From assembly GCA_029778615.1 (NCBI GenBank), contig JAKOPZ010000066.1, positions 1 through 39,201 of the forward strand: DNA of 39,201 nt, read 5' to 3'. The notes beneath the pieces are model-generated. The model searched no databases and was not told the origin of the DNA. It saw only the letters and a program-made list of their open reading frames with translations. The stretch comes from Chloroflexota bacterium. GTDB taxonomy: Bacteria; Chloroflexota; Anaerolineae; UBA4142; SHND01. Positions 1 through 39,201 of this stretch are shown piece by piece. The translations under genes and the position numbers were made by a program. How positions within the stretch are numbered: position 1 is the stretch's first letter; each line of letters opens with the position of its first letter.

Positions 1-876
1 CAAAGCGTTACGCACACAGATAGCTGCTTCATATGATGGACCCATTGCATATTTCTTGGTGACAATGCGTTCAGGCGGAAAATAACACTCAAGTGTTGCG
101 GCACCTTGTGAGTCGACCTTTATCTTTATGCTTACTCCTATCAGCTTAGAACCATCAGCAGTTGTCTGTTGTCCGCCCAGTACAATTCCATCATAGGCTA
201 GGTGATTTGTCAGGATTACACTCAACGGTTTCCTCGGGTCAATTTTTGTTTCATACTTGTTGTCAAGTAATCCCTTTTTAGGGTCGGTTGCCATTACCTT
301 GATGATAGGTGATTTTCCATTTTTTAGATCGGTTATGAATTGTTCAAAGGAACCTGAGTATCCATCTTGTGTGGAAGCAAAATGTAAATAACGGTAGACA
401 GCTTCTATGATGCTCTCTGAAGCATTTGGAAAGCTTGGGTTGGGTACCAGTTCCTTAGCTGGTCGAACTTTACGCGTTGCAAGGTCTTCGCTTATCCCGA
501 AATTGATTTCTCCCACAAATCCTAGCACATTTGCGCTAACTGTATTCAATTTCCACACGGTACTCGGATCCGGTGTCGAACCAGCTTGCGGGCTCGGCGT
601 TGAAGACGTTATAGTTTCTAAAATCCTTGTTGTAATAATTGGAGTCATTAACTTCGTAGTTATAATTGTTTTCGTCACTGTTTTATTGCCAACGTTAAGT
701 TCCTTTGTTTTAGCGAGGTGATCTGGAGCTTTAATGGCGGTTGGTGTGGTTTGTAAGATAGCAGGTGCTTCTACAACCGGTGTTGGAGAAACAGTAGACG
801 CCGCGTTCGCACAGCTGGCGACAAATGGAAGAACAATAAACAGCATTCCAATTGAACTAAGATAGTTTTTTTGCAT
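1..876 (-). CDS. Putative lipoprotein, C-terminus beyond the left edge
   Basis: The frame is open from the ATG at 876 to base 1 (292 codons), so the gene continues outside the window. Seen: an N-terminal hydrophobic segment ending in a lipobox (VASC, lipid-anchored Cys22), then a Thr/Pro/Ala-rich stretch to about residue 95, then a mixed globular part. A GAGGA ribosome-binding site lies 7 nt before the ATG. I do not recognise the globular domain. The stretch is visibly AT-richer than the genes to its right and lacks their CGCG-rich codon style, which may mean a different origin. The protein is expected to be exported and membrane-anchored. The 44-bp gap to the dehydrogenase gene at 921 shows no clear hairpin. 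Confidence 0.75.
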   Translation of the reverse strand, partial: MQKNYLSSIGMLFIVLPFVASCANAASTVSPTPVVEAPAILQTTPTAIKAPDHLAKTKELNVGNKTVTKTIITTKLMTPIITTRILETITSSTPSPQAGSTPDPSTVWKLNTVSANVLGFVGEINFGISEDLATRKVRPAKELVPNPSFPNASESIIEAVYRYLHFASTQDGYSGSFEQFITDLKNGKSPIIKVMATDPKKGLLDNKYETKIDPRKPLSVILTNHLAYDGIVLGGQQTTADGSKLIGVSIKIKVDSQGAATLECYFPPERIVTKKYAMGPSYEAAICVRNAL

Positions 877-920
877 CTTTGTATCCTCGAACAACCAAAT
901 CAAATGTGGATACTTGCTTA

Positions 921-3326
921 TCAGCTCGGCAATTTAGCAGTTTGCATCACTGCCATCACTTCTCTTCTCTCGCTTCTCGCTTCACGTTGCTCGCGTTCTG
1001 TCACTGCCTTCACAATCTTCTCCGCCGTAATTGGCAATTCCGTAAACCGAACCCCCAGCGCGTTATACAACGCGTTCGCGTAAGCCGCTGCGCACGGATT
1101 CGTTGCCGCTTCGCCGATGCCTTTGGCGCCGAACGGTCCGCTCGGTTCGTAGGTGTCAGAAAAATGCGTGACGATGTTGGCGTTCATCGGCGCTTCGCTG
1201 ATGGCTGGTGTTTTGCCGTCAATCCAAAAACCTTTTGAGGCGAGTTGCCCGGTTTGCGCGTCCCATTGATTCTCTTCGATGAGCGCGTAACCCATCCCTT
1301 TTGACAAGCCGCCTTCGAGTTGTCCGATTGCCATGTCGGGATTGACGAGAGTGCCGCAGTCACTGCCGATGACTGCGCGATTCGTTGTGACGTGTCCCGT
1401 TTCCGTGTCAACGGTCAGGTCAATGAAATAGGTAACGAACGCGGGCGGACAATTCACTTGACGCAAACTTGTCACGGCTGCCATTGTGCCCCACGAATTG
1501 ATTTGCAATTGTTTCGCGAGCGCGCCGAGCGTGATGCGGCGTTCGGGAAAATTCGGACAATAAATCACGCCTTGCATCAATTCATAATCGGGTTCGATGA
1601 CGAGCGAGTCGGCTTGCAGTCCCAAAACGCGCGACGCGTACTCAAAGATTTGACGTTTGACGATTGACGCCGCTTTCAATGCCGCGCCGCCGCCCGCGTA
1701 CACACCGCGCGTCGCGTGCGTGACAACATCGTACACTGTCGTCAATGTATCCGCAGGTGAAATCCCGACCCGTTCGATTGGCACGCCCAATTCTTCCGCG
1801 ACAATTTTTGCAATCGCTTCGAGCGTGCCGCCGCCGTGGTCCATCATCGCGTGAACAACGTCCACCGAACCATCTTCATTCACTTTGACGAACGCGCCCG
1901 AATAATCAATCACTTCGCCCGGTTTCGGCGCACCCGCTCCCGACGTGTGAAACCCGCGCGCCATGCCAATACCGTGACGATAGCGTCCTGTTTGCGTTCC
2001 CGCCTTCGGGCGCGCGCGCCAGCCAATTTTTTGTGCGCCCTCGCGTAAAAGTTGCGGAACGCCATCGCTGCGAATGATGGACTGCACGGAAGGTCCTTGT
2101 CCCCAAAACGTTCCGCCGAGTCCCACATAATTTTTCAATTTGAAATCAATCGGGTCGAGTTCAAGTTCGTGCGCGATTTCGTCCATCAACGATTCCATTG
2201 CAAATGTTGCTTGCGGATTGCCGAACCCTTGCATCGCGCACGACGGCGTTTTGTTTGTGTACACTGCTTTGCCTTCAAAACGCAGATGCGGAAATTTATA
2301 CAGCGACGCGCTCCAACCCGCGAGTACGGAAAGCAACGGATACGCTTGAATGTTGTGTCCGCCAATGTCAGCGAGCGCTTGAATATGTCCCGCCGTAATT
2401 TTTCCGTCGCGCGTGACACCGATTTTCAATTTCAATTTTGTCTGATAACGCACGTGGTCGTACATGTCTTCTTCGCGCGTGGAAACGAGTTTGACGGGTC
2501 GCTGTGCTTTCAACGCGAGCGCAACACAAATCGGAATAATCGAATTCATCTGAATCGAAGAACCGAATGTGCCGCCGATGGCAATGCGTTTGACATTGAC
2601 CTTGTGCAATGGAATTTCAAAAATTTCGCCCAATAGTTGCCGCACGTTGTGAATGGATTGCGTTGTGGGATAGACAGTGATGGAACCATCGGGCGCGGGG
2701 TCGCACACACACGCTTTCGTTTCCATCTGCGCGTGATAAATGCGGCTCGTCAGAAATTCGCGTTCAAAGATAAAATCCGCGTGTTCAAATCCTTCATCAA
2801 CATTTCCAACATTCACTGTACGCGTAACTGCGACATTGTTCTCAATCGGTTTCGTTTCGCCGTTCAACACAATGGATTCGTGAATGGGTTCCGCGTTTTC
2901 ATTTTGCGCATCTTCAGGATTCATGTAATGCGGCAAAATTTCCCATTCGATTTTAATCGCGCGCAATGCTTTTTCCGCGAGTTGTTCTGTTGGCGCGGCG
3001 ACGGCAGCAACTGCTTCGCCCACATGTCGCGCTTTGTCCGCGAGAACGGTGCGGTCGCGATGCAAAAAAGGCGGCGTGCTGACGATGCGTTCGTTGTATT
3101 TGAGATGCGGCACGTCGTCGTACGTCAAGACCACTGCGCCCATCGCTTCGGCTGCGCGTTTGTCAATGGAAACAATGCGCGCGTGCGCGTACGGTGAACG
3201 CAAGACGCGCGCGTGCCACATGCGCGGTAGTGTCACATCGGACGCGTACATTTCGCGTCCCGTCACTTTTGCAATGCCATCTTTGCGGTGAACGTTGGTG
3301 CCGAGCGTGTGGTAGGAATGGTTCAT
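921..3326 (-). CDS. Xanthine dehydrogenase-family molybdenum-binding subunit
   Basis: An 801-residue protein with the full layout of the molybdopterin-binding large subunit of the xanthine oxidase family: an Ald_Xan_dh_C-type N-terminal domain (about 15-125) and the MoCo-binding domains after it. Visible motifs are GGTFGSS (MoCo-binding loop), MQGFGNPQ (365-372) and GAKGIGE, whose E739 is the family's catalytic glutamate. In purine hydroxylases the loop usually reads FRGFG; here Gln366 replaces the Arg, so the substrate may differ. Such subunits normally work with a [2Fe-2S] and a FAD subunit, but neither is encoded nearby. The ATG is 4 bp from the upstream toxin gene's stop, and its GAGGA Shine-Dalgarno lies inside that gene's last codons, implying co-translation. 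Subfamily and substrate are not assignable from sequence alone. Confidence 0.92.
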   Translation of the reverse strand: MNHSYHTLGTNVHRKDGIAKVTGREMYASDVTLPRMWHARVLRSPYAHARIVSIDKRAAEAMGAVVLTYDDVPHLKYNERIVSTPPFLHRDRTVLADKARHVGEAVAAVAAPTEQLAEKALRAIKIEWEILPHYMNPEDAQNENAEPIHESIVLNGETKPIENNVAVTRTVNVGNVDEGFEHADFIFEREFLTSRIYHAQMETKACVCDPAPDGSITVYPTTQSIHNVRQLLGEIFEIPLHKVNVKRIAIGGTFGSSIQMNSIIPICVALALKAQRPVKLVSTREEDMYDHVRYQTKLKLKIGVTRDGKITAGHIQALADIGGHNIQAYPLLSVLAGWSASLYKFPHLRFEGKAVYTNKTPSCAMQGFGNPQATFAMESLMDEIAHELELDPIDFKLKNYVGLGGTFWGQGPSVQSIIRSDGVPQLLREGAQKIGWRARPKAGTQTGRYRHGIGMARGFHTSGAGAPKPGEVIDYSGAFVKVNEDGSVDVVHAMMDHGGGTLEAIAKIVAEELGVPIERVGISPADTLTTVYDVVTHATRGVYAGGGAALKAASIVKRQIFEYASRVLGLQADSLVIEPDYELMQGVIYCPNFPERRITLGALAKQLQINSWGTMAAVTSLRQVNCPPAFVTYFIDLTVDTETGHVTTNRAVIGSDCGTLVNPDMAIGQLEGGLSKGMGYALIEENQWDAQTGQLASKGFWIDGKTPAISEAPMNANIVTHFSDTYEPSGPFGAKGIGEAATNPCAAAYANALYNALGVRFTELPITAEKIVKAVTEREQREARSERREVMAVMQTAKLPS

Positions 3327-3329
3327 TGC

Positions 3330-3773
3330 TCAATCCTCGTCCAAATCGGGCGGAAAGGGTTCCAGTCCAACAAGGCGCGCCATACTCCACAATTCTTTGT
3401 CATAGGTCGCGAAGGTGACATCCGATTCTAGCGTTTCGTGCCACATCAGCGCCGTTGCAAGCTGTACGGCATCGTAGCCGCGCAGTCCATGCTGCCATGC
3501 CAACGCGTCCGCGCGCGCAACGACGACCTCGTTGACGTCAAGGCGTTCATAATCCGCCCAATCTTGCCGAAACGTCTCCAAGTCGCGCTGGGCGGTTTCA
3601 CGCTTAATGAGACCGATACGAACCGCTTTCGCAAACGCGGCGGCAACTTCGGCGCGGGTAATGGTCGCGCTGCCGATGACCGCCGCTTTTTGCACGCGCT
3701 TTTCGACCTCATCCGAGCCATCTTCCCGAATATATCGTTTTATCAATGCGCTCGTGTCCAGGTATAAAATCAT
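3330..3773 (-). CDS. vapC: VapC-like PIN-domain toxin ribonuclease
   Basis: A 147-residue PIN-domain protein. The acidic metal-binding residues expected of the family are present: D6 (YLDTSAL), E42 (TRAEVAAA), D101 (RGYDAVQLA) and D124 (FATYDKEL). Family members are Mg-dependent endoribonucleases that cut tRNA or rRNA and are held inactive by a co-expressed antitoxin. The start codon overlaps the antitoxin stop (ATGA), the classic translationally coupled arrangement. Downstream, only 3 bp separate it from the molybdenum hydroxylase start, so this toxin sits in the middle of a three-gene transcript. Length and motifs look intact. Confidence 0.9.
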   Translation of the reverse strand: MILYLDTSALIKRYIREDGSDEVEKRVQKAAVIGSATITRAEVAAAFAKAVRIGLIKRETAQRDLETFRQDWADYERLDVNEVVVARADALAWQHGLRGYDAVQLATALMWHETLESDVTFATYDKELWSMARLVGLEPFPPDLDED

Positions 3774-4045
3774 TCGCGCCCCTCAATCACAAGCTGCGCC
3801 ATGGTTTTATTGCCTCGCAGTCTGGTCGTGGGTCTGCGCGGTTTGAGCCGGCGTCCACTCCATTTTACGAAACCGGTCTCGATCAATTTGCGGCGCCGTT
3901 CTTCAAGCGAAGTCGGCGTGGGTGTCAATTGTACAATCGGCTTGCCCCGCTCCGTGATAACGAGGATTTTGCCTTGTTTGACTTGGCGCAAGTACGCGCT
4001 CATTTGCGCTTTGAATTCGCGTATTCCGACTGTTGTGGTTGCCAT
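3770..4045 (-). CDS. Phd/YefM-family antitoxin
   Basis: A 91-residue protein whose N-terminal half (VGIREFKAQMSAYL, then ITERGKPIVQL) matches the Phd/YefM DNA-binding antitoxin fold. The C-terminal half is basic and proline-rich (GRRLKPRRP) and would be the toxin-neutralising, flexible part. The ATG at 4045 follows a GGAGG site at the right distance. The gene is first in the operon and overlaps vapC by 4 bp. Antitoxins of this family repress their own promoter together with the toxin; twin near-palindromic sites overlapping the promoter (4057-4086) fit that. Confidence 0.88.
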   Translation of the reverse strand: MATTTVGIREFKAQMSAYLRQVKQGKILVITERGKPIVQLTPTPTSLEERRRKLIETGFVKWSGRRLKPRRPTTRLRGNKTMAQLVIEGRE

Positions 4046-4056
4046 AGTTCCTCCAA

Positions 4057-4093
4057 TGTGGTCACATTATAAGCATTGTGGTCACATGGTCAA
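4057..4093 (-). promoter_or_regulatory. Promoter and twin operator of the antitoxin-toxin operon
   Basis: On the minus strand a -35 TTGACC (4088-4093), a 16-bp spacer and a -10 TATAAT (4066-4071) precede the antitoxin. Two identical 10-mers, TGTGACCACA on the minus strand, lie at 4057-4066 and 4077-4086. They are exactly 20 bp apart, two helical turns on the same face, and flank the -10 box. Each is an imperfect palindrome. Binding there would block RNA polymerase, which is the usual conditional autoregulation of such modules. Confidence 0.75.
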
Positions 4094-4180
4094 ACGTGCG
4101 GATTCTGTCGCGTGATTGCATCGCGCGTCGAACAAATTATATCGCGCGAATGATTATGGTCAATGGCGGTAGAACGATAC

Positions 4181-4212
4181 CAAAAGAAACACCGTGCCTT
4201 GCACGCACGGTG
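4181..4212 (-). terminator. Rho-independent terminator after the PLD-like gene
   Basis: A perfect 8-bp stem (CACCGTGC with GCACGGTG, 4190-4197 and 4205-4212) with a 7-nt loop. On the minus strand it is followed by a T-rich tail, TTTCTTTTGG. It lies just past the stop of the PLD-like gene at 4220. Confidence 0.75.
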
Positions 4213-4219
4213 TCTTGTC

Positions 4220-5461
4220 TTATCGTTCCGAATCTTGGTCTTCTGTTGAAAGCGTGTTGGTGCCGCATTGGGTTGGGTTCTGCGCCTGTTTGTAGATGCG
4301 ATTGAATTCGGTGATGTAATTTTTCGCGAGCGTGGGGTCGTCAATGATGAGCAAATTTTCGTCGTTGGTTCGGTTTGCCGCGTCGCTATAATTGTACGAA
4401 CCCGTCACAACGGTTTTGTCGTCAAGGATGAGCATCTTGGTATGCAAGATGTAACAATTGCCGTCCTGCAAAATATCTACGCCCGCGCGTTTCAGTCCCT
4501 CATATTCTGCGCCGAGCCCGCCGTTATTACGCGTTTCAAAAACGCCGTGCACCGCGAGTCCTTCTTTGTTTTTCGCTTTCAACACGTTCGCCATCGCGGT
4601 GTCGGTGAAAGAGAACGCGGTCACACGAATACTTTTGGTCGCCGCTTTCAAACGGTCGAGAATCGCTTTTTGCGCGCCGCCGTTCGGTGAGAAATAATTT
4701 TCAATCACCACATTGCTGCCGATGGTCACGCGCGGGTTGGGAATTATTTTTGATGGCGCTTCCTGCGCGCGCAATTGAAACAGGCGCTCGAACATTTGAT
4801 TGTAATTTTCAATCAGCGCCGCGTTGTCGAGGCGGAGCATGTTGTTGTTGTTGCGGTACACGTCGTTCGGAGTGAAATTCATTGAACCCGTCCATAACAG
4901 ACGGTTGTCAATCACCGCGAATTTATTGTGCATCAACGCCGAACGATGGTCTTTGATAACGGTCACGCCCGCGCTCTCTAATTTTGCAATCGCGTCGGTG
5001 TATTCTTTGGCGTCTTGGTTCGCCGCGTAATCGGTGACGACGCGCACTTGGACCTTGCGCTGCGCGGCGCGCGCAAGCGCATCCACCAGCGAAGGCAAAC
5101 GAATATCGAACACGGCAGCATCAATTGTTTTTTGCGCCCGGTCAAAATCTGCCGCAATCGCCTTGTCCACGCCGCCAGTGCGGTCAGCTTTGTTTTCGGG
5201 GTAGGTGGGTTTGGTGAAATAGAGCGTATACCACGCGCCTTTACTGACGTTCGCGCGCGGCAAATCGGTGACAGTCTCATCCGGCGCGGGTGAGATGGTG
5301 GCGGGCGCCGGTGGCGGAATCGTTACTGGCGGTGGCGCGCCCGCTGTTCCGCCGCCAAAGAGAACACTGGTCCCCGCGATGATAAAGACCAGAACGATGC
5401 CTGCGACGAGCACCCACGGCGCAAATCTGCCGGGGGTTTTGGAAAAAGATTTTTTGCTCAT
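4220..5461 (-). CDS. Membrane-anchored phospholipase D-like protein, two HKD motifs
   Basis: A 413-residue protein of the phospholipase D/nuclease superfamily. It has two HxKxxxxD motifs: H178-K180-D185 (HNKFAVID) followed by a GSMNFT strand, and H340-K342-D347 (HTKMLILD) followed by GSYNYS. Residues 12-35 form one transmembrane helix or uncleaved signal, followed by a Pro-rich linker (about 40-62), so the catalytic part likely faces outside. Family members include nucleases, cardiolipin synthases and phospholipases; the sequence does not decide among them, although this arrangement is common in secreted endonuclease-like proteins. The start overlaps the stop of the upstream hypothetical gene by ATGA. 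A terminator follows the gene. Confidence 0.88.
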   Translation of the reverse strand: MSKKSFSKTPGRFAPWVLVAGIVLVFIIAGTSVLFGGGTAGAPPPVTIPPPAPATISPAPDETVTDLPRANVSKGAWYTLYFTKPTYPENKADRTGGVDKAIAADFDRAQKTIDAAVFDIRLPSLVDALARAAQRKVQVRVVTDYAANQDAKEYTDAIAKLESAGVTVIKDHRSALMHNKFAVIDNRLLWTGSMNFTPNDVYRNNNNMLRLDNAALIENYNQMFERLFQLRAQEAPSKIIPNPRVTIGSNVVIENYFSPNGGAQKAILDRLKAATKSIRVTAFSFTDTAMANVLKAKNKEGLAVHGVFETRNNGGLGAEYEGLKRAGVDILQDGNCYILHTKMLILDDKTVVTGSYNYSDAANRTNDENLLIIDDPTLAKNYITEFNRIYKQAQNPTQCGTNTLSTEDQDSER

Positions 5462-5982
5462 GACGATTTCTTTTGCTTGCGTCGCCGGGATTTGCCGCGC
5501 GTTTTCGGTGCGACGGCGGTTGGGTTGGACGCGGGCGCAATTTTAGCATCGGCGCGCGCGGTGAGCAAGGGCTGTTCTGTTCCCGCTTCGCCGGTTGCTT
5601 GCAGACGCGCGGCGGGAGGCATGGCATTTGCGTCCGTTTCTTTGGCAGGGGAATCTGTGGTTGCCTCACGCGCGCTGTCCGCGTCGGCGCTCAACGTGGA
5701 AAAAGCCGCGCCGCGGTTTGCGCTTGAATTCATCGCGCGCGCGGTGAGCTCTTGGGTGAGCATCGCATTCGCCTGCGCGACGAGTGTTTCCGCGCCTTGC
5801 ACACCACTTTCGTTGGCAGCGCGCACTGCCGCCGTCACCAACTCGCCGTCGGTATCGGCGACGATTTGTTTCTGTGCCCAGTCCAAGAGTGCCTTGGCAT
5901 CGCCGTCGGTCAGATTGTCCGTTAACGATTCATTTTCGTACAAGCGGTCAATGCGCGCTTGCTGTTCGGGTGTGAGTTTCAT
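5458..5982 (-). CDS. Hypothetical protein with acidic helical N-terminus and basic tail
   Basis: 174 residues, not recognised. Residues 1-85 are predicted helical and acidic (it begins MKLTPEQQARIDRLYENE). Residues 86-155 are Ala/Ser/Thr-rich and low in complexity, and the last residues are strongly basic (KTRGKSRRRKQKKSS), suggesting a nucleic-acid or membrane-surface contact. There is no signal peptide or membrane helix. It is translationally coupled (ATGA) to the PLD-like gene, so the two probably act together. The gene starts right after the terminator of the liv operon, and I could not find a convincing promoter in that 50-bp gap. Confidence 0.7.
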   Translation of the reverse strand: MKLTPEQQARIDRLYENESLTDNLTDGDAKALLDWAQKQIVADTDGELVTAAVRAANESGVQGAETLVAQANAMLTQELTARAMNSSANRGAAFSTLSADADSAREATTDSPAKETDANAMPPAARLQATGEAGTEQPLLTARADAKIAPASNPTAVAPKTRGKSRRRKQKKSS

Positions 5983-5994
5983 ACCTGCATGATG

Positions 5995-6031
5995 AAAAAA
6001 CCTACGCAGTCGCGACCGCGTAGGTTTTTTT
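5995..6031 (-). terminator. Rho-independent terminator of the livKHM operon
   Basis: Stem CCTACGC (6001-6007) with GCGTAGG (6018-6024), extended by A/T pairs on both sides. The loop is 10 nt and there is a run of six or more T on either strand. It lies 6 bp past the livM stop and 13 bp before the next start, so it ends the liv transcript. It could also work in the plus direction. Confidence 0.85.
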
Positions 6032-6036
6032 GATTT

Positions 6037-7239
6037 CTAGCCTGCCTCGCCTTCGCGAGCGACCTCTTCCTCTGCGGCGCTGATGCCGGACAGCTCTTCC
6101 TCTTCTTCTGCTTCATGGAATTCGCGGGCGCGTGCCTTGTTCGGCAAGAGCCCTTCGGGACGAAAGAGCATCATCAATATCAACGTTGCGCCAAAGAGAC
6201 CATAACGCAAATTGTTAATGGTAAAACCAAGTTGGATATTGTTCTGCGCCATGACGCCGTCCAGTGTGGGCAGAACAATTGTGTCCACGCCGACAATAAC
6301 GAGACCTCCAAGCAGCGCGCCATATGGATTGCCCACCCCCCCCAGAATGACTGCGGAGAGAATAATGATGGATGTGCTGAATTCGAACGTGCTCGGAAAG
6401 ACGCCCTGAATGTAACTGGCATAGTACGCGCCCGCGAACCCTGAAATCATCGCGCCCATCATAAAGGCGAGCAGTTTGACGCGCACTGTATCAATGCCCA
6501 TCGCCGCTGCCGCGTCCTCGTCTTCGCGCATTGCCATCCACGAACGACCCAAGCGCGAATTTTCGAGGCGCATATTGAAAAAGACAAGAAAGACCATGAG
6601 CAAGAGCGCGAGCCAATACCACGGACCCAAATCAATTTTATTGAATGTATAGCCCGTGAATGGAATGGTGGGCAGCGCGATGGGGTTCACACCTTTTTCA
6701 CCGGCGGTAATATCAATACAGTCCCATCCGAGAAACGGAATCGTCACGCAGGTGAGATTTCGAAACAACACCGGCACCACTTCGCCAAAGCCGAGAGTGA
6801 CGATGGCGAGATAATCGCCGCGCAGTGGAATGGTGGGTGAACCGAGCAAGAGTCCGGAGAATGCAGCGATGCCTGCCGCGAGGATGATGCCCACCCAAAA
6901 ATAGTTGAACGGAAATGGGACCGGGTACGGACCCCACGGCGGCGAAGGCGAGGTAAGCAGTGCCATCGCATACGCGCCTATCGCAAAGAACGCGGCATAG
7001 CCAAGGTCGAGGAGTCCCGCGTAGCCGATGACAATGTTGAGTCCCAACGCGAGGAGCGAATAGACGACAATGTTGACAAACGAACCGGTAAAATTCCCAA
7101 CTTGATTGCTGGTGAGCACCAACATCGCGCGGTCAATGAACGGGTAGAGCGCGGCAAAAAGCGCCAGCAGCAAAAGAGGCCAACGCTTGTGCGCAAAGAC
7201 GATAAAATCATTTTGCCCAAAATCGCGACGGACAGCCAT
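6037..7239 (-). CDS. livM: Branched-chain amino acid ABC transporter permease (LivM type)
   Basis: A 400-residue polytopic membrane protein of the LivM family. The conserved core segments GLNIVIGYAGLLDLGYAAFFAIGAY and the later EAA-like loop (SWMAMREDEDAAAAMGI) are present. It forms the translocation channel with LivH for hydrophobic amino acids. The C-terminus carries an acidic tail (about 370-400, EAEEEEE) beyond the last helix. The ATG is preceded by GGGGGA and lies 9 bp after livH. It is the last gene of the livK-livH-livM transcript; no ATPase genes follow, so it must borrow LivG/LivF, most likely the pair at 10170-11748. Confidence 0.93.
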   Translation of the reverse strand: MAVRRDFGQNDFIVFAHKRWPLLLLALFAALYPFIDRAMLVLTSNQVGNFTGSFVNIVVYSLLALGLNIVIGYAGLLDLGYAAFFAIGAYAMALLTSPSPPWGPYPVPFPFNYFWVGIILAAGIAAFSGLLLGSPTIPLRGDYLAIVTLGFGEVVPVLFRNLTCVTIPFLGWDCIDITAGEKGVNPIALPTIPFTGYTFNKIDLGPWYWLALLLMVFLVFFNMRLENSRLGRSWMAMREDEDAAAAMGIDTVRVKLLAFMMGAMISGFAGAYYASYIQGVFPSTFEFSTSIIILSAVILGGVGNPYGALLGGLVIVGVDTIVLPTLDGVMAQNNIQLGFTINNLRYGLFGATLILMMLFRPEGLLPNKARAREFHEAEEEEELSGISAAEEEVAREGEAG

Positions 7240-7248
7240 ATGTTCCCC

Positions 7249-8313
7249 CTATGCCTTTTGCACCACGCTGCTGCCGAGCAGTCCGTTGGGGCGAAAGACG
7301 AGAATCAAAACGAGAATGAGAAACACAACGGCGCGGGTCCATTGTGTCGCGAAATATTGGTCACTCAACGCCGAGATGAGGCCAATTAAAAATCCGCCGA
7401 GCATCGCGCCTGTAATGTTGCCGATTCCGCCCAGCACGGCAGAGGTGAACGCTTTGAGTCCCGCATCGAAACCCATATTCCATTGCGCGTTCTGAAAATA
7501 CAATCCGCCGACGATACTGCCCGCGCCCGCCATCGCGCCGCCGATGATGAAGGTCAACGCAATGATGAAATCCACGTTGATGCCCATGAGACGAGATGCT
7601 TCACGATTCTGTGCAGTGGCGCGCATCGCTTTGCCGAGCGTCGTGCGCGCGACAAACAAACGTAAAATCATCATGAGCGGAAGCGCAAGCCCGATGGCAA
7701 AAACTTGCTTGGCGGTGATGGCGAATGTGGTGTTCAGACCAAACACATCCGTTAACAAATTGATGTTGGGAATCAAATTTGGGAATGGTTTCGGCTGGGC
7801 ACCGCTGCCGCCAAAATAAATGAACGGGTCGCGCGGCAAGCCGCCCCAAATTAGACCGACCTGAAGGAGGACGAACGAAACGCCGATGGCAGCAATCAAC
7901 GGTGCGAGACGCGGCGCGTTACGGAGCGGGCGATAAAACGCGCGCTCGATGCCAGCGTTCAGTATCGCGCAAATGGTGGGCGACAGGACAAAGCAGAACG
8001 CGATGCTGAGCGCAATCACGGCGGGCGGCGATTTTTCACTAATGCCCAAGAGACTCAACATTGTCAGCGCGGAAAATGCGCCAATCATGTACACATCACC
8101 ATGCGCGAAATTGATGAGCTCGACGATGCCATAAACCATCGTATAGCCCAACGCAATCAAAGCATACACCGCGCCTTGTGACAATCCGTTAATCACCTGC
8201 TTGATAAAAAGTTCCGGATCGGTGAGAAAGGCATTGACCAAAAACGCGGCGAACGCGAGAACGACCAATCCCATCAGAATATTGCGTGGGGTGAATTTGA
8301 AGCGAGAAGACAT
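7249..8313 (-). CDS. livH: Branched-chain amino acid ABC transporter permease (LivH type)
   Basis: A LivH-family inner-membrane permease, 354 residues from the start chosen here. It shows the family core GLSQGAVYALIALGYTMVYG followed by INFAHGDVYMIGA, and the cytoplasmic loop GKAMRATAQNREASRLMGI that contacts the ATPase. A longer frame opens at 8331, but AGGAG sits 5 nt before the ATG at 8313 and nothing comparable precedes 8331. It pairs with livM (6037-7239), whose start is 9 bp downstream. A strong hairpin (8419-8443) lies between this gene and the upstream binding-protein gene. Confidence 0.92.
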   Translation of the reverse strand: MSSRFKFTPRNILMGLVVLAFAAFLVNAFLTDPELFIKQVINGLSQGAVYALIALGYTMVYGIVELINFAHGDVYMIGAFSALTMLSLLGISEKSPPAVIALSIAFCFVLSPTICAILNAGIERAFYRPLRNAPRLAPLIAAIGVSFVLLQVGLIWGGLPRDPFIYFGGSGAQPKPFPNLIPNINLLTDVFGLNTTFAITAKQVFAIGLALPLMMILRLFVARTTLGKAMRATAQNREASRLMGINVDFIIALTFIIGGAMAGAGSIVGGLYFQNAQWNMGFDAGLKAFTSAVLGGIGNITGAMLGGFLIGLISALSDQYFATQWTRAVVFLILVLILVFRPNGLLGSSVVQKA

Positions 8314-8418
8314 GGCGGCTCCTACGGTCATAGGGGCTGAGAGTATGATAACGGATTTGCGAAGCGAGTCGCAATCCTTTTTGATATTCGACTAGCTCGA
8401 CGTTAGGTGGTGAGGAAA

Positions 8419-8443
8419 GGGGAGGACGCAACGCGTCCTCCCC
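8419..8443 (-). promoter_or_regulatory. Intercistronic hairpin between livK and livH
   Basis: A perfect 11-bp GC-rich stem (GGGGAGGACGC with GCGTCCTCCCC) with a 3-nt loop, 13 bp after the livK stop. On the minus strand it is followed by TTTCCTCACC, a poor U-tract, so partial termination or protection of the livK mRNA 3' end is more likely than full termination. This would give more binding protein than permease. Confidence 0.7.
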
Positions 8444-8456
8444 TGACAGTGCATGA

Positions 8457-9707
8457 TTACTTTAACGGGCTGATGAACGTCCACTTGCCGTCTTTGACAA
8501 CATTGGCGGACATGGTGGTAAGCGTCGTATCGCCGTTCGCGTCGAACGACCAGGGTGCGCCCAACATGCCGTTGAAATCTTTGGTCGCAAAGACTTCGTC
8601 GCGCATGCACGCGCGCGTTACGGTGCCTTTTGCCGAGCAGCGGTCGAGCGCGGCAAGAATGACGTTCATGGTTTCGTACGAATAGGTCGCGTAAAATTCG
8701 GGGTCGCCGCCGAATTTGGCTTTATAGTCCGAGAGCCATTTTTGTCCGGCGGGACTGGCTTTGGCAACTTCGGCGGGAGGAAGACCACCCGCAGTCGCAA
8801 TCATGCCTTCCGCATCCGACCCGGCTTCTTGAATGACCGAAGTGGTAAAGATGCCGTCAGGTCCGCCGAATTGACCTTTCCAACCGGCGGCGCGGAGGGC
8901 TTTGAGGACGAGACCGGGATGATTGGATTCGATACCGCCAAAATAGACCGACGCGGCACCGGATGACGCAATCTTGGTCGCGAGCGCGCTGTAATCGGTG
9001 GCTTTGATGTCAATGCCTTCGTGTCCTTTGACATCCAAACCAATTTTTTTCGCTTCGGCTTCAAACACATCGGCAACGCCTTTGCCGTACAATTGTTGGT
9101 CGTCCAAAATGTACACGGACGCGAACCCTTGGTCTTTGTACCAACGCGCGCCGACGGCGCCTTGAATATCATCTGCTGGAACGACGCGGGCGTAATTGCG
9201 CACTCCGGTCGGATAGTATTTCTGCGGTTCGCCTTCTTCCGCGCCGTTGGTCTTGGTCAGACCGGGGTATGTGTTCGCGGGGCTAACCATGACGAGCGGA
9301 CCGGCTTGATTCAAAATCGGAATCGAGAGTTTCGCGGCGCCCGAATTGTACGTGCCGAGGTACGCCAGCACTTCGGTATCTGCCACTGCTTTGTTGGCGT
9401 TCGCGGTCTCGACGGCGGGGTCCCACTGACCGAGCGCTGCACTGGCATCATCCCAGTGCAGGTATGTGATTTTGCACTTGCCATCTTTGGTGGTGGCGCC
9501 ATGGTCGCCCAACGCTTGATTGATGGCGTTTACCATCGTATCCGTCTGCGCTTTGGCGCCGCCTTGCTCGGGCAGAGACGAAACAATTTTGACGTTGCAC
9601 GCCGTCGCGCCCGGAACGGCGCCGCCACAAGCTGCAATAACAACGGAAACGGCAATGATGAGAATTGAGAGTACGAGAAACTTGCGCGCAAATAGCTTGC
9701 GATTCAT
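8457..9707 (-). CDS. livK: Branched-chain amino acid-type ABC substrate-binding lipoprotein
   Basis: 416 residues. A lipoprotein signal ends in IAAC (Cys27). The rest is a periplasmic-binding-protein type I fold (Peripla_BP_6) of the LivJ/LivK family: it starts VKIVSSLPEQGGAKAQTD, has the hinge-type motif LGTYNSGAAKLSIPILNQAG near 125-145, and a C-terminal lobe ending in WSFDANGD. It captures the amino acid or a related ligand outside the membrane and delivers it to LivH/LivM encoded downstream. The ATG has an AGGAGGAG site 9 nt upstream. It is the first large gene of its operon, with a consensus promoter about 350 bp upstream. The ligand cannot be told from the sequence. Confidence 0.92.
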   Translation of the reverse strand: MNRKLFARKFLVLSILIIAVSVVIAACGGAVPGATACNVKIVSSLPEQGGAKAQTDTMVNAINQALGDHGATTKDGKCKITYLHWDDASAALGQWDPAVETANANKAVADTEVLAYLGTYNSGAAKLSIPILNQAGPLVMVSPANTYPGLTKTNGAEEGEPQKYYPTGVRNYARVVPADDIQGAVGARWYKDQGFASVYILDDQQLYGKGVADVFEAEAKKIGLDVKGHEGIDIKATDYSALATKIASSGAASVYFGGIESNHPGLVLKALRAAGWKGQFGGPDGIFTTSVIQEAGSDAEGMIATAGGLPPAEVAKASPAGQKWLSDYKAKFGGDPEFYATYSYETMNVILAALDRCSAKGTVTRACMRDEVFATKDFNGMLGAPWSFDANGDTTLTTMSANVVKDGKWTFISPLK

Positions 9708-9904
9708 CTTCTATCTCCTCCTGAAGGGTGACTGACAAACATGTGTGCGGTCACGGTGTCGGGAACCGCACTGCCGTTCTCATCCGCGCAGAAAAAGCAT
9801 TCTGCTAGATCGCCACTCTGGGATGCGGCAAAGGTTTCGGTCCGGCAAATCGGCGTTCCACCTCCCTTGAATTGCAAAATATAGATCCAAAAGGGCAAGT
9901 CCAC
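9704..9904 (-). CDS. Possible small cysteine-containing leader ORF coupled to livK
   Basis: An open frame of 66 codons from a GTG; the frame is open back to about 9977. Its TGA overlaps the livK ATG (ATGA), so it could couple translation. It has Cys residues in PICRT and ECFFC contexts and no membrane segment. There is no good ribosome-binding site before the GTG and I do not recognise the protein. It may instead be untranslated leader or the decayed end of an older gene. Confidence 0.3.
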   Translation of the reverse strand: MDLPFWIYILQFKGGGTPICRTETFAASQSGDLAECFFCADENGSAVPDTVTAHMFVSHPSGGDRR

Positions 9905-10053
9905 GGGCTGCGTTGGTCGAGCATCGTGCAGCGTTTGATGAACGTAACAGGTTAGGTTAGCCCGCGCGCGCGGGGTTCAAATCATACGTCAGGGGAAAAA
10001 GATGACTGTCTCGACATTGAGTGTCCAAATAGGATATTGGGCAAGTCGGGCGA
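9708..10053 (-). other. Long 5' leader of livKHM
   Basis: About 340 nt separate the predicted transcription start (near 10047) from livK. It holds the possible small ORF described separately and a GC-rich CCCGCGCGCGCGGG tract at 9961-9974 that can fold on itself. I see no known riboswitch core and no terminator-like hairpin with a T run. Confidence 0.5.
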
Positions 10054-10083
10054 ATTATACGGTACGTTCCTGTTGAAGGTCAA
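10054..10083 (-). promoter_or_regulatory. Promoter of the livKHM operon
   Basis: Minus-strand -35 TTGACC (10078-10083), an 18-bp spacer and -10 TATAAT (10054-10059), a near-consensus housekeeping promoter. It lies about 90 bp after the livF stop, so livKHM can be expressed apart from the upstream hybrid operon. Confidence 0.75.
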
Positions 10084-10169
10084 GCGCGCCGGAATAGAGA
10101 TTGCCGAATCCCGATAGAATGAGCATCTCGCGCCTTGCGATGAGCACGTCGCATTTTAACCTCCGCGCC

Positions 10170-10883
10170 TTATGCCTCGCCGAGATACGCTTTGCGGACT
10201 TCTTCGTTTTCTGCCAATTCTTTTGCGTTGCCTTGCAGGATGATGCGCCCCGTCTCCAACACATAGCCGCGATTCGCCACCGAAAGCGCGCGTGCGGCAT
10301 TTTGTTCAACCAGCAGAATGGTAGTTCCTTCGTCGTTCAATGCTTTGATAATGTCAAAGATGGTGTCCACGAGTACGGGCGCGAGCCCCATCGAAGGTTC
10401 GTCGAGCAGGAGAATGCGCGGGCGCGTCATTAGCGCGCGCCCCATCGCGAGCATTTGCTGTTCTCCACCGGATAATGTTCCGCCCGCTTGATTGCGGCGT
10501 TCGGCAAGACGCGGAAACAAATGAAACACATGCTCCAAATCTTTTTTCACGCCGTCGGCATCCTTGCGCGAATAGGCGCCCATTTCTAGATTTTCCATTA
10601 CCGTCAAGCGCGTAAAAATCTGGCGTCCTTCCGGCGATTGTCCAATGCCTTTGCTCACAATCAGATGCGCGGGCAAGCCGCTGATTTTTTCGCCATTGAG
10701 TTCGACACTCCCCTGTTTCGGATGGAGCAGTCCCGAAATGGTTTTGAGCGTGGTCGTTTTGCCTGCGCCATTCGAACCGATGAGGGTAACTACTTCGCCC
10801 TTTTCGACCGTGAGCGAAATCCCTTTCAGTGCATGAATGTGCCCGTAATAGGTGTGAATGTCATTGACGGCTAAGAGTGGCAT
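10170..10883 (-). CDS. livF: Branched-chain amino acid ABC transporter ATPase (LivF type)
   Basis: A 237-residue ABC ATPase of the LivF family. Walker A is GSNGAGKTT (33-41), the signature is LSGGEQQMLAMGRAL, and Walker B is ILLLDEPSMGLAP. The GLAP motif after Walker B and the short C-terminus (ending EEVRKAYLGEA) are typical of LivF. It powers import with LivG and the LivH/LivM permeases. Two LivH/LivM pairs but only one LivF are encoded in the window, so it likely serves both. A short inverted repeat lies between it and livG, and no strong ribosome-binding site precedes the ATG. Confidence 0.95.
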   Translation of the reverse strand: MPLLAVNDIHTYYGHIHALKGISLTVEKGEVVTLIGSNGAGKTTTLKTISGLLHPKQGSVELNGEKISGLPAHLIVSKGIGQSPEGRQIFTRLTVMENLEMGAYSRKDADGVKKDLEHVFHLFPRLAERRNQAGGTLSGGEQQMLAMGRALMTRPRILLLDEPSMGLAPVLVDTIFDIIKALNDEGTTILLVEQNAARALSVANRGYVLETGRIILQGNAKELAENEEVRKAYLGEA

Positions 10884-10893
10884 GTGAGTTCCA

Positions 10894-10964
10894 TGTCATT
10901 TCCAGCGGATGTGAGAAATCTCGACTTTGGCCAAACGCGATTTCTCGCTCCGCTCGAAATAACA
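10894..10964. repeat. Inverted repeat between livG and livF
   Basis: Arms 10894-10920 and 10939-10964 are imperfect complements. Each is a version of TGTCATTTCGAGCGGAGCGAGA, split here as TGTCATTTCcAGCGGA and the GAGAAATC end. The element fills nearly the whole 88-bp spacer. It looks like a short palindromic interspersed element inserted without breaking the operon. Confidence 0.65.
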
Positions 10965-10971
10965 AAAATGA

Positions 10972-11748
10972 TTAGATGTGCATTTCCGACGAGCCCAGAT
11001 ACGCTTCGCGCACGCGCGGATTTTGTTGGACTTGCTGGGGTGAACCTTCGGCAATCTTGACGCCGAAATCCAAAACGGTCACGCGTTCCGAAATCGTCAT
11101 CACAACGCGCATGTGATGTTCAATCAACAAAATCGTGACGTTCATTTCCTGCCGCACCTTGCGAATGAAATCCACCATCGCCAACGATTCTTGCGGATTC
11201 ATGCCTGCTGTCGGTTCGTCGAGGAGCAGCAATTTGGGTTCGGTGCCGAGCGCCCGAGCAATTTCCAAACGACGCTGTTCGCCGTACGAAAGATTTTTCG
11301 CCAAATTGTTTTCTTTGCCGCGCAGACCGACAAAGCGCAAGAGTTCACGTCCGTGCGTCGTCACGCGCGCTTCTTCTTCGCGGGTTGCCTTGTTATGTGT
11401 AATCGCGCCGATGACGCCCGCTTTCATGCGGGGATGCTGTCCCACCATCACATTCTCCAGCGCGGTCATGTTGCCAAAGAGACGGATGTTTTGAAAAGTG
11501 CGCGCAATGCCCAGCGACGTAATTTGGTGCATCTTCATGCCCACCGTCGGCTTGCCCTGAAATTGAATCAGCCCTTCTTCCGGAGTGTAATAGCCGGTGA
11601 TGCAATTGAAAAAGGTTGTTTTGCCCGCGCCGTTTGGACCGATGAGACTTACAATCGAGCCCTCTTCGATTTCAAAATCCACGCTGTCCACGGCGGTCAA
11701 GCCGCCAAAGCGTTTGGTCACACCTTTTGCGCTGAGGATAGTTGCCAT
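10972..11748 (-). CDS. livG: Branched-chain amino acid ABC transporter ATPase (LivG type)
   Basis: An ABC ATPase of the LivG family, 258 residues from the ATG at 11748. Walker A is GPNGAGKTTFFN, the signature LSYGEQRRLEIARAL and Walker B LLLLDEPTAGMNP, with the long insertion after the Q-loop typical of LivG (GMTALENVMVGQHP-like region). The frame extends 7 codons to a GTG at 11769, but those codons lie inside a heptad repeat, so I prefer the ATG. Neither start has a good ribosome-binding site. LivG and LivF form the ATPase heterodimer of the hydrophobic amino acid transporters encoded on both sides. Confidence 0.94.
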   Translation of the reverse strand: MATILSAKGVTKRFGGLTAVDSVDFEIEEGSIVSLIGPNGAGKTTFFNCITGYYTPEEGLIQFQGKPTVGMKMHQITSLGIARTFQNIRLFGNMTALENVMVGQHPRMKAGVIGAITHNKATREEEARVTTHGRELLRFVGLRGKENNLAKNLSYGEQRRLEIARALGTEPKLLLLDEPTAGMNPQESLAMVDFIRKVRQEMNVTILLIEHHMRVVMTISERVTVLDFGVKIAEGSPQQVQQNPRVREAYLGSSEMHI

Positions 11749-11753
11749 GAGTT

Positions 11754-11825
11754 GGGTATCAGGTATCACGTATCAAGTATCGGGTATTCCATGCGACCCT
11801 ACTACTTGCTACCTGCTACATGCTC
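11754..11825. repeat. Heptad-periodic inverted repeat, copy 1
   Basis: Period-7 units of the type GTATCAG, GTATCAC, GTATCAA run toward the centre, and their degenerate complements (CTACTTG, CTACCTG, CTACATG) follow after a short loop. It fills the spacer between glnQ and livG and touches the start region of livG. Confidence 0.75.
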
Positions 11826-12563
11826 CTAATGCAGAATCTTGCTCAAGAATTGTCTCATGCGTTCGTTATCTGGGTTGTCAAACATATCGCGCGGGGGACC
11901 TTCGGCGACGATTTGTCCTGCCTCCATAAACACCACGCGTGACGCCGCGTTTCGCGCGAATCCCATTTCGTGCGAGACGACGAGCATGGTCATTCCTTCG
12001 TTCGCCAAATCAAGCATGACATCCAGCACTTCGTTAATCATTTCCGGGTCGAGCGCGCTGGTCGGTTCATCAAATAACATTACTTTGGGATTCATCGCGA
12101 GCGCGCGGGCAATGGCAACGCGCTGTTGTTGTCCGCCCGAAAGTTGTGCGGGATAGCTGTTGGCTTTTTCCGGAATCCGGACTTTGCGTAAAAGGTCATG
12201 GGCAATTTCTTGGCTTGCCTTTTTATCGCGTTTGCGGACTTGGGTCTGGGCGAGCGTCAGATTTTCAAGAACCGTCAAGTGCGGAAATAAATTAAACTGC
12301 TGAAAGACCATGCCCACTTCGGCGCGCACTGCGTTGATGTTGCGATGTTTGGAATCAATCACGTTTCCATCCACCACCACGCGTCCGCCGTCAATAGTCT
12401 CCAGTCCGTTGATGGAACGCAAGAGCGTAGATTTGCCGCAACCGCTCGGTCCGATGACGACCAACACTTCGCCTTTGTTCACGTGTGTGGAAACACCGCG
12501 CAGTGCGTGCACGCTGCCAAAATGTTTGTGAACCTCTTCGATGCGTACGATGGCGTTGTTCAT
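11826..12563 (-). CDS. glnQ: Polar amino acid ABC transporter ATPase (GlnQ type)
   Basis: A 245-residue ABC ATPase of the polar-amino-acid (PAAT) family. Walker A is GPSGCGKSTLLR, the signature LSGGQQQRVAIARAL, and Walker B VMLFDEPTSALDPE, followed by VVSHEMGFAR, which is diagnostic for GlnQ/ArtP/HisP-type ATPases. I start at the ATG 12563, which overlaps the permease stop as ATGA and has GGTGGA upstream; an ATG four codons earlier would overlap more. It energises the permease encoded just upstream and sits in the same transcript as LivG/LivF. Confidence 0.94.
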   Translation of the reverse strand: MNNAIVRIEEVHKHFGSVHALRGVSTHVNKGEVLVVIGPSGCGKSTLLRSINGLETIDGGRVVVDGNVIDSKHRNINAVRAEVGMVFQQFNLFPHLTVLENLTLAQTQVRKRDKKASQEIAHDLLRKVRIPEKANSYPAQLSGGQQQRVAIARALAMNPKVMLFDEPTSALDPEMINEVLDVMLDLANEGMTMLVVSHEMGFARNAASRVVFMEAGQIVAEGPPRDMFDNPDNERMRQFLSKILH

Positions 12564-13435
12564 AATTGTTTCCACCGTGTCTCGATCCAGCGCGTAAAGC
12601 CGGACAAGATGAGCGTGAGCGACAAATACAGAAACGCGAGCGAGCTGTAGGTTTCGATATAGCGAAAGGACGCCGCCGCATACAAGCGCGCTTCTTGTGT
12701 CATGTCGCGCACGCCGAGCGCGGAAACGAGCGACGAATCTTTGAGCATCGCAATCAAATCGTTGCCGAGCGGCGGCAGCACGCGCCGAATCGCTTGTGGC
12801 AGAATTACAAAGCGCATCGCTTGGGTGTACGTCATGCCAAGCGAGCGCGCCGCTTCCATTTGTCCTTTGCCGATAGATTCAATTCCCGCACGAAAGGTTT
12901 CCGCTTCAAAGCCGCCATAAGCAAACGCCAACGCCAAGATGCAGCGCGACGCAAAATCAATGTCGCGCGATTGCAGATTCATCAAAAAGTTGCCGCCGCC
13001 GAGCACCGGACTGAGCCACGCACCCAATCCGTTCACAGGCACAATCGCGAGCGGCACGATGACGAATGCCCAATACAACAATTGAACCAAAATCGGAACG
13101 CCGCGAATAATTTGAACGTAAAACGTGGCAAGATTAAAGATGATTGGATTTTTGGAGACGCGCCCCAAGCCCGCGAACAAGCCAATCAAGATTGCGAGTG
13201 CATACGAAACGACTGCAACAAAGAGGGTGGTGCTGATGCCATTGATGATGCGCGTGAGCGCCGTGACGTATGTTTCGTTGGTGCTGAATTGATAAACTAA
13301 AAAGACGCCGAGCAAGAGAACAATGATGAGCCAAAAGGGGAGTGCGGCAATTTGGTCTACGGCGCGAGCTTGTGCAGTGCGCGGCGTTTCCGATGGCAGG
13401 ATGTTTGCGGATTGGGGACCGCTCGGTGATTGCAT
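12560..13435 (-). CDS. Polar amino acid ABC transporter permease (GlnP/HisM family)
   Basis: A 291-residue inner-membrane permease of the His/Glu/Gln/Arg family. It has an N-terminal hydrophobic segment (34-52), the 3-TMR-type domain, and the EAA loop (ARSLGMTYTQAMRFVILPQAIRRVLPPLGND compressed to the family's G...I.LPxA pattern) that docks onto the ATPase. Only one such permease is present, so it probably works as a homodimer. The residues 125-145 insertion (PVNGLGAWLSPVLGGG) makes the first loop somewhat long. It follows the giant binding protein after a strong hairpin, and glnQ is coupled to its stop. Confidence 0.92.
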   Translation of the reverse strand: MQSPSGPQSANILPSETPRTAQARAVDQIAALPFWLIIVLLLGVFLVYQFSTNETYVTALTRIINGISTTLFVAVVSYALAILIGLFAGLGRVSKNPIIFNLATFYVQIIRGVPILVQLLYWAFVIVPLAIVPVNGLGAWLSPVLGGGNFLMNLQSRDIDFASRCILALAFAYGGFEAETFRAGIESIGKGQMEAARSLGMTYTQAMRFVILPQAIRRVLPPLGNDLIAMLKDSSLVSALGVRDMTQEARLYAAASFRYIETYSSLAFLYLSLTLILSGFTRWIETRWKQL

Positions 13436-13450
13436 AATGGCAAATGAGTT

Positions 13451-13484
13451 TGGGCAAAGCCGTCGTCATTGACGGCTTTGCCCA
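13451..13484 (-). promoter_or_regulatory. Intercistronic hairpin after the triple binding-protein gene
   Basis: A perfect 14-bp stem (TGGGCAAAGCCGTC with GACGGCTTTGCCCA) with a 6-nt loop, 13 bp after the stop of the 1070-residue gene and before the permease start. There is no T run, so it more likely protects the upstream mRNA or lowers permease expression than terminates. Confidence 0.7.
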
Positions 13485-13497
13485 CCGAGATACCTGC

Positions 13498-16400
13498 TTA
13501 TTGTTTTGGTGGATAGACCTGTACCCACTCGGTGCCTTTGACTTGATTGATGACGACGTTCGTGGATTCGGGCGGGCGGTCGCCATTGGCATCGAACGAG
13601 ATTGCGCCGGTTACGCCGTCAATCTTGACCGCGCGCACGGCGTCTGCCAATGCCTTGCGTCCGATGTGCAGATTGCCGTCCGCATCCACTTTGGCGGATG
13701 CTTTCAACGCTTCGACAAGCACGTTAACCGCGTCGTAGGTCTGCGGGCTAAAGACGATGTTTTCTTTTTTACCGCCTTTTGCCTCGTACGCAGTCACAAA
13801 GTCTTGGTACGAAGTGCCCTGCTGCGCGGAACCAAACGACGCGTATTGTCCCTGTGCGGCATCGCCGGCAGTTTCAATGAACTTGGGCGAGTACGTGCCA
13901 TCCGAGCTCACAAACACGGCCTTGTCCAAACCGACTTCGTTCTTTTGTACGACGAGCACTGCCGCTTCGGGCCAAAAGCCACCGAAATAAATTACATCCG
14001 GTTGATTCGCCGCGACTTTGGTCAGCGTCGAGCGAAAATCTTTTTCGCCGACGGTGACGGCTTCCATGTCGCCGACGACGGTGCCGCCAGCCGCTTTGAA
14101 TGCGTCGGCGAACGCTTGCGCCAAACCTTCACCATACGGCGAACCGTCGTGAATGACGGCGGCTTTGGTGAGTTTCAATTCTTTTGCCACATAGTTTGCC
14201 ACCGCCGGACCCTGAATCGCATCATTGAACGCGGTGCGGAAAACGGTTTGCAGACCGCGTGCGGTGACCTGGACTGCGGTCGCAGATGGCGAAATGGAAA
14301 CGATGTGTGCCTTGTCCAGAATTTCTGTGCCGGGGATTTCGCCGGAAGAGCACATGAAACCAATGTGACCGACAATTGCGGTATTGGCGACAATCTTGTT
14401 GCCGATAGTGGTGCCGCCGGGACCGGAGCATTGGTCATCTTCGGAAACGATTTCGAGTTTAAAGCCGCTGATGTCAGTTCCGAATTTGTCGGCTGCCATC
14501 TGCGCCCCGAGCTGCATGTCCTGACCGAACGAGGCAAGGTCGCCCGTCAAAGCCGCGCTGAACGATGCTTTGATGGTGTCGCCTTTTTTCACAACTACTT
14601 CGCCCCATTCGTCGGGACCGCTGCTGCTGCTTGACGATTTGGGCGGGTAGACCTGCACCCACTCGGTGCCTTTGACTTGATTGATGACAACGTTCGTGGA
14701 TTCGGGCGGGCGGTCACCGGTGGCATCGAACGAGATTGCGCCGGTCACACCGTCAATCTTGGTCGCGCGAATCGCATCCACCAATGCTTTGCGTCCGACG
14801 ACGAGGTTGCCATCCGCATCCACTTTGGACGCGGCTTTGAGCGCTTGCACCAATACATTGACCGCATCGTAGGTCTGCGGACTAAAGACGATGTTTTCCT
14901 TTTTGCCGCCTTTTGCCTCGTATGCTTTTACATAGTCGTCGTACCCCGAACCTTGTTGCGACGAACCGAACGAAGCATACACACCTTGTCCGGCATCACC
15001 GGCAGTTTCGATGAACTTGGGCGTGTAGGTGCCGTCCGCGCTCATGAACACGGCTTTGTCGAGACCGACTTCGTTCTTTTGCACGACGAGCACTGCCGCT
15101 TCGGGCCAGAACCCGCCAAAGAAAATAATGTCGGGTTGGTTCGCCGCGACTTTGGTCAAGGTCGCGCGAAAATCTTTTTCGCCGACAGTGACGGCTTCCA
15201 TATCGCCGACCACTTGTCCGCCGCCGGCTTTGAACGCGTCGGCGAACGCCTGCGCCAAACCTTCGCCATACGGCGAACCGTCGTGAATGACGGCGGCTTT
15301 TTTCAGCCCCAATTCTTTGAGCACAAAATTCGCGTCGGCGGGTCCTTGAATCTTGTCATTGAACGCGGTGCGGAACACGGTTTGCAAACCGCGCGCCGTG
15401 ACCTGTACTGCGGTTGCCGAAGGCGAAATGCTGGCGATATGCGCCTTGTCCAGAATTTCGGTGCCGGGGATTTCGCCGGAAGAGCACATAAAGCTGATGG
15501 CGGCGACGATTTGCGGGTCCGCCGCAATTTTGTTTGCAACTGTAGTGCCGCCGGGACCGGAGCATTGGTCATCTTCGGAAACGATTTCGATAGCAAAGCC
15601 ATTCACATCGCCGCCGAATTTCTCGGCTGCCATTTGGGCGCCCTGCTGCATGTCGAGACCGTACACCGCAAGGTCGCCGGTCAAAGCCGCGCTAAACGCA
15701 ACTTTGATTTTGTCGCCTTTTTTGATGGTCACGTCGCCCCATTCATCCGCCGCGCCGGCTGTTGGCGTTTGCGCGTACGAAGGCGATTGCGTTTGGTCGT
15801 AATCAACTTGTTGTCCCGCAAACCATTTGTTGGCGAGCGCCTGCAATGTGCCATCGGCGCGCATGGCGGCGAGGGCGGCGTTGACGGGTTTCACCAAATC
15901 GGAACCTTTGGGGAAAACAAAGCCGAGTTGTTGACCGACGAGTTTGCCGTCGAGCAATTTGATTTTGTCGGCGTTGACGCCAACATAACCGACACCTGCT
16001 GTATCGTCAATCACGACGCCGTCTACATCTTTGCTAATGAGCGCTTGCACCGCGTCACCGAATGAATCGAACGCGACAACGCGATTTTCGCCGACGAGCT
16101 TGATGGCTTCATCGTAATTGGTCGTGCCTTTTTGCGTACCGAGTTTCGCGCTCGTGCTGGCTTTGATGTCGTCAATGGACTTGAAACGTTCATCATCTTT
16201 GCCCACCATGATGCGTTGGTCTACCGAAATATAGCCGTCGGAAAAATCAACTGTCTTGGCGCGTTCGTCGGTGATGGTGATACCGTCGGCTGCCATGTCG
16301 AATTGTCCTTGCGACACGGCAGTAATCATGCTGTCCCACGCGATTTCTTTGAACTCGGGTTTGCAATTCAAACGTTTGCAAATTTCCGCGAGCGCGTCGT

Positions 16401-16710
16401 AATCCCAACCTTCCGCTTTGCCGTTATCGAGGCGGATATAGTTAAAGGGGATGTACGCGTTTTCGACCGCGACGGAAATCGTCTTACCGCCGAGGTCGGG
16501 CAGAGTGGCGGCAGGCGCAGTCGGCTGCGCCGCTGTTGGCTGCGCGGGCACCGCGGTGGGTTGTGCGGGAACGGCTGTGGGTTGTGGTGCCGTCGTCGGC
16601 GCGGGGGGGGGTGTTGCGGGCGTACCGCAGGCGCTGATGACGAGCATCAACGTCAAAAGCAGTGCGCCAAAAACAATGGTGCGTTTGGTTGAAACTGACG
16701 TACGTTTCAT
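13498..16710 (-). CDS. Chimeric triple-domain ABC substrate-binding lipoprotein (PAAT domain plus two LivJ/K domains)
   Basis: 1070 residues, far longer than a normal binding protein (250-420). Order: lipoprotein signal with ISAC (Cys28); PTAVPAQ-type linker (29-68); a family-3 (SBP_bac_3, GlnH-like) domain about 69-305, with [30 protein letters not shown] and a C-terminal ANKWF; linker; a LivJ/K-type (Peripla_BP_6) domain 322-691; a Ser6 linker; a second LivJ/K-type domain 700-1069. The two LivJ/K domains are tandem duplicates (offset 378 residues) sharing long identical runs, including [12 protein letters not shown] and [17 protein letters not shown], so each has a Cys pair. A strong GGAGGAG site precedes the ATG. 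Neighbours encode permeases and ATPases of both transporter families, suggesting one tethered receptor feeds both channels; this is inference. Confidence 0.93.
13504..15747 (-). repeat. Tandem 1.1-kb duplication inside the triple binding-protein gene
   Basis: Units 13504-14613 and 14638-15747 encode the two LivJ/K-type domains. The offset is 1134 bp, and nucleotide similarity is high throughout, including at third codon positions. This indicates a recent in-frame duplication or ongoing gene conversion. Confidence 0.85.
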
Positions 16711-16790
16711 GTGGTTCTCCTCCTCCGAGAACAGTCATGCATCCGGCATGACATCAAACAATTGAATTTGCGCATAGTGCGCGCTGGAAG

Positions 16791-16807
16791 CGAGTCGGTC
16801 CGACTCG
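16791..16807. repeat. 17-bp palindrome in the leader of the triple binding-protein gene
   Basis: CGAGTCGGTCCGACTCG, an inverted repeat with one unpaired central base, sits in the 5' leader about 80 bp before the start codon. It can be a protein site or a small hairpin. Confidence 0.55.
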
Positions 16808-16865
16808 TGCGTTCTTAACGCAATGCGCGACGGGGGCGAGAGTGTCGCGCTTGGTTCGGGGCGCG

Positions 16866-16894
16866 AGTATAGCAAAACACAGGCGTATATGCAA
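16866..16894 (-). promoter_or_regulatory. Promoter of the triple binding-protein gene
   Basis: Minus-strand -35 TTGCAT (16889-16894), a 17-bp spacer and -10 TATACT (16866-16871). It would give a leader of about 150 nt and let the binding-protein, PAAT and livG/F genes be expressed apart from the two permease genes upstream. The -35 is weak. Confidence 0.5.
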
Positions 16895-16906
16895 AACTGC
16901 GCGCGC

Positions 16907-18442
16907 TCAACTCGATTCAAGCACTTCCAATTCCGGGTCGCGTTCGCGAAATTCGCGCCGCTGCCGCGCGGCGGGAATCAGTCCGGCGGGGCGCACCAAC
17001 ATCATTACCACCAACAATGCCGCGTATGCCAACAAACGATAATCCGCAATCGGACGTAAAACTTCGGGCAGTCCAATCAATACAATGGAACCAATGATGA
17101 CACCGGGAATGGAACCCAAGCCGCCAATGATAATGAGCGCGAGCGCGTTAATCGAAACGAGCAGCGTAAAATCATCGGGGAAAATATGCTGCTGTCGGGA
17201 CGCGTAAATCGCGCCGCCGAGTCCCGCAAAAAACGCGCCGGAGCCGAACGCCAACAATTTGATGCGCGTGGTATCCACACCCATCGCTTCCGCCGCGTCT
17301 TCGTCTTCGCGCATCGCCGTCCACGAGCGTCCCAAGCGCGAATTGTTCAAACGCAGCGCGATGAATGCGACGACAATGCACGTAAAAAAAATCAAATACC
17401 AAAACGGCGTAGACGAATTGAACGCGACGGTATAGTTGACGAACGGAATGGTGAACGTCGGCGGCGCCACATTCAAAATGCCTTGCGGTCCCCCGGTCAG
17501 CGGATTGAATTTGTAAATGATGCGAATAATTTCGCCAAAGCCGAGTGTCACAATCGCCAAGTAATCGCCGCGCAGACGGAGGACCGGAATGCCGAGCAGC
17601 GTGCCCGCAATCGCGGCTGCGACCATTGCCACCGGCAGCGCGAGCCAAAAGCCCCATTGAAACGGATACGCGGGCGAAGTGAGGACCGCGATGGTGTAGG
17701 CGCCAATCGCGTAAAATCCGACATATCCCAAATCGAGCAGCCCCGCAAAACCAATCACAATATTCAAACCCAAACCCAAGAGCACAAAGAGACCAATCGA
17801 GCCAAGCACCTGATTCCAGTACACGCCGATGAACTGCGGCGCGATGACGAGAAAAAGCGCGGCGAGCGCGAGCAAAATCGTTTGAACCCGATTCGCCGTG
17901 AGACCGCTGCGTTGCGTGCTTGCCGCGAGCGATTGGGCAACGGCGAGCGCGCGCCATCCGCGCAAGAGCGCCGCGCCGAGCGCGCCAAATGCGGCGAACA
18001 CAACAATCCACAGCGCGCCGCCGAGCAGCGCGGGTTGTTCGAACAAAAGTGCCGCGACAGTTTCCGCTTTAACTTTTTCAAACACAAACGACACGTCGAG
18101 TTTGTTGGCGTACAACGCGCTCGCGAAAATCAAAGCGATGGCGACCATCGCGCCCGCAATCGCGTTGGCAATCACCGCGCTGCTGATTTGTGCGGCGAAC
18201 GTTTGCGCGCGGCGCGCCGCAAGCATTCCCGCAATCAACGCGGCGAAAACGGTGAACACGCGACTGAATTGTGGATTCGTCGCGGTGGGCAGCTGCGCGG
18301 CGATTTCGCTCGCCGTCGCGCCTTGAATCGTCAACCATACTCCGCTCAACGTCAACGCTTCGAATGTGGTATAGATGCCGATGAGAATGAAAAAGAGGAG
18401 CAGCGTTCCCGTTACGAGACCGCTTCGGATGGCGGGTGTCAT
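16907..18442 (-). CDS. LivM-type amino acid ABC permease with long N-terminal extension
   Basis: 511 residues. The C-terminal part from about 190 is a full LivM-family permease (GLNIVIGFAGLLDLGYVGFYAI region; EAA-like SWTAMREDEDAAEAMGV, almost the same as in the livM at 6037). The first ~185 residues are extra: hydrophobic segments at about 8-38, 65-78, 85-112 and 138-165 separated by polar loops. That is roughly 100-190 residues more than usual LivM proteins. The ATG overlaps the upstream permease stop (ATGA). It forms the channel with that LivH-type partner and probably uses LivG/LivF further along the cluster. The function of the extension is unknown. Confidence 0.9.
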   Translation of the reverse strand: MTPAIRSGLVTGTLLLFFILIGIYTTFEALTLSGVWLTIQGATASEIAAQLPTATNPQFSRVFTVFAALIAGMLAARRAQTFAAQISSAVIANAIAGAMVAIALIFASALYANKLDVSFVFEKVKAETVAALLFEQPALLGGALWIVVFAAFGALGAALLRGWRALAVAQSLAASTQRSGLTANRVQTILLALAALFLVIAPQFIGVYWNQVLGSIGLFVLLGLGLNIVIGFAGLLDLGYVGFYAIGAYTIAVLTSPAYPFQWGFWLALPVAMVAAAIAGTLLGIPVLRLRGDYLAIVTLGFGEIIRIIYKFNPLTGGPQGILNVAPPTFTIPFVNYTVAFNSSTPFWYLIFFTCIVVAFIALRLNNSRLGRSWTAMREDEDAAEAMGVDTTRIKLLAFGSGAFFAGLGGAIYASRQQHIFPDDFTLLVSINALALIIIGGLGSIPGVIIGSIVLIGLPEVLRPIADYRLLAYAALLVVMMLVRPAGLIPAARQRREFRERDPELEVLESS

Positions 18443-19542
18443 GCTTTTTCGGTCCCCAACTGTGAACTCAAAATTCCCTGTGGACGGAAAATCAAAACGA
18501 GCACGAGGAGTGTAAACGCAATCACATCTTTGTATTGTGATGGAATATCGAGCAGAGACGGACCCAATGCTTCGGCGAGTCCGAGAATAAATCCGCCGAG
18601 CATCGCGCCGGGAATATTTCCAACGCCGCCGAGAACGGCAGCGGTGAATGCTTTGATACCGGGGAAAAAGCCCATCGTGGAATTGATTTGGCTGTTGTGA
18701 AAACCGAGCATCACGCCCGCCGCGCCTGCGAGCACCGAGCCAATCGCAAAGGTGATGACGATGATGCGGTCAACGCTGACGCCCATCAATGCGGCGGCTT
18801 CTTTGTTTGTGGCGACAGCGCGCATTGCCTGTCCCGTGCGCGTTTTTTGCACGAGCCAGTACAGCGCGCCCATCAAAACAATCGAAGCGAGAATAACAAA
18901 CGCGCCTGTTTTAGGCATGGGGATGCCGCCGGGAAAAATAATCGCGCCCGCTAAAAATTCGGGCTTGGTATAAACGCGAATCGGCGCGCCAAAAATCAAA
19001 CGCGCGGCTTCTTCCAAAAACACCGACGCGCCAATCGCAGTGATGAGGGGAACGAGGCGCGGCGCCGCGCGCAGCGGACGATACGCGACGCGTTCCAATA
19101 CGACGCCCGTAATCATCGAAACGAGCATGCCGACGGCAAGCACGAGCGCGAGCGTGAGGTATTGATTTGTTTTGGCAAAACCTGTGGCATCCAAACCGGC
19201 AAGCACAAAAAAGCCCGCGTACGCGCCGACCATCATCACATCGCCGTGCGCGAAATTAATCATGAACAGAATGCCGTATACGAGCGTATAGCCGAGCGCA
19301 ATGAGCGCATACACGCCGCCCAGCGTCAAGCCGTTGCCAATTTGCAGTCCCCAATAGTTCAACGGGAGGAGTTTGTTTGCTTGCCACAAATTGTATTGGA
19401 CGAGCAAGACGCGCACCAAAAGCGCGAAAATAAATATCAAAGCAACAACGGCGATCCAATTTACGCGGGTGTACCAAGGGCGCAAACGGAGAGAGGAAAG
19501 AGCAAGGGGAGAATTCGATTCGCTTTGGGTTACCGATGCCAC
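18439..19542 (-). CDS. LivH-type amino acid ABC permease
   Basis: A LivH-family permease of 367 residues from the GTG at 19542. Core motifs: GLTLGGVYALIALGYTLVYG, then INFAHGDVMMVGAYAG, and the loop GQAMRAVATNKEAAALMGV. The frame continues to an ATG at 19725, but a consensus promoter (19607-19635) lies inside that stretch, so a start there could not be transcribed from it. GGAG sits 5 nt before the GTG. Before the core there is an extra N-terminal segment with one hydrophobic helix (about 33-50). It is the first gene of the hybrid amino acid transporter cluster and is coupled to the LivM-type gene by ATGA. Confidence 0.9.
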   Translation of the reverse strand: MASVTQSESNSPLALSSLRLRPWYTRVNWIAVVALIFIFALLVRVLLVQYNLWQANKLLPLNYWGLQIGNGLTLGGVYALIALGYTLVYGILFMINFAHGDVMMVGAYAGFFVLAGLDATGFAKTNQYLTLALVLAVGMLVSMITGVVLERVAYRPLRAAPRLVPLITAIGASVFLEEAARLIFGAPIRVYTKPEFLAGAIIFPGGIPMPKTGAFVILASIVLMGALYWLVQKTRTGQAMRAVATNKEAAALMGVSVDRIIVITFAIGSVLAGAAGVMLGFHNSQINSTMGFFPGIKAFTAAVLGGVGNIPGAMLGGFILGLAEALGPSLLDIPSQYKDVIAFTLLVLVLIFRPQGILSSQLGTEKA

Positions 19543-19606
19543 AACAGCTCCTGACCGGCGGGATGTTTTCGGTTGCGCGCGGCGCAATGGACGCGCGAAT
19601 GCGCGG

Positions 19607-19635
19607 AGTGTACCAAAAAAGCGGAGTGCTGTCAA
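19607..19635 (-). promoter_or_regulatory. Promoter of the hybrid amino acid transporter operon
   Basis: Minus-strand -35 TTGACA (19630-19635), a 17-bp spacer and -10 TACACT (19607-19612), predicting a start near 19600 and a leader of about 58 nt to the GTG. It also settles the start choice for the livH-type gene. Confidence 0.75.
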
Positions 19636-19669
19636 AGGGTTTTTTTGAAAATGTTTGCCAGAGGAAAAA

Positions 19670-20260
19670 TCATGTTTCGAGAGCGTCCGCTTCGCCGAGG
19701 AGCGCCGCGCGCATACGCTGTGCAAGATACGCGCCGTCGCGCGGCGGCAGGACGCGCGGCAATTCTTGCGCGGAAATGTTCACTACGGCAAAGAGGGTAT
19801 CGTCGAGCGCATGAATGTCGCGGCGGAGGTCTGCCAAATCGTTCGCGTCGAAAATGCTGCGCGCGTGGACGATGCCGCAGCCGCGTGCCACTGCCACGAG
19901 GTCGGTACCGAACGCGGTGTGTGTGCGCTGGTGTCCTGTTTCGCCAAACTGTTGATTGTCCATGACGACGAGACGTAAATTGCGCGGACGCTGCACGGCG
20001 ATAGTCGCCAAACTTCCGATGCCCATCAACATTTCGCCGTCGCCCGTGATGACTAACACGCGACGTTGGGGCTGCGCGAGCGCGATTCCCAACCCCACCA
20101 TTGCCGCGCCGCCCATCGCACCCCACATTGGAAAATCGAGATTCTCATTTCCGATAGAGGCAAGGTCATACGCGGGGGAGCCCAAACCTGCGACGACAAT
20201 CAAGTCATTTCGTTCGCGCAAAATTTCTGCGAGCGCGGCGCGGCGCGATAGCCCATTCAT
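19670..20260 (-). CDS. TPP-dependent decarboxylase, TPP-binding subunit (ComE/sulfopyruvate decarboxylase beta-like)
   Basis: 196 residues forming a lone C-terminal TPP-binding domain. The TPP/Mg motif starts at GDGEMLMGIGSL and ends at VVMDNQQFGETG, and the early G-L-G-S and MWGAMGGAAMVGLGIALA segments match the beta subunit of sulfopyruvate decarboxylase or the C-terminal half of phosphonopyruvate decarboxylase. Such enzymes decarboxylate a 3-carbon sulfonate or phosphonate keto acid to an aldehyde. The ATG overlaps the alpha-subunit stop (ATGA). No coenzyme M or phosphonate genes are nearby, so the true substrate is open; another 2-keto acid is possible. Confidence 0.85.
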   Translation of the reverse strand: MNGLSRRAALAEILRERNDLIVVAGLGSPAYDLASIGNENLDFPMWGAMGGAAMVGLGIALAQPQRRVLVITGDGEMLMGIGSLATIAVQRPRNLRLVVMDNQQFGETGHQRTHTAFGTDLVAVARGCGIVHARSIFDANDLADLRRDIHALDDTLFAVVNISAQELPRVLPPRDGAYLAQRMRAALLGEADALET

Positions 20261-20796
20261 TGGTCGCCTCGAACAAAATTTTTCGCGCCAATCAATTTTT
20301 GCGCGAGGAGCACCGCGACGCGCTGGCGCGACGCAAACGCGAATTCAATCGCCGCGTCAACCGTCGGCACAACGTCCTGCGGCGTTTGCACGCGATAGGT
20401 TATGACACCGCTCGCTTCCAAAACAACTTGCGTGCCGGAACCCATTGGCACTTGCCAGGGATTGAATTCGCCCCATTCACCGCGCATGGTCACGAGCAGC
20501 AGCAGCGGCATGTTGCACACGCGCGGCAAAGAAAGCATGTTGACGCAATTGCCGACTCCGCTCGACTGCATGAGTACTGCCGCGCGTGTGCCGCCGAGAA
20601 ACGCGCCCGCTGCAAGGGCGATGCCTTCTTGTTCGGTCGTCAGCGTAACGGTGTGAATTGCCGCGTCGCGTTCGCACAATTCGAGCAAACGTTTCATGCC
20701 GCCATCGGGAACGAATGAAACAATGTTGATGCGATGCGCGCGAAACAATGCATGCACGCCGTCTGACCAATGCGTGTTGGGGAGGGAATCACTCAT
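20257..20796 (-). CDS. TPP-dependent decarboxylase, pyrimidine-binding subunit (ComD/sulfopyruvate decarboxylase alpha-like)
   Basis: 179 residues from the ATG at 20796, matching the N-terminal (PYR) domain of TPP enzymes of the sulfopyruvate decarboxylase alpha type. The conserved glutamate that activates TPP is in TTEQEGIALAAGA, and the domain core reads AAVLMQSSGVGNCVNMLSL. The last third covers VTMRGEWGEFNPWQ and QTPQDVVPTVDAAIEFA, also typical. A frame start at 20826 (TTG) would sit in the tRNA terminator, so I use the ATG. It is split from the TPP-binding subunit downstream, which is coupled by ATGA. No clear promoter is visible; read-through from the tRNA gene is possible. Confidence 0.84.
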   Translation of the reverse strand: MSDSLPNTHWSDGVHALFRAHRINIVSFVPDGGMKRLLELCERDAAIHTVTLTTEQEGIALAAGAFLGGTRAAVLMQSSGVGNCVNMLSLPRVCNMPLLLLVTMRGEWGEFNPWQVPMGSGTQVVLEASGVITYRVQTPQDVVPTVDAAIEFAFASRQRVAVLLAQKLIGAKNFVRGDQ

Positions 20797-20811
20797 CTTT
20801 ACACGATAATG

Positions 20812-20835
20812 AAAAACCAGCCGCAAGGGGCTGGT
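20812..20835 (-). terminator. Terminator after tRNA-Gly
   Basis: Stem ACCAGCC (20816-20822) with GGCTGGT (20829-20835), a 6-nt loop, and on the minus strand a TTTTTC tail. It lies 4 bp past the 3' end of the tRNA gene. Confidence 0.75.
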
Positions 20836-20839
20836 CTTG

Positions 20840-20911
20840 AGCGGGAGACGGGATTTGAACCCGCGGTCCTTTGCTTGGGAAGCAAATGCTTTACCACTAA
20901 GCTACTCCCGC
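20840..20911 (-). tRNA. tRNA-Gly (anticodon CCC)
   Basis: A 72-nt cloverleaf on the minus strand. The acceptor stem is GCGGGAG/CTCCCGC, the D-arm holds GTAGCTTAGTGGTAAAGC, the anticodon stem is TTTGC/GCAAA with loop TTCCCAA (anticodon CCC), and the T-arm contains GGTTCAAATCC. No CCA is encoded. A consensus promoter precedes it and a terminator follows it. Confidence 0.95.
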
Positions 20912-20920
20912 AGTGCATTG

Positions 20921-20948
20921 ATTATAGCGCGTGCCCGACCCTTGTCAA
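20921..20948 (-). promoter_or_regulatory. Promoter of tRNA-Gly
   Basis: Minus-strand -35 TTGACA (20943-20948), a 16-bp spacer and -10 TATAAT (20921-20926), with both boxes at consensus. Its -35 lies on top of the -35 of the divergent promoter for the hydrolase gene. Confidence 0.85.
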
Positions 20949-20971
20949 GCAGCTTTTCAATTTGCTATAAT
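20942..20971 (+). promoter_or_regulatory. Divergent promoter of the metallo-hydrolase gene
   Basis: Plus-strand -35 TTGTCA (20942-20947), an 18-bp spacer and -10 TATAAT (20966-20971), giving a start near 20978 and a leader under 30 nt. The -35 overlaps the tRNA -35 on the other strand, so only one polymerase can bind at a time. Confidence 0.7.
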
Positions 20972-21005
20972 GAGTGCATGTTCAGAATCACGCGGAGGTG
21001 AGGAT

Positions 21006-21629
21006 ATGGAACCGAAAATTGAATGGCTCGGCCATGATAGTTTTCGCTTGACGGGCGAGAAAAAAATTTATATTGACCCCTGGAAAATTTCGACCGCCCC
21101 GCACGATGCCGATATTGTGCTGATTACGCATGACCATTTTGACCATTTCGTTGTCGAAGATGTTGACAAAGTTCGCAACGAAAAAACGATTGTGGTGGGA
21201 CCCGAAATGCTGCGCGGCAAAATTACCGGCAATCTACAATTCGTCGCGCGCGGCGACAAAATCACAGTGCTGGGTGTGCCGATTGAGGTGACGTATGCAT
21301 ACAATGTGCATCCAAGCCGTCAAGATTTTCATCCAAAGCGTTACGGCGGAGTGGGCTATATCGTCACGTTGAACGGACAGCGGATTTATCATACCGGCGA
21401 TACCGACGCGATTCCCGAAATGCAAGGGCTTGAATGCGATGTGATGCTCGTCCCGGTAAGCGGGACGTATGTTTGCACTGCGGACGAAGCGGCGGAGGTC
21501 GTTGAAATCGTCAAACCGAAAAAGGTCATCCCCATGCATTGGAATACGATTGTCGGTTCGTGGGAAGATGCGAACGCGTTCAAGAACAATGTAAAGGTGC
21601 CGGTCGAAATTCTCGGCAAAACTTCATGA
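21006..21629 (+). CDS. UPF0173-like metal-dependent hydrolase (metallo-beta-lactamase fold)
   Basis: 207 residues. The metal-binding motif is H42-x-H44-x-D46-H47 (THDHFDHF), followed by the later ligands in YHTGDTDAIPEM and the C-terminal VIPMHWNTI. The N-terminus (IEWLGHDSFRLTGEKKIYIDPW) is typical of the UPF0173/UlaG-related branch of the beta-lactamase superfamily, whose substrates are mostly unknown. The ATG at 21006 has GGAGGTGAGG just upstream; the longer frame from 20931 would begin in the promoter and is rejected. It is a single-gene transcript with its own promoter and a downstream bidirectional terminator. Confidence 0.92.
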   Translation: MEPKIEWLGHDSFRLTGEKKIYIDPWKISTAPHDADIVLITHDHFDHFVVEDVDKVRNEKTIVVGPEMLRGKITGNLQFVARGDKITVLGVPIEVTYAYNVHPSRQDFHPKRYGGVGYIVTLNGQRIYHTGDTDAIPEMQGLECDVMLVPVSGTYVCTADEAAEVVEIVKPKKVIPMHWNTIVGSWEDANAFKNNVKVPVEILGKTS

Positions 21630-21652
21630 TAACTGACGCTGCGCACTGGTGA

Positions 21653-21671
21653 GACAAATTTCAAATTTGTC
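21653..21671. repeat. 19-bp palindrome GACAAATTT-C-AAATTTGTC
   Basis: A perfect inverted repeat around one central base, 24 bp after the hydrolase stop. The same 19-mer with T at the centre occurs at 28162-28180. Confidence 0.7.
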
Positions 21672-21720
21672 CTACGTTTGCAGACGAAATTTTCGGCATT
21701 GTGCGTAACGTGAGGGATTA

Positions 21721-21755
21721 AAAAAATCCAACACACAGGTGTTGGATTTTTTTTT
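21721..21755. terminator. Bidirectional terminator between the hydrolase gene and lgt
   Basis: Stem AATCCAACAC (21725-21734) with GTGTTGGATT (21739-21748), a 4-nt loop, A6 on the left and T9 on the right. It serves the plus-strand hydrolase gene and the minus-strand lgt, which converge here. Confidence 0.88.
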
Positions 21756-21759
21756 GGCG

Positions 21760-22692
21760 TTACGAATTCACTTCGGAACCGGAGGCGGGCTTGTTTGTCG
21801 TCGGTGTTGGAGTCGGGCGGCGCGTGGGTGTTTTGCCGCGCGGTGCGCTTTGCGCGCCTGTGTGCCGATACAAGAACCAAATGCTGCAAATGACGAACGC
21901 GGTAATGGAAATGATTTGCGCGACCGGAACGCCTGCGAACGTCCACGCGTCGGGGCGTTGCATTTCGGTAAAGAAACGTACGAGTGGATAAAAGATGCCG
22001 TAAAGCAAAACCATGTCGCCCGGTTTCAACGTCTTGTCCCACCGCCGCGCGATATAGAGCATGAGTCCTGTGACAATAAACATTCCAAGTGATTCATACA
22101 AAAAGGTCGGATGAAAGCGCGCCGTTTCCGGCAGCTGCGCGAATTGCGGCAAGCGATGTGCCGAGTCAATCGGAATGCCCCACGGTAAATCGGTTGGATA
22201 GCCGTACAATTCTTGATTGAAAAAATTACCCCAACGTCCAATGGCTTGTCCGAGCGGCAGCGCGGTCATGCCAATATCGGCGAGCGTCCAAAATTTTACC
22301 TTGGCAAAACGCGCATACACCCAAATGCCGAGTGCGCCCCCAACGGCGGCGCCAAAAATTCCCAGTCCCCCACTGCGCGGATTCAACACGTTGACGAGGT
22401 TGGTCAGAAAATCTTTGGAGAAATAGCCGAGCGGGTCGCCCTGTGCCCAATCGGAGAGGACATGATACAAACGGGCGCCGACGACGCCGAACAAAAGCGC
22501 AAACAACAAGGCATTCCAAATGTGGTCGGGGTCAATGCCTTTGCGCTTGGCTTCGGCAGAGGCGAGAAATGCGCCGGCAATTGCGCCGATGACAATGATG
22601 ATGCCGTACCAATAAATGGGCAGAGATGTTTGCCCAAAAAGCGAAAAGGGAAGGGGAATGGTAAAAGCGACCGGGTTTGGCGTAAAATTCAT
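21760..22692 (-). CDS. lgt: Prolipoprotein diacylglyceryl transferase
   Basis: 310 residues from the ATG at 22692. This is the integral membrane enzyme that moves diacylglycerol from phosphatidylglycerol onto the lipobox cysteine of prelipoproteins. The signature GRWGNFFNQELYG (Arg153) is intact, as are the N-terminal IYWYGIIIVIGAIAGA helix and the later LYESLGMF segment. The last ~35 residues after the final helix are Pro/Thr-rich and variable. I prefer 22692 over 22728 because GAGGA lies right before it. The window encodes several lipoproteins that would be its substrates. A TATAAT box lies about 63 bp upstream. Confidence 0.95.
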   Translation of the reverse strand: MNFTPNPVAFTIPLPFSLFGQTSLPIYWYGIIIVIGAIAGAFLASAEAKRKGIDPDHIWNALLFALLFGVVGARLYHVLSDWAQGDPLGYFSKDFLTNLVNVLNPRSGGLGIFGAAVGGALGIWVYARFAKVKFWTLADIGMTALPLGQAIGRWGNFFNQELYGYPTDLPWGIPIDSAHRLPQFAQLPETARFHPTFLYESLGMFIVTGLMLYIARRWDKTLKPGDMVLLYGIFYPLVRFFTEMQRPDAWTFAGVPVAQIISITAFVICSIWFLYRHTGAQSAPRGKTPTRRPTPTPTTNKPASGSEVNS

Positions 22693-22754
22693 AACATCCT
22701 CATTCCAGATTGCGTTGGCGCGAGCCACGCGGATTAAAGAAATTTGCGGCGCAA

Positions 22755-22760
22755 ATTATA
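22755..22760 (-). promoter_or_regulatory. Likely -10 box for lgt
   Basis: TATAAT on the minus strand, 63 bp before the lgt ATG. No good -35 stands 16-18 bp upstream, so it is only a candidate. Confidence 0.4.
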
Positions 22761-22808
22761 GCACAGCTAAAGCCGCACTCGAAAAAAGTTGCGCTTGTGT
22801 TGACGCAT

Positions 22809-23174
22809 TCACAATACCACGCGCGTCGGCGTGATTTCGATAACCGCGTTGTACGTTGCGTCACCGCGAATATTCCAATCAAATTTTTCCTGAAACGCTT
22901 GGACCACGCGCTCGGGAGTTTCATCCAAAAGGTGTGCGGTGGCTTGAATCACAAGCGGGTCATCGGCATCTTGAAGTGCCAAGACAACATGTGGTTGTTG
23001 CGCGAGATTTCGCGCTTTGACGGAATCTCGCGCCGTGCAGAGATACGCCTTGTCATCGAGCCACACGTACCAAATGGGCACAAGATGCGGAGTGCCGTTG
23101 GGGCGTACGGTGGCGAGCCAAAGAGTGCGCTCGCGCTGCAAACGTAGTTGGTCTTGTGGGGAAAGCATGTTCAT
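22809..23174 (-). CDS. PPOX-fold (pyridoxamine 5'-phosphate oxidase-like) flavin/F420-type oxidoreductase
   Basis: 121 residues with the split-barrel PPOX core: LATVRPNGTPHLVPIWYVW (19-37), then LCTARDSVKARNLAQQPHVVL (45-65), and a C-terminal ITPTRVVL strand. Members bind FMN or F420; single-domain proteins of this length with RPNGTPHLVP are often put in the F420-dependent class, but the cofactor is not proved by the sequence. The gene starts at 23174, or two codons later at 23168. No clear ribosome-binding site is visible. It lies just after the HU-gene terminator, so its promoter is unclear. Confidence 0.85.
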   Translation of the reverse strand: MNMLSPQDQLRLQRERTLWLATVRPNGTPHLVPIWYVWLDDKAYLCTARDSVKARNLAQQPHVVLALQDADDPLVIQATAHLLDETPERVVQAFQEKFDWNIRGDATYNAVIEITPTRVVL

Positions 23175-23185
23175 TCTGCGGCAAC

Positions 23186-23217
23186 AAAAAAAGCGCGCGG
23201 TATTTTACCGCGCGCTT
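23186..23217 (-). terminator. Terminator of the HU-family gene
   Basis: Stem AAGCGCGCGGTA (23191-23202) with TACCGCGCGCTT (23206-23217), a 3-nt loop, and on the minus strand a run of seven T. It is one of the strongest terminators in the window. Confidence 0.92.
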
Positions 23218-23235
23218 GTTGCGAACCCAGCTCAC

Positions 23236-23568
23236 TTACATCGAATCGCCGCCCATACTGCTGCTGCCTCCGTCACCGGATTTGCCGCCGGTGATTGCAT
23301 CTTTGGCAGCTTTGGCAACCGTGAACTTTACTTTCTTTTTCGCGGGCACCATATACTTTTCACCCTTGCGCGGACCAAAGGGCATTGTAGCTTCGCGCGC
23401 GGCACTCTCTTTGAGAGAGAGTTTGCCGATGCCGGGAATCACGAAAGTATTTTTCGCTTCCGCATAGGCGAGTTCAGCAAGCGCTTCGAGAAAGGTGTCG
23501 CTTTGCTTTTTGGTGATACCGACTTTGTCGGCGAGGTATCGCGAGACTTCACTCTTGGTCATTGGCAT
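23236..23568 (-). CDS. HU/IHF-family DNA-binding protein
   Basis: 110 residues. It begins with MTKSEVSRYLADKVGITKKQ after the second Met, and contains FVIPGIGKLSLKESAAREA (41-59), followed by PAKKKVKFTVAKAAKDAI. This is the HU/IHF histone-like fold that bends DNA; the DNA-arm region PFGPRKGEKYMVP is a variant of the usual arm. The C-terminus is a glycine/serine-rich tail (GGKSGDGGSSSMGGDSM), not part of the fold. AGGAGG lies 10 nt before the first ATG. It is a monocistronic gene with a consensus promoter and a strong terminator. Confidence 0.92.
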   Translation of the reverse strand: MPMTKSEVSRYLADKVGITKKQSDTFLEALAELAYAEAKNTFVIPGIGKLSLKESAAREATMPFGPRKGEKYMVPAKKKVKFTVAKAAKDAITGGKSGDGGSSSMGGDSM

Positions 23569-23595
23569 TTTTCAAAATCCTCCTTGGCATATCTA

Positions 23596-23619
23596 GTGGG
23601 TCATTGACCAACGACCCAC
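23596..23619. promoter_or_regulatory. Inverted repeat in the HU-gene leader
   Basis: GTGGGTC (23596-23602) pairs with GACCCAC (23613-23619). An alternative overlapping pairing is GGTCATTGACC (23599-23609). It lies between the promoter and ribosome-binding site and could be an operator or an mRNA hairpin. Confidence 0.45.
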
Positions 23620-23640
23620 GCCCAGTCATTCTATGGCACT

Positions 23641-23670
23641 ATTATAGGGCGAAAAATGCCTATATGTCAA
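23641..23670 (-). promoter_or_regulatory. Promoter of the HU-family gene
   Basis: Minus-strand -35 TTGACA (23665-23670), an 18-bp spacer and -10 TATAAT (23641-23646), with both boxes at consensus. Confidence 0.82.
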
Positions 23671-23804
23671 GGCAATCGCAAAACCATACAAGGTGGTTCT
23701 ATGGAATTTCTAGTGAACGGATAATCGGTTTTTACATAAAGTTAAGCGCGAAAGAGAGGGCTGAGGCAATTGAATTTCCATGTGCAAAAAGTGTGCGGTG
23801 CCTC

Positions 23805-23846
23805 TTGACAAAGCAAAATTGCGCGCTTATAATGGGAGCGTTCCCA
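23805..23846 (+). promoter_or_regulatory. Promoter and first operator of the LacI-family gene
   Basis: -35 TTGACA (23805-23810), a 17-bp spacer and -10 TATAAT (23828-23833), full consensus. The operator-like palindrome TGGGAGCGTTCCCA (23833-23846) begins on the last base of the -10 box and covers the transcription start. A second, perfect copy lies at 24019-24032. Confidence 0.85.
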
Positions 23847-23910
23847 ATTCTTTCACGGCTTTCAACCTTTCCGTTCAAACTATGTGCGGTTCGTTCAATT
23901 CTTCTCTTTG

Positions 23911-23920
23911 AAAGCGCTTT
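23911..23920. promoter_or_regulatory. AAAGCGCTTT palindrome in the regulator leader
   Basis: A 10-bp perfect palindrome with the central CG typical of LacI-family operators. A related site (TTCAAGCGCTTTTA) lies upstream of the sugar transporter genes at 25327-25340. Confidence 0.45.
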
Positions 23921-24018
23921 TTTTCCCGAATTCAGCCTCCTAGACCCCACTATGTTTCCGCCATTCACTTTTCTTGATGGCGATTCGGCACACACAAAAA
24001 ATTTTTTGCCTCTAATTG

Positions 24019-24032
24019 TGGGAACGTTCCCA
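24019..24032. promoter_or_regulatory. Second operator before the LacI-family gene
   Basis: A perfect 14-bp palindrome TGGGAACGTTCCCA, 8 bp before the start codon at 24041. Together with the copy at 23833-23846 (186 bp apart) it could form a repression loop or a roadblock. Confidence 0.75.
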
Positions 24033-24040
24033 AAAATGCC

Positions 24041-25084
24041 ATGACCAGCGACCGGCTTACGATTATCGAAATTGCCAAACAAGCGGGTGTCTCACGCTCG
24101 ACGGTCTCGCGCGTGATTAACGACGACCCAAACGTCCACGCGGCAACTCGCCAACGCGTCCGCTCGGTCATGCAAAAATTGAATTTCCAGCCGAACGCCG
24201 CCGCGCGCGGTCTCGCCGCTGGCAAGACCCGCATTCTCGGCTTGGTGATTCCGATGGGTGTGGCGGCTCTCTTCTCGGACCCGTATTTCCCGCAGCTGAT
24301 TCAAGGCATCTCCGCTGCCTGCAATCAACATGATTATTCCACCATGTTGTGGCTCGCCGAGCCGGAATACGAACGCCGCACCATTCAGCAAATTGTTTCG
24401 GCGGGTATGGTGGATGGGGTCATCATTGCTTCCGCTCTGACGGACGATGCCGTCATCGAAGCCGTGCGCACGCACAAAGTCCCCTTTGTCTTGATTGGTC
24501 GCCATCCGGTTTATGTGGATATTACTTATGTGGATGTGGACAATCGCGTCAGTGCGCGCGATGCGGTCCTGCATTTGATTCGTTTGGGTTATAAACGCGT
24601 CGCCACAATTTCCGGTCCACTGAATATGATTGGCGGGCTCGACCGTCTGGCTGGGTACAAAGACGCGCTCAAAGCGCGCGGGATTGTGGCAGACCCAAAT
24701 TTGATAGCGGAAGGGGATTTTAGCGAAGCGAGCGGTTACAGCACGATGCAGCAGCTGCTTCCGCAAGAGCCCGATGCTATTTTTGTTGCAAGCGACACGA
24801 TGGCGTTGGGCGCGATGCGCGCGCTGCGTGAGGCAGGCAAGCGCATTCCCGATGATGTCGCTATTGTGGGGTACGACGACATGCCCTTTGCCGCGCGCAG
24901 TGACCCGCCCCTTACAACCGTTCGCCAGCCGATTCATCGCGCCGGGTTTGTTGGCGCCGAGACATTAATGGAATTGATTTCGGAGCAAGATGCCGCGCCG
25001 CGCCGCGTCATTTTGCCGACAGAGCTTGTCATTCGCGATTCATGCGGCGCGCGCGTGATGCGCGAAAAAAAAATGCGCGCGTGA
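24041..25084 (+). CDS. LacI-family transcriptional repressor
   Basis: 347 residues. The N-terminal helix-turn-helix reads LTIIEIAKQAGVSRSTVSRV followed by INDDPNVHAATRQRV and the hinge LNFQPNAAARGLA, all typical of LacI/GalR. The rest is the periplasmic-binding-like sensor domain (LGLVIPMGV, DGVIIAS, VDNRVSARDAVLHLI, VASDTMALGAMRALREAG, VGYDDMPFA), which binds a sugar. The ATG follows an operator directly and has no strong Shine-Dalgarno. Palindromes over its own promoter imply autoregulation. The transporter and glycosidase genes that follow are its likely targets, released by an imported sugar or sugar phosphate. Confidence 0.93.
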   Translation: MTSDRLTIIEIAKQAGVSRSTVSRVINDDPNVHAATRQRVRSVMQKLNFQPNAAARGLAAGKTRILGLVIPMGVAALFSDPYFPQLIQGISAACNQHDYSTMLWLAEPEYERRTIQQIVSAGMVDGVIIASALTDDAVIEAVRTHKVPFVLIGRHPVYVDITYVDVDNRVSARDAVLHLIRLGYKRVATISGPLNMIGGLDRLAGYKDALKARGIVADPNLIAEGDFSEASGYSTMQQLLPQEPDAIFVASDTMALGAMRALREAGKRIPDDVAIVGYDDMPFAARSDPPLTTVRQPIHRAGFVGAETLMELISEQDAAPRRVILPTELVIRDSCGARVMREKKMRA

Positions 25085-25119
25085 CTGAATATTGAAACAC
25101 GGTCCAAATAACGTTTCGC

Positions 25120-25180
25120 TGTCACTGTGACGCATATGAGTTTTGCGCCAGAGACGTGCGCTCATATGCTCACAGTGACA
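25120..25180. repeat. Long inverted repeat after the LacI-family gene
   Basis: Arm 25120-25140 (TGTCACTGTGACGCATATGAG without its last base) pairs with 25161-25180, with a single bulge and a 20-nt loop. Each arm holds its own smaller palindrome (TCACTGTGA and TCACAGTGA). There is no T run, so it is not a normal terminator. Confidence 0.7.
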
Positions 25181-25229
25181 TGACTGTTCGCCACCAATCT
25201 TGTAACGAGAACAGTCTTCTCCTCCAAAC

Positions 25230-25295
25230 GACAGGACCCGAATTGACACAACTCTAGAGTTGTTGCGAGTCGCCCGCAAAGATTCGGGTCTTGTC
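25230..25295 (+). promoter_or_regulatory. Nested hairpin in the leader of the sugar transporter genes
   Basis: The outer stem 25230-25243 with 25282-25295 pairs 13 of 14 positions, the exception being a G-U. Inside is a perfect 16-bp palindrome ACAACTCTAGAGTTGT (25248-25263). The element is followed at once by an AGGAGG site and a 21-codon ORF, so it may form an RNA structure controlling that ORF or the downstream genes. Confidence 0.55.
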
Positions 25296-25310
25296 AGGAG
25301 GAGAGAGAGC

Positions 25311-25376
25311 ATGGCATCCGGAATTGTTCAAGCGCTTTTATTGCAGCGCGTGGACGAATCCTACTCGACATGTTAA
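25311..25376 (+). CDS. Short ORF of 21 codons in the sugar operon leader
   Basis: It starts MASGIVQALLLQ and ends ESYSTC, then TAA. A strong AGGAGGAG site lies upstream at about 25296-25303. It is too short to have a known fold. It may be a translated leader peptide or a chance frame. It overlaps an operator-like AAGCGCTT site. Confidence 0.4.
   Translation: MASGIVQALLLQRVDESYSTC
25327..25340. promoter_or_regulatory. LacI-type operator candidate before the sugar operon
   Basis: TTCAAGCGCTTTTA with a palindromic AAGCGCTT core, similar to the site in the regulator leader (23911-23920). It is located about 140 bp before the binding-protein start. I found no clear -35/-10 pair next to it. Confidence 0.4.
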
Positions 25377-25479
25377 TTCGCGGGCACGTATTCTGTTCAA
25401 GGAGGTGGAGCAAAATCAAGAGTTCCAATCATCAAGCCTCAACCAAGTGTGATTCCAAATTAGCAGGGAGGAGAATGCT

Positions 25480-27072
25480 ATGAAAAAATATATGACCCTT
25501 GCGATCATCGTTGCCGCTCTGGCACTGATCGTCGCCGGTTGTGGCGCACCGGCTGCACCCACCGCCGTACCCGCGCAACCAACCGCAGTACCGGCACAAC
25601 CGACCGCTGTCCCCGCGCAGCCCACCGCCGCGCCGGCAGCAACTCAGGCGCCCGCGCCCACTGAAGCCCCCAAGCCGACTGAGGCGCCACCACCAACCGA
25701 AGCGCCTACAGCTGCTTCGACCGAACCGACAGCGGTTCCAACCCCAACCATCCCGCCGCCGGTCCTCACGACGACGGAAGGTTGCGCACCGAATTCAACA
25801 CCCATCGTTTGGTTTATCGGCTTGGGTGCCGGTTCGCAGCCGAATGATGTTGTAAAAGAAAAAGCATGGGCGGACAAATACAACAAGTCCCAAACCGAAG
25901 CGTGTGTCATCTTGAATGTTGTCTATAACACCGGTAACAACTCGTACGATGCACTGCGCGCAATGATTGCCGGCGGCAATGCCCCCGACATTGTGGGTCC
26001 CGTTGGCAAAGCGGGTCGGGCTAGTTTTCAAGGTTCGTGGGCAGATATTGAACCGCTCGCCAAAGCCGCAGGTTTCGACCTGAGCAAGTACGACCCCAAA
26101 TTGCTCGACTTTACCAAAGATGAAGGCGTCCTCGTCGGTATCCCGTTCGCGTTGTTCCCGTCGTTCATCTATTACAACAAAGCATTGTTCGACGAAGCGA
26201 AATTGCCTTATCCGCCACACAAAGTTGGCGAGAAATATGACGGCAAAGATTGGAACATTGACACCTTTACCGAACTCGCGCAAAAGTTGACGGTGGACGG
26301 CAAAGGAAACGATGCCACGTCGCCCGATTTCGATCCCAAAGACATCAAGCAGTTTGGTTTCTATGAACAGTGGACCGACACACGCGGCATTGGCACATTC
26401 TTTGGCGGCGGCTTGCCGTACGACCCAAAGAATCCCAAGAACGCGGTGATTCCGGACAACTGGAAGGCAGCGTTCAAATGGTACTATGACGGTGTTTGGA
26501 ACAAACACTTTATGCCGAACTCGGATTACGCGAACAGTGACCAATTCGGCAAGGGCAACGTGTTCAGCAGCGGCAATCTTGCCATGTCGTGGGTTCACAC
26601 GTGGTACACCTGCTGTTTCGACCTGAGCAAGACGAGCTGGGACATTGCGGTCATGCCGACAGTAAACGGCGTCACCACTGCCAAACTGCACGGTGATACG
26701 TTCGCGATTTTGAAAGACAGCAAGCACAAAGATCTCGCGTTCAAGGTCTTGAGCGCAATGGTCGTGGACAAAGACCTGTATCAAATCTATGGCGGTATGC
26801 CTGCCCAAGTCGCCGACCGCCCCGCGTTCTGGGCAGCGTTAGACGAACGCGCCGCGCCGAACAAAGTGGACTGGACTGTCGCGGAAGAAATGCTCAAGTA
26901 TCCGGACCTCCCGAATCACGAAGCATGGATGCCCGATTATGCCAAGTCCAAAGACATCATGGACAAATGGCGCGTGTTCATTGACCAGACCCCCGGTCTT
27001 GACATGGACCAAGAAATCGCGAAACTGCAAGCAGAGCTCGATGCAGTCTTCAAGGCAGCACCGGAGCAATAA
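25480..27072 (+). CDS. Carbohydrate ABC transporter substrate-binding lipoprotein
   Basis: 530 residues. The signal ends in VAGC (Cys21). A long Pro/Thr/Ala linker (PTAVPAQ repeats then PTEAP repeats, about 22-98) keeps the binding domain away from the membrane. From about 105 the protein has the SBP_bac_1/8 (MalE/UgpB-like) fold, with VYNTGNNSYDALRAMIAGGNAPDIV near 145-170, then FPSFIYYNKALFDEAKLPYPP and a C-terminal TPGLDMDQEIAKLQAELDAVF. GGGAGGAG precedes the ATG. Two permeases follow. No ATPase gene is present, as is common for such sugar importers that share an MsmK-type ATPase. Confidence 0.94.
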   Translation: MKKYMTLAIIVAALALIVAGCGAPAAPTAVPAQPTAVPAQPTAVPAQPTAAPAATQAPAPTEAPKPTEAPPPTEAPTAASTEPTAVPTPTIPPPVLTTTEGCAPNSTPIVWFIGLGAGSQPNDVVKEKAWADKYNKSQTEACVILNVVYNTGNNSYDALRAMIAGGNAPDIVGPVGKAGRASFQGSWADIEPLAKAAGFDLSKYDPKLLDFTKDEGVLVGIPFALFPSFIYYNKALFDEAKLPYPPHKVGEKYDGKDWNIDTFTELAQKLTVDGKGNDATSPDFDPKDIKQFGFYEQWTDTRGIGTFFGGGLPYDPKNPKNAVIPDNWKAAFKWYYDGVWNKHFMPNSDYANSDQFGKGNVFSSGNLAMSWVHTWYTCCFDLSKTSWDIAVMPTVNGVTTAKLHGDTFAILKDSKHKDLAFKVLSAMVVDKDLYQIYGGMPAQVADRPAFWAALDERAAPNKVDWTVAEEMLKYPDLPNHEAWMPDYAKSKDIMDKWRVFIDQTPGLDMDQEIAKLQAELDAVFKAAPEQ

Positions 27073-27121
27073 GCAGAGTGCATCTCCGCTTGCTGTTCAA
27101 GCAAGTGTGTAAAGCATAAAA

Positions 27122-27157
27122 CCCTTGCGCCTTCTGAATCTCCAGAAGGCGCAAGGG
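27122..27157 (+). promoter_or_regulatory. Intercistronic hairpin after the sugar binding-protein gene
   Basis: A perfect 15-bp stem (CCCTTGCGCCTTCTG with CAGAAGGCGCAAGGG) and a 6-nt loop, 49 bp after the binding-protein stop and 21 bp before the permease start. There is no T run. Same position in the operon as the hairpins after the two amino acid binding-protein genes. Confidence 0.75.
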
Positions 27158-27178
27158 CAACACGCAAGGACTCGACCG

Positions 27179-28153
27179 ATGGCGACCACGAATCTTGCTC
27201 CTGTCCCGACCAGTTCCACATTCCCAGTCAAGCGAACCAAGTCCGCCTACTCGCGTCAGCGCACGCGATGGGGATGGCTCTTTTTGATGCCGTGGATTAT
27301 TGGCTTTTTTGCCTTTCAACTGCTACCGATTGCTTTTACTTTTTTTCTTTCGTTCACCGACTATAAAGCGACCACTGAATTCAAACCCGGTAATTTCAAT
27401 TTTGTTGGTCTGCAAAACTTTCAACGTTTGTTCTCCGACCCGCTCGCGCTGCCTTCGATGGGCGTCACGCTCAAGTTTGCCGCAATCGGTATTCCACTCG
27501 GGTTAATCATTCCCCTTGCGATTGCGGTGCTCGTCAATTCCAAACATTTGATTGCGCCCAGTATCTTTCGCACGCTCTTTTTCTTGCCAACGGTCATTCC
27601 CGTTGTTGCCGGTACCATCATTTTTAATGGTGTATTGAATTCGCAATCCGGCTGGATCAACTTGGGACTCAAAGCGTTGGGCATTGAGGACCCACCGCGT
27701 TGGTTTGGCGACCCCTTATGGGCGGGCTTTGCGTTGAACTTGCTCGCCATTTGGGCGGTCGGCAACGCAATGATTATTTTGCTCGCGGGCTTGCAAGGCG
27801 TTCCGACCGAGTTGTACGAAGCGGCGATTATGGATGGCGCGAATTATTGGCAGCGTTTCATCAGCATCACGGTCCCCATGATTTCACCGGTCATTTTTTA
27901 CAATGTCACGCTCGGCGTCATTTTTGCCTTTCAATATTTTGTGCCCGCGCTTTTGATTGGCGGACAAAACGGGAACCCGCAGGGGTCACTCTTGTTCTTT
28001 CCGCTGCACTTTTATCGGCAAGCATTTGTGTTTAGCGACATGGGCTACGCGGCAGTCCTCGCGCTCGTCATTTTTGTAGTGACGATGGTGGCGACAGGTC
28101 TCCTCTTTTTCTTTGGACAACGACTTGTCTATTACGCCGGTGGTGAATCGTAA
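27179..28153 (+). CDS. Carbohydrate ABC transporter permease (MalF/UgpA type)
   Basis: 324 residues from the ATG at 27179; earlier in-frame codons lie inside the hairpin and are rejected. AAGGA lies upstream. Six hydrophobic helices are visible, the first at WGWLFLMPWIIGFFAFQLLPI, and the EAA loop reads YEAAIMDGANYWQRFISITVPMI, as in MalF/UgpA/LacF. It forms a heterodimeric channel with the next gene's product. The N-terminus (about 1-30) is polar and variable. A 19-bp palindrome separates it from the next gene. Confidence 0.94.
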   Translation: MATTNLAPVPTSSTFPVKRTKSAYSRQRTRWGWLFLMPWIIGFFAFQLLPIAFTFFLSFTDYKATTEFKPGNFNFVGLQNFQRLFSDPLALPSMGVTLKFAAIGIPLGLIIPLAIAVLVNSKHLIAPSIFRTLFFLPTVIPVVAGTIIFNGVLNSQSGWINLGLKALGIEDPPRWFGDPLWAGFALNLLAIWAVGNAMIILLAGLQGVPTELYEAAIMDGANYWQRFISITVPMISPVIFYNVTLGVIFAFQYFVPALLIGGQNGNPQGSLLFFPLHFYRQAFVFSDMGYAAVLALVIFVVTMVATGLLFFFGQRLVYYAGGES

Positions 28154-28161
28154 GGACGTGT

Positions 28162-28180
28162 GACAAATTTTAAATTTGTC
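28162..28180. repeat. 19-bp palindrome GACAAATTT-T-AAATTTGTC
   Basis: A second copy of the palindrome at 21653-21671, differing only at the centre. It fills the spacer between the two sugar permease genes. Confidence 0.7.
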
Positions 28181-28206
28181 TTGCATCCAAGAGGAGAAAA
28201 ACAATC

Positions 28207-29292
28207 ATGTCAACTGCCGTTCAAGCGCAGACCGCCACCGCCGCCAAGACTCGCGTACTAGACAAACGCGCGCTGCGCAATCTTTCTTCGACCGTCATCC
28301 TCACCGGGATTGGCTTGCTCGTCTTGGTCATCTTTTTGCTGCCATTGGTTTATACGCTCGCCACGGCGTTCAAGCAGGACGCGCAGCTCACGGCGCAGAA
28401 CGCGCCGCTCTATCCCGCGCAGCCCTCGACCTTTAACTATGAAGGCAAAGATTATCCGCTCTATGAAGTTCCAATTGACGGAACCATCAAGCGCCTCGCA
28501 CTGATTAAACCATTCCGCGAAGACAGTGACATGCTCGACCCCGAGCATCCCGAAAATGGCGTGTTCAATGTCAAAGGACGCTGGCGTACGTGGACGCCCG
28601 TTTACACGTTTTCGCTTACGCTGGAAAATTTCACCACTGCGTGGGAACAAGTAAATTTTCCGCGCCTCTTTCGCAACAGCTTGCTGCTCGGCATCATTAG
28701 CACGGTTGGCACGCTCATCGCGTGTATTCTCGTCGCGTACGGCTTTGCGCGCTTTCCGATTCCCGGGAAAAATATCCTGTTCATCATTTTGATTTCGACC
28801 ATCGTGCTGCCGCCGCAAGCAACTATTATTCCGCTGTACATTTTGTTTTCGAAATTGGGTTGGACGGGAACGTGGCTGCCCTTGCTTGTCCCCGCGTTTT
28901 TCGCGAACGCGTATGATGTATTTTTGCTGCGGCAATATTTTATGAGCATCCCCAAAGAGCTGGACGAAGCGGCAATGCTCGATGGCGCGAGTCCGCTTCG
29001 CACGCTCATTTCGGTCATCATTCCCCAGTCCATTCCCGCGATTACGGCGGTAACGTTGTTCCACTTTTTCTTTGTGTGGAATGATTACTTCAGTCCGCTC
29101 GTGTATTTGCTCGGCAAAGAAGAACTGTATCCGATTTCGGTGGGCATCGGCGCGTTCGTCACAACCTTTACCAACTATCCGGGGCGCGCGGCAGCGACTG
29201 CGGCGCTCACCCTCTTGCTGCCCGCCGTTATTTTCTTTCTCGCGCAGCGCCAATTCATGCAGGGCGTCGTGGTTACAGGCGTCGAAAAATAA
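28207..29292 (+). CDS. Carbohydrate ABC transporter permease (MalG/UgpE type)
   Basis: 361 residues. The EAA loop reads LDEAAMLDGASPLRTLISVIIPQS, and the last segment LPAVIFFLAQRQFMQGVVVTGVEK is the MalG-type C-terminus. It partners with the MalF-type permease upstream. Between helix 1 (about 27-53) and helix 2 there is an unusually long soluble outside loop of about 85 residues (YPAQPSTFNYEGKDYPL... to ...TTAWEQVNFPRLFRNS), where MalG usually has a much shorter one. GAGGAG precedes the ATG at 28207. It is followed closely by the glycosidase gene. Confidence 0.94.
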   Translation: MSTAVQAQTATAAKTRVLDKRALRNLSSTVILTGIGLLVLVIFLLPLVYTLATAFKQDAQLTAQNAPLYPAQPSTFNYEGKDYPLYEVPIDGTIKRLALIKPFREDSDMLDPEHPENGVFNVKGRWRTWTPVYTFSLTLENFTTAWEQVNFPRLFRNSLLLGIISTVGTLIACILVAYGFARFPIPGKNILFIILISTIVLPPQATIIPLYILFSKLGWTGTWLPLLVPAFFANAYDVFLLRQYFMSIPKELDEAAMLDGASPLRTLISVIIPQSIPAITAVTLFHFFFVWNDYFSPLVYLLGKEELYPISVGIGAFVTTFTNYPGRAAATAALTLLLPAVIFFLAQRQFMQGVVVTGVEK

Positions 29293-29298
29293 AATGCG

Positions 29299-30672
29299 AT
29301 GCGTCGTTTTCTATTCGTCGTTTGTCTATTCTTGATGGGCTGCGCGGGGCAAAGTGTCCCAACGCCGACGGCGACAGTGCCGCCGCCAATCCGGCTGCTT
29401 GCAACCAGTACACCGCTGGCAACGACTACGCCAACGCCGTTGCCGAGCGGTGTCTTTATAGACACAAACCAAGCACTCGGCGCGGTCAGCCCGCTCTCAT
29501 TCGGCACCAATCACGGACCTTGGGCATTTTTGACGGTCGAGTTGTGGGAACACTTTAAAAAATCGGGCATCACTTTTATTCGTTTTCCCGGCGGCAATTG
29601 GGGCGATGAAAATGATTTGACCGCGCAGCAGGTTGACGACTATATCAAGTTGGTGCGGATGGTCAATGCGGAACCGCAAATCTCGGTGCGCTTGCGCGAC
29701 GGCACGCCCGAATACGCTGTCGCGCTGCTCAAGTACACGCAAGAGAAAAATTACAACGTCACGTACTGGAGCATCGGTAACGAGCCGAGTCTGTACGGCG
29801 TGCGCTTTCCCGAATGGACAACGGAAAAATACAATATCGAGTGGCGCAAATTCGCGCAAGCACTGAAAGCGCAAGACCCGACGATAAAGTTGATTGGTCC
29901 GGACATTCATCAATTCACCGGCACGCCGGATGTGGACCCGAAAGATAGTTTGGGGCGCGACTGGCTCGACGAATTCTTGAAAGCGAACGGCGATTTGGTG
30001 GACGTTGTGTCAATCCATCGCTATCCGTTTCCAAAACAACGCGGTGATGCGCCGCCTTCCGCAGAGAATTTGTTTGCCAGCGCGCGCGAATGGGATAAAA
30101 CAATTCCAAATTTACGCGCGCGCATTCGCGCGGCGACCGGACGCGATTTGCCGATTGCAGTGACGGAATTCAATTCCGATTGGGCGGGCAAACTTCAAGG
30201 CAAGACCACTGCCGATTCCGTGAACGGCGCGTTGTATATTGCTGATTCGTTGGGGCGCATGATTCGTCAGCGCGTGGACATCATCGCGCAATTTACCTTG
30301 CAGATGAGCGCCGGAGTCGGCGCGCTGGGTATATTCGAGCATTATGACCCGCGACCCGTCTATTACGTGTACTTGCTCTACAAACAATTTGGCAATGAAT
30401 TGGTTTTTGCGTCGTCGGATGATGAACAAGTTTCCGCGTACGCGGCAAAACGCGCGGATGGTACTCTCACGCTCGTACTTTTGAATTTGAGCGAACAAGC
30501 ACAGACCAAGCCCATTCATTTCGCGGGCGATAAAAAATTTGACGACGCGCAAGTTTTTCTCTTTGACGCAACACACAAAGCAGAACAAGTTGGCACATTG
30601 AAAATAACGAACGGCATGTCGGTCACGCTGCCGCCGAGCTCGATGAGTTTGTATGTAATTTCGCCACAATGA
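29299..30672 (+). CDS. Secreted glycoside hydrolase lipoprotein, GH51/clan GH-A-like
   Basis: 457 residues with a lipoprotein signal (LMGC, Cys15) and a Pro/Thr linker. From about 50 it has a TIM-barrel glycosidase of clan GH-A: FIRFPGGNWGDENDL, then YWSIGNEPSLYG with the acid/base E162, and IAVTEFNSDW with the nucleophile E290. A C-terminal beta domain (about 385-457) follows. The FPGGN, GNEP and TEFN patterns resemble alpha-L-arabinofuranosidases (GH51/COG3534), but GH39- or GH79-like enzymes cannot be excluded. As an anchored outside enzyme it would trim an oligosaccharide before uptake by the transporter encoded upstream. The next gene overlaps its stop (ATGA). Confidence 0.85.
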   Translation: MRRFLFVVCLFLMGCAGQSVPTPTATVPPPIRLLATSTPLATTTPTPLPSGVFIDTNQALGAVSPLSFGTNHGPWAFLTVELWEHFKKSGITFIRFPGGNWGDENDLTAQQVDDYIKLVRMVNAEPQISVRLRDGTPEYAVALLKYTQEKNYNVTYWSIGNEPSLYGVRFPEWTTEKYNIEWRKFAQALKAQDPTIKLIGPDIHQFTGTPDVDPKDSLGRDWLDEFLKANGDLVDVVSIHRYPFPKQRGDAPPSAENLFASAREWDKTIPNLRARIRAATGRDLPIAVTEFNSDWAGKLQGKTTADSVNGALYIADSLGRMIRQRVDIIAQFTLQMSAGVGALGIFEHYDPRPVYYVYLLYKQFGNELVFASSDDEQVSAYAAKRADGTLTLVLLNLSEQAQTKPIHFAGDKKFDDAQVFLFDATHKAEQVGTLKITNGMSVTLPPSSMSLYVISPQ

Positions 30673-31514
30673 ATTTTGAAAACATTTTGAAAAATCACGT
30701 CGCGCTCGTGACGGGCGCCAGTCGCGGCGTGGGCAAAGGTATCGCACTCGGTTTGGGCGAAGCGGGCGCGACCGTCTATGTCACGGGGCGCACGGCAACA
30801 GGCACGGACCCCGATGGTTTGCCCGGCACAATTTTTGAAACGGCGCAAGAGGTTACGCGCGCAGGCGGGCAGGGCATCGCCATTGTGTGCGACCACAGCG
30901 ACGATGCGCAAGTTGCGCGTGTGTTTGAACAAATCGCAGCGGAACAAACGCGGCTTGATATTCTGGTAAACAATGTATGGGCGGGCTATCAACGCATGGA
31001 ACATGATGGCACGTTCACATGGCTCAACAAATTCTGGGAACAACCGTTTTGGCGTTGGGACGCGATGTTTGCTTCGGGCGTGCGCGCACACTTTACCGCA
31101 TCCGCCTTTGCCGCGCGGAGGATGGTGCAGCAACAACGCGGCTTGATAGTCAACATTTCGTTTTGGGCGGCGCTCAAGTACATGAACAATGTTTTGTACG
31201 GCGTTGCCAAAGCGGCGGACGATACGCTCGTGCGCGATATGGCGCATGAATTGCGCGAACACCATGTCGCGGCCGTCACACTCTATCCGGGTTTGGTACG
31301 CACCGAAGGAGTGATGAAGAACGAACAGTATTTTGACCTGCGCAATTCGGAATCGCCGCAATTCATCGGACGCGCGGTCGCGGCGTTGGCACATGACCCG
31401 AACGTAATGGAAAAATCGGGCAAGGTTCTGGTCGCTGCGGCGCTCGCATTGGAATATGGCTTTACGGATATGGATGGCAAACAGCCGCGTCCATTAACCT
31501 TGCAACAAGCATGA
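30669..31514 (+). CDS. Short-chain dehydrogenase/reductase
   Basis: 281 residues, cytoplasmic, classic SDR fold. The cofactor motif is TGASRGVG (15-22) and the active site is N in VNNVWAG, Ser in NISFWAA, and Tyr-x-x-x-Lys in LYGVAKAADD. The long LYGVAKAADDTLVRDMAHEL helix and the insertion of WLNKFWEQPFWRWDAMF before it resemble the DHRS1-like group of SDRs. Its substrate is unknown. It is coupled by ATGA overlaps to the glycosidases on both sides, so it probably oxidises or reduces a released sugar or aglycone, but that is inference from position. Confidence 0.9.
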   Translation: MNFENILKNHVALVTGASRGVGKGIALGLGEAGATVYVTGRTATGTDPDGLPGTIFETAQEVTRAGGQGIAIVCDHSDDAQVARVFEQIAAEQTRLDILVNNVWAGYQRMEHDGTFTWLNKFWEQPFWRWDAMFASGVRAHFTASAFAARRMVQQQRGLIVNISFWAALKYMNNVLYGVAKAADDTLVRDMAHELREHHVAAVTLYPGLVRTEGVMKNEQYFDLRNSESPQFIGRAVAALAHDPNVMEKSGKVLVAAALALEYGFTDMDGKQPRPLTLQQA

Positions 31515-33526
31515 CCCGATTTGCTCTGCTTTTTATTTGTTGTGCGATGGCAATTGTGTCTTGTTCGGGCGCGCCGAGCGCACCCCCCCCCACGACCGCT
31601 GCGCCGACGCAACCCGCGACCCTTGCGACCGCTGCGCGTACTACCGTTGCCGCTACCGCAACAATGCCAACGGCTGAAACAAGACCGCTTTATCAGGACG
31701 CGTCGCAGCCGATTGAGAAACGCGTGGACGATTTGCTTGCGCGCATGACGCTCGCGGAAAAACTTGGGCAGATGACGCAGGTGGAAAAGAACAGCATCTC
31801 GCCCGCGCAAGTGACGCAGTTCGCGATTGGTTCTGTGTTGAGTGGCGGCGATGGTTTCCAAGACAATTCGCCGCAAGCGTGGCGCGGCATGGTGGAAAGT
31901 TACGAACAAGCCGCGCTGGAAACGCGACTCGGCATTCCATTGTTGTTTGGCGTAGATGCGGTGCATGGTCACGGACATATTGCCGACGCGACGTATTTTC
32001 CACAAAACATTGGACTTGGCGCGACGCGTGACGCCGCGCTCGTTGAAAAAATTGGACGCGCGACGGCGGAACAAGTTTCTGCCACCGCGATGCAATGGAA
32101 TTTTGCGCCGGTGCTCGCGGTGCCGCAAGACATTCGTTGGGGACGCACGTACGAAACTTACGGCGAAAACACGGAACTCGTCACCGAATTGGGCGCGGCG
32201 TATGTCAAAGGTTTGCAAAACATTGACGGCAAACTCGCGTTGGAGAATCCGCAAACCGTTTTGGCGACGCCGAAACATTTTATCGGCGATGGCGGCACAA
32301 AATTTGGCACGTCCAATCAATTTATCCAACAACCATACTTGCTCGACCAGGGCGATATGCAAATGGATGAAGCGAGCGTGCGCGAATTATTTTTGCCGCC
32401 GTACAAGGCAGCCGTCGAAGCGGGTGCGGAAACGGTGATGGTATCGTTCAGCAGTTGGAACGGCGTGAAAATGCACGCGCAGAAAAAATGGCTGACCGAT
32501 GTGCTAAAAGGCGAACTCGGTTTCAACGGATTTGTTGTTTCGGACTGGCAAGCGATTGACCAAATTTCACCCGACTATTATCAGGCAGTTGTGACGGCAA
32601 TCAACGCGGGGATTGATATGAGCATGGTGCCGTACGATTATCGAAAATTTATCACCACACTCGGACAAGCGGTTGAAAAGGGCGATGTGCCATCCGCGCG
32701 TATTGACGATGCCGTGCGGCGGATTCTCACGGTGAAATTTAAAAAAGGATTGTTCGAACAGCCGATTCCGCAGACCGACGTCAACAGCGTCGTGAATAAC
32801 GCCGCACACCAAGCGCTCGCGCGTGAGGCGGTGCAAAAATCGCTTGTCCTCCTCAAGAATGAAAATCAAACTCTGCCTCTCAAGAAAAATGCGGCGGTCA
32901 TTTTTGTAGCGGGCGAAGGCGCAAAAAATACCGGTTATCAAAACGGCGGCTGGACGCTCGACTGGCAAGGCGTCACAGGCAACGCGGGCGGCACCTCTAT
33001 TTTGCAAGCGATTCAAAATGCGGTTGGCGCGAACACGCGCGTCGAATTCAATACGTTTGGCAATTTCACCAACATCAAGGACGCGCAAGGCAACGCGGTC
33101 AAAGCAGACATAGGCATTGCCGTGATTGCGGAAAAACCCTACGCGGAAGGCGTGGGCGACCGAGCGAAATTGGATTTGGACGCGTCGGAAATTTTGCGCC
33201 TTGCGCGCGTTCGCGAGGCAAGCCAACGCGTGGTCGTGATTTTGCTTTCGGGACGTCCGCTGGTGATTACTCGAGCGCTCCCGTATGCGGATGCGTTCGT
33301 TGCGGCGTGGCTGCCCGGCAGTGAAGGGGAAGGCATCACCGATGTTTTGTTCGGGGACGTACAATTTTCCGGCAAAACGCCCTTTACGTGGCTCCGCGCG
33401 AGTTCGCAACTGCCATTCGATTTCAAAAATCCCAAGACCGAAGGTTGCGACGCGCCATTGTTTCCGTACGGCTTTGGCTTGACGACAAAAGACGCGTCAC
33501 CAAAAATTTTAGAATGTCCGGCGTAA
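31511..33526 (+). CDS. Secreted glycoside hydrolase family 3 beta-glucosidase lipoprotein
   Basis: 671 residues, with a lipoprotein signal (IVSC, Cys18) and a PTAPT-rich linker (to about 58). The GH3 N-terminal barrel follows, with LGQMTQ, GVDAVHGHGH, ATPKHFIGDG, and the nucleophile D345 in GFVVSDWQAI. The C-terminal alpha/beta sandwich starts near 430 (SLVLLKNENQTLPLKK) and contains VVILLSGRPLVI and the last-strand PFTWLRAS. There is no fibronectin-III domain. Members of this length hydrolyse beta-glucosides or beta-glucan oligosaccharides. It is coupled by ATGA to the SDR gene. It acts outside, whereas the next gene, a GH1, has no signal and acts inside. Confidence 0.94.
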   Translation: MTRFALLFICCAMAIVSCSGAPSAPPPTTAAPTQPATLATAARTTVAATATMPTAETRPLYQDASQPIEKRVDDLLARMTLAEKLGQMTQVEKNSISPAQVTQFAIGSVLSGGDGFQDNSPQAWRGMVESYEQAALETRLGIPLLFGVDAVHGHGHIADATYFPQNIGLGATRDAALVEKIGRATAEQVSATAMQWNFAPVLAVPQDIRWGRTYETYGENTELVTELGAAYVKGLQNIDGKLALENPQTVLATPKHFIGDGGTKFGTSNQFIQQPYLLDQGDMQMDEASVRELFLPPYKAAVEAGAETVMVSFSSWNGVKMHAQKKWLTDVLKGELGFNGFVVSDWQAIDQISPDYYQAVVTAINAGIDMSMVPYDYRKFITTLGQAVEKGDVPSARIDDAVRRILTVKFKKGLFEQPIPQTDVNSVVNNAAHQALAREAVQKSLVLLKNENQTLPLKKNAAVIFVAGEGAKNTGYQNGGWTLDWQGVTGNAGGTSILQAIQNAVGANTRVEFNTFGNFTNIKDAQGNAVKADIGIAVIAEKPYAEGVGDRAKLDLDASEILRLARVREASQRVVVILLSGRPLVITRALPYADAFVAAWLPGSEGEGITDVLFGDVQFSGKTPFTWLRASSQLPFDFKNPKTEGCDAPLFPYGFGLTTKDASPKILECPA

Positions 33527-33589
33527 TAGATTCGCGTTTCTCGCAATTCGTTTTTTGCATTTCATTCGATTCACTCTGGAGACAACACC

Positions 33590-34897
33590 ATGAATACATT
33601 TCCATCTGATTTTGTGTGGGGCGCGGCAACGGCGTCGTATCAAATTGAAGGCGCGTGGAACGCGGACGGCAAAGGCGAATCCATTTGGGACCGCTTTAGC
33701 CATACGCCCGGCAAAATTATCAACAATGACAATGGCGATGTCGCGTGCGACCATTATCATCGCTATCGCGACGATGTGCGCCTGATGCGGCAAATTGGTT
33801 TACGCGCGTATCGCTTTTCCATTTCGTGGTCCCGCGTGATTCCCAATGGTGTGGGCGCGGTGAATGAAAAGGGCATTGACTTTTATGACCGCCTCGTGGA
33901 CGCGCTCTTGGAAGAAAATATCGAACCGTACGCGACGCTCTATCATTGGGACTTGCCGCAGGCGCTCCAAGACAAAGGCGGCTGGGGCAATCGCGACATC
34001 ATCGGACAATTTGCCGATTACACTGCGTTGATGAGCAAACGACTCGGCGACCGCATCAAGTATTGGGCAACCCTGAACGAGCCGTGGGTGATTGCATTCA
34101 TGGGACATCGCAGCGGTGAACACGCGCCAGGTTTGAAAGATGAAGCGTTGTCGCTCCAAGTTTCGCATCATTTGCTCGTCGCGCATGGCGCAGCCATTGA
34201 TGTACTGCGCGCGACCGTGCGCGATGTGAAAGCGGGCATCGTCATCAATTTATGGCCCTCGGAGACAATGCACAACACCGAACAAGAATTGCAAATCGCG
34301 CATGACATGTGGCAACGCGACAATGCGTGGTTCCTCGACCCGATTTTTCGCGGCAGCTATCCCGCCGATGTGTTAGAGTTCTATGGCGCGCGGGCGCCAA
34401 AAATTTTGCCGGGTGACATGGCACAAATTTCGCGCGACCTCGACTGGTGGGGCGTTAACTATTACGCGCGCCACATGATTGGCGCAGACGGACCCGTACC
34501 CGGTTCTGAATATACCGAAATGGGCTGGGAAGTTTACGCTCCGGCATTCGAACGAATGCTTGTGCGTCTGCATAACGAATATCGTCTGCCTCCGATGTAT
34601 ATCACCGAAAACGGCGCGGCGTTCGCCGATGTGGTGGAGGACGATTACGTCTATGACCCGCGCCGCGTGAATTATCTCGAAACGCACCTCGACGCGATGG
34701 CGAATGCTATCGCGCGGGGCGTTGACTTGCGCGGCTATTTTGTTTGGTCCCTGTTAGACAATTTTGAATGGGCGTTTGGATACGGCAAACGGTTCGGCAT
34801 CATTTACATTGATTTTGAAACCCAACAGCGCATTTGGAAAGAAAGCGCCAAGTGGTACGCCAATTTCATTCGCGCGCATCAAATGCAGCCCGCGTAA
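33590..34897 (+). CDS. Glycoside hydrolase family 1 beta-glucosidase (cytoplasmic)
   Basis: 435 residues, full-length GH1 TIM barrel. The N-terminal signature FPSDFVWGAATASYQIEGAW is present, the acid/base is E164 in TLNEPWV, and the nucleophile is E340 in YITENGAAF. No signal peptide is seen, so it cleaves beta-glucosides after uptake. The TTCTGGAGAC leader places a ribosome-binding site 8 nt before the ATG. It follows the GH3 gene after a 63-bp gap and is the last gene of the sugar region. The only terminators found downstream are the ones near 35039-35214. Confidence 0.96.
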   Translation: MNTFPSDFVWGAATASYQIEGAWNADGKGESIWDRFSHTPGKIINNDNGDVACDHYHRYRDDVRLMRQIGLRAYRFSISWSRVIPNGVGAVNEKGIDFYDRLVDALLEENIEPYATLYHWDLPQALQDKGGWGNRDIIGQFADYTALMSKRLGDRIKYWATLNEPWVIAFMGHRSGEHAPGLKDEALSLQVSHHLLVAHGAAIDVLRATVRDVKAGIVINLWPSETMHNTEQELQIAHDMWQRDNAWFLDPIFRGSYPADVLEFYGARAPKILPGDMAQISRDLDWWGVNYYARHMIGADGPVPGSEYTEMGWEVYAPAFERMLVRLHNEYRLPPMYITENGAAFADVVEDDYVYDPRRVNYLETHLDAMANAIARGVDLRGYFVWSLLDNFEWAFGYGKRFGIIYIDFETQQRIWKESAKWYANFIRAHQMQPA

Positions 34898-34941
34898 AGA
34901 TACCGCGCACAACAAATTTCAAAAATTTTTGTGCAAACCTA

Positions 34942-34970
34942 TTGACATCTCATTCATTCCATGATATAAA
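34942..34970 (+). promoter_or_regulatory. Promoter in the spacer before the acetyltransferase array
   Basis: -35 TTGACA (34942-34947), a 17-bp spacer and -10 TATAAA (34965-34970), placed 45 bp after the GH1 stop and 285 bp before the first acetyltransferase. It would start a long leader. Confidence 0.75.
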
Positions 34971-35014
34971 CTCACTCGGTCTTGCGACGAATAACATCGC
35001 AGGAGGCGCATTCA

Positions 35015-35116
35015 ATGGTAATGAACACACTCACCTTCAACAGCATCAACACCCGCCGCGTAATGGGCGGTGATGCTGTTTTTCCTTGTACGAGTGCGCC
35101 TGTTGACCGTCGCTGA
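35015..35116 (+). CDS. Leader ORF of 33 codons
   Basis: It starts MVMNTLTFNSINTRRV and ends in APVDRR, then TGA. GCAGGAGGCG lies just upstream, and a near-consensus promoter stands 45 bp before it. The reading frame runs through the hairpin at 35039-35083, so ribosome position could decide whether that hairpin forms. I do not recognise the peptide, and a chance frame cannot be excluded. Confidence 0.45.
   Translation: MVMNTLTFNSINTRRVMGGDAVFPCTSAPVDRR
35039..35083 (+). terminator. Terminator-like hairpin inside the leader ORF (possible attenuator)
   Basis: AACAGCATC (35039-35047) pairs with GATGCTGTT (35072-35080), with further pairing of ACC..GCC to GG(C)GGT inside, followed by TTTTT. It is embedded in the 33-codon ORF, the layout of a translational attenuator. 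Confidence 0.6.
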
Positions 35117-35138
35117 AAGAACACGCGATTGCATTTTG

Positions 35139-35175
35139 AACCACGGGCGGCACTAGACGCTCGTGGTTTTTTTTT
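35139..35175 (+). terminator. Rho-independent terminator
   Basis: AACCACGGGCG (35139-35149) pairs with CGCTCGTGGTT (35158-35168), with one G-U and an 8-nt loop, followed by a run of nine T. Confidence 0.85.
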
Positions 35176-35184
35176 CTCTATGCC

Positions 35185-35214
35185 ACCACGAGCGCGGACG
35201 TTCGTGGTTTTTTT
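35185..35214 (+). terminator. Second tandem terminator
   Basis: ACCACGAGCG (35185-35194) pairs with CGTTCGTGGT (35199-35208), with a 4-nt loop, followed by a run of T. Its arms are nearly the same as those of the terminator just before it, so they are duplicates. Confidence 0.8.
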
Positions 35215-35224
35215 ATTCTGGTAG

Positions 35225-35242
35225 GAACGACTCGAGTCGTTC
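35225..35242. repeat. 18-bp perfect palindrome before the first acetyltransferase gene
   Basis: GAACGACTCGAGTCGTTC, just after the tandem terminators and 12 bp before the ATG at 35255. It resembles in size and layout the palindromes at 21653, 25248 and 28162. Confidence 0.65.
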
Positions 35243-35254
35243 GAAAGGAGCAAT

Positions 35255-35827
35255 ATGGTTCTGCAACTTTTCGAGGGCGAAAAAATTCGCTTTGCCGCGT
35301 TCGACGCGGACAAAGATGCCGAAGTTTTTTCCAAATGGACGCACGACCCCGAATATCTGCGTCTGACTGAATACGAAGCCGCGCGTCCGCTGGCGCCGTT
35401 TCACATCAAAAAGAAATTTGAAGAGATGGAAAAAGAAGCGGGGCGCGATTTCTATTTCTTTGTAATTCGCACGCAAGAGGATGACCGCGCCATCGGTTTC
35501 GTCCACCTGCGTTGGATTGAATGGAATCACGGCAACGCGCACTTTAACATGGGCATCGGTTCGCCCGATGACCGCCGCAAAGGTTTGGGCAGTCAAGCGC
35601 TGCAAATGTTTCTGCGCTACGCATTCGAAGAATTGAATCTGTATCGCCTGACAGGACATACCTTTGAATACAACGACGGCGCGCAAAAATTTCTAGAGAA
35701 ACACGGCTTTCAACTCGAAGTGCGCCGCCGCGAAGCGGTCTATCGGGATGGACGTTATTGGGACGCGCTGTCGTATGGAATTTTGGCGGAGGAGTGGGAG
35801 GCGAAACAGGTATCAGGTAGCAAGTAG
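35255..35827 (+). CDS. GNAT-family acetyltransferase (RimJ/RimL type), array member 1
   Basis: 190 residues. The acetyl-CoA motif is GIGSPDDRRKGLGSQALQMFL, followed by YAFEELNLYRLTGHTFEYNDGAQKFLEKHGF, which fits the RimJ/RimL branch (Acetyltransf_3/4). The acceptor substrate is unknown. AAAGGAG lies 5 nt before the ATG. Its last codons (KQVSGSK) come from a heptad repeat, so the C-terminus may have been reshaped by the repeat. It heads the array of paralogues, and it is the most diverged member of the first four. Confidence 0.9.
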   Translation: MVLQLFEGEKIRFAAFDADKDAEVFSKWTHDPEYLRLTEYEAARPLAPFHIKKKFEEMEKEAGRDFYFFVIRTQEDDRAIGFVHLRWIEWNHGNAHFNMGIGSPDDRRKGLGSQALQMFLRYAFEELNLYRLTGHTFEYNDGAQKFLEKHGFQLEVRRREAVYRDGRYWDALSYGILAEEWEAKQVSGSK

Positions 35828-35873
35828 CAGGTTATTGCCAACCTTACTACGTGCTACCTGATACATGCTATTA
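35807..35873. repeat. Heptad-periodic inverted repeat, copy 2
   Basis: The left arm (GTATCAGGTAGCAAGTAGCA type, period 7) pairs over about 24 bp with the right arm starting AACCTTACTACG. It gives the last codons and the TAG stop of the gene at 35255 and fills the spacer. Confidence 0.8.
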
Positions 35874-35878
35874 GCAAG

Positions 35879-36439
35879 ATGAACAATCTTTTCACAGGCA
35901 AACTTACGCGGCTCGTCGCGGCGGACCCTGAAAAATTGGGCGAACTCGTCGCCAAGTGGTCACGTGATTCCGAATTTTATCAACTGTTCGACAGTGACCC
36001 CACGCTGCCACGCAATGCAAAACGCGCGCAAGAACATTTTCGGGAACGCGCAGAAAAAGACCGCGGGGGCAATTTTCACTTTCTCGTTCAGTCGCTCCAA
36101 GACGAACGCATCATCGGCGAAGGCGGCTTGTTCGACGCGTTTTCACCACATCACAACGCGTGGCTCGCGATTGGAATTGGCGAACGCGAATTGTGGGGCA
36201 AGGGATATGGGACCGACGCGGTGAACATTCTTTTGCGGTTTGCATTTCAAGAATTGAATTTGCATCGCGTGAATCTTGGCACATTTGAATACAACGCCCG
36301 CGCGATTCGCGCGTACGAAAAAATTGGTTTCGTGCATGAAGGCAAATGGCGTCAATCCATGCGACGCGACGGCAAACGCTGGGACAATTATTTTATGGCA
36401 ATTTTGCGCCGCGATTGGGAAGCGAAACAAAATGGATAA
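35879..36439 (+). CDS. GNAT-family acetyltransferase (RimJ/RimL type), array member 2
   Basis: 186 residues starting MNNLFTGKLTRLVAADPEKL. The acetyl-CoA motif is GIGERELWGKGYGTDAVNILL, then FAFQELNLHRVNLGTFEYNARAIRAYEKIGFVHEG. Very close in layout to array members 3 and 4. Substrates could be ribosomal-protein N-termini, an antibiotic or a small amine; the sequence does not tell. No clear ribosome-binding site precedes the ATG at 35879. The next gene overlaps by 8 bp (ATGGATAA). Confidence 0.92.
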   Translation: MNNLFTGKLTRLVAADPEKLGELVAKWSRDSEFYQLFDSDPTLPRNAKRAQEHFRERAEKDRGGNFHFLVQSLQDERIIGEGGLFDAFSPHHNAWLAIGIGERELWGKGYGTDAVNILLRFAFQELNLHRVNLGTFEYNARAIRAYEKIGFVHEGKWRQSMRRDGKRWDNYFMAILRRDWEAKQNG

Positions 36440-36977
36440 TTCATTATTTACCGGCAGACTCGTTCGGCTTGCCGCGCGCGAACCTGAAAACGATGCGGCG
36501 ACCATCGCGGCATGGGACAGGGATACAGAATACAACCGCCTTTTGTCCGTCGAACCCGTGCTGCCGCCGCGTCTAAAAGATGCGCGCGAAATGCTGGAGC
36601 GTCCCATCAAAGACCGCTTTTTTCCTTTTGGCATTCGCACGCTCGCCGATGACAAATTGATTGGCTTTGTAATTTTAATGAATGTGAATCATGTTTACGG
36701 CGACGCGTTTGTGGGAATCGGAATGGGCGACCCCGCGTATCGCGGCAAAGGATACGGCACCGACGCGATGAATCTCGTATTGCGATTCGCGTTTCAAGAA
36801 TTGAATCTGCATCGCGTTTCGCTCGATGCTGTCGCAACGAATACGCGTGCAGTCCGTTCGTATGAAAAATGCGGGTTCGTCCACGAAGGGCAAACGCGCG
36901 GCACCGAATTTCGCAACGGCGTTCGCGACAATTTGGTGTGTATGGGAATTTTGCGGACGGAATGGAAGGACAGGTAG
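36432..36977 (+). CDS. GNAT-family acetyltransferase (RimJ/RimL type), array member 3
   Basis: 181 residues starting MDNSLFTGRLVRLAAREPEN. The longer frame from 36276 overlaps member 2 and is rejected. The motif is GMGDPAYRGKGYGTDAMNLVL followed by FAFQELNLHRVSLDAVATNTRAVRSYEKCGFVHEG. Overlaps member 2 by 8 bp, so the two are probably translated together. The stop TAG lies in a heptad repeat. Confidence 0.92.
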   Translation: MDNSLFTGRLVRLAAREPENDAATIAAWDRDTEYNRLLSVEPVLPPRLKDAREMLERPIKDRFFPFGIRTLADDKLIGFVILMNVNHVYGDAFVGIGMGDPAYRGKGYGTDAMNLVLRFAFQELNLHRVSLDAVATNTRAVRSYEKCGFVHEGQTRGTEFRNGVRDNLVCMGILRTEWKDR

Positions 36978-37058
36978 TAGGTAGCATGTAGCAAGGCAGG
37001 TCCTTTCCTTGCAACCTGCTACCTGATACCTGCTACTTGATACCTACCACTTGCTACC
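36971..37058. repeat. Heptad-periodic inverted repeat, copy 3
   Basis: GGTAGTAGGTAGCATGTAGC is the left arm; the right arm runs from CCTTGCAACCTGC through further CTACTTG-type heptads to 37058. The arms pair over about 24 bp around a short loop, with five mismatches. It fills the spacer between members 3 and 4. Confidence 0.8.
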
Positions 37059-37061
37059 AAC

Positions 37062-37622
37062 ATGAACAACCTTTTCACCGGTCAACTCGTCAAACTCACT
37101 GCCAGCAATCCTGAAACAGACCCGAAAATCATGGCAGAATGGCATCGCGATACGGAATTTTTTCGCCTCGCGTACGGACGCATCGCGCAGCCGTGGAACG
37201 CGAAAACAATTCAGGAGCGCATCGAAAAATACGGTGGCGAACTGAACGAACCGATTTTTGCGATTCGCACGCTCGCGGACGACAAGCTGATTGGACAAAT
37301 GGGGATGTGGATTGACCAACCACACGGCGACGCGTTCACATGGATTCTCATCGGTGAACGCGACTATTGGGGCAAAGGATACGGCACGGACGCGATGCGC
37401 GTGTTCATGCGTTACGCGTTTCAAGAATGGAATCTGCATCGTCTCTCGCTCCGCGTCTTTGGATTCAACAAACGCGCGATTCGTTCGTACGAAAAATGCG
37501 GTTTCCTTCACGAAGGCGTCAATCGGAACGCGTTACAGAAAATGGGACAGCGTTGGGAAGAAGTATGGATGGGGATTACGCGCGGGGATTGGGAAAGACA
37601 GCAGATGGCAGACAGCAGATAG
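37062..37622 (+). CDS. GNAT-family acetyltransferase (RimJ/RimL type), array member 4
   Basis: 186 residues starting MNNLFTGQLVKLTASNPETD, a close paralogue of members 2 and 3. The acetyl-CoA motif is IGERDYWGKGYGTDAMRVF, then YAFQEWNLHRLSLRVFGFNKRAIRSYEKCGFLHEG. Its final residues (RQQMADSR) are coded by a heptad repeat that carries on past the stop. No clear ribosome-binding site; the ATG follows the previous repeat directly. Confidence 0.92.
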   Translation: MNNLFTGQLVKLTASNPETDPKIMAEWHRDTEFFRLAYGRIAQPWNAKTIQERIEKYGGELNEPIFAIRTLADDKLIGQMGMWIDQPHGDAFTWILIGERDYWGKGYGTDAMRVFMRYAFQEWNLHRLSLRVFGFNKRAIRSYEKCGFLHEGVNRNALQKMGQRWEEVWMGITRGDWERQQMADSR

Positions 37623-37710
37623 CAGAAGGTGAAACGTCAAACGTCAAACGTCAAATCGCCAATCTCTAATCTCCAGGCTCCAGTCTCTAATCTCTAGTCT
37701 CCAGTCTCCA
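37596..37710. repeat. Heptad-periodic direct repeat array, copy 4
   Basis: Seventeen or so units in strict 7-bp phase. They drift from AGACAGC/AGATGGC through CAAACGT (three times) to CTAATCT, CCAGTCT, CTAGTCT. Unlike the other copies it is direct only, with no central loop. It starts inside the coding sequence of array member 4 and ends 16 bp before the next ATG. Confidence 0.85.
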
Positions 37711-37726
37711 CTAAAGAGGAACACAA

Positions 37727-38746
37727 ATGCTTGCCACTCTCGAGCAAAAAACATTCGCGCCCGAACTGGGCATCGAAGGGTTAACCTTAAGAAATTGGCG
37801 CGACGATTCGGATTACGCCAAGATGCTGCCCATCTTGTACGCAGACCGGCTGTCGCAAGGTTTGGAAGAAAGCATCACATTGCCGGATTACAAAACGTCG
37901 TTCGAAACCATGCCGGGCATGAACGTTCGCACAGGCATTTTTTTGCTGGAACGATATGGCGAACCGATTGCTTACAAAACAATCCGCGCAGTGCCCGAAG
38001 CTGATGGTTCATATCGTTACGCCCATTATGGTTGCGTGCTGCCCGCATGGAAAGGGCGCGGCATCGGGCGCGCAATGATTCGTCACAGCGAAGCGATGCT
38101 GCGCGAATTGGCGGAAACGCATCCTGCCGACGCGCCAAAATTTTTCCAGACGTTTTTGCAAACCACGCAAACCGCGCTCATCCAATTGCTCGAGCAAGAA
38201 GGATACGCGCCGGTGCGCTATTTTTTTGAAATGCTGCGCGAAACGTTGGACGATATTCCCGAGAATGACCTGCCGTCGGGCATCAAGGCGCGACCCGTTG
38301 ACCCGCAACACTATCGAAAAATTTGGGATGCGATGCTGGAAGCGTTCAAAGAACATTGGGGCGAAGAGGAGCACACCGACGCGGATTTTGAAAATTGGCT
38401 CAAGCGTCCGCACTTTGACCCGACCTTGTGGCATATCGCGTGGGATGGGGACCGCGTTGTTGCCGTCGTCATCAATCAAATTAATGAGACCGACAACGCG
38501 CACTACAATCGCCAACGCGGTTTCACCGAAGACATTGCAACCTTAAAGGAATATCGCGGACGCGGCATCGCGCAAGCATTGATTGTGCGCGGCTTGCGAC
38601 AATTCCGTGAACGCGGCATGAACGCGGCGGGGCTTGATGTGGACGGTGAAAACGCGACGGGCGCGCTGCGCTTGTACGAAAAACTCGGCTATCGCCCGAT
38701 TCGCACTGTGATGGCGTATCGCAAAGGATTCGAGATTAGAGACTAG
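37727..38746 (+). CDS. Double-domain GNAT acetyltransferase
   Basis: 339 residues made of two GNAT domains, about 17-170 and 185-339. The first has the acetyl-CoA motif YGCVLPAWKGRGIGRAMIRH; the second has TLKEYRGRGIAQALIVRGL and then ENATGALRLYEKLGYRPI. This is the two-domain layout of mycothiol-synthase-like and related GNATs; the acceptor is unknown. AGAGGA lies 7 nt before the ATG. The last codons and the TAG stop lie in another heptad repeat. Confidence 0.92.
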   Translation: MLATLEQKTFAPELGIEGLTLRNWRDDSDYAKMLPILYADRLSQGLEESITLPDYKTSFETMPGMNVRTGIFLLERYGEPIAYKTIRAVPEADGSYRYAHYGCVLPAWKGRGIGRAMIRHSEAMLRELAETHPADAPKFFQTFLQTTQTALIQLLEQEGYAPVRYFFEMLRETLDDIPENDLPSGIKARPVDPQHYRKIWDAMLEAFKEHWGEEEHTDADFENWLKRPHFDPTLWHIAWDGDRVVAVVINQINETDNAHYNRQRGFTEDIATLKEYRGRGIAQALIVRGLRQFRERGMNAAGLDVDGENATGALRLYEKLGYRPIRTVMAYRKGFEIRD

Positions 38747-38805
38747 AGACTGGAGACTGTTCCGAATAAAAGTAAGAATCTCCAACCTCTAATCTCAAGT
38801 CTCCA
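38732..38805. repeat. Heptad-periodic inverted repeat, copy 5
   Basis: The left arm GATTAGAGACTAGAGACTGG (period 7) is followed by a short loop and a degenerate complementary right arm ending AATCTCAAGTCTCCA. It includes the stop of the double-domain GNAT gene. Confidence 0.8.
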
Positions 38806-38815
38806 CATATTCATC

Positions 38816-39201
38816 ATGCCTTTTTCAATTGCTTCACCAACACTTGAAGAGAAACAAGAATTCACCACGCGGCGTTTGACGCGCGGCGACCTGCCGGAAA
38901 TGTGGGAATTGCTCCAAGTCATTAATCGCGTGGACGATAACGATTACTATGAAGCGCTTGAGGATTTGGAACGCCAGTATGAGGACCCGCGCAGTAATCC
39001 GAAAACGGACGCGCGCATTCTCCGAAACGCGTTGGGCAAGCTCGTGGCGTTTGCGCGCATCTTTGCTTTGCCCAAACCCACGAACGAAAACATCGCGTTC
39101 CTTTCCTGCGAGGTTGCGCCTGAAGCGCGCGCGCAAGGGCTAGAACAAGAGTGCATTGATTGGATGGAAACGCGCGCGACAGAACGTCTCGCCGAAATCG
39201 C
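38816..39201 (+). CDS. GNAT-like protein, C-terminus beyond the right edge
   Basis: The frame is open from the ATG at 38816 to the end (128 codons). The first residues (TTRRLTRGDLPEMWELLQVINRVDD) look like the start of a GNAT domain, but the acetyl-CoA motif lies at or beyond the edge, so the assignment rests on the N-terminal pattern and the neighbours. No ribosome-binding site is seen; the ATG follows a heptad repeat by 10 bp. Confidence 0.6.
   Translation, partial: MPFSIASPTLEEKQEFTTRRLTRGDLPEMWELLQVINRVDDNDYYEALEDLERQYEDPRSNPKTDARILRNALGKLVAFARIFALPKPTNENIAFLSCEVAPEARAQGLEQECIDWMETRATERLAEI

Follow-up and report, generated by a model that had tools for sequence, protein, structure and literature searches.

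The window, the whole stretch of 39,201 nucleotides analyzed here, contains a gene in which one GlnH-type and two LivJ-type substrate-binding domains are joined on a single lipoprotein, and this gene is surrounded by complete sets of translocator genes of both the PAAT type (GlnP and GlnQ) and the HAAT type (LivH, LivM, LivG, and LivF). In textbook ABC importers, each receptor belongs to one translocator family. The gene product is fairly likely to be a concatenated substrate-binding lipoprotein with independent domains, of which the GlnH-type domain would feed GlnPQ and the LivJ-type domains would feed LivHMGF.

The receptor frame begins with an ATG at position 16710 and ends with a stop codon at 13498, with no internal stop codons. 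The original prediction had given these coordinates exactly and had named no strand, which is the minus strand; its 1070-residue frame with one lipobox, one SBP_bac_3 (SBP3) domain, and two Peripla_BP_6 (BP6) domains was confirmed by direct reading and by Pfam. The gene and its parts are as follows:

13498..16710, minus strand, fused receptor gene, SBP3-BP6-BP6 lipoprotein of 1070 amino acids (frame and Pfam)
16627..16710, minus strand, signal peptide and lipobox (VISA-C28), residues 1-28 (direct sequence reading)
16486..16626, minus strand, Pro/Thr/Ala/Gln-rich spacer from the lipid anchor to the first domain, residues 29-75
15817..16485, minus strand, SBP_bac_3 (GlnH-type) domain, residues 76-298 (Pfam; AncQR, GlnH, and ArtJ matches; residue table)
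15748..15816, minus strand, linker 1, residues 299-321 (alignment A1)
14641..15747, minus strand, Peripla_BP_6 (LivJ-type) unit a, residues 322-690 (Pfam, unit alignment, residue table)
14614..14640, minus strand, Ser-rich linker 2 (KSSSSSSGP), residues 691-699
13501..14613, minus strand, Peripla_BP_6 (LivJ-type) unit b, residues 700-1070 (Pfam, unit alignment, residue table)

The single lipobox (VISAC, with Cys28), read directly from the sequence, is that of a bacterial lipoprotein. PF00497 (SBP_bac_3) matched residues 78-298 (2.7e-39; 134.4 bits against a gathering score of 26.4), and PF13458 (Peripla_BP_6) matched two stretches, residues 334-670 and about 734-1047 (4.7e-91 for the whole protein; 306.4 bits). 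All three domain matches far exceed the curated cutoffs, and the PAAT and HAAT receptor families are thus joined in one chain, as had been claimed from the letters of the sequence. The best NCBIfam matches were a high-affinity branched-chain receptor model for residues 332-666 and lysine/arginine/ornithine and glutamine receptor models for the N-terminal domain, all of them below the curated cutoffs and therefore implying no exact substrate. Sequence comparison with the PDB identified LivJ and LBP as the closest solved structures for the BP6 units and AncQR, GlnH, and ArtJ for SBP3. An AlphaFold model of the full chain, built from a shallow alignment of only nine sequences, had a pLDDT of 46.

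The gene order around the receptor is livH-livM-receptor-glnP-glnQ-livG-livF, all on the minus strand, and a second LivJ-type system lies downstream:

18439..19725, minus strand, livH-type permease (HAAT), with the true start probably within the open reading frame (profiles)
16907..18442, minus strand, livM-type permease (HAAT), overlapping livH by 4 bases (profiles)
12560..13435, minus strand, glnP-type permease (PAAT) with the EAA loop motif EAARSLG (profiles, motif check)
11826..12575, minus strand, glnQ-type ATPase (PAAT) with intact Walker A, signature, and Walker B motifs (profiles, motif check)
10972..11769, minus strand, livG-type ATPase (HAAT) with intact motifs (profiles, motif check)
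10170..10883, minus strand, livF-type ATPase (HAAT) with intact motifs (profiles, motif check)
8457-9707, minus strand, second LivJ-type receptor (livJ2), after a 462-base gap following livF
7249-8331 and 6037-7239, minus strand, LivH- and LivM-type permeases (livH2 and livM2), without ATPases of their own

The gaps from livH to livF are, in order, -4, 196, 62, -16, 56, and 88 bases, and from direction and spacing the seven codirectional genes are predicted to form one operon. In a promoter and terminator scan, terminator-like sites were not above chance, and 11 promoter-like sites were found versus 6.0 expected. No receptor gene other than the chimera was found in the livH-livF interval, and the next best stand-alone relatives of its domains in the same genome are remote (23 to 31% identity). 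The original prediction, which lacked this locus context, had proposed that one receptor may serve two channels or gather two classes of amino acids. The flanking of the gene by both translocators lends strong contextual support to the service of two channels, in which each domain type would dock on its own channel and may bind its own amino acid class.

It is quite unlikely, in our estimate, that only one translocator (e.g., LivHMGF) uses the chimera, with the other domain being passive, scavenging, or regulatory and the second translocator being served elsewhere. SBPs can act as sensors for other systems, and one BP6-SBP3 fusion in the class (G147, locus L099) has glnP alone beside it. The 14 kb examined there yielded no Liv genes, which shows that not every such fusion has both translocators nearby. 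Against such single use, the window locus has both translocators with intact motifs, both domain types keep their contact residues under purifying selection, and the genome holds no close stand-alone GlnH or LivJ among the search matches. The livJ2-livH2-livM2 genes, which are also conserved downstream of the operon in relatives of the same genus where the contig reaches, may share LivG and LivF, and this possible sharing makes a strict one-to-one pairing of receptor and translocator less certain.

Several neighboring genes were also noted. The gene for the lipoprotein-lipidating enzyme, lgt (positions 21760-22728, minus strand), lies about 2 kb upstream of the operon, and in each of the four congeneric loci long enough to include it the distance is 1 to 2 kb. 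Directly upstream of livH, two genes (19670-20826, minus strand) match a TPP enzyme that we read as sulfopyruvate/phosphonopyruvate decarboxylase-like, one over its C-terminal half and the other over its N-terminal half; these ComD/ComE-like halves were considered as a hint to the substrate and rejected, since they are missing upstream of the operon in loci L032 to L035. At positions 25480-27072 (plus strand), a 530-amino-acid probable lipoprotein without a Pfam match is encoded, followed by genes for two BPD_transp_1 permeases and by glycoside hydrolase genes; its similarity to receptors for maltose and galactooligosaccharides is very weak, and it is possibly a divergent sugar-binding protein.

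The two LivJ-type units of the chimera share 84.6% protein identity and 81.3% DNA identity. They differ at 207 of the 1107 aligned bases, 131 of these being at third codon positions (dN, 0.10; dS, 0.75; dN/dS, 0.14), a divergence which indicates that the duplication is old and real rather than an assembly error. For each domain compared, dN/dS was 0.05 to 0.18, and all comparisons gave purifying selection; by this measure, both LivJ unit copies are preserved by selection. The pocket residues of units a and b are identical except for Tyr/Phe at LIVBP position 18, and relative to LIVBP both units carry Asp for Glu226 and Phe for Tyr202. Cys78, Ser79, Thr102, Tyr150, and an acid at position 226 (LIVBP numbering) are retained in BP6 of every fused copy examined; we take Ser79, Thr102, Tyr150, and the acid at 226 to be amino acid contacts in BP6 pockets. 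Similarly, the Thr, Arg, and Asp of GlnH-type pockets, presumably contacts to the alpha-amino acid, are retained in SBP3 of every fused copy examined, and the residue table shows the Glu, Thr, Arg, and Asp contact positions to be retained in SBP3 of the window. The second LivJ unit thus probably adds capacity rather than a new ligand class.

The host group consists of little-studied soil and groundwater bacteria. A LivJ/GlnH fusion adjoins glnP-glnQ-livG-livF in five further congeneric species from separate assemblies, so that all six species found in the genus carry one, and the upstream livH-livM pair was seen in five of the six; in the sixth (G003), the contig ends upstream of the fusion, before the livH-livM position. 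Counting SBP3-BP6-BP6 of the window, the genus has four architectures, the others being SBP3-BP6 (G005, locus L033), BP6-SBP3 (G001, L034; G002, L035; and, with BP6 cut, G003, L081), and BP6-BP6-SBP3 (G004, L032). Linker 1 of the window protein is homologous to the SBP3 C-terminal tail of the BP6-SBP3 relatives (alignment A1), and the C-terminal tail of the L034 protein, ISSDDIGPGAYGPTPTP, aligned with the interdomain linker of the SBP3-BP6 proteins, which indicates that whole modules were moved between architectures. The SBP3 domains of G003 and G004 form a type distinct from the SBP3 of the window, since stand-alone genes branch between the two in the tree, and by our reading of the trees the SBP3 module changed once within the genus. 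Between the two BP6 copies of L032, 8 of 1119 positions are changed, and all 8 lie at the edges; the two copies of L068 have 6 differences in 1056 positions. Such near-identical copies imply that duplication is recurrent.

Locus L068 belongs to a distant family and encodes SBP3-BP6-BP6, the domain order of the window protein; it is followed there by livH-livM-livG-livF-glnP-glnQ, an order unlike that of the window. In L070, another locus of the same family, SBP3-BP6 precedes livHMGF, which extends to the end of the contig. L069 (G201) encodes BP6-SBP3-SBP3 with glnP-glnQ; both loci end at contig borders, and one complete translocator set is visible in each. In the BP6 tree, the units of the window genus cluster together, with G131 and G149 far away, G201 groups with G011 and G119, and G147 groups with a BP6-SBP_bac_5 protein of G110. 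Both the BP6 and the SBP3 domains of the other fused families branch apart from those of the window genus. By our reading of these trees, LivJ and GlnH domains were fused independently at least four times in the class. Such repeated joining argues that the fusion is real and probably useful.

The distribution also bears on whether separate genes were fused artificially during assembly or binning. The genomes with LivJ/GlnH fusions are all fragmented assemblies, and the named ones are metagenome assembled. A collapsed or duplicated contig, however, would not yield units that are 81% identical in DNA with a third-position bias, and frames joining the domains occur in separate assemblies of six species of the genus and of three other families. 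An artifact is therefore extremely improbable; artificial joining was rejected on the basis of unit divergence, dN/dS, and recurrence in other species and is excluded in practice, and the single frame on which the original prediction depended stands.

Concatemers joining LivJ, GlnH, or SBP_bac_5 (oligopeptide) binding domains were counted by hand in at least 33 of the 199 class genomes sampled, from the match table together with the examined loci (about 25 from the table alone), and this is a lower bound because three candidates were scored per genome. In the sister class, 3 of 150 genomes had a concatemer, all of them BP6 repeats (hand count from the table alone, with the same E value). The class also has SBP3 repeats, BP6 repeats, BP6-SBP_bac_5 fusions, and SBP3-SBP_bac_5 fusions. 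No LivJ/GlnH fusion was found outside the class in a phylum sample of 200 at the threshold used. In the plasmid collection, the best match and one of the four near-full-length matches proved to have the LivJ-type and GlnH-type receptors in separate genes (Phyllobacterium and Rhizobium etli). Locus L078 has unfused linked genes in the same order (glnH-glnP, livG-livF, and livJ-livH-livM), and the stretch between glnP and livG yielded no glnQ. Since genes are named by one domain, annotation hides concatemers in many genomes of the class.

Other proteins of these loci included the following: lipoproteins with BP6 and SBP_bac_5 domains at L080:6673-9552 (confirmed by Pfam) and L071:5902-13275 and in L093, L094, L097, and L098; proteins joining SBP_bac_3 and SBP_bac_5 in L090, L092, and L109 (by Pfam for L090 and L109), of which that at L109:1894-4503 also scores for a LysM domain (residues 51-108) that may anchor it to the cell wall; a triple Peripla_BP_6 lipoprotein (L072:27-3782); a triple SBP_bac_3 lipoprotein (L075:2308-4767); and LivM and LivG apparently in one open frame, a permease-ATPase fusion (L095:3743-6160, in G031).

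This breadth could also mean that the fusion is near neutral, having arisen through the loss of stop codons separating adjacent receptor genes and through tandem duplication and being tolerated because SBPs act as independent beads, with a shared signal peptide as its only benefit. Concatenation is widespread in the class and includes same-family repeats and SBP_bac_5 fusions, architecture differs among congeneric species, and the repeats in L032 and L068 are recent and nearly identical. Nevertheless, we consider near neutrality unlikely: independent fusions repeat and persist, the LivJ/GlnH fusion being present in six of the six species found in the genus, and concatemers are concentrated in this class (hand counts of at least 33 among 199 genomes versus 3 among 150 in the sister class), which together suggest some advantage.

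In the preferred reading, that of a concatenated receptor with independent domains, a single lipid anchor at the N terminus, followed by a long and flexible spacer, would hold three Venus-flytrap domains at the cell surface. The GlnH-type domain would close on a polar amino acid and dock on a homodimer of GlnP powered by GlnQ, and each LivJ-type domain would close on an amino acid and dock on LivHM driven by LivGF. The tether could fix the stoichiometry, place several sites on each anchor, and keep the local concentration high near both channels, and the variable domain order and copy number point to flexible beads on a string rather than to a rigid machine. It is possible, if doubtful, that the chain goes further and physically couples the PAAT importer GlnPQ with the HAAT importer LivHMGF by docking on both, tying the uptake of two amino acid classes together in stoichiometry or space, with SBP3-BP6-BP6 having arisen convergently in at least two lineages. 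One chain common to two families, repeated and in varied order, offers natural test pieces for tethering, stoichiometry, and docking.

By profile, the domains and translocator genes of the window are ordinary members of the LivJ/LivK-LivHMGF (HAAT) and GlnH-GlnPQ (PAAT) systems; receptors of such importers are normally encoded by separate genes, whereas the window has one gene between the genes of both translocators. A close parallel in organization is GlnPQ of Lactococcus lactis (PMC8025302), which also has tandem substrate-binding domains, flexible linkers, and several sites, and whose domains bind independently, as those of the fused receptor would by analogy. Lengthening the linker of GlnPQ slows transport (PMC8025302), which means that tethering can influence delivery even where the domains do not cooperate. 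Unlike the fused receptor, GlnPQ has two domains (SBD1-SBD2) that are both of the SBP_bac_3 type and are fused to a single permease. The window protein joins two families as a free lipoprotein, with two translocator types encoded alongside; Pfam found no permease profile in its chain, and glnP is a separate gene. OpuA (PMC11065425) likewise has substrate-binding domains tethered covalently at the membrane, but they are of one family, serve one transporter, and are fused to the permease.

The original prediction had further stated that no protein of this kind was described. The open-licence literature yielded permease-fused tandems (GlnPQ and OpuA) but no free lipoprotein in which PAAT and HAAT receptors are joined; the words fused, tandem, and multidomain are absent from a census of the solute-binding proteins of model bacteria (PMC9602780). 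That statement thus held for free-standing lipoproteins and not for the pairing itself, since these two families also share one chain in the ionotropic glutamate receptors of eukaryotes and in plant GLRs (PMC3483616, PMC9739336), the GLRs being annotated with Peripla_BP_6 and SBP_bac_3 (PMC9739336). The BP6-SBP3 order of the sister species is the ATD-LBD order of glutamate receptors, with their LIVBP-like ATD, thought to have been acquired through a separate fusion (PMC3483616), and their GlnBP-like LBD. The bacterial fused receptors differ in lacking channel segments and in having an unsplit SBP3 domain; in the window protein, Pfam found no channel profile and an uninterrupted SBP_bac_3 domain. 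A specific kinship with the eukaryotic receptors was considered and rejected, as the solved structures closest to the domains are those of bacterial LivJ and GlnH types and no glutamate receptor was among the best 60 of 77 PDB sequences at an E value of ≤1e-10. Because the similarity is to bacterial receptors, the likeness to glutamate receptors is probably convergent, and the LivJ-GlnH pairing of their outer part appears to arise readily in bacteria without a channel.

Follow-up and report, generated by a model that had tools for sequence, protein, structure and literature searches.

Heptad arrays between genes of a Chloroflexota bacterium as probable ORF-less members of a hairpin-element class linked to S23p genes

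The rRNA IVSs are cut out by RNase III, and to our knowledge the S23p genes have had no known function since these IVSs were described. We also know of no settled origin for bacterial heptameric repeats. In the Nostoc tRNA-Leu intron, a hairpin formed from degenerate heptanucleotide repeats is explained by slipped-strand mispairing; it resembles the arrays studied here in having two complementary degenerate heptad classes with a loop, but is a single intron stem. The 23S rRNA IVSs are sporadic, lie inside a transcription unit and hold in a hairpin loop a gene of family PF05635 (annotated as S23p, 23S_rRNA_IVP or "four helix bundle protein"). In Coxiella burnetii, GACAGAT heptads lie directly 5' of this ORF, in two to three copies between strains (PMC4990558). 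Other described heptads are the STRR of Calothrix (cited in PMC4692102), the GGGAATC arrays of Xanthomonas and GGGGAYT arrays of Nostoc (PMC4692102), and the TAACTGA heptads of Beggiatoaceae (PMC4679880). Like our modules, they are 7-bp, intergenic, present at many loci per genome and taxonomically spotty, and inverted pairs have been noted in Xanthomonas. In contrast to the account given here, they have been interpreted as simple repeats, G4 motifs or sites for regulators, and we found no link to S23p drawn there (PMC4692102, PMC4679880). Heptad-flanked S23p genes are present on Nostoc and Calothrix plasmids, and Xanthomonas campestris has the S23p protein XCC0516 (PDB 2gsc). In Geobacter metallireducens, paired tandem hepta- and octanucleotide sites are annotated as predicted binding sites of global regulators (PMC2700814); these are also multicopy tandem units of 7 or 8 bp, some drawn as strand-switching loops.

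We analysed a window of 39,201 nucleotides (contig JAKOPZ010000066.1 of a Chloroflexota assembly), in which an initial annotation had described five modules of strict 7-bp periodicity at gene ends. All five are real and lie where it had placed them. The first (11755..11828; TRF and sequence) separates two ABC-transporter ATPase genes, as judged by Pfam, and has the arms GGTATCA (11755-11787) and CTACTTGCTACCTGCTAC (11798-11828). The others accompany five co-directional GNAT acetyltransferase genes on the forward strand (35255..38746; ORFs with Pfam PF13302 and PF00583), located at 35255-35827, 35879-36439, 36432-36977, 37062-37622 and 37727-38746, with modules in the gaps. Module 35807..35867 consists of inverted arms CAGGTATCAGGTAGCAAGTAGCAGG (35807-35832) and CTTACTACGTGCTACCTGATAC around a short loop, and gives the gene ending at 35827 its last codons and TAG. 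The TAG of the gene ending at 36977 comes from module 36971..37061 (arms AGGTAGTAGGTAGCATGTAGCA and TGCAACCTGCTACCTGATACCTGCTACTTGATACCTACCACTTGCTACC), and that of the gene ending at 38746 from module 38727..38805 (arms GAGATTAGAGACTAGAGACTGGAGACTG, 38727-38759, and ATCTCCAACCTCTAATCTCAAGTCTCC). The module at 37596..37710, which supplies the TAG at 37622, drifts from AGACAGC (37596-37626) through AAACGTC (37632-37655) to CTAATCT/CCAGTCT (37654-37710) with period 7 throughout. The annotation was thus right that one module changes words in phase, that four are inverted with a short loop (the one at 11755 weakly so) and that modules supply stops, which they do for four GNAT genes. In the congener G004, the orthologous gaps have the same words as module 35807..35867 (L164:7543-7598) and, as in the drifting module, AAACGTC followed by CAATCTCC (L164:8769-8841). 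A short array of three TTTGACG copies, found by TRF inside an ORF (1649..1669), belongs to the word family of AAACGTC. Integron cassettes were considered because the GNAT genes stand in a row; the heptad words lack the usual attC core.

The predicted RNA folds, scored against mononucleotide shuffles, gave a stable hairpin in three of the five modules: 35807 (MFE -32.4, z -6.7), 36971 (z -5.9) and 38727 (z -5.7). The score was weak for the inverted module at 11755 (z -2.0), and was -1.5 for the drifting module. The three inverted-repeat stems (z about -6) recall the IVSs. Unlike IVSs, the heptad elements usually lie between protein genes, usually lack an ORF and number hundreds per genome; their words follow a protein lineage, and the unit may be 8 bp. 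All window modules sit between protein genes rather than in 23S rRNA, and are ORF-less, with no PF05635-like frame in the window. No DGR cassette (reverse transcriptase, Avd, template repeat, variable repeat) was found at them.

We then extended the analysis to a sample of 439 kb, made up of the window and 400 kb of five large contigs; genome-wide rates come from this sample and from pattern counts. Period 7 is outstanding among short periods: 41 lag-7 identity segments reached a score of at least 12, against none in a first-order Markov shuffle and 0-10 at lags that are not multiples of 7 (10 at lag 18, 7 at lag 12). Multiples of this lag (14, 21 and 28) likewise show raised counts, as a period of 7 predicts. 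Further copies abound in the genome, with 388 matches of GAGACTGGAGACTGGAG (at most one mismatch; 0 for the reversed control pattern) and 414 of GTAGCAGGTAGCAG (at most two mismatches; 141 for the control). The phase conservation on which the initial annotation depended holds under a proper autocorrelation. Its two word families fall short of the count, since the genome has at least ten; the hundreds of modules and the parent element described below also escaped it. The same words are carried by many phyla.

Most intergenic modules (35 of 37) lie between co-directional genes, at a median of 6 bp past the stop and 4 bp ahead of the next start, while 14 of the 53 modules in the sample are within long ORFs. 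Arms are inverted in 21/53, and in all 21 the purine-rich arm comes first; polarity is mixed in the congener G001 (4/10). One could regard such modules as ordinary simple sequence repeats made by the host, harmless in operon gaps or acting as intercistronic hairpins or all-frame stops, with any S23p link secondary. They fill operon gaps nearly exactly and supply stops, three of five in the window form stable RNA hairpins, and copy number and words vary, all of which would fit. Yet arm-level covariation was not found: the two arms of a module pair with each other no better than with arms taken from other modules of their family, giving no sign of selection on the exact hairpin, and we rejected fine-scale selection on the arms. 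Moreover, neighbouring purine-operon gaps of one genome have one word family in common, which slippage does not explain. Together with the S23p association below, which is far stronger than for other genes of these genomes and is found again on plasmids from other phyla, this makes host-made repeats an improbable account.

PF05635 genes are bracketed by such arrays. A 7- or 8-bp array flanks 71 of 81 PF05635 genes in genomes of the same class and 20 of 30 in other phyla, the latter from genomes picked for having heptads. Among random ORFs of these genomes the figure is 19/172, a raised background of 11%. Inverted arms with the same word surround 56/81 genes in the class (6/399 with swapped partners) and 24/30 in other phyla (4/148). 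Twelve plasmid S23p genes found by protein alone, regardless of heptads (10 from Cyanobacteriota, one each from Azospirillum and Gemmatirosa), all have an array, and eight have an inverted stem of at least 24. The purine-rich arm is 5' of the ORF in 88 of 101 S23p elements, a purine-first polarity common to them and the ORF-less modules. S23p genes occur in 35/40 genomes of this class (at most 25 copies) and in none of 14 well-known genomes; viral contigs gave one S23p relative only. No rRNA was found at 39 distinct PF05635 loci scanned, and hence no rRNA-borne IVS among them; no transposition event, target-site duplication or S23p activity was seen.

RAYTs go with extragenic palindromes, and Y1_Tnp genes are present in 17/20 genomes, so that a REP/RAYT-like system in which a Y1 transposase makes the palindromic modules deserves mention. 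However, of 26 Y1_Tnp genes only one is flanked by a 7- or 8-bp array. This control largely refutes the Y1 transposase as maker, and we consider the idea very improbable. REP/BIME with RAYT and MITEs resemble the heptad elements as dispersed short palindromic units with autonomous and non-autonomous forms; they differ in that heptad-element termini are tandem micro-repeats whose words drift, no target-site duplication was seen and the associated protein is no known transposase.

The words of the window surround S23p genes in relatives. GTAGCAG does so at L251 (G003:C366), L274 and L303, GTATCAG at L281, L288 and L296, and GAGACTG in the purF-purD gap of G004; PF05635 ORFs lie between inverted arms bearing window words at L167, L251, L288 and L296. 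The purF-purD site has arrays alone in G001 and G003, and arrays with S23p in G004 and G005. In G005, GAGACTG words accompany an S23p element, yet there are only seven matches genome-wide. The claim that words change while the period stays constant is supported between species by the orthologous PurQ loop and the purF-purD gap; between L222 and L251, the period changes along with the word, and does so in both arms. Neither the window nor the 400 kb of the same genome yielded an S23p gene, and those S23p genes of this genome that we examined carry other words (AGATTACAGAATACAG; 8-bp words) than GAGACTG and GTAKCAG, its commonest heptad words.

Both word and unit length track the S23p protein lineage rather than the host genome, partly at non-homologous sites. 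Pairs from different genera with at least 70% protein identity have the period in common in 91% of cases and the word in 63%, against a common word in 5% of pairs below 25% identity and 2-6% of same-genome pairs below 45%. A Mantel test of word against protein gave 0/2000, and the word is also common to 39 of 67 close pairs whose sites are not homologous. On the protein tree, periods 7 and 8 fall into clusters: period 8 takes 9 changes, against a mean of 26 after shuffling. These patterns bear on another scenario, in which heptads arise by themselves, with polymerase slippage favouring 7 bp, and S23p elements land in the loop of an existing inverted module. ORF-less modules outnumber S23p genes, 10 of 48 heptad-bearing genomes lack a PF05635 match, and heptamers are over-represented in many bacteria, for which a polymerase-footprint idea has been put forward (PMC4692102). 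If the landing site were blind, however, words and unit lengths would not be expected to follow the protein from one genus to another and at places that are not homologous, unless every lineage had a target word of its own. The 8-bp period tracks S23p likewise, and slippage alone yields neither inverted pairs nor a single polarity. We hold this scenario unlikely.

We favour instead, as probable, that the window modules belong, as the ORF-less form, to a widespread class of hairpin elements. Members of this class are built from inverted tandem arrays of short units (7 bp, or 8 bp in certain lineages), full members having a PF05635 gene in the loop, and the 23S rRNA IVS would be a member located in rRNA. 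The anatomy, the specificity for PF05635, the matching arm words, their co-inheritance and that of unit length with the protein, the polarity and the in-operon placement argue for this reading. Against it count the lack of S23p genes in the window and the 400 kb, the different words on the S23p genes examined in this genome, the few GAGACTG matches in G005, the 10 heptad-bearing genomes without PF05635, the arms that pair no better than swapped ones, the modules inside long ORFs, the raised background at random ORFs, the mixed polarity in G001 and the lack of an rRNA-borne IVS or a transposition event among our observations. Such elements would spread inside transcription units, where an RNA hairpin may be tolerated or cut out. 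S23p may recognise its own lineage's repeat hairpin and assist in copying or moving it, an enzyme supplied in trans doing the copying. ORF-less copies would multiply like non-autonomous elements, and slippage would afterwards change the number of units. More tentatively, and with some doubt, S23p proteins could act in trans for a large, so far unrecognised class of mobile elements based on RNA hairpins, with a single word and a single unit length (7 or 8 bp) recognised by each protein lineage and written by its machinery; this could explain both 23S rRNA IVSs and most dispersed degenerate heptad arrays of bacteria.

The initial annotation is thereby partly supported. The linked protein that it suggested looking for exists as a family, PF05635, whose genes are flanked by arrays; that this protein recognises or copies the units is what the model above would predict. 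Dispersal, inversion and the protein link bear out its view of the modules as unlike ordinary slippage arrays, although slippage probably does alter copy number inside an array. As sole cause, simple slippage gives no inversion, polarity, S23p link or word-lineage link. Near-identical copies of STRR type, made by local slippage alone, were not what we found: the modules are degenerate, drifting and inverted with one polarity, and their words are common across loci.

Avd, the accessory protein of DGRs (PF22296/PF05635), is a four-helix protein homologous to S23p (PMC10053308), and an Avd of this genome matches PF05635 at 9e-7. Unlike DGRs, the heptad elements have no template repeat, variable repeat or reverse transcriptase as far as seen. 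RT genes occur in all six genomes of the genus, some near heptads, and at least one of these is an ordinary DGR; a separate DGR lies on G000:C152.

The link between anatomy, word and lineage makes S23p function and heptad origin testable together. Environmental bacteria commonly have S23p or "four helix bundle" genes, which occur in operons, among purine, nrd, cas and plasmid genes. The link of S23p genes with heptads may explain this placement and their pick-up by guilt-by-association screens: the 23S rRNA IVP appears in a figure of CRISPR-linked proteins (PMC10910872), and a heptad-flanked S23p gene lies in two cas6-cas4 gaps.

All five heptad modules claimed by the initial annotation were found at their places in the window, by sequence inspection and a tandem-repeat check, and the 7-bp periodicity extends beyond it. 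In a lag-identity scan of 439 kb of the window's own genome (G000, a 6.0-Mb draft in which the window forms contig C135), lag 7 gave 41 segments, and the counts were 26 for lag 14, 12 for lag 21 and 0–10 for lags not divisible by 7; a Markov shuffle of this sample gave 0 at lag 7. A looser scan of the sample yielded 55 modules in at least ten families of repeat unit sequences, or words (GGTAKCA, GAGAYTR, AAACGTC, GTGCATT, AAAAGTA, ACAGATA, AATCATA, GTTCTGT, GATGAAT and GACTGTT). Words pass into one another with the phase kept, confirming the in-phase drift initially noticed.

The modules favour operon gaps. By simple ORF calls in the G000 sample, co-directional neighbours flank 35 of 37 intergenic modules (one is convergent, one divergent), while the co-directional share of intergenic bases is only approximately 61% (binomial P ~ 4e-6 by our own arithmetic). 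Modules fill these gaps, starting a median of 6 bp past the stop and ending 4 bp ahead of the next start, and 14 further modules lie in long ORFs. They also supply stops, as had been proposed: the TAG of four of the five GNAT genes in the window comes from a module. The purine operon of a near relative, G004 (purL, Q, C, E, K, F, D, M, N, one further gene, guaB), has modules in most gaps, nearly all with the GAGAYTR word. Several species have similarly placed arrays inside purL, purQ and purE that differ in word and preserve the frame (L167:12921-16175, L215).

Between species, the word changes that were to be looked for did appear: G004, whose GNAT protein is 91% identical, has words identical to the window's in the orthologous GNAT gaps, but more distant congeners keep place and period, not word. 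Around residue 107, in a loop of PurQ, the units are CAGTCTC in G004, AAATCGA in G003 and of CAGTCATC type in G001, where the loop is 63 bases (nine units) longer. G005 lacks an array there, and the region has equal length in G003, G004 and G005. The GNAT run itself has one acetyltransferase gene more in G000 than in G004 (window 35255-38746 vs L164:7543-9960). The gene at 37062-37622 seems to lack a counterpart, modules lie at the joints of the run, and recombination via modules or via GNAT paralogues is possible. The purF-purD gap holds only arrays, of differing words, in G003 (43 bp) and G001 (141 bp); in G004 and G005 it holds an array, a PF05635 (S23p, 23S rRNA intervening-sequence protein) gene and another array. 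This gene led to our main result.

Of 40 genomes from the class, 35 contain PF05635, with as many as 25 copies in one genome; 14 well-known genomes taken as controls have none. An array of 7- or 8-bp units lies within 300 bp of 71 of the 81 PF05635 genes whose flanks could be read, and on both sides of 40 of them; the corresponding values are 1/26 and 0/26 for relatives' Y1 transposase genes and 19/172 and 3/172 for random ORFs of 100–250 aa. When the upstream flank was matched locally to the reverse-complemented downstream flank, same-word inverted arms reached the threshold around 56 of the 81 genes, vs 6 of 399 swapped pairs. The arms read GTGCGATA and TATCGCAC around the S23p gene at locus L226, ATGAAGG and TTCATCC at L230, and ATTGGGTG and CACCCAAT at L254. 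The search suggested initially, for a linked protein that binds or copies the units, thus finds a linked family.

The words of the window's modules recur in these elements. S23p genes are surrounded by GTAGCAG in contig G003:C366, one Clostridia genome and one from Spirochaetaceae; by GTATCAG in genomes of Flavihumibacter, Chitinophagales and Gemmatimonadetes; and by GAGACTG in G004's purine operon. G004 also has, between purQ and purC, an ORF-less 8-bp array, CCCAATCA, whose word recurs in one of that genome's S23p elements. G001 contains 271 copies of the doubled 8-bp word AGTGCGATA and two S23p elements that carry this word; counts in 19 other genomes range from 0 to 89 (control patterns, 0–1). 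Polarity is also shared: the purine-rich arm comes first in 88 of 101 S23p elements and, among inverted ORF-less modules, in 21/21 of G000, 9/10 of G004 and 35/44 of other phyla, with mixed polarity in G001 (4/10). Gene direction cannot cause this, because a palindromic module reads with the same polarity on both strands. The window modules are therefore probably ORF-less forms of S23p hairpin elements.

Word and unit length follow the protein lineage. Among pairs of 94 S23p elements, allowing one mismatch for word sharing, those from different genera with protein identity of at least 70% have a common unit length in 91% of cases and a common word in 63%, vs 51% and 5% below 25% identity (Mantel test on different-genera pairs, 0/2000 permutations). 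Unlike S23p proteins inside one genome share words no more frequently (2–6%), and unit lengths 7 and 8 cluster on the protein tree. The link stems in part from vertical descent of orthologous loci. Yet, among 113 close pairs, 67 have non-homologous outer flanks (a few flanks being missing or short) and 39 of these 67 have a common word. Especially instructive is the orthologous pair G003:C366 and G000:C192, with the same sequence next to it on both sides and 57% identical S23p proteins: one has GGTAGCA (7 bp) and the other GGTAGACA/GGTAAACA-like units (8 bp), the changed word being in both arms in each species. That arrays arise by slippage and S23p elements then land in them is less likely, and would need the added assumption of lineage-specific targets. 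Several genomes with the window's word but lacking PF05635 (e.g. Actinoallomurus, Aeromonas, Paraburkholderia) have perfect arrays, consistent with what plain slippage would give.

The anatomy, gene specificity, lineage-bound words and operon placement of S23p elements are observed. The elements would live within transcripts, where the hairpin, with or without its ORF, may be tolerated or cut out. Avd, which serves as accessory protein in the retrohoming of diversity-generating retroelements (DGRs), is a homologue of S23p (PMC10053308), making it a natural guess that S23p recognises the repeat hairpin of its own lineage, with a copying enzyme acting in trans. In rRNA intervening sequences (IVSs), RNase III cuts and no ligation follows, and the Coxiella IVS has heptads immediately 5' of its S23p ORF (PMC4990558). 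Paired 7- and 8-bp arrays in Geobacter are listed as regulator sites (PMC2700814). Heptameric repeats (STRR, GGGAATC, TAACTGA) and rRNA IVSs are each already known, separately; we found no paper joining them in the literature searched, which left subscription papers and preprints mostly outside. Heptad modules and S23p elements are best read as IVS-like elements.

PF05635 is present in 38 of 48 genomes, spread over many phyla, that contain the window's word, and arms match at 24 of 30 PF05635 loci from these genomes, which were chosen for heptads. A second set was collected by protein similarity rather than heptads: 12 plasmid S23p genes, mostly from Nostoc, Calothrix, Anabaena and their relatives. 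All 12 have an array of 7- or 8-bp units, and in 8/12 an inverted stem scores at least 24. They sit between nrdB and nrdA, between cas6 and cas4, or amid plasmid genes. The heptad-flanked cas6-cas4 insertions in CRISPR operons (L336, Anabaena sp. 90 plasmid; L345, Pseudanabaena plasmid) may explain the guilt-by-association of the 23S rRNA intervening-sequence protein with CRISPR. In Laterigemmans (L297), a PF05635 gene adjoins eleven tRNA genes on one strand within 2.6 kb.

A 16-bp tandem array, CGCGTTGGGGTAACCA, unrelated to the 7/8-bp words, also lies near a reverse transcriptase gene (G001:C98:32790-32930, L354). A complete DGR (G000:C152:1500-5706, L347) has GTAGCAG and GAGACT modules close by and comprises an FGE-sulfatase-domain protein with VR, a bAvd gene, TR and RT, its 125-nt repeats being 84% identical; a similar cassette in G003:C249 (L349) has 124-nt repeats 91% identical.

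Follow-up and report, generated by a model that had tools for sequence, protein, structure and literature searches.

The sequence evidence indicates that the six GNAT-type genes at the end of the 39,201-nucleotide window (the whole stretch of DNA analyzed) stand at the start of a conserved operon of antibiotic-resistance type in Chloroflexota bacteria. We consider it probable that this array makes up the 5′ portion of a translation-inhibitor resistance-type operon controlled by a cis-acting, ribosome-sensing transcription attenuator. The genes of the array are the following:

35255-35827, + strand: g1, RimJ/RimL/SpeG-like GNAT acetyltransferase, 190 aa, first gene after the leader (PF13302, 72.3 bits)
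35879-36439, + strand: g2, GNAT acetyltransferase, 186 aa (PF13302, 72.4 bits)
36432-36977, + strand: g3, GNAT acetyltransferase, 181 aa, overlapping g2 by 8 nt (PF13302, 75.6 bits)
37062-37622, + strand: g4, GNAT acetyltransferase, 186 aa (PF13302, 64.2 bits)
37727-38746, + strand: g5, two-domain GNAT of MshD-like architecture, 339 aa (two PF00583 stretches, 78 bits)
38816-39201, + strand: g6, 5′ part of a second two-domain GNAT, the ORF being cut by the contig end (PF00583, 20.3 bits)

The initial annotation saw six acetyltransferase-like genes in a row at 35255-39201, and the Pfam matches of these six consecutive plus-strand ORFs bear this out. The cut-offs of PF13302 (Acetyltransf_3, 25.4 bits) and PF00583 (20.7 bits) are exceeded by g1–g4 (64–76 bits) and by g5, respectively, and the g6 fragment falls just below the latter (20.3 vs 20.7 bits). 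Orthologues of g6 in genomes G001, G004, and G005 are 337–362 aa long, 59–71% identical to the fragment, and also related to g5; unlike g1–g4, g5 and g6 are of the two-domain GNAT type. The motifs FTG.L..L, GKGYGTDA, and YEK.GF.HEG were indeed found in g2, g3, and g4, as first described. The array is a tandem family and not a chance assembly, as the top matches of g3 in its own genome are g4 (50%), g2 (47%), and g1 (38%), with the next at 83 bits.

Naming the enzymes through NCBIfam was abandoned, since g1–g6 all scored under the cut-offs of the named GNAT equivalogs SpeG, PseH, AAC(6'), RimI/J/L, and MshD. These scores include 49.0 of 93.1 for PseH (g2), 52.5 of 218 for SpeG (g3), and 53.7 of 163.1 bits for the mycothiol synthase (MshD) model TIGR03448 (g5). 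The nearest PDB sequences to g5 were 7q3a and 3tt2. Among the 50 matches listed for the AlphaFold model of g3 (pLDDT 90.6), the nearest solved folds were 6erd, a putative acetyltransferase, and the spermidine acetyltransferase SpeG (TM 0.74–0.83 by query length). The likeness is one of fold, whereas identity is 22–29%; given this and the SpeG equivalog score, the substrates of these proteins are not transferable to g3.

The proposal that g2–g4 are recent paralogues did not hold. These genes are 46–49% identical to each other, compared with 58–87% to their congener orthologues, and the array members fall in separate clades, each with its own orthologues (support 100/100 for g1 and g2, 100/99 for g3 and g4), and are no closer to each other than to these. 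The genus clade of g2 contains seven rows (100/100) and that of g4 four rows (100/99), g4 being missing from the arrays of G004 and G005. Grouping with distant genes, named initially as the outcome that would refute recent paralogy, was seen for g1, which falls with position-1 array genes of other families in the class (a clade of 22 rows, 100/94); g4 joins other families' genes before g2 or g3 (96/85 and 99/74). In a 58-row subset, a single g1+g2+g3+g4 clade was rejected (p-AU 2e-5), whereas a g2+g3+g4 clade was neither recovered nor rejected (p-AU 0.18). A recent lineage-specific GNAT expansion was thus rejected on orthology, which leaves room for a g2+g3+g4 clade. Intergenic 7-nt repeats were also set aside as a cause of duplication; congener spacers carry other 7-mers. 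The GNAT paralogues are old, stably retained duplicates, which is consistent with several distinct substrates; substrate diversification within the array is plausible.

In four of the five congeners, the array is followed in the operon by an ABC-F-type gene and one for an Eis-like acetyltransferase, and several other families carry a g1/g2-type pair inside DrrAB-type exporter operons. In G001, the only genome scanned, the ABC-F gene behind g6 reached 424.2 bits with NF000355 (cut-off 380) and stayed under the cut-offs of the named ARE subfamilies. The window does not include this gene, as its contig stops within g6. On the other side of the array, the window contains a leader with the following parts:

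34942-34970, + strand: sigma-70-type promoter (TTGACA-17 nt-TATAAA), identified by reading the sequence
35000-35012, + strand: segment A, Shine-Dalgarno (SD) block CAGGAGGCGCATT of the upstream ORF, pairing with B in the minimum-energy fold
35015-35116, + strand: upstream ORF (uORF) of 33 codons, MVMNTLTFNSINTRRVMGGDAVFPCTSAPVDRR, with a strong SD, kept in congeners
35093-35100, + strand: segment B, AGTGCGCC, conserved block at the uORF end that is an anti-SD and, by prediction, the antiterminator strand, pairing with A or C
35138-35169, + strand: terminator T1 from the terminator scan, with segment C (35138-35149) plus loop and segment D (35158-35169)
35185-35208, + strand: terminator T2 from the terminator scan, with segments E (35185-35194) and F (35199-35208)

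The initial annotation started at 35255, leaving out this adjoining leader (34942-35208), and the longer operon with its conserved leader was overlooked. The leader stands ahead of the operon in all five congeners, where the uORF has the same position and a similar C-terminus. A TTGACA-type -35 and a TATA-type -10 precede it in the five congeners and, on visual inspection, in most of the other leaders displayed; the promoter of the window is absent from the consensus scanner list because the scanner accepts only -10 elements whose sixth base is T. As in ribosome-mediated transcription attenuators of the bmrB/vmlR type, a uORF with an SD lies between promoter and first gene, and an intrinsic terminator lies between uORF and gene. 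Pairing statistics and constrained folds further point to a mutually exclusive antiterminator and anti-antiterminator.

The most likely reading of the leader is a ribosome-sensing "domino" attenuator. In its sequence, six segments can pair in succession as a chain of SD, B, T1 5′ arm, T1 3′ arm, T2 5′ arm, and T2 3′ arm, neighbours being complementary (A:B, B:C, C:D, D:E, E:F). Without a ribosome, A:B would form, T1 would fold, and transcription would stop. Under unhindered translation, the ribosome would reach the stop codon and cover B, again letting T1 fold and stop transcription. An inhibitor that holds the ribosome at the start of the uORF or early within it would cover A and free B, which could then pair with the T1 5′ arm before the T1 3′ arm is made. 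The released T1 3′ arm would in turn pair with the T2 5′ arm, so that T2 would fail too and the polymerase would enter the operon. Induction of the leader by antibiotics is what we infer from this arrangement.

The window leader folds with z = -5.7 (0/200 shuffles). When the start region was masked in the window RNA up to 35160, B shifted from A (35005-35012) to C (35146-35154); when the stop region was masked, C paired with other upstream bases rather than with nothing. Against this reading, both T1 and T2 folded in every masked state at full length, so antitermination would have to be kinetic, and in the window C:D (-19.2) exceeds D:E (-18.0) in stability.

Partner specificity was assessed by permutation tests that treat leaders without regard to relatedness. 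The A:B duplex was stronger within leaders than across families (-17.7 vs -14.3 kcal/mol), with 3 of the 5040 orderings of seven family representatives as good, the true one included. None of 20000 permutations was as good for 12 representatives, and none of 5000 for 75 leaders (own -14.7 vs -12.5), the pairing being weak in L050 (-5.6). D:E behaved similarly in 66 leaders (own -17.1 vs permuted -12.6 kcal/mol, 0/5000). For B:C in 74 leaders, the own value of -10.5 compares with -6.7 (sd 0.23) for a shuffled arm and -10.2 for the arms of other leaders (2/5000); the partner-specific excess is small because B:C is largely common to all leaders. C:F pairing also amounts to -15.8, T1 and T2 being alike, a likeness that terminator duplication would produce as well. 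Across 17 leaders, 97.3% of the T1 stem cells are paired, five of nine pairs show double changes, and covariation is 0.464 vs 0.297 when shuffled (0/500); the count of pair types is not above that of shuffles.

Predicted hairpins with T-runs lie between uORF and gene in 75/75 leaders for T1 and 66/75 for T2; among the nine leaders where T2 was not found, the excised stretch of G046 ends too early. A uORF of at least 14 codons with an SD energy of -8 or lower occurs in 51 of the 75 leaders, compared with 5.1% of 1500 shuffled upstream regions. B is in frame with the uORF in 61/75 leaders, reading exactly Ser-Ala-Pro in 41 of these, whereas ten family f2 leaders have it in a different frame. The spacing and sequence between A and B vary, with uORFs of 8–49 codons as chosen by a picking routine, several of whose choices look too short.

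Beyond the congeners, 11 of 13 other array loci have the leader, directly 5′ of g1 (L129, L133, and L135) or before an ABC ATPase gene preceding g1 (L127, L128, L130, L131, L132, L134, L050, and L052). L047 has only the 3′ end of the leader (terminators), and at L049 no leader was seen in the stretch directly before g1. A single covariance model over the whole leader was given up, as the register of the A:B pairing shifts from family to family and uORF length varies. At E ≤ 0.001, R1, a covariance model of the 3′ module (B plus T1), had matches in 115 of 298 class genomes, a number that includes at least 14 seed genomes, and in none of 28 genomes outside the phylum; 183/298 class genomes had no match under these strict filters. 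At E ≤ 0.01, 125/298 class genomes matched, and so did 3/28 outside genomes, for which reason this threshold was not used for the main count; neither a B block nor a uORF was seen in the stretch around each of the three. The four phylum matches outside the class likewise lie ahead of genes that BLAST identifies as RsgA, DrrA-like, ABC-exporter, and ABC-F-like.

Sixty R1 match regions were taken for analysis of the first gene, mostly better-scoring matches and second copies rather than a random sample, and 58 non-seed leaders were retained, L186 and L188 having too little sequence beyond the leader. By BLAST, Pfam, and manual sorting, these genes comprise 31 ABC_tran, 2 ABC-2 permeases, 12 GNATs, 3 MFS, 4 RIO, 2 RsgA, and 4 other; in all, 54/58 encode components of ABC transporters, ABC-F proteins, GNATs, MFS proteins, RIO kinases, or RsgA. 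For scale, ABC_tran has 97 matches (94 above cut-off) in the 6.0 Mb of the genome of the window. For L203 and L211, the second ORF was counted in place of ORFs of 89 and 86 aa, and the replaced 86-aa ORF of L211 is also RIO-like. An NCBIfam tally was set aside, since generic ABC models dominate it. The GNATs g1–g6 and the Eis-like enzyme would likely acetylate amine-bearing antibiotics or polyamines; DrrAB-type, TetA(P)-like, and ABC exporters would likely export drugs; and ABC-F, RsgA, and RIO kinase would likely protect or repair ribosomes. RsgA, RIO, and RtcB would fit a role in general ribosome stress no less than one in drug response.

The same gene list bears on the strongest alternative, which we consider rather unlikely: an attenuator that responds to translation stress in general (or to amino acids/tRNA) and controls a regulon for ribosome maintenance, not for drug resistance. 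The GNATs would then act on ribosomal proteins or polyamines, and RsgA, RIO kinase, RtcB, and ABC-F would restore stalled ribosomes. The RIO and RsgA first genes, RtcB in one operon, and the resemblance of g1–g4 to RimJ/RimL/SpeG agree with it, but ABC transporter parts or GNATs make up the majority of the 58. Sensing of tRNA is also unlikely, as by eye the uORFs contain no run of codons for a single amino acid.

It should be noted that a same-strand GH1 gene (33590-34897, + strand) ends shortly before the leader and that the terminator scan alone proves little, as such sites are common (12 in the region vs 8.5, sd 3.1, expected by chance). Two ordinary terminators could thus insulate the array from this gene, the uORF being an unrelated small gene. 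This explanation is already disfavoured, and we rate it as very improbable: a GH1-type gene is also upstream in G001 and G002, but in G003–G005, which have other DNA there, and in other families, the promoter, uORF, and terminators accompany the operon despite the different neighbour. The partner-specific pairing and the recurrence of the leader ahead of other resistance-type genes also speak against insulation. A riboswitch that binds a metabolite and has an ORF within it would explain a structured, conserved 5′ region ahead of transport and modification genes, yet it is equally improbable, as the A–B region varies in length and sequence, no conserved aptamer core was seen, and no Rfam gathering score was reached in the window or in 18 leader loci (best sub-threshold matches in the window leader, E 0.28–0.47). 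The Chloroflexi-1 and pan motifs, given for this phylum in Weinberg 2010, were likewise not at threshold in the window.

The best-studied drug-sensing leaders come from a small number of Gram-positive models. Among the matches listed in our literature search, where subscription papers were mostly outside scope and absence is thus unproven, no paper described a leader of this kind in Chloroflexota or Anaerolineae. If the attenuator reading is right, a leader family spread across a class of this mostly uncultured phylum would represent another design of a translation-inhibitor resistome, with many operons, one repeated cis RNA, and no master regulator. The R1 model would flag uncharacterized genes, such as leader-headed ones without a Pfam family, as likely resistance or ribosome-rescue genes, and the six-GNAT array would become a functional prediction of enzymes retained for different translation-blocking amines.

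The WhiB7/WblC regulon of Actinobacteria comprises eis, efflux, and ribosome-protection genes, and similar kinds of genes stand behind the Chloroflexota leaders. We lean, somewhat beyond even chances, towards a phylum-specific counterpart of this regulon in Chloroflexota, chiefly Anaerolineae, that would do without a regulator protein: every operon for resistance or ribosome rescue would have its own copy of one and the same RNA element, whose eight-base block acts as anti-SD and then antiterminator, and whose two matching-stem terminators fall domino-like when a drug halts the uORF ribosome. Unlike WhiB7, this reading needs no transcription factor, each operon having its own leader. Antibiotics of several classes are reported to be sensed by a uORF that lies ahead of whiB7 (PMC12121999). 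The bmrB leader of bmrCD in Bacillus subtilis gives read-through with lincomycin and has its terminator inside the ORF, ahead of one gene pair (PMC4191407), whereas the Chloroflexota leader has two tandem terminators after the ORF, a B segment that doubles as anti-SD, and a T1 3′ arm that can trap T2, and is repeated before many operons of a class. The vmlR leader of B. subtilis is similar in that a uORF inside an anti-antiterminator stem is followed by an antiterminator and an intrinsic terminator, and an ABC-F gene is controlled (PMC9226507). However, vmlR has a three-residue uORF, one attenuator terminator, and an SL-4 that partly masks the vmlR SD (PMC9226507); in the Chloroflexota leader the uORF is longer, a second terminator is mostly present, and the genes that follow are of several kinds.

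The six-gene row reported in the initial annotation was borne out: g1-g6 are consecutive GNAT acetyltransferase genes on the + strand at 35255-39201, and the motifs it quoted are present in g2-g4. Genes g1-g4 encode RimJ/RimL/SpeG-like single-domain enzymes, g5 encodes a pair of GNAT domains, and g6 runs off the end of the contig, which the window spans in full. Anaerolineae/Chloroflexota MAGs are the nearest named relatives. The g3 structure was predicted with high confidence (pLDDT 90.6), and the nearest solved folds among the matches listed are 6erd and SpeG. No NCBIfam equivalog cut-off was reached by the array enzymes; judging from fold and context, their acceptors may be amines, for example polyamines or antibiotics that bear an amine. 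The array, while well conserved, is nothing unusual in kind.

Intergenic 7-nt repeat arrays, several of them inverted pairs, were observed in the window at 11755-11828, 35807-35867, 36985-37058, 37596-37710 and 38732-38805, with units including GGTATCA, TAGCAGG-like, AGACAGC, AAACGTC and AATCTCC; mostly different 7-mers occur in the array-gene spacers of the congeners G001, G002 and G004. A gene at 13498-16710 (- strand), adjoining two branched-chain-type permeases, encodes a 1070-aa protein with one SBP_bac_3 and two Peripla_BP_6 periplasmic-binding stretches.

The gene order is common to the window and five congeners, g2 and g2' being told apart by tree.

Array genes in the five congeners
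G001: g1-g2-g3-g4-g5-g6
G002: g1-g2-g3-g4-g5-g6, g6 cut by the contig end
G003: g1-g2'-g2-g3-g4-g5, g6 not found in the 10 kb contig
G004: g1-g2-g3-g5-g6
G005: g1-g2'-g3-g5, a second g5-like gene, g6

The description of g2-g4 as recent paralogues was not supported, as they are 46-49% identical to one another versus 58-87% to their orthologues. Across the congeners, orthologue identities are 79-93% for g1, 70-82% for g2 (58-63% for g2'), 58-77% for g3 and 73-87% for g4. In a 105-row tree, in which bootstrap was not fully settled, each of g1-g4 forms a separate genus clade, and g1 is joined by position-1 genes of other families (22 rows, support 100/94). In AU tests on a 58-row subset, a single clade of g1-g4 was rejected (p 2e-5); a g2+g3+g4 clade was not recovered but also not rejected (p 0.18). 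Taken together, the orthology, the tree and the AU tests argue for old duplicates that were kept, with gain and loss inside the genus and no recent burst.

In G001, G003, G004 and G005, the array is followed by genes for an ABC-F-cluster ABC protein and an Eis-type acetyltransferase, the former spread over several ORFs in G003; the G002 contig ends in g6. When the G001 proteins were scanned, the ABC-F-cluster protein scored 424 bits for NF000355 (cut-off 380) and the Eis-type enzyme matched PF13527. Further on in G004 come RsgA and an MFS gene of TetA(P)-like type, which scores 319 bits against the TetA(P) cut-off of 750. A g1/g2-type pair in several other families lies behind a DrrA-type ATPase and close to a DrrB-type permease, TetA(P)-like MFS, RIO kinase, further GNATs, the Eis-like gene or an ABC-F-cluster gene. 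Genes of these kinds have links to the export and modification of drugs and to the protection of ribosomes.

The notable object is the leader that, judging from sequence, drives the array: a predicted ribosome-sensing attenuator variant that is widespread in its class.

34942-35208, + strand: leader with promoter (TTGACA-17-TATAAA), SD block, 33-codon uORF and two terminators

We refer to the SD block as A, the anti-SD block as B, the 5' and 3' arms of the first terminator (T1) as C and D, and those of the second (T2) as E and F. This arrangement stands 5' of g1 in 5/5 congeners; its upstream neighbour is a GH1-type gene in the window, G001 and G002, and other DNA in G003-G005. Among 13 further array loci (leaving out L048, L051, L053, L055, L057 and L067), the leader lies directly before g1 in three (L129, L133 and L135, from G012, G046 and G079) and before an ABC ATPase gene preceding g1 in eight (L127, L128, L130, L131, L132 and L134, from G008, G010, G014, G019, G040 and G049, plus L050 and L052). 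The L047 contig includes only the terminators, and no leader was found in the 420 bases searched before g1 at L049. The window and 18 leader loci gave no Rfam 15 match at gathering level. Directly upstream in the window lies a sugar-use type cluster (25480-34897, + strand; ABC permeases, GH39-like, SDR, GH3, GH1), part of which also stands 5' of the leader in G001.

Both A and B (AGTGCGCC) vary among families with their complementarity kept, the A:B duplex having -17.7 kcal/mol for own versus -14.3 for cross-family partners. Only 3/5040 orderings of seven family representatives (true one included) and 0/20000 of twelve were as good; for 75 leaders (17 used as seeds for the covariance model R1, 58 from the genome search), own pairing was -14.7 and permuted -12.5 (0/5000), relatedness among leaders being left in by the permutation tests on A:B, B:C and D:E alike. 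In 74 leaders, B paired with the T1 5' arm and loop at -10.5, versus -6.7 for shuffled arms and -7.5 for the reversed block; partner specificity was slight in size (-10.5 versus -10.2 with other leaders' arms, 2/5000). The T1 stem shows covariation, with double changes in 5/9 pairs and pair types not above shuffles. In the 66/75 leaders with T2, D:E reached -17.1 versus -12.6 permuted (0/5000). C:F also pairs, at -15.8, because T1 and T2 are alike, a likeness that could come partly from duplication. In the window, D:E has ten perfect pairs (-18.0), and C:D is longer and contains G-U pairs (-19.2).

All 75 leaders have a uORF of 14 codons or more, but so do 69% of shuffled upstreams, and length by itself therefore tells little; a uORF with SD energy ≤-8 was found in 51/75 leaders versus 5.1% of shuffled upstreams. 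B is in frame in 61/75 leaders, encoding exactly Ser-Ala-Pro in 41 of those, with AGT in 48/61 and GCG in 56/61. In four leaders outside family f2, other causes put B out of frame. In ten f2 leaders, B overlaps with a TAG stop codon and the peptides end in LP, LS or LV; three others (L190, L194 and L221) are in frame. Since those ten keep the RNA block in a differing frame, it is the base sequence of B, not the peptide, that is conserved there.

R1 spans 80 positions, taking in B and T1, and had a short calibration. It matched 125/298 class genomes at E≤0.01 and, going by the best values listed, 115/298 at E≤0.001; the latter include no fewer than 14 seed genomes. A phylum draw gave 34/400 at E≤0.001, 30 inside the class and 4 outside. 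Outside the phylum, R1 was run on 28 genomes found by way of GNAT loci, of which 3 matched at E≤0.01 and 0 at 0.001, the class and phylum searches having stricter filters; no B block or uORF was found in the stretches surrounding the three.

Downstream genes are no part of R1, so an independent check comes from the first genes that follow 58 non-seed leaders, many of them related to one another and to seeds. ABC_tran proteins account for 31/58: 16 DrrA-type and 15 others (14 with an ABC_membrane domain, one ABC-F-like). The rest are 2 ABC-2 permeases, 12 GNATs, 3 MFS, 4 RIO kinases, 2 RsgA and 4 other, three of which have GNATs within the next two genes, with RtcB present in one of these operons. 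The window's own genome (6.0 Mb) has 97 ABC_tran matches, 94 over the cut-off, and one strong (124.8 bits) and one weak (28.6) RIO1 match; the strong one lies directly behind this genome's second leader copy (L213, G000:C223:21321-21416). By BLAST, the genes that lie behind the four matches outside the class are RsgA (as second listed ORF), a DrrA-like gene accompanied by permeases, an ABC exporter and an ABC-F-like gene.

The leader operon of L176 (G075:C86) encodes an RtcB RNA ligase and two-domain GNATs as well as a 154-aa protein that has no Pfam family. Proteins without Pfam family are also encoded by the second gene of L173 (765 aa) and the first genes of L177 (200 aa) and L181 (301 aa); these three are candidates for resistance or rescue factors. 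The second leaders of G001, G002 and G004 (L214, L215 and L216) stand before pairs of ~600-aa ABC proteins, and D and E pair weakly in these leaders (-7.8 to -9.6 kcal/mol).

The switch expected of the window leader appears in constrained folds. B is paired with A in the no-ribosome fold and with C when the start region is masked in RNA up to 35160; masking the stop region instead makes B unavailable, and C is then paired to different bases upstream. In every masked state of the full-length RNA both terminators form, and antitermination would thus be kinetic, an assumption also made for known attenuators. The bmrCD and vmlR leaders serve as comparison systems for the predicted attenuator.
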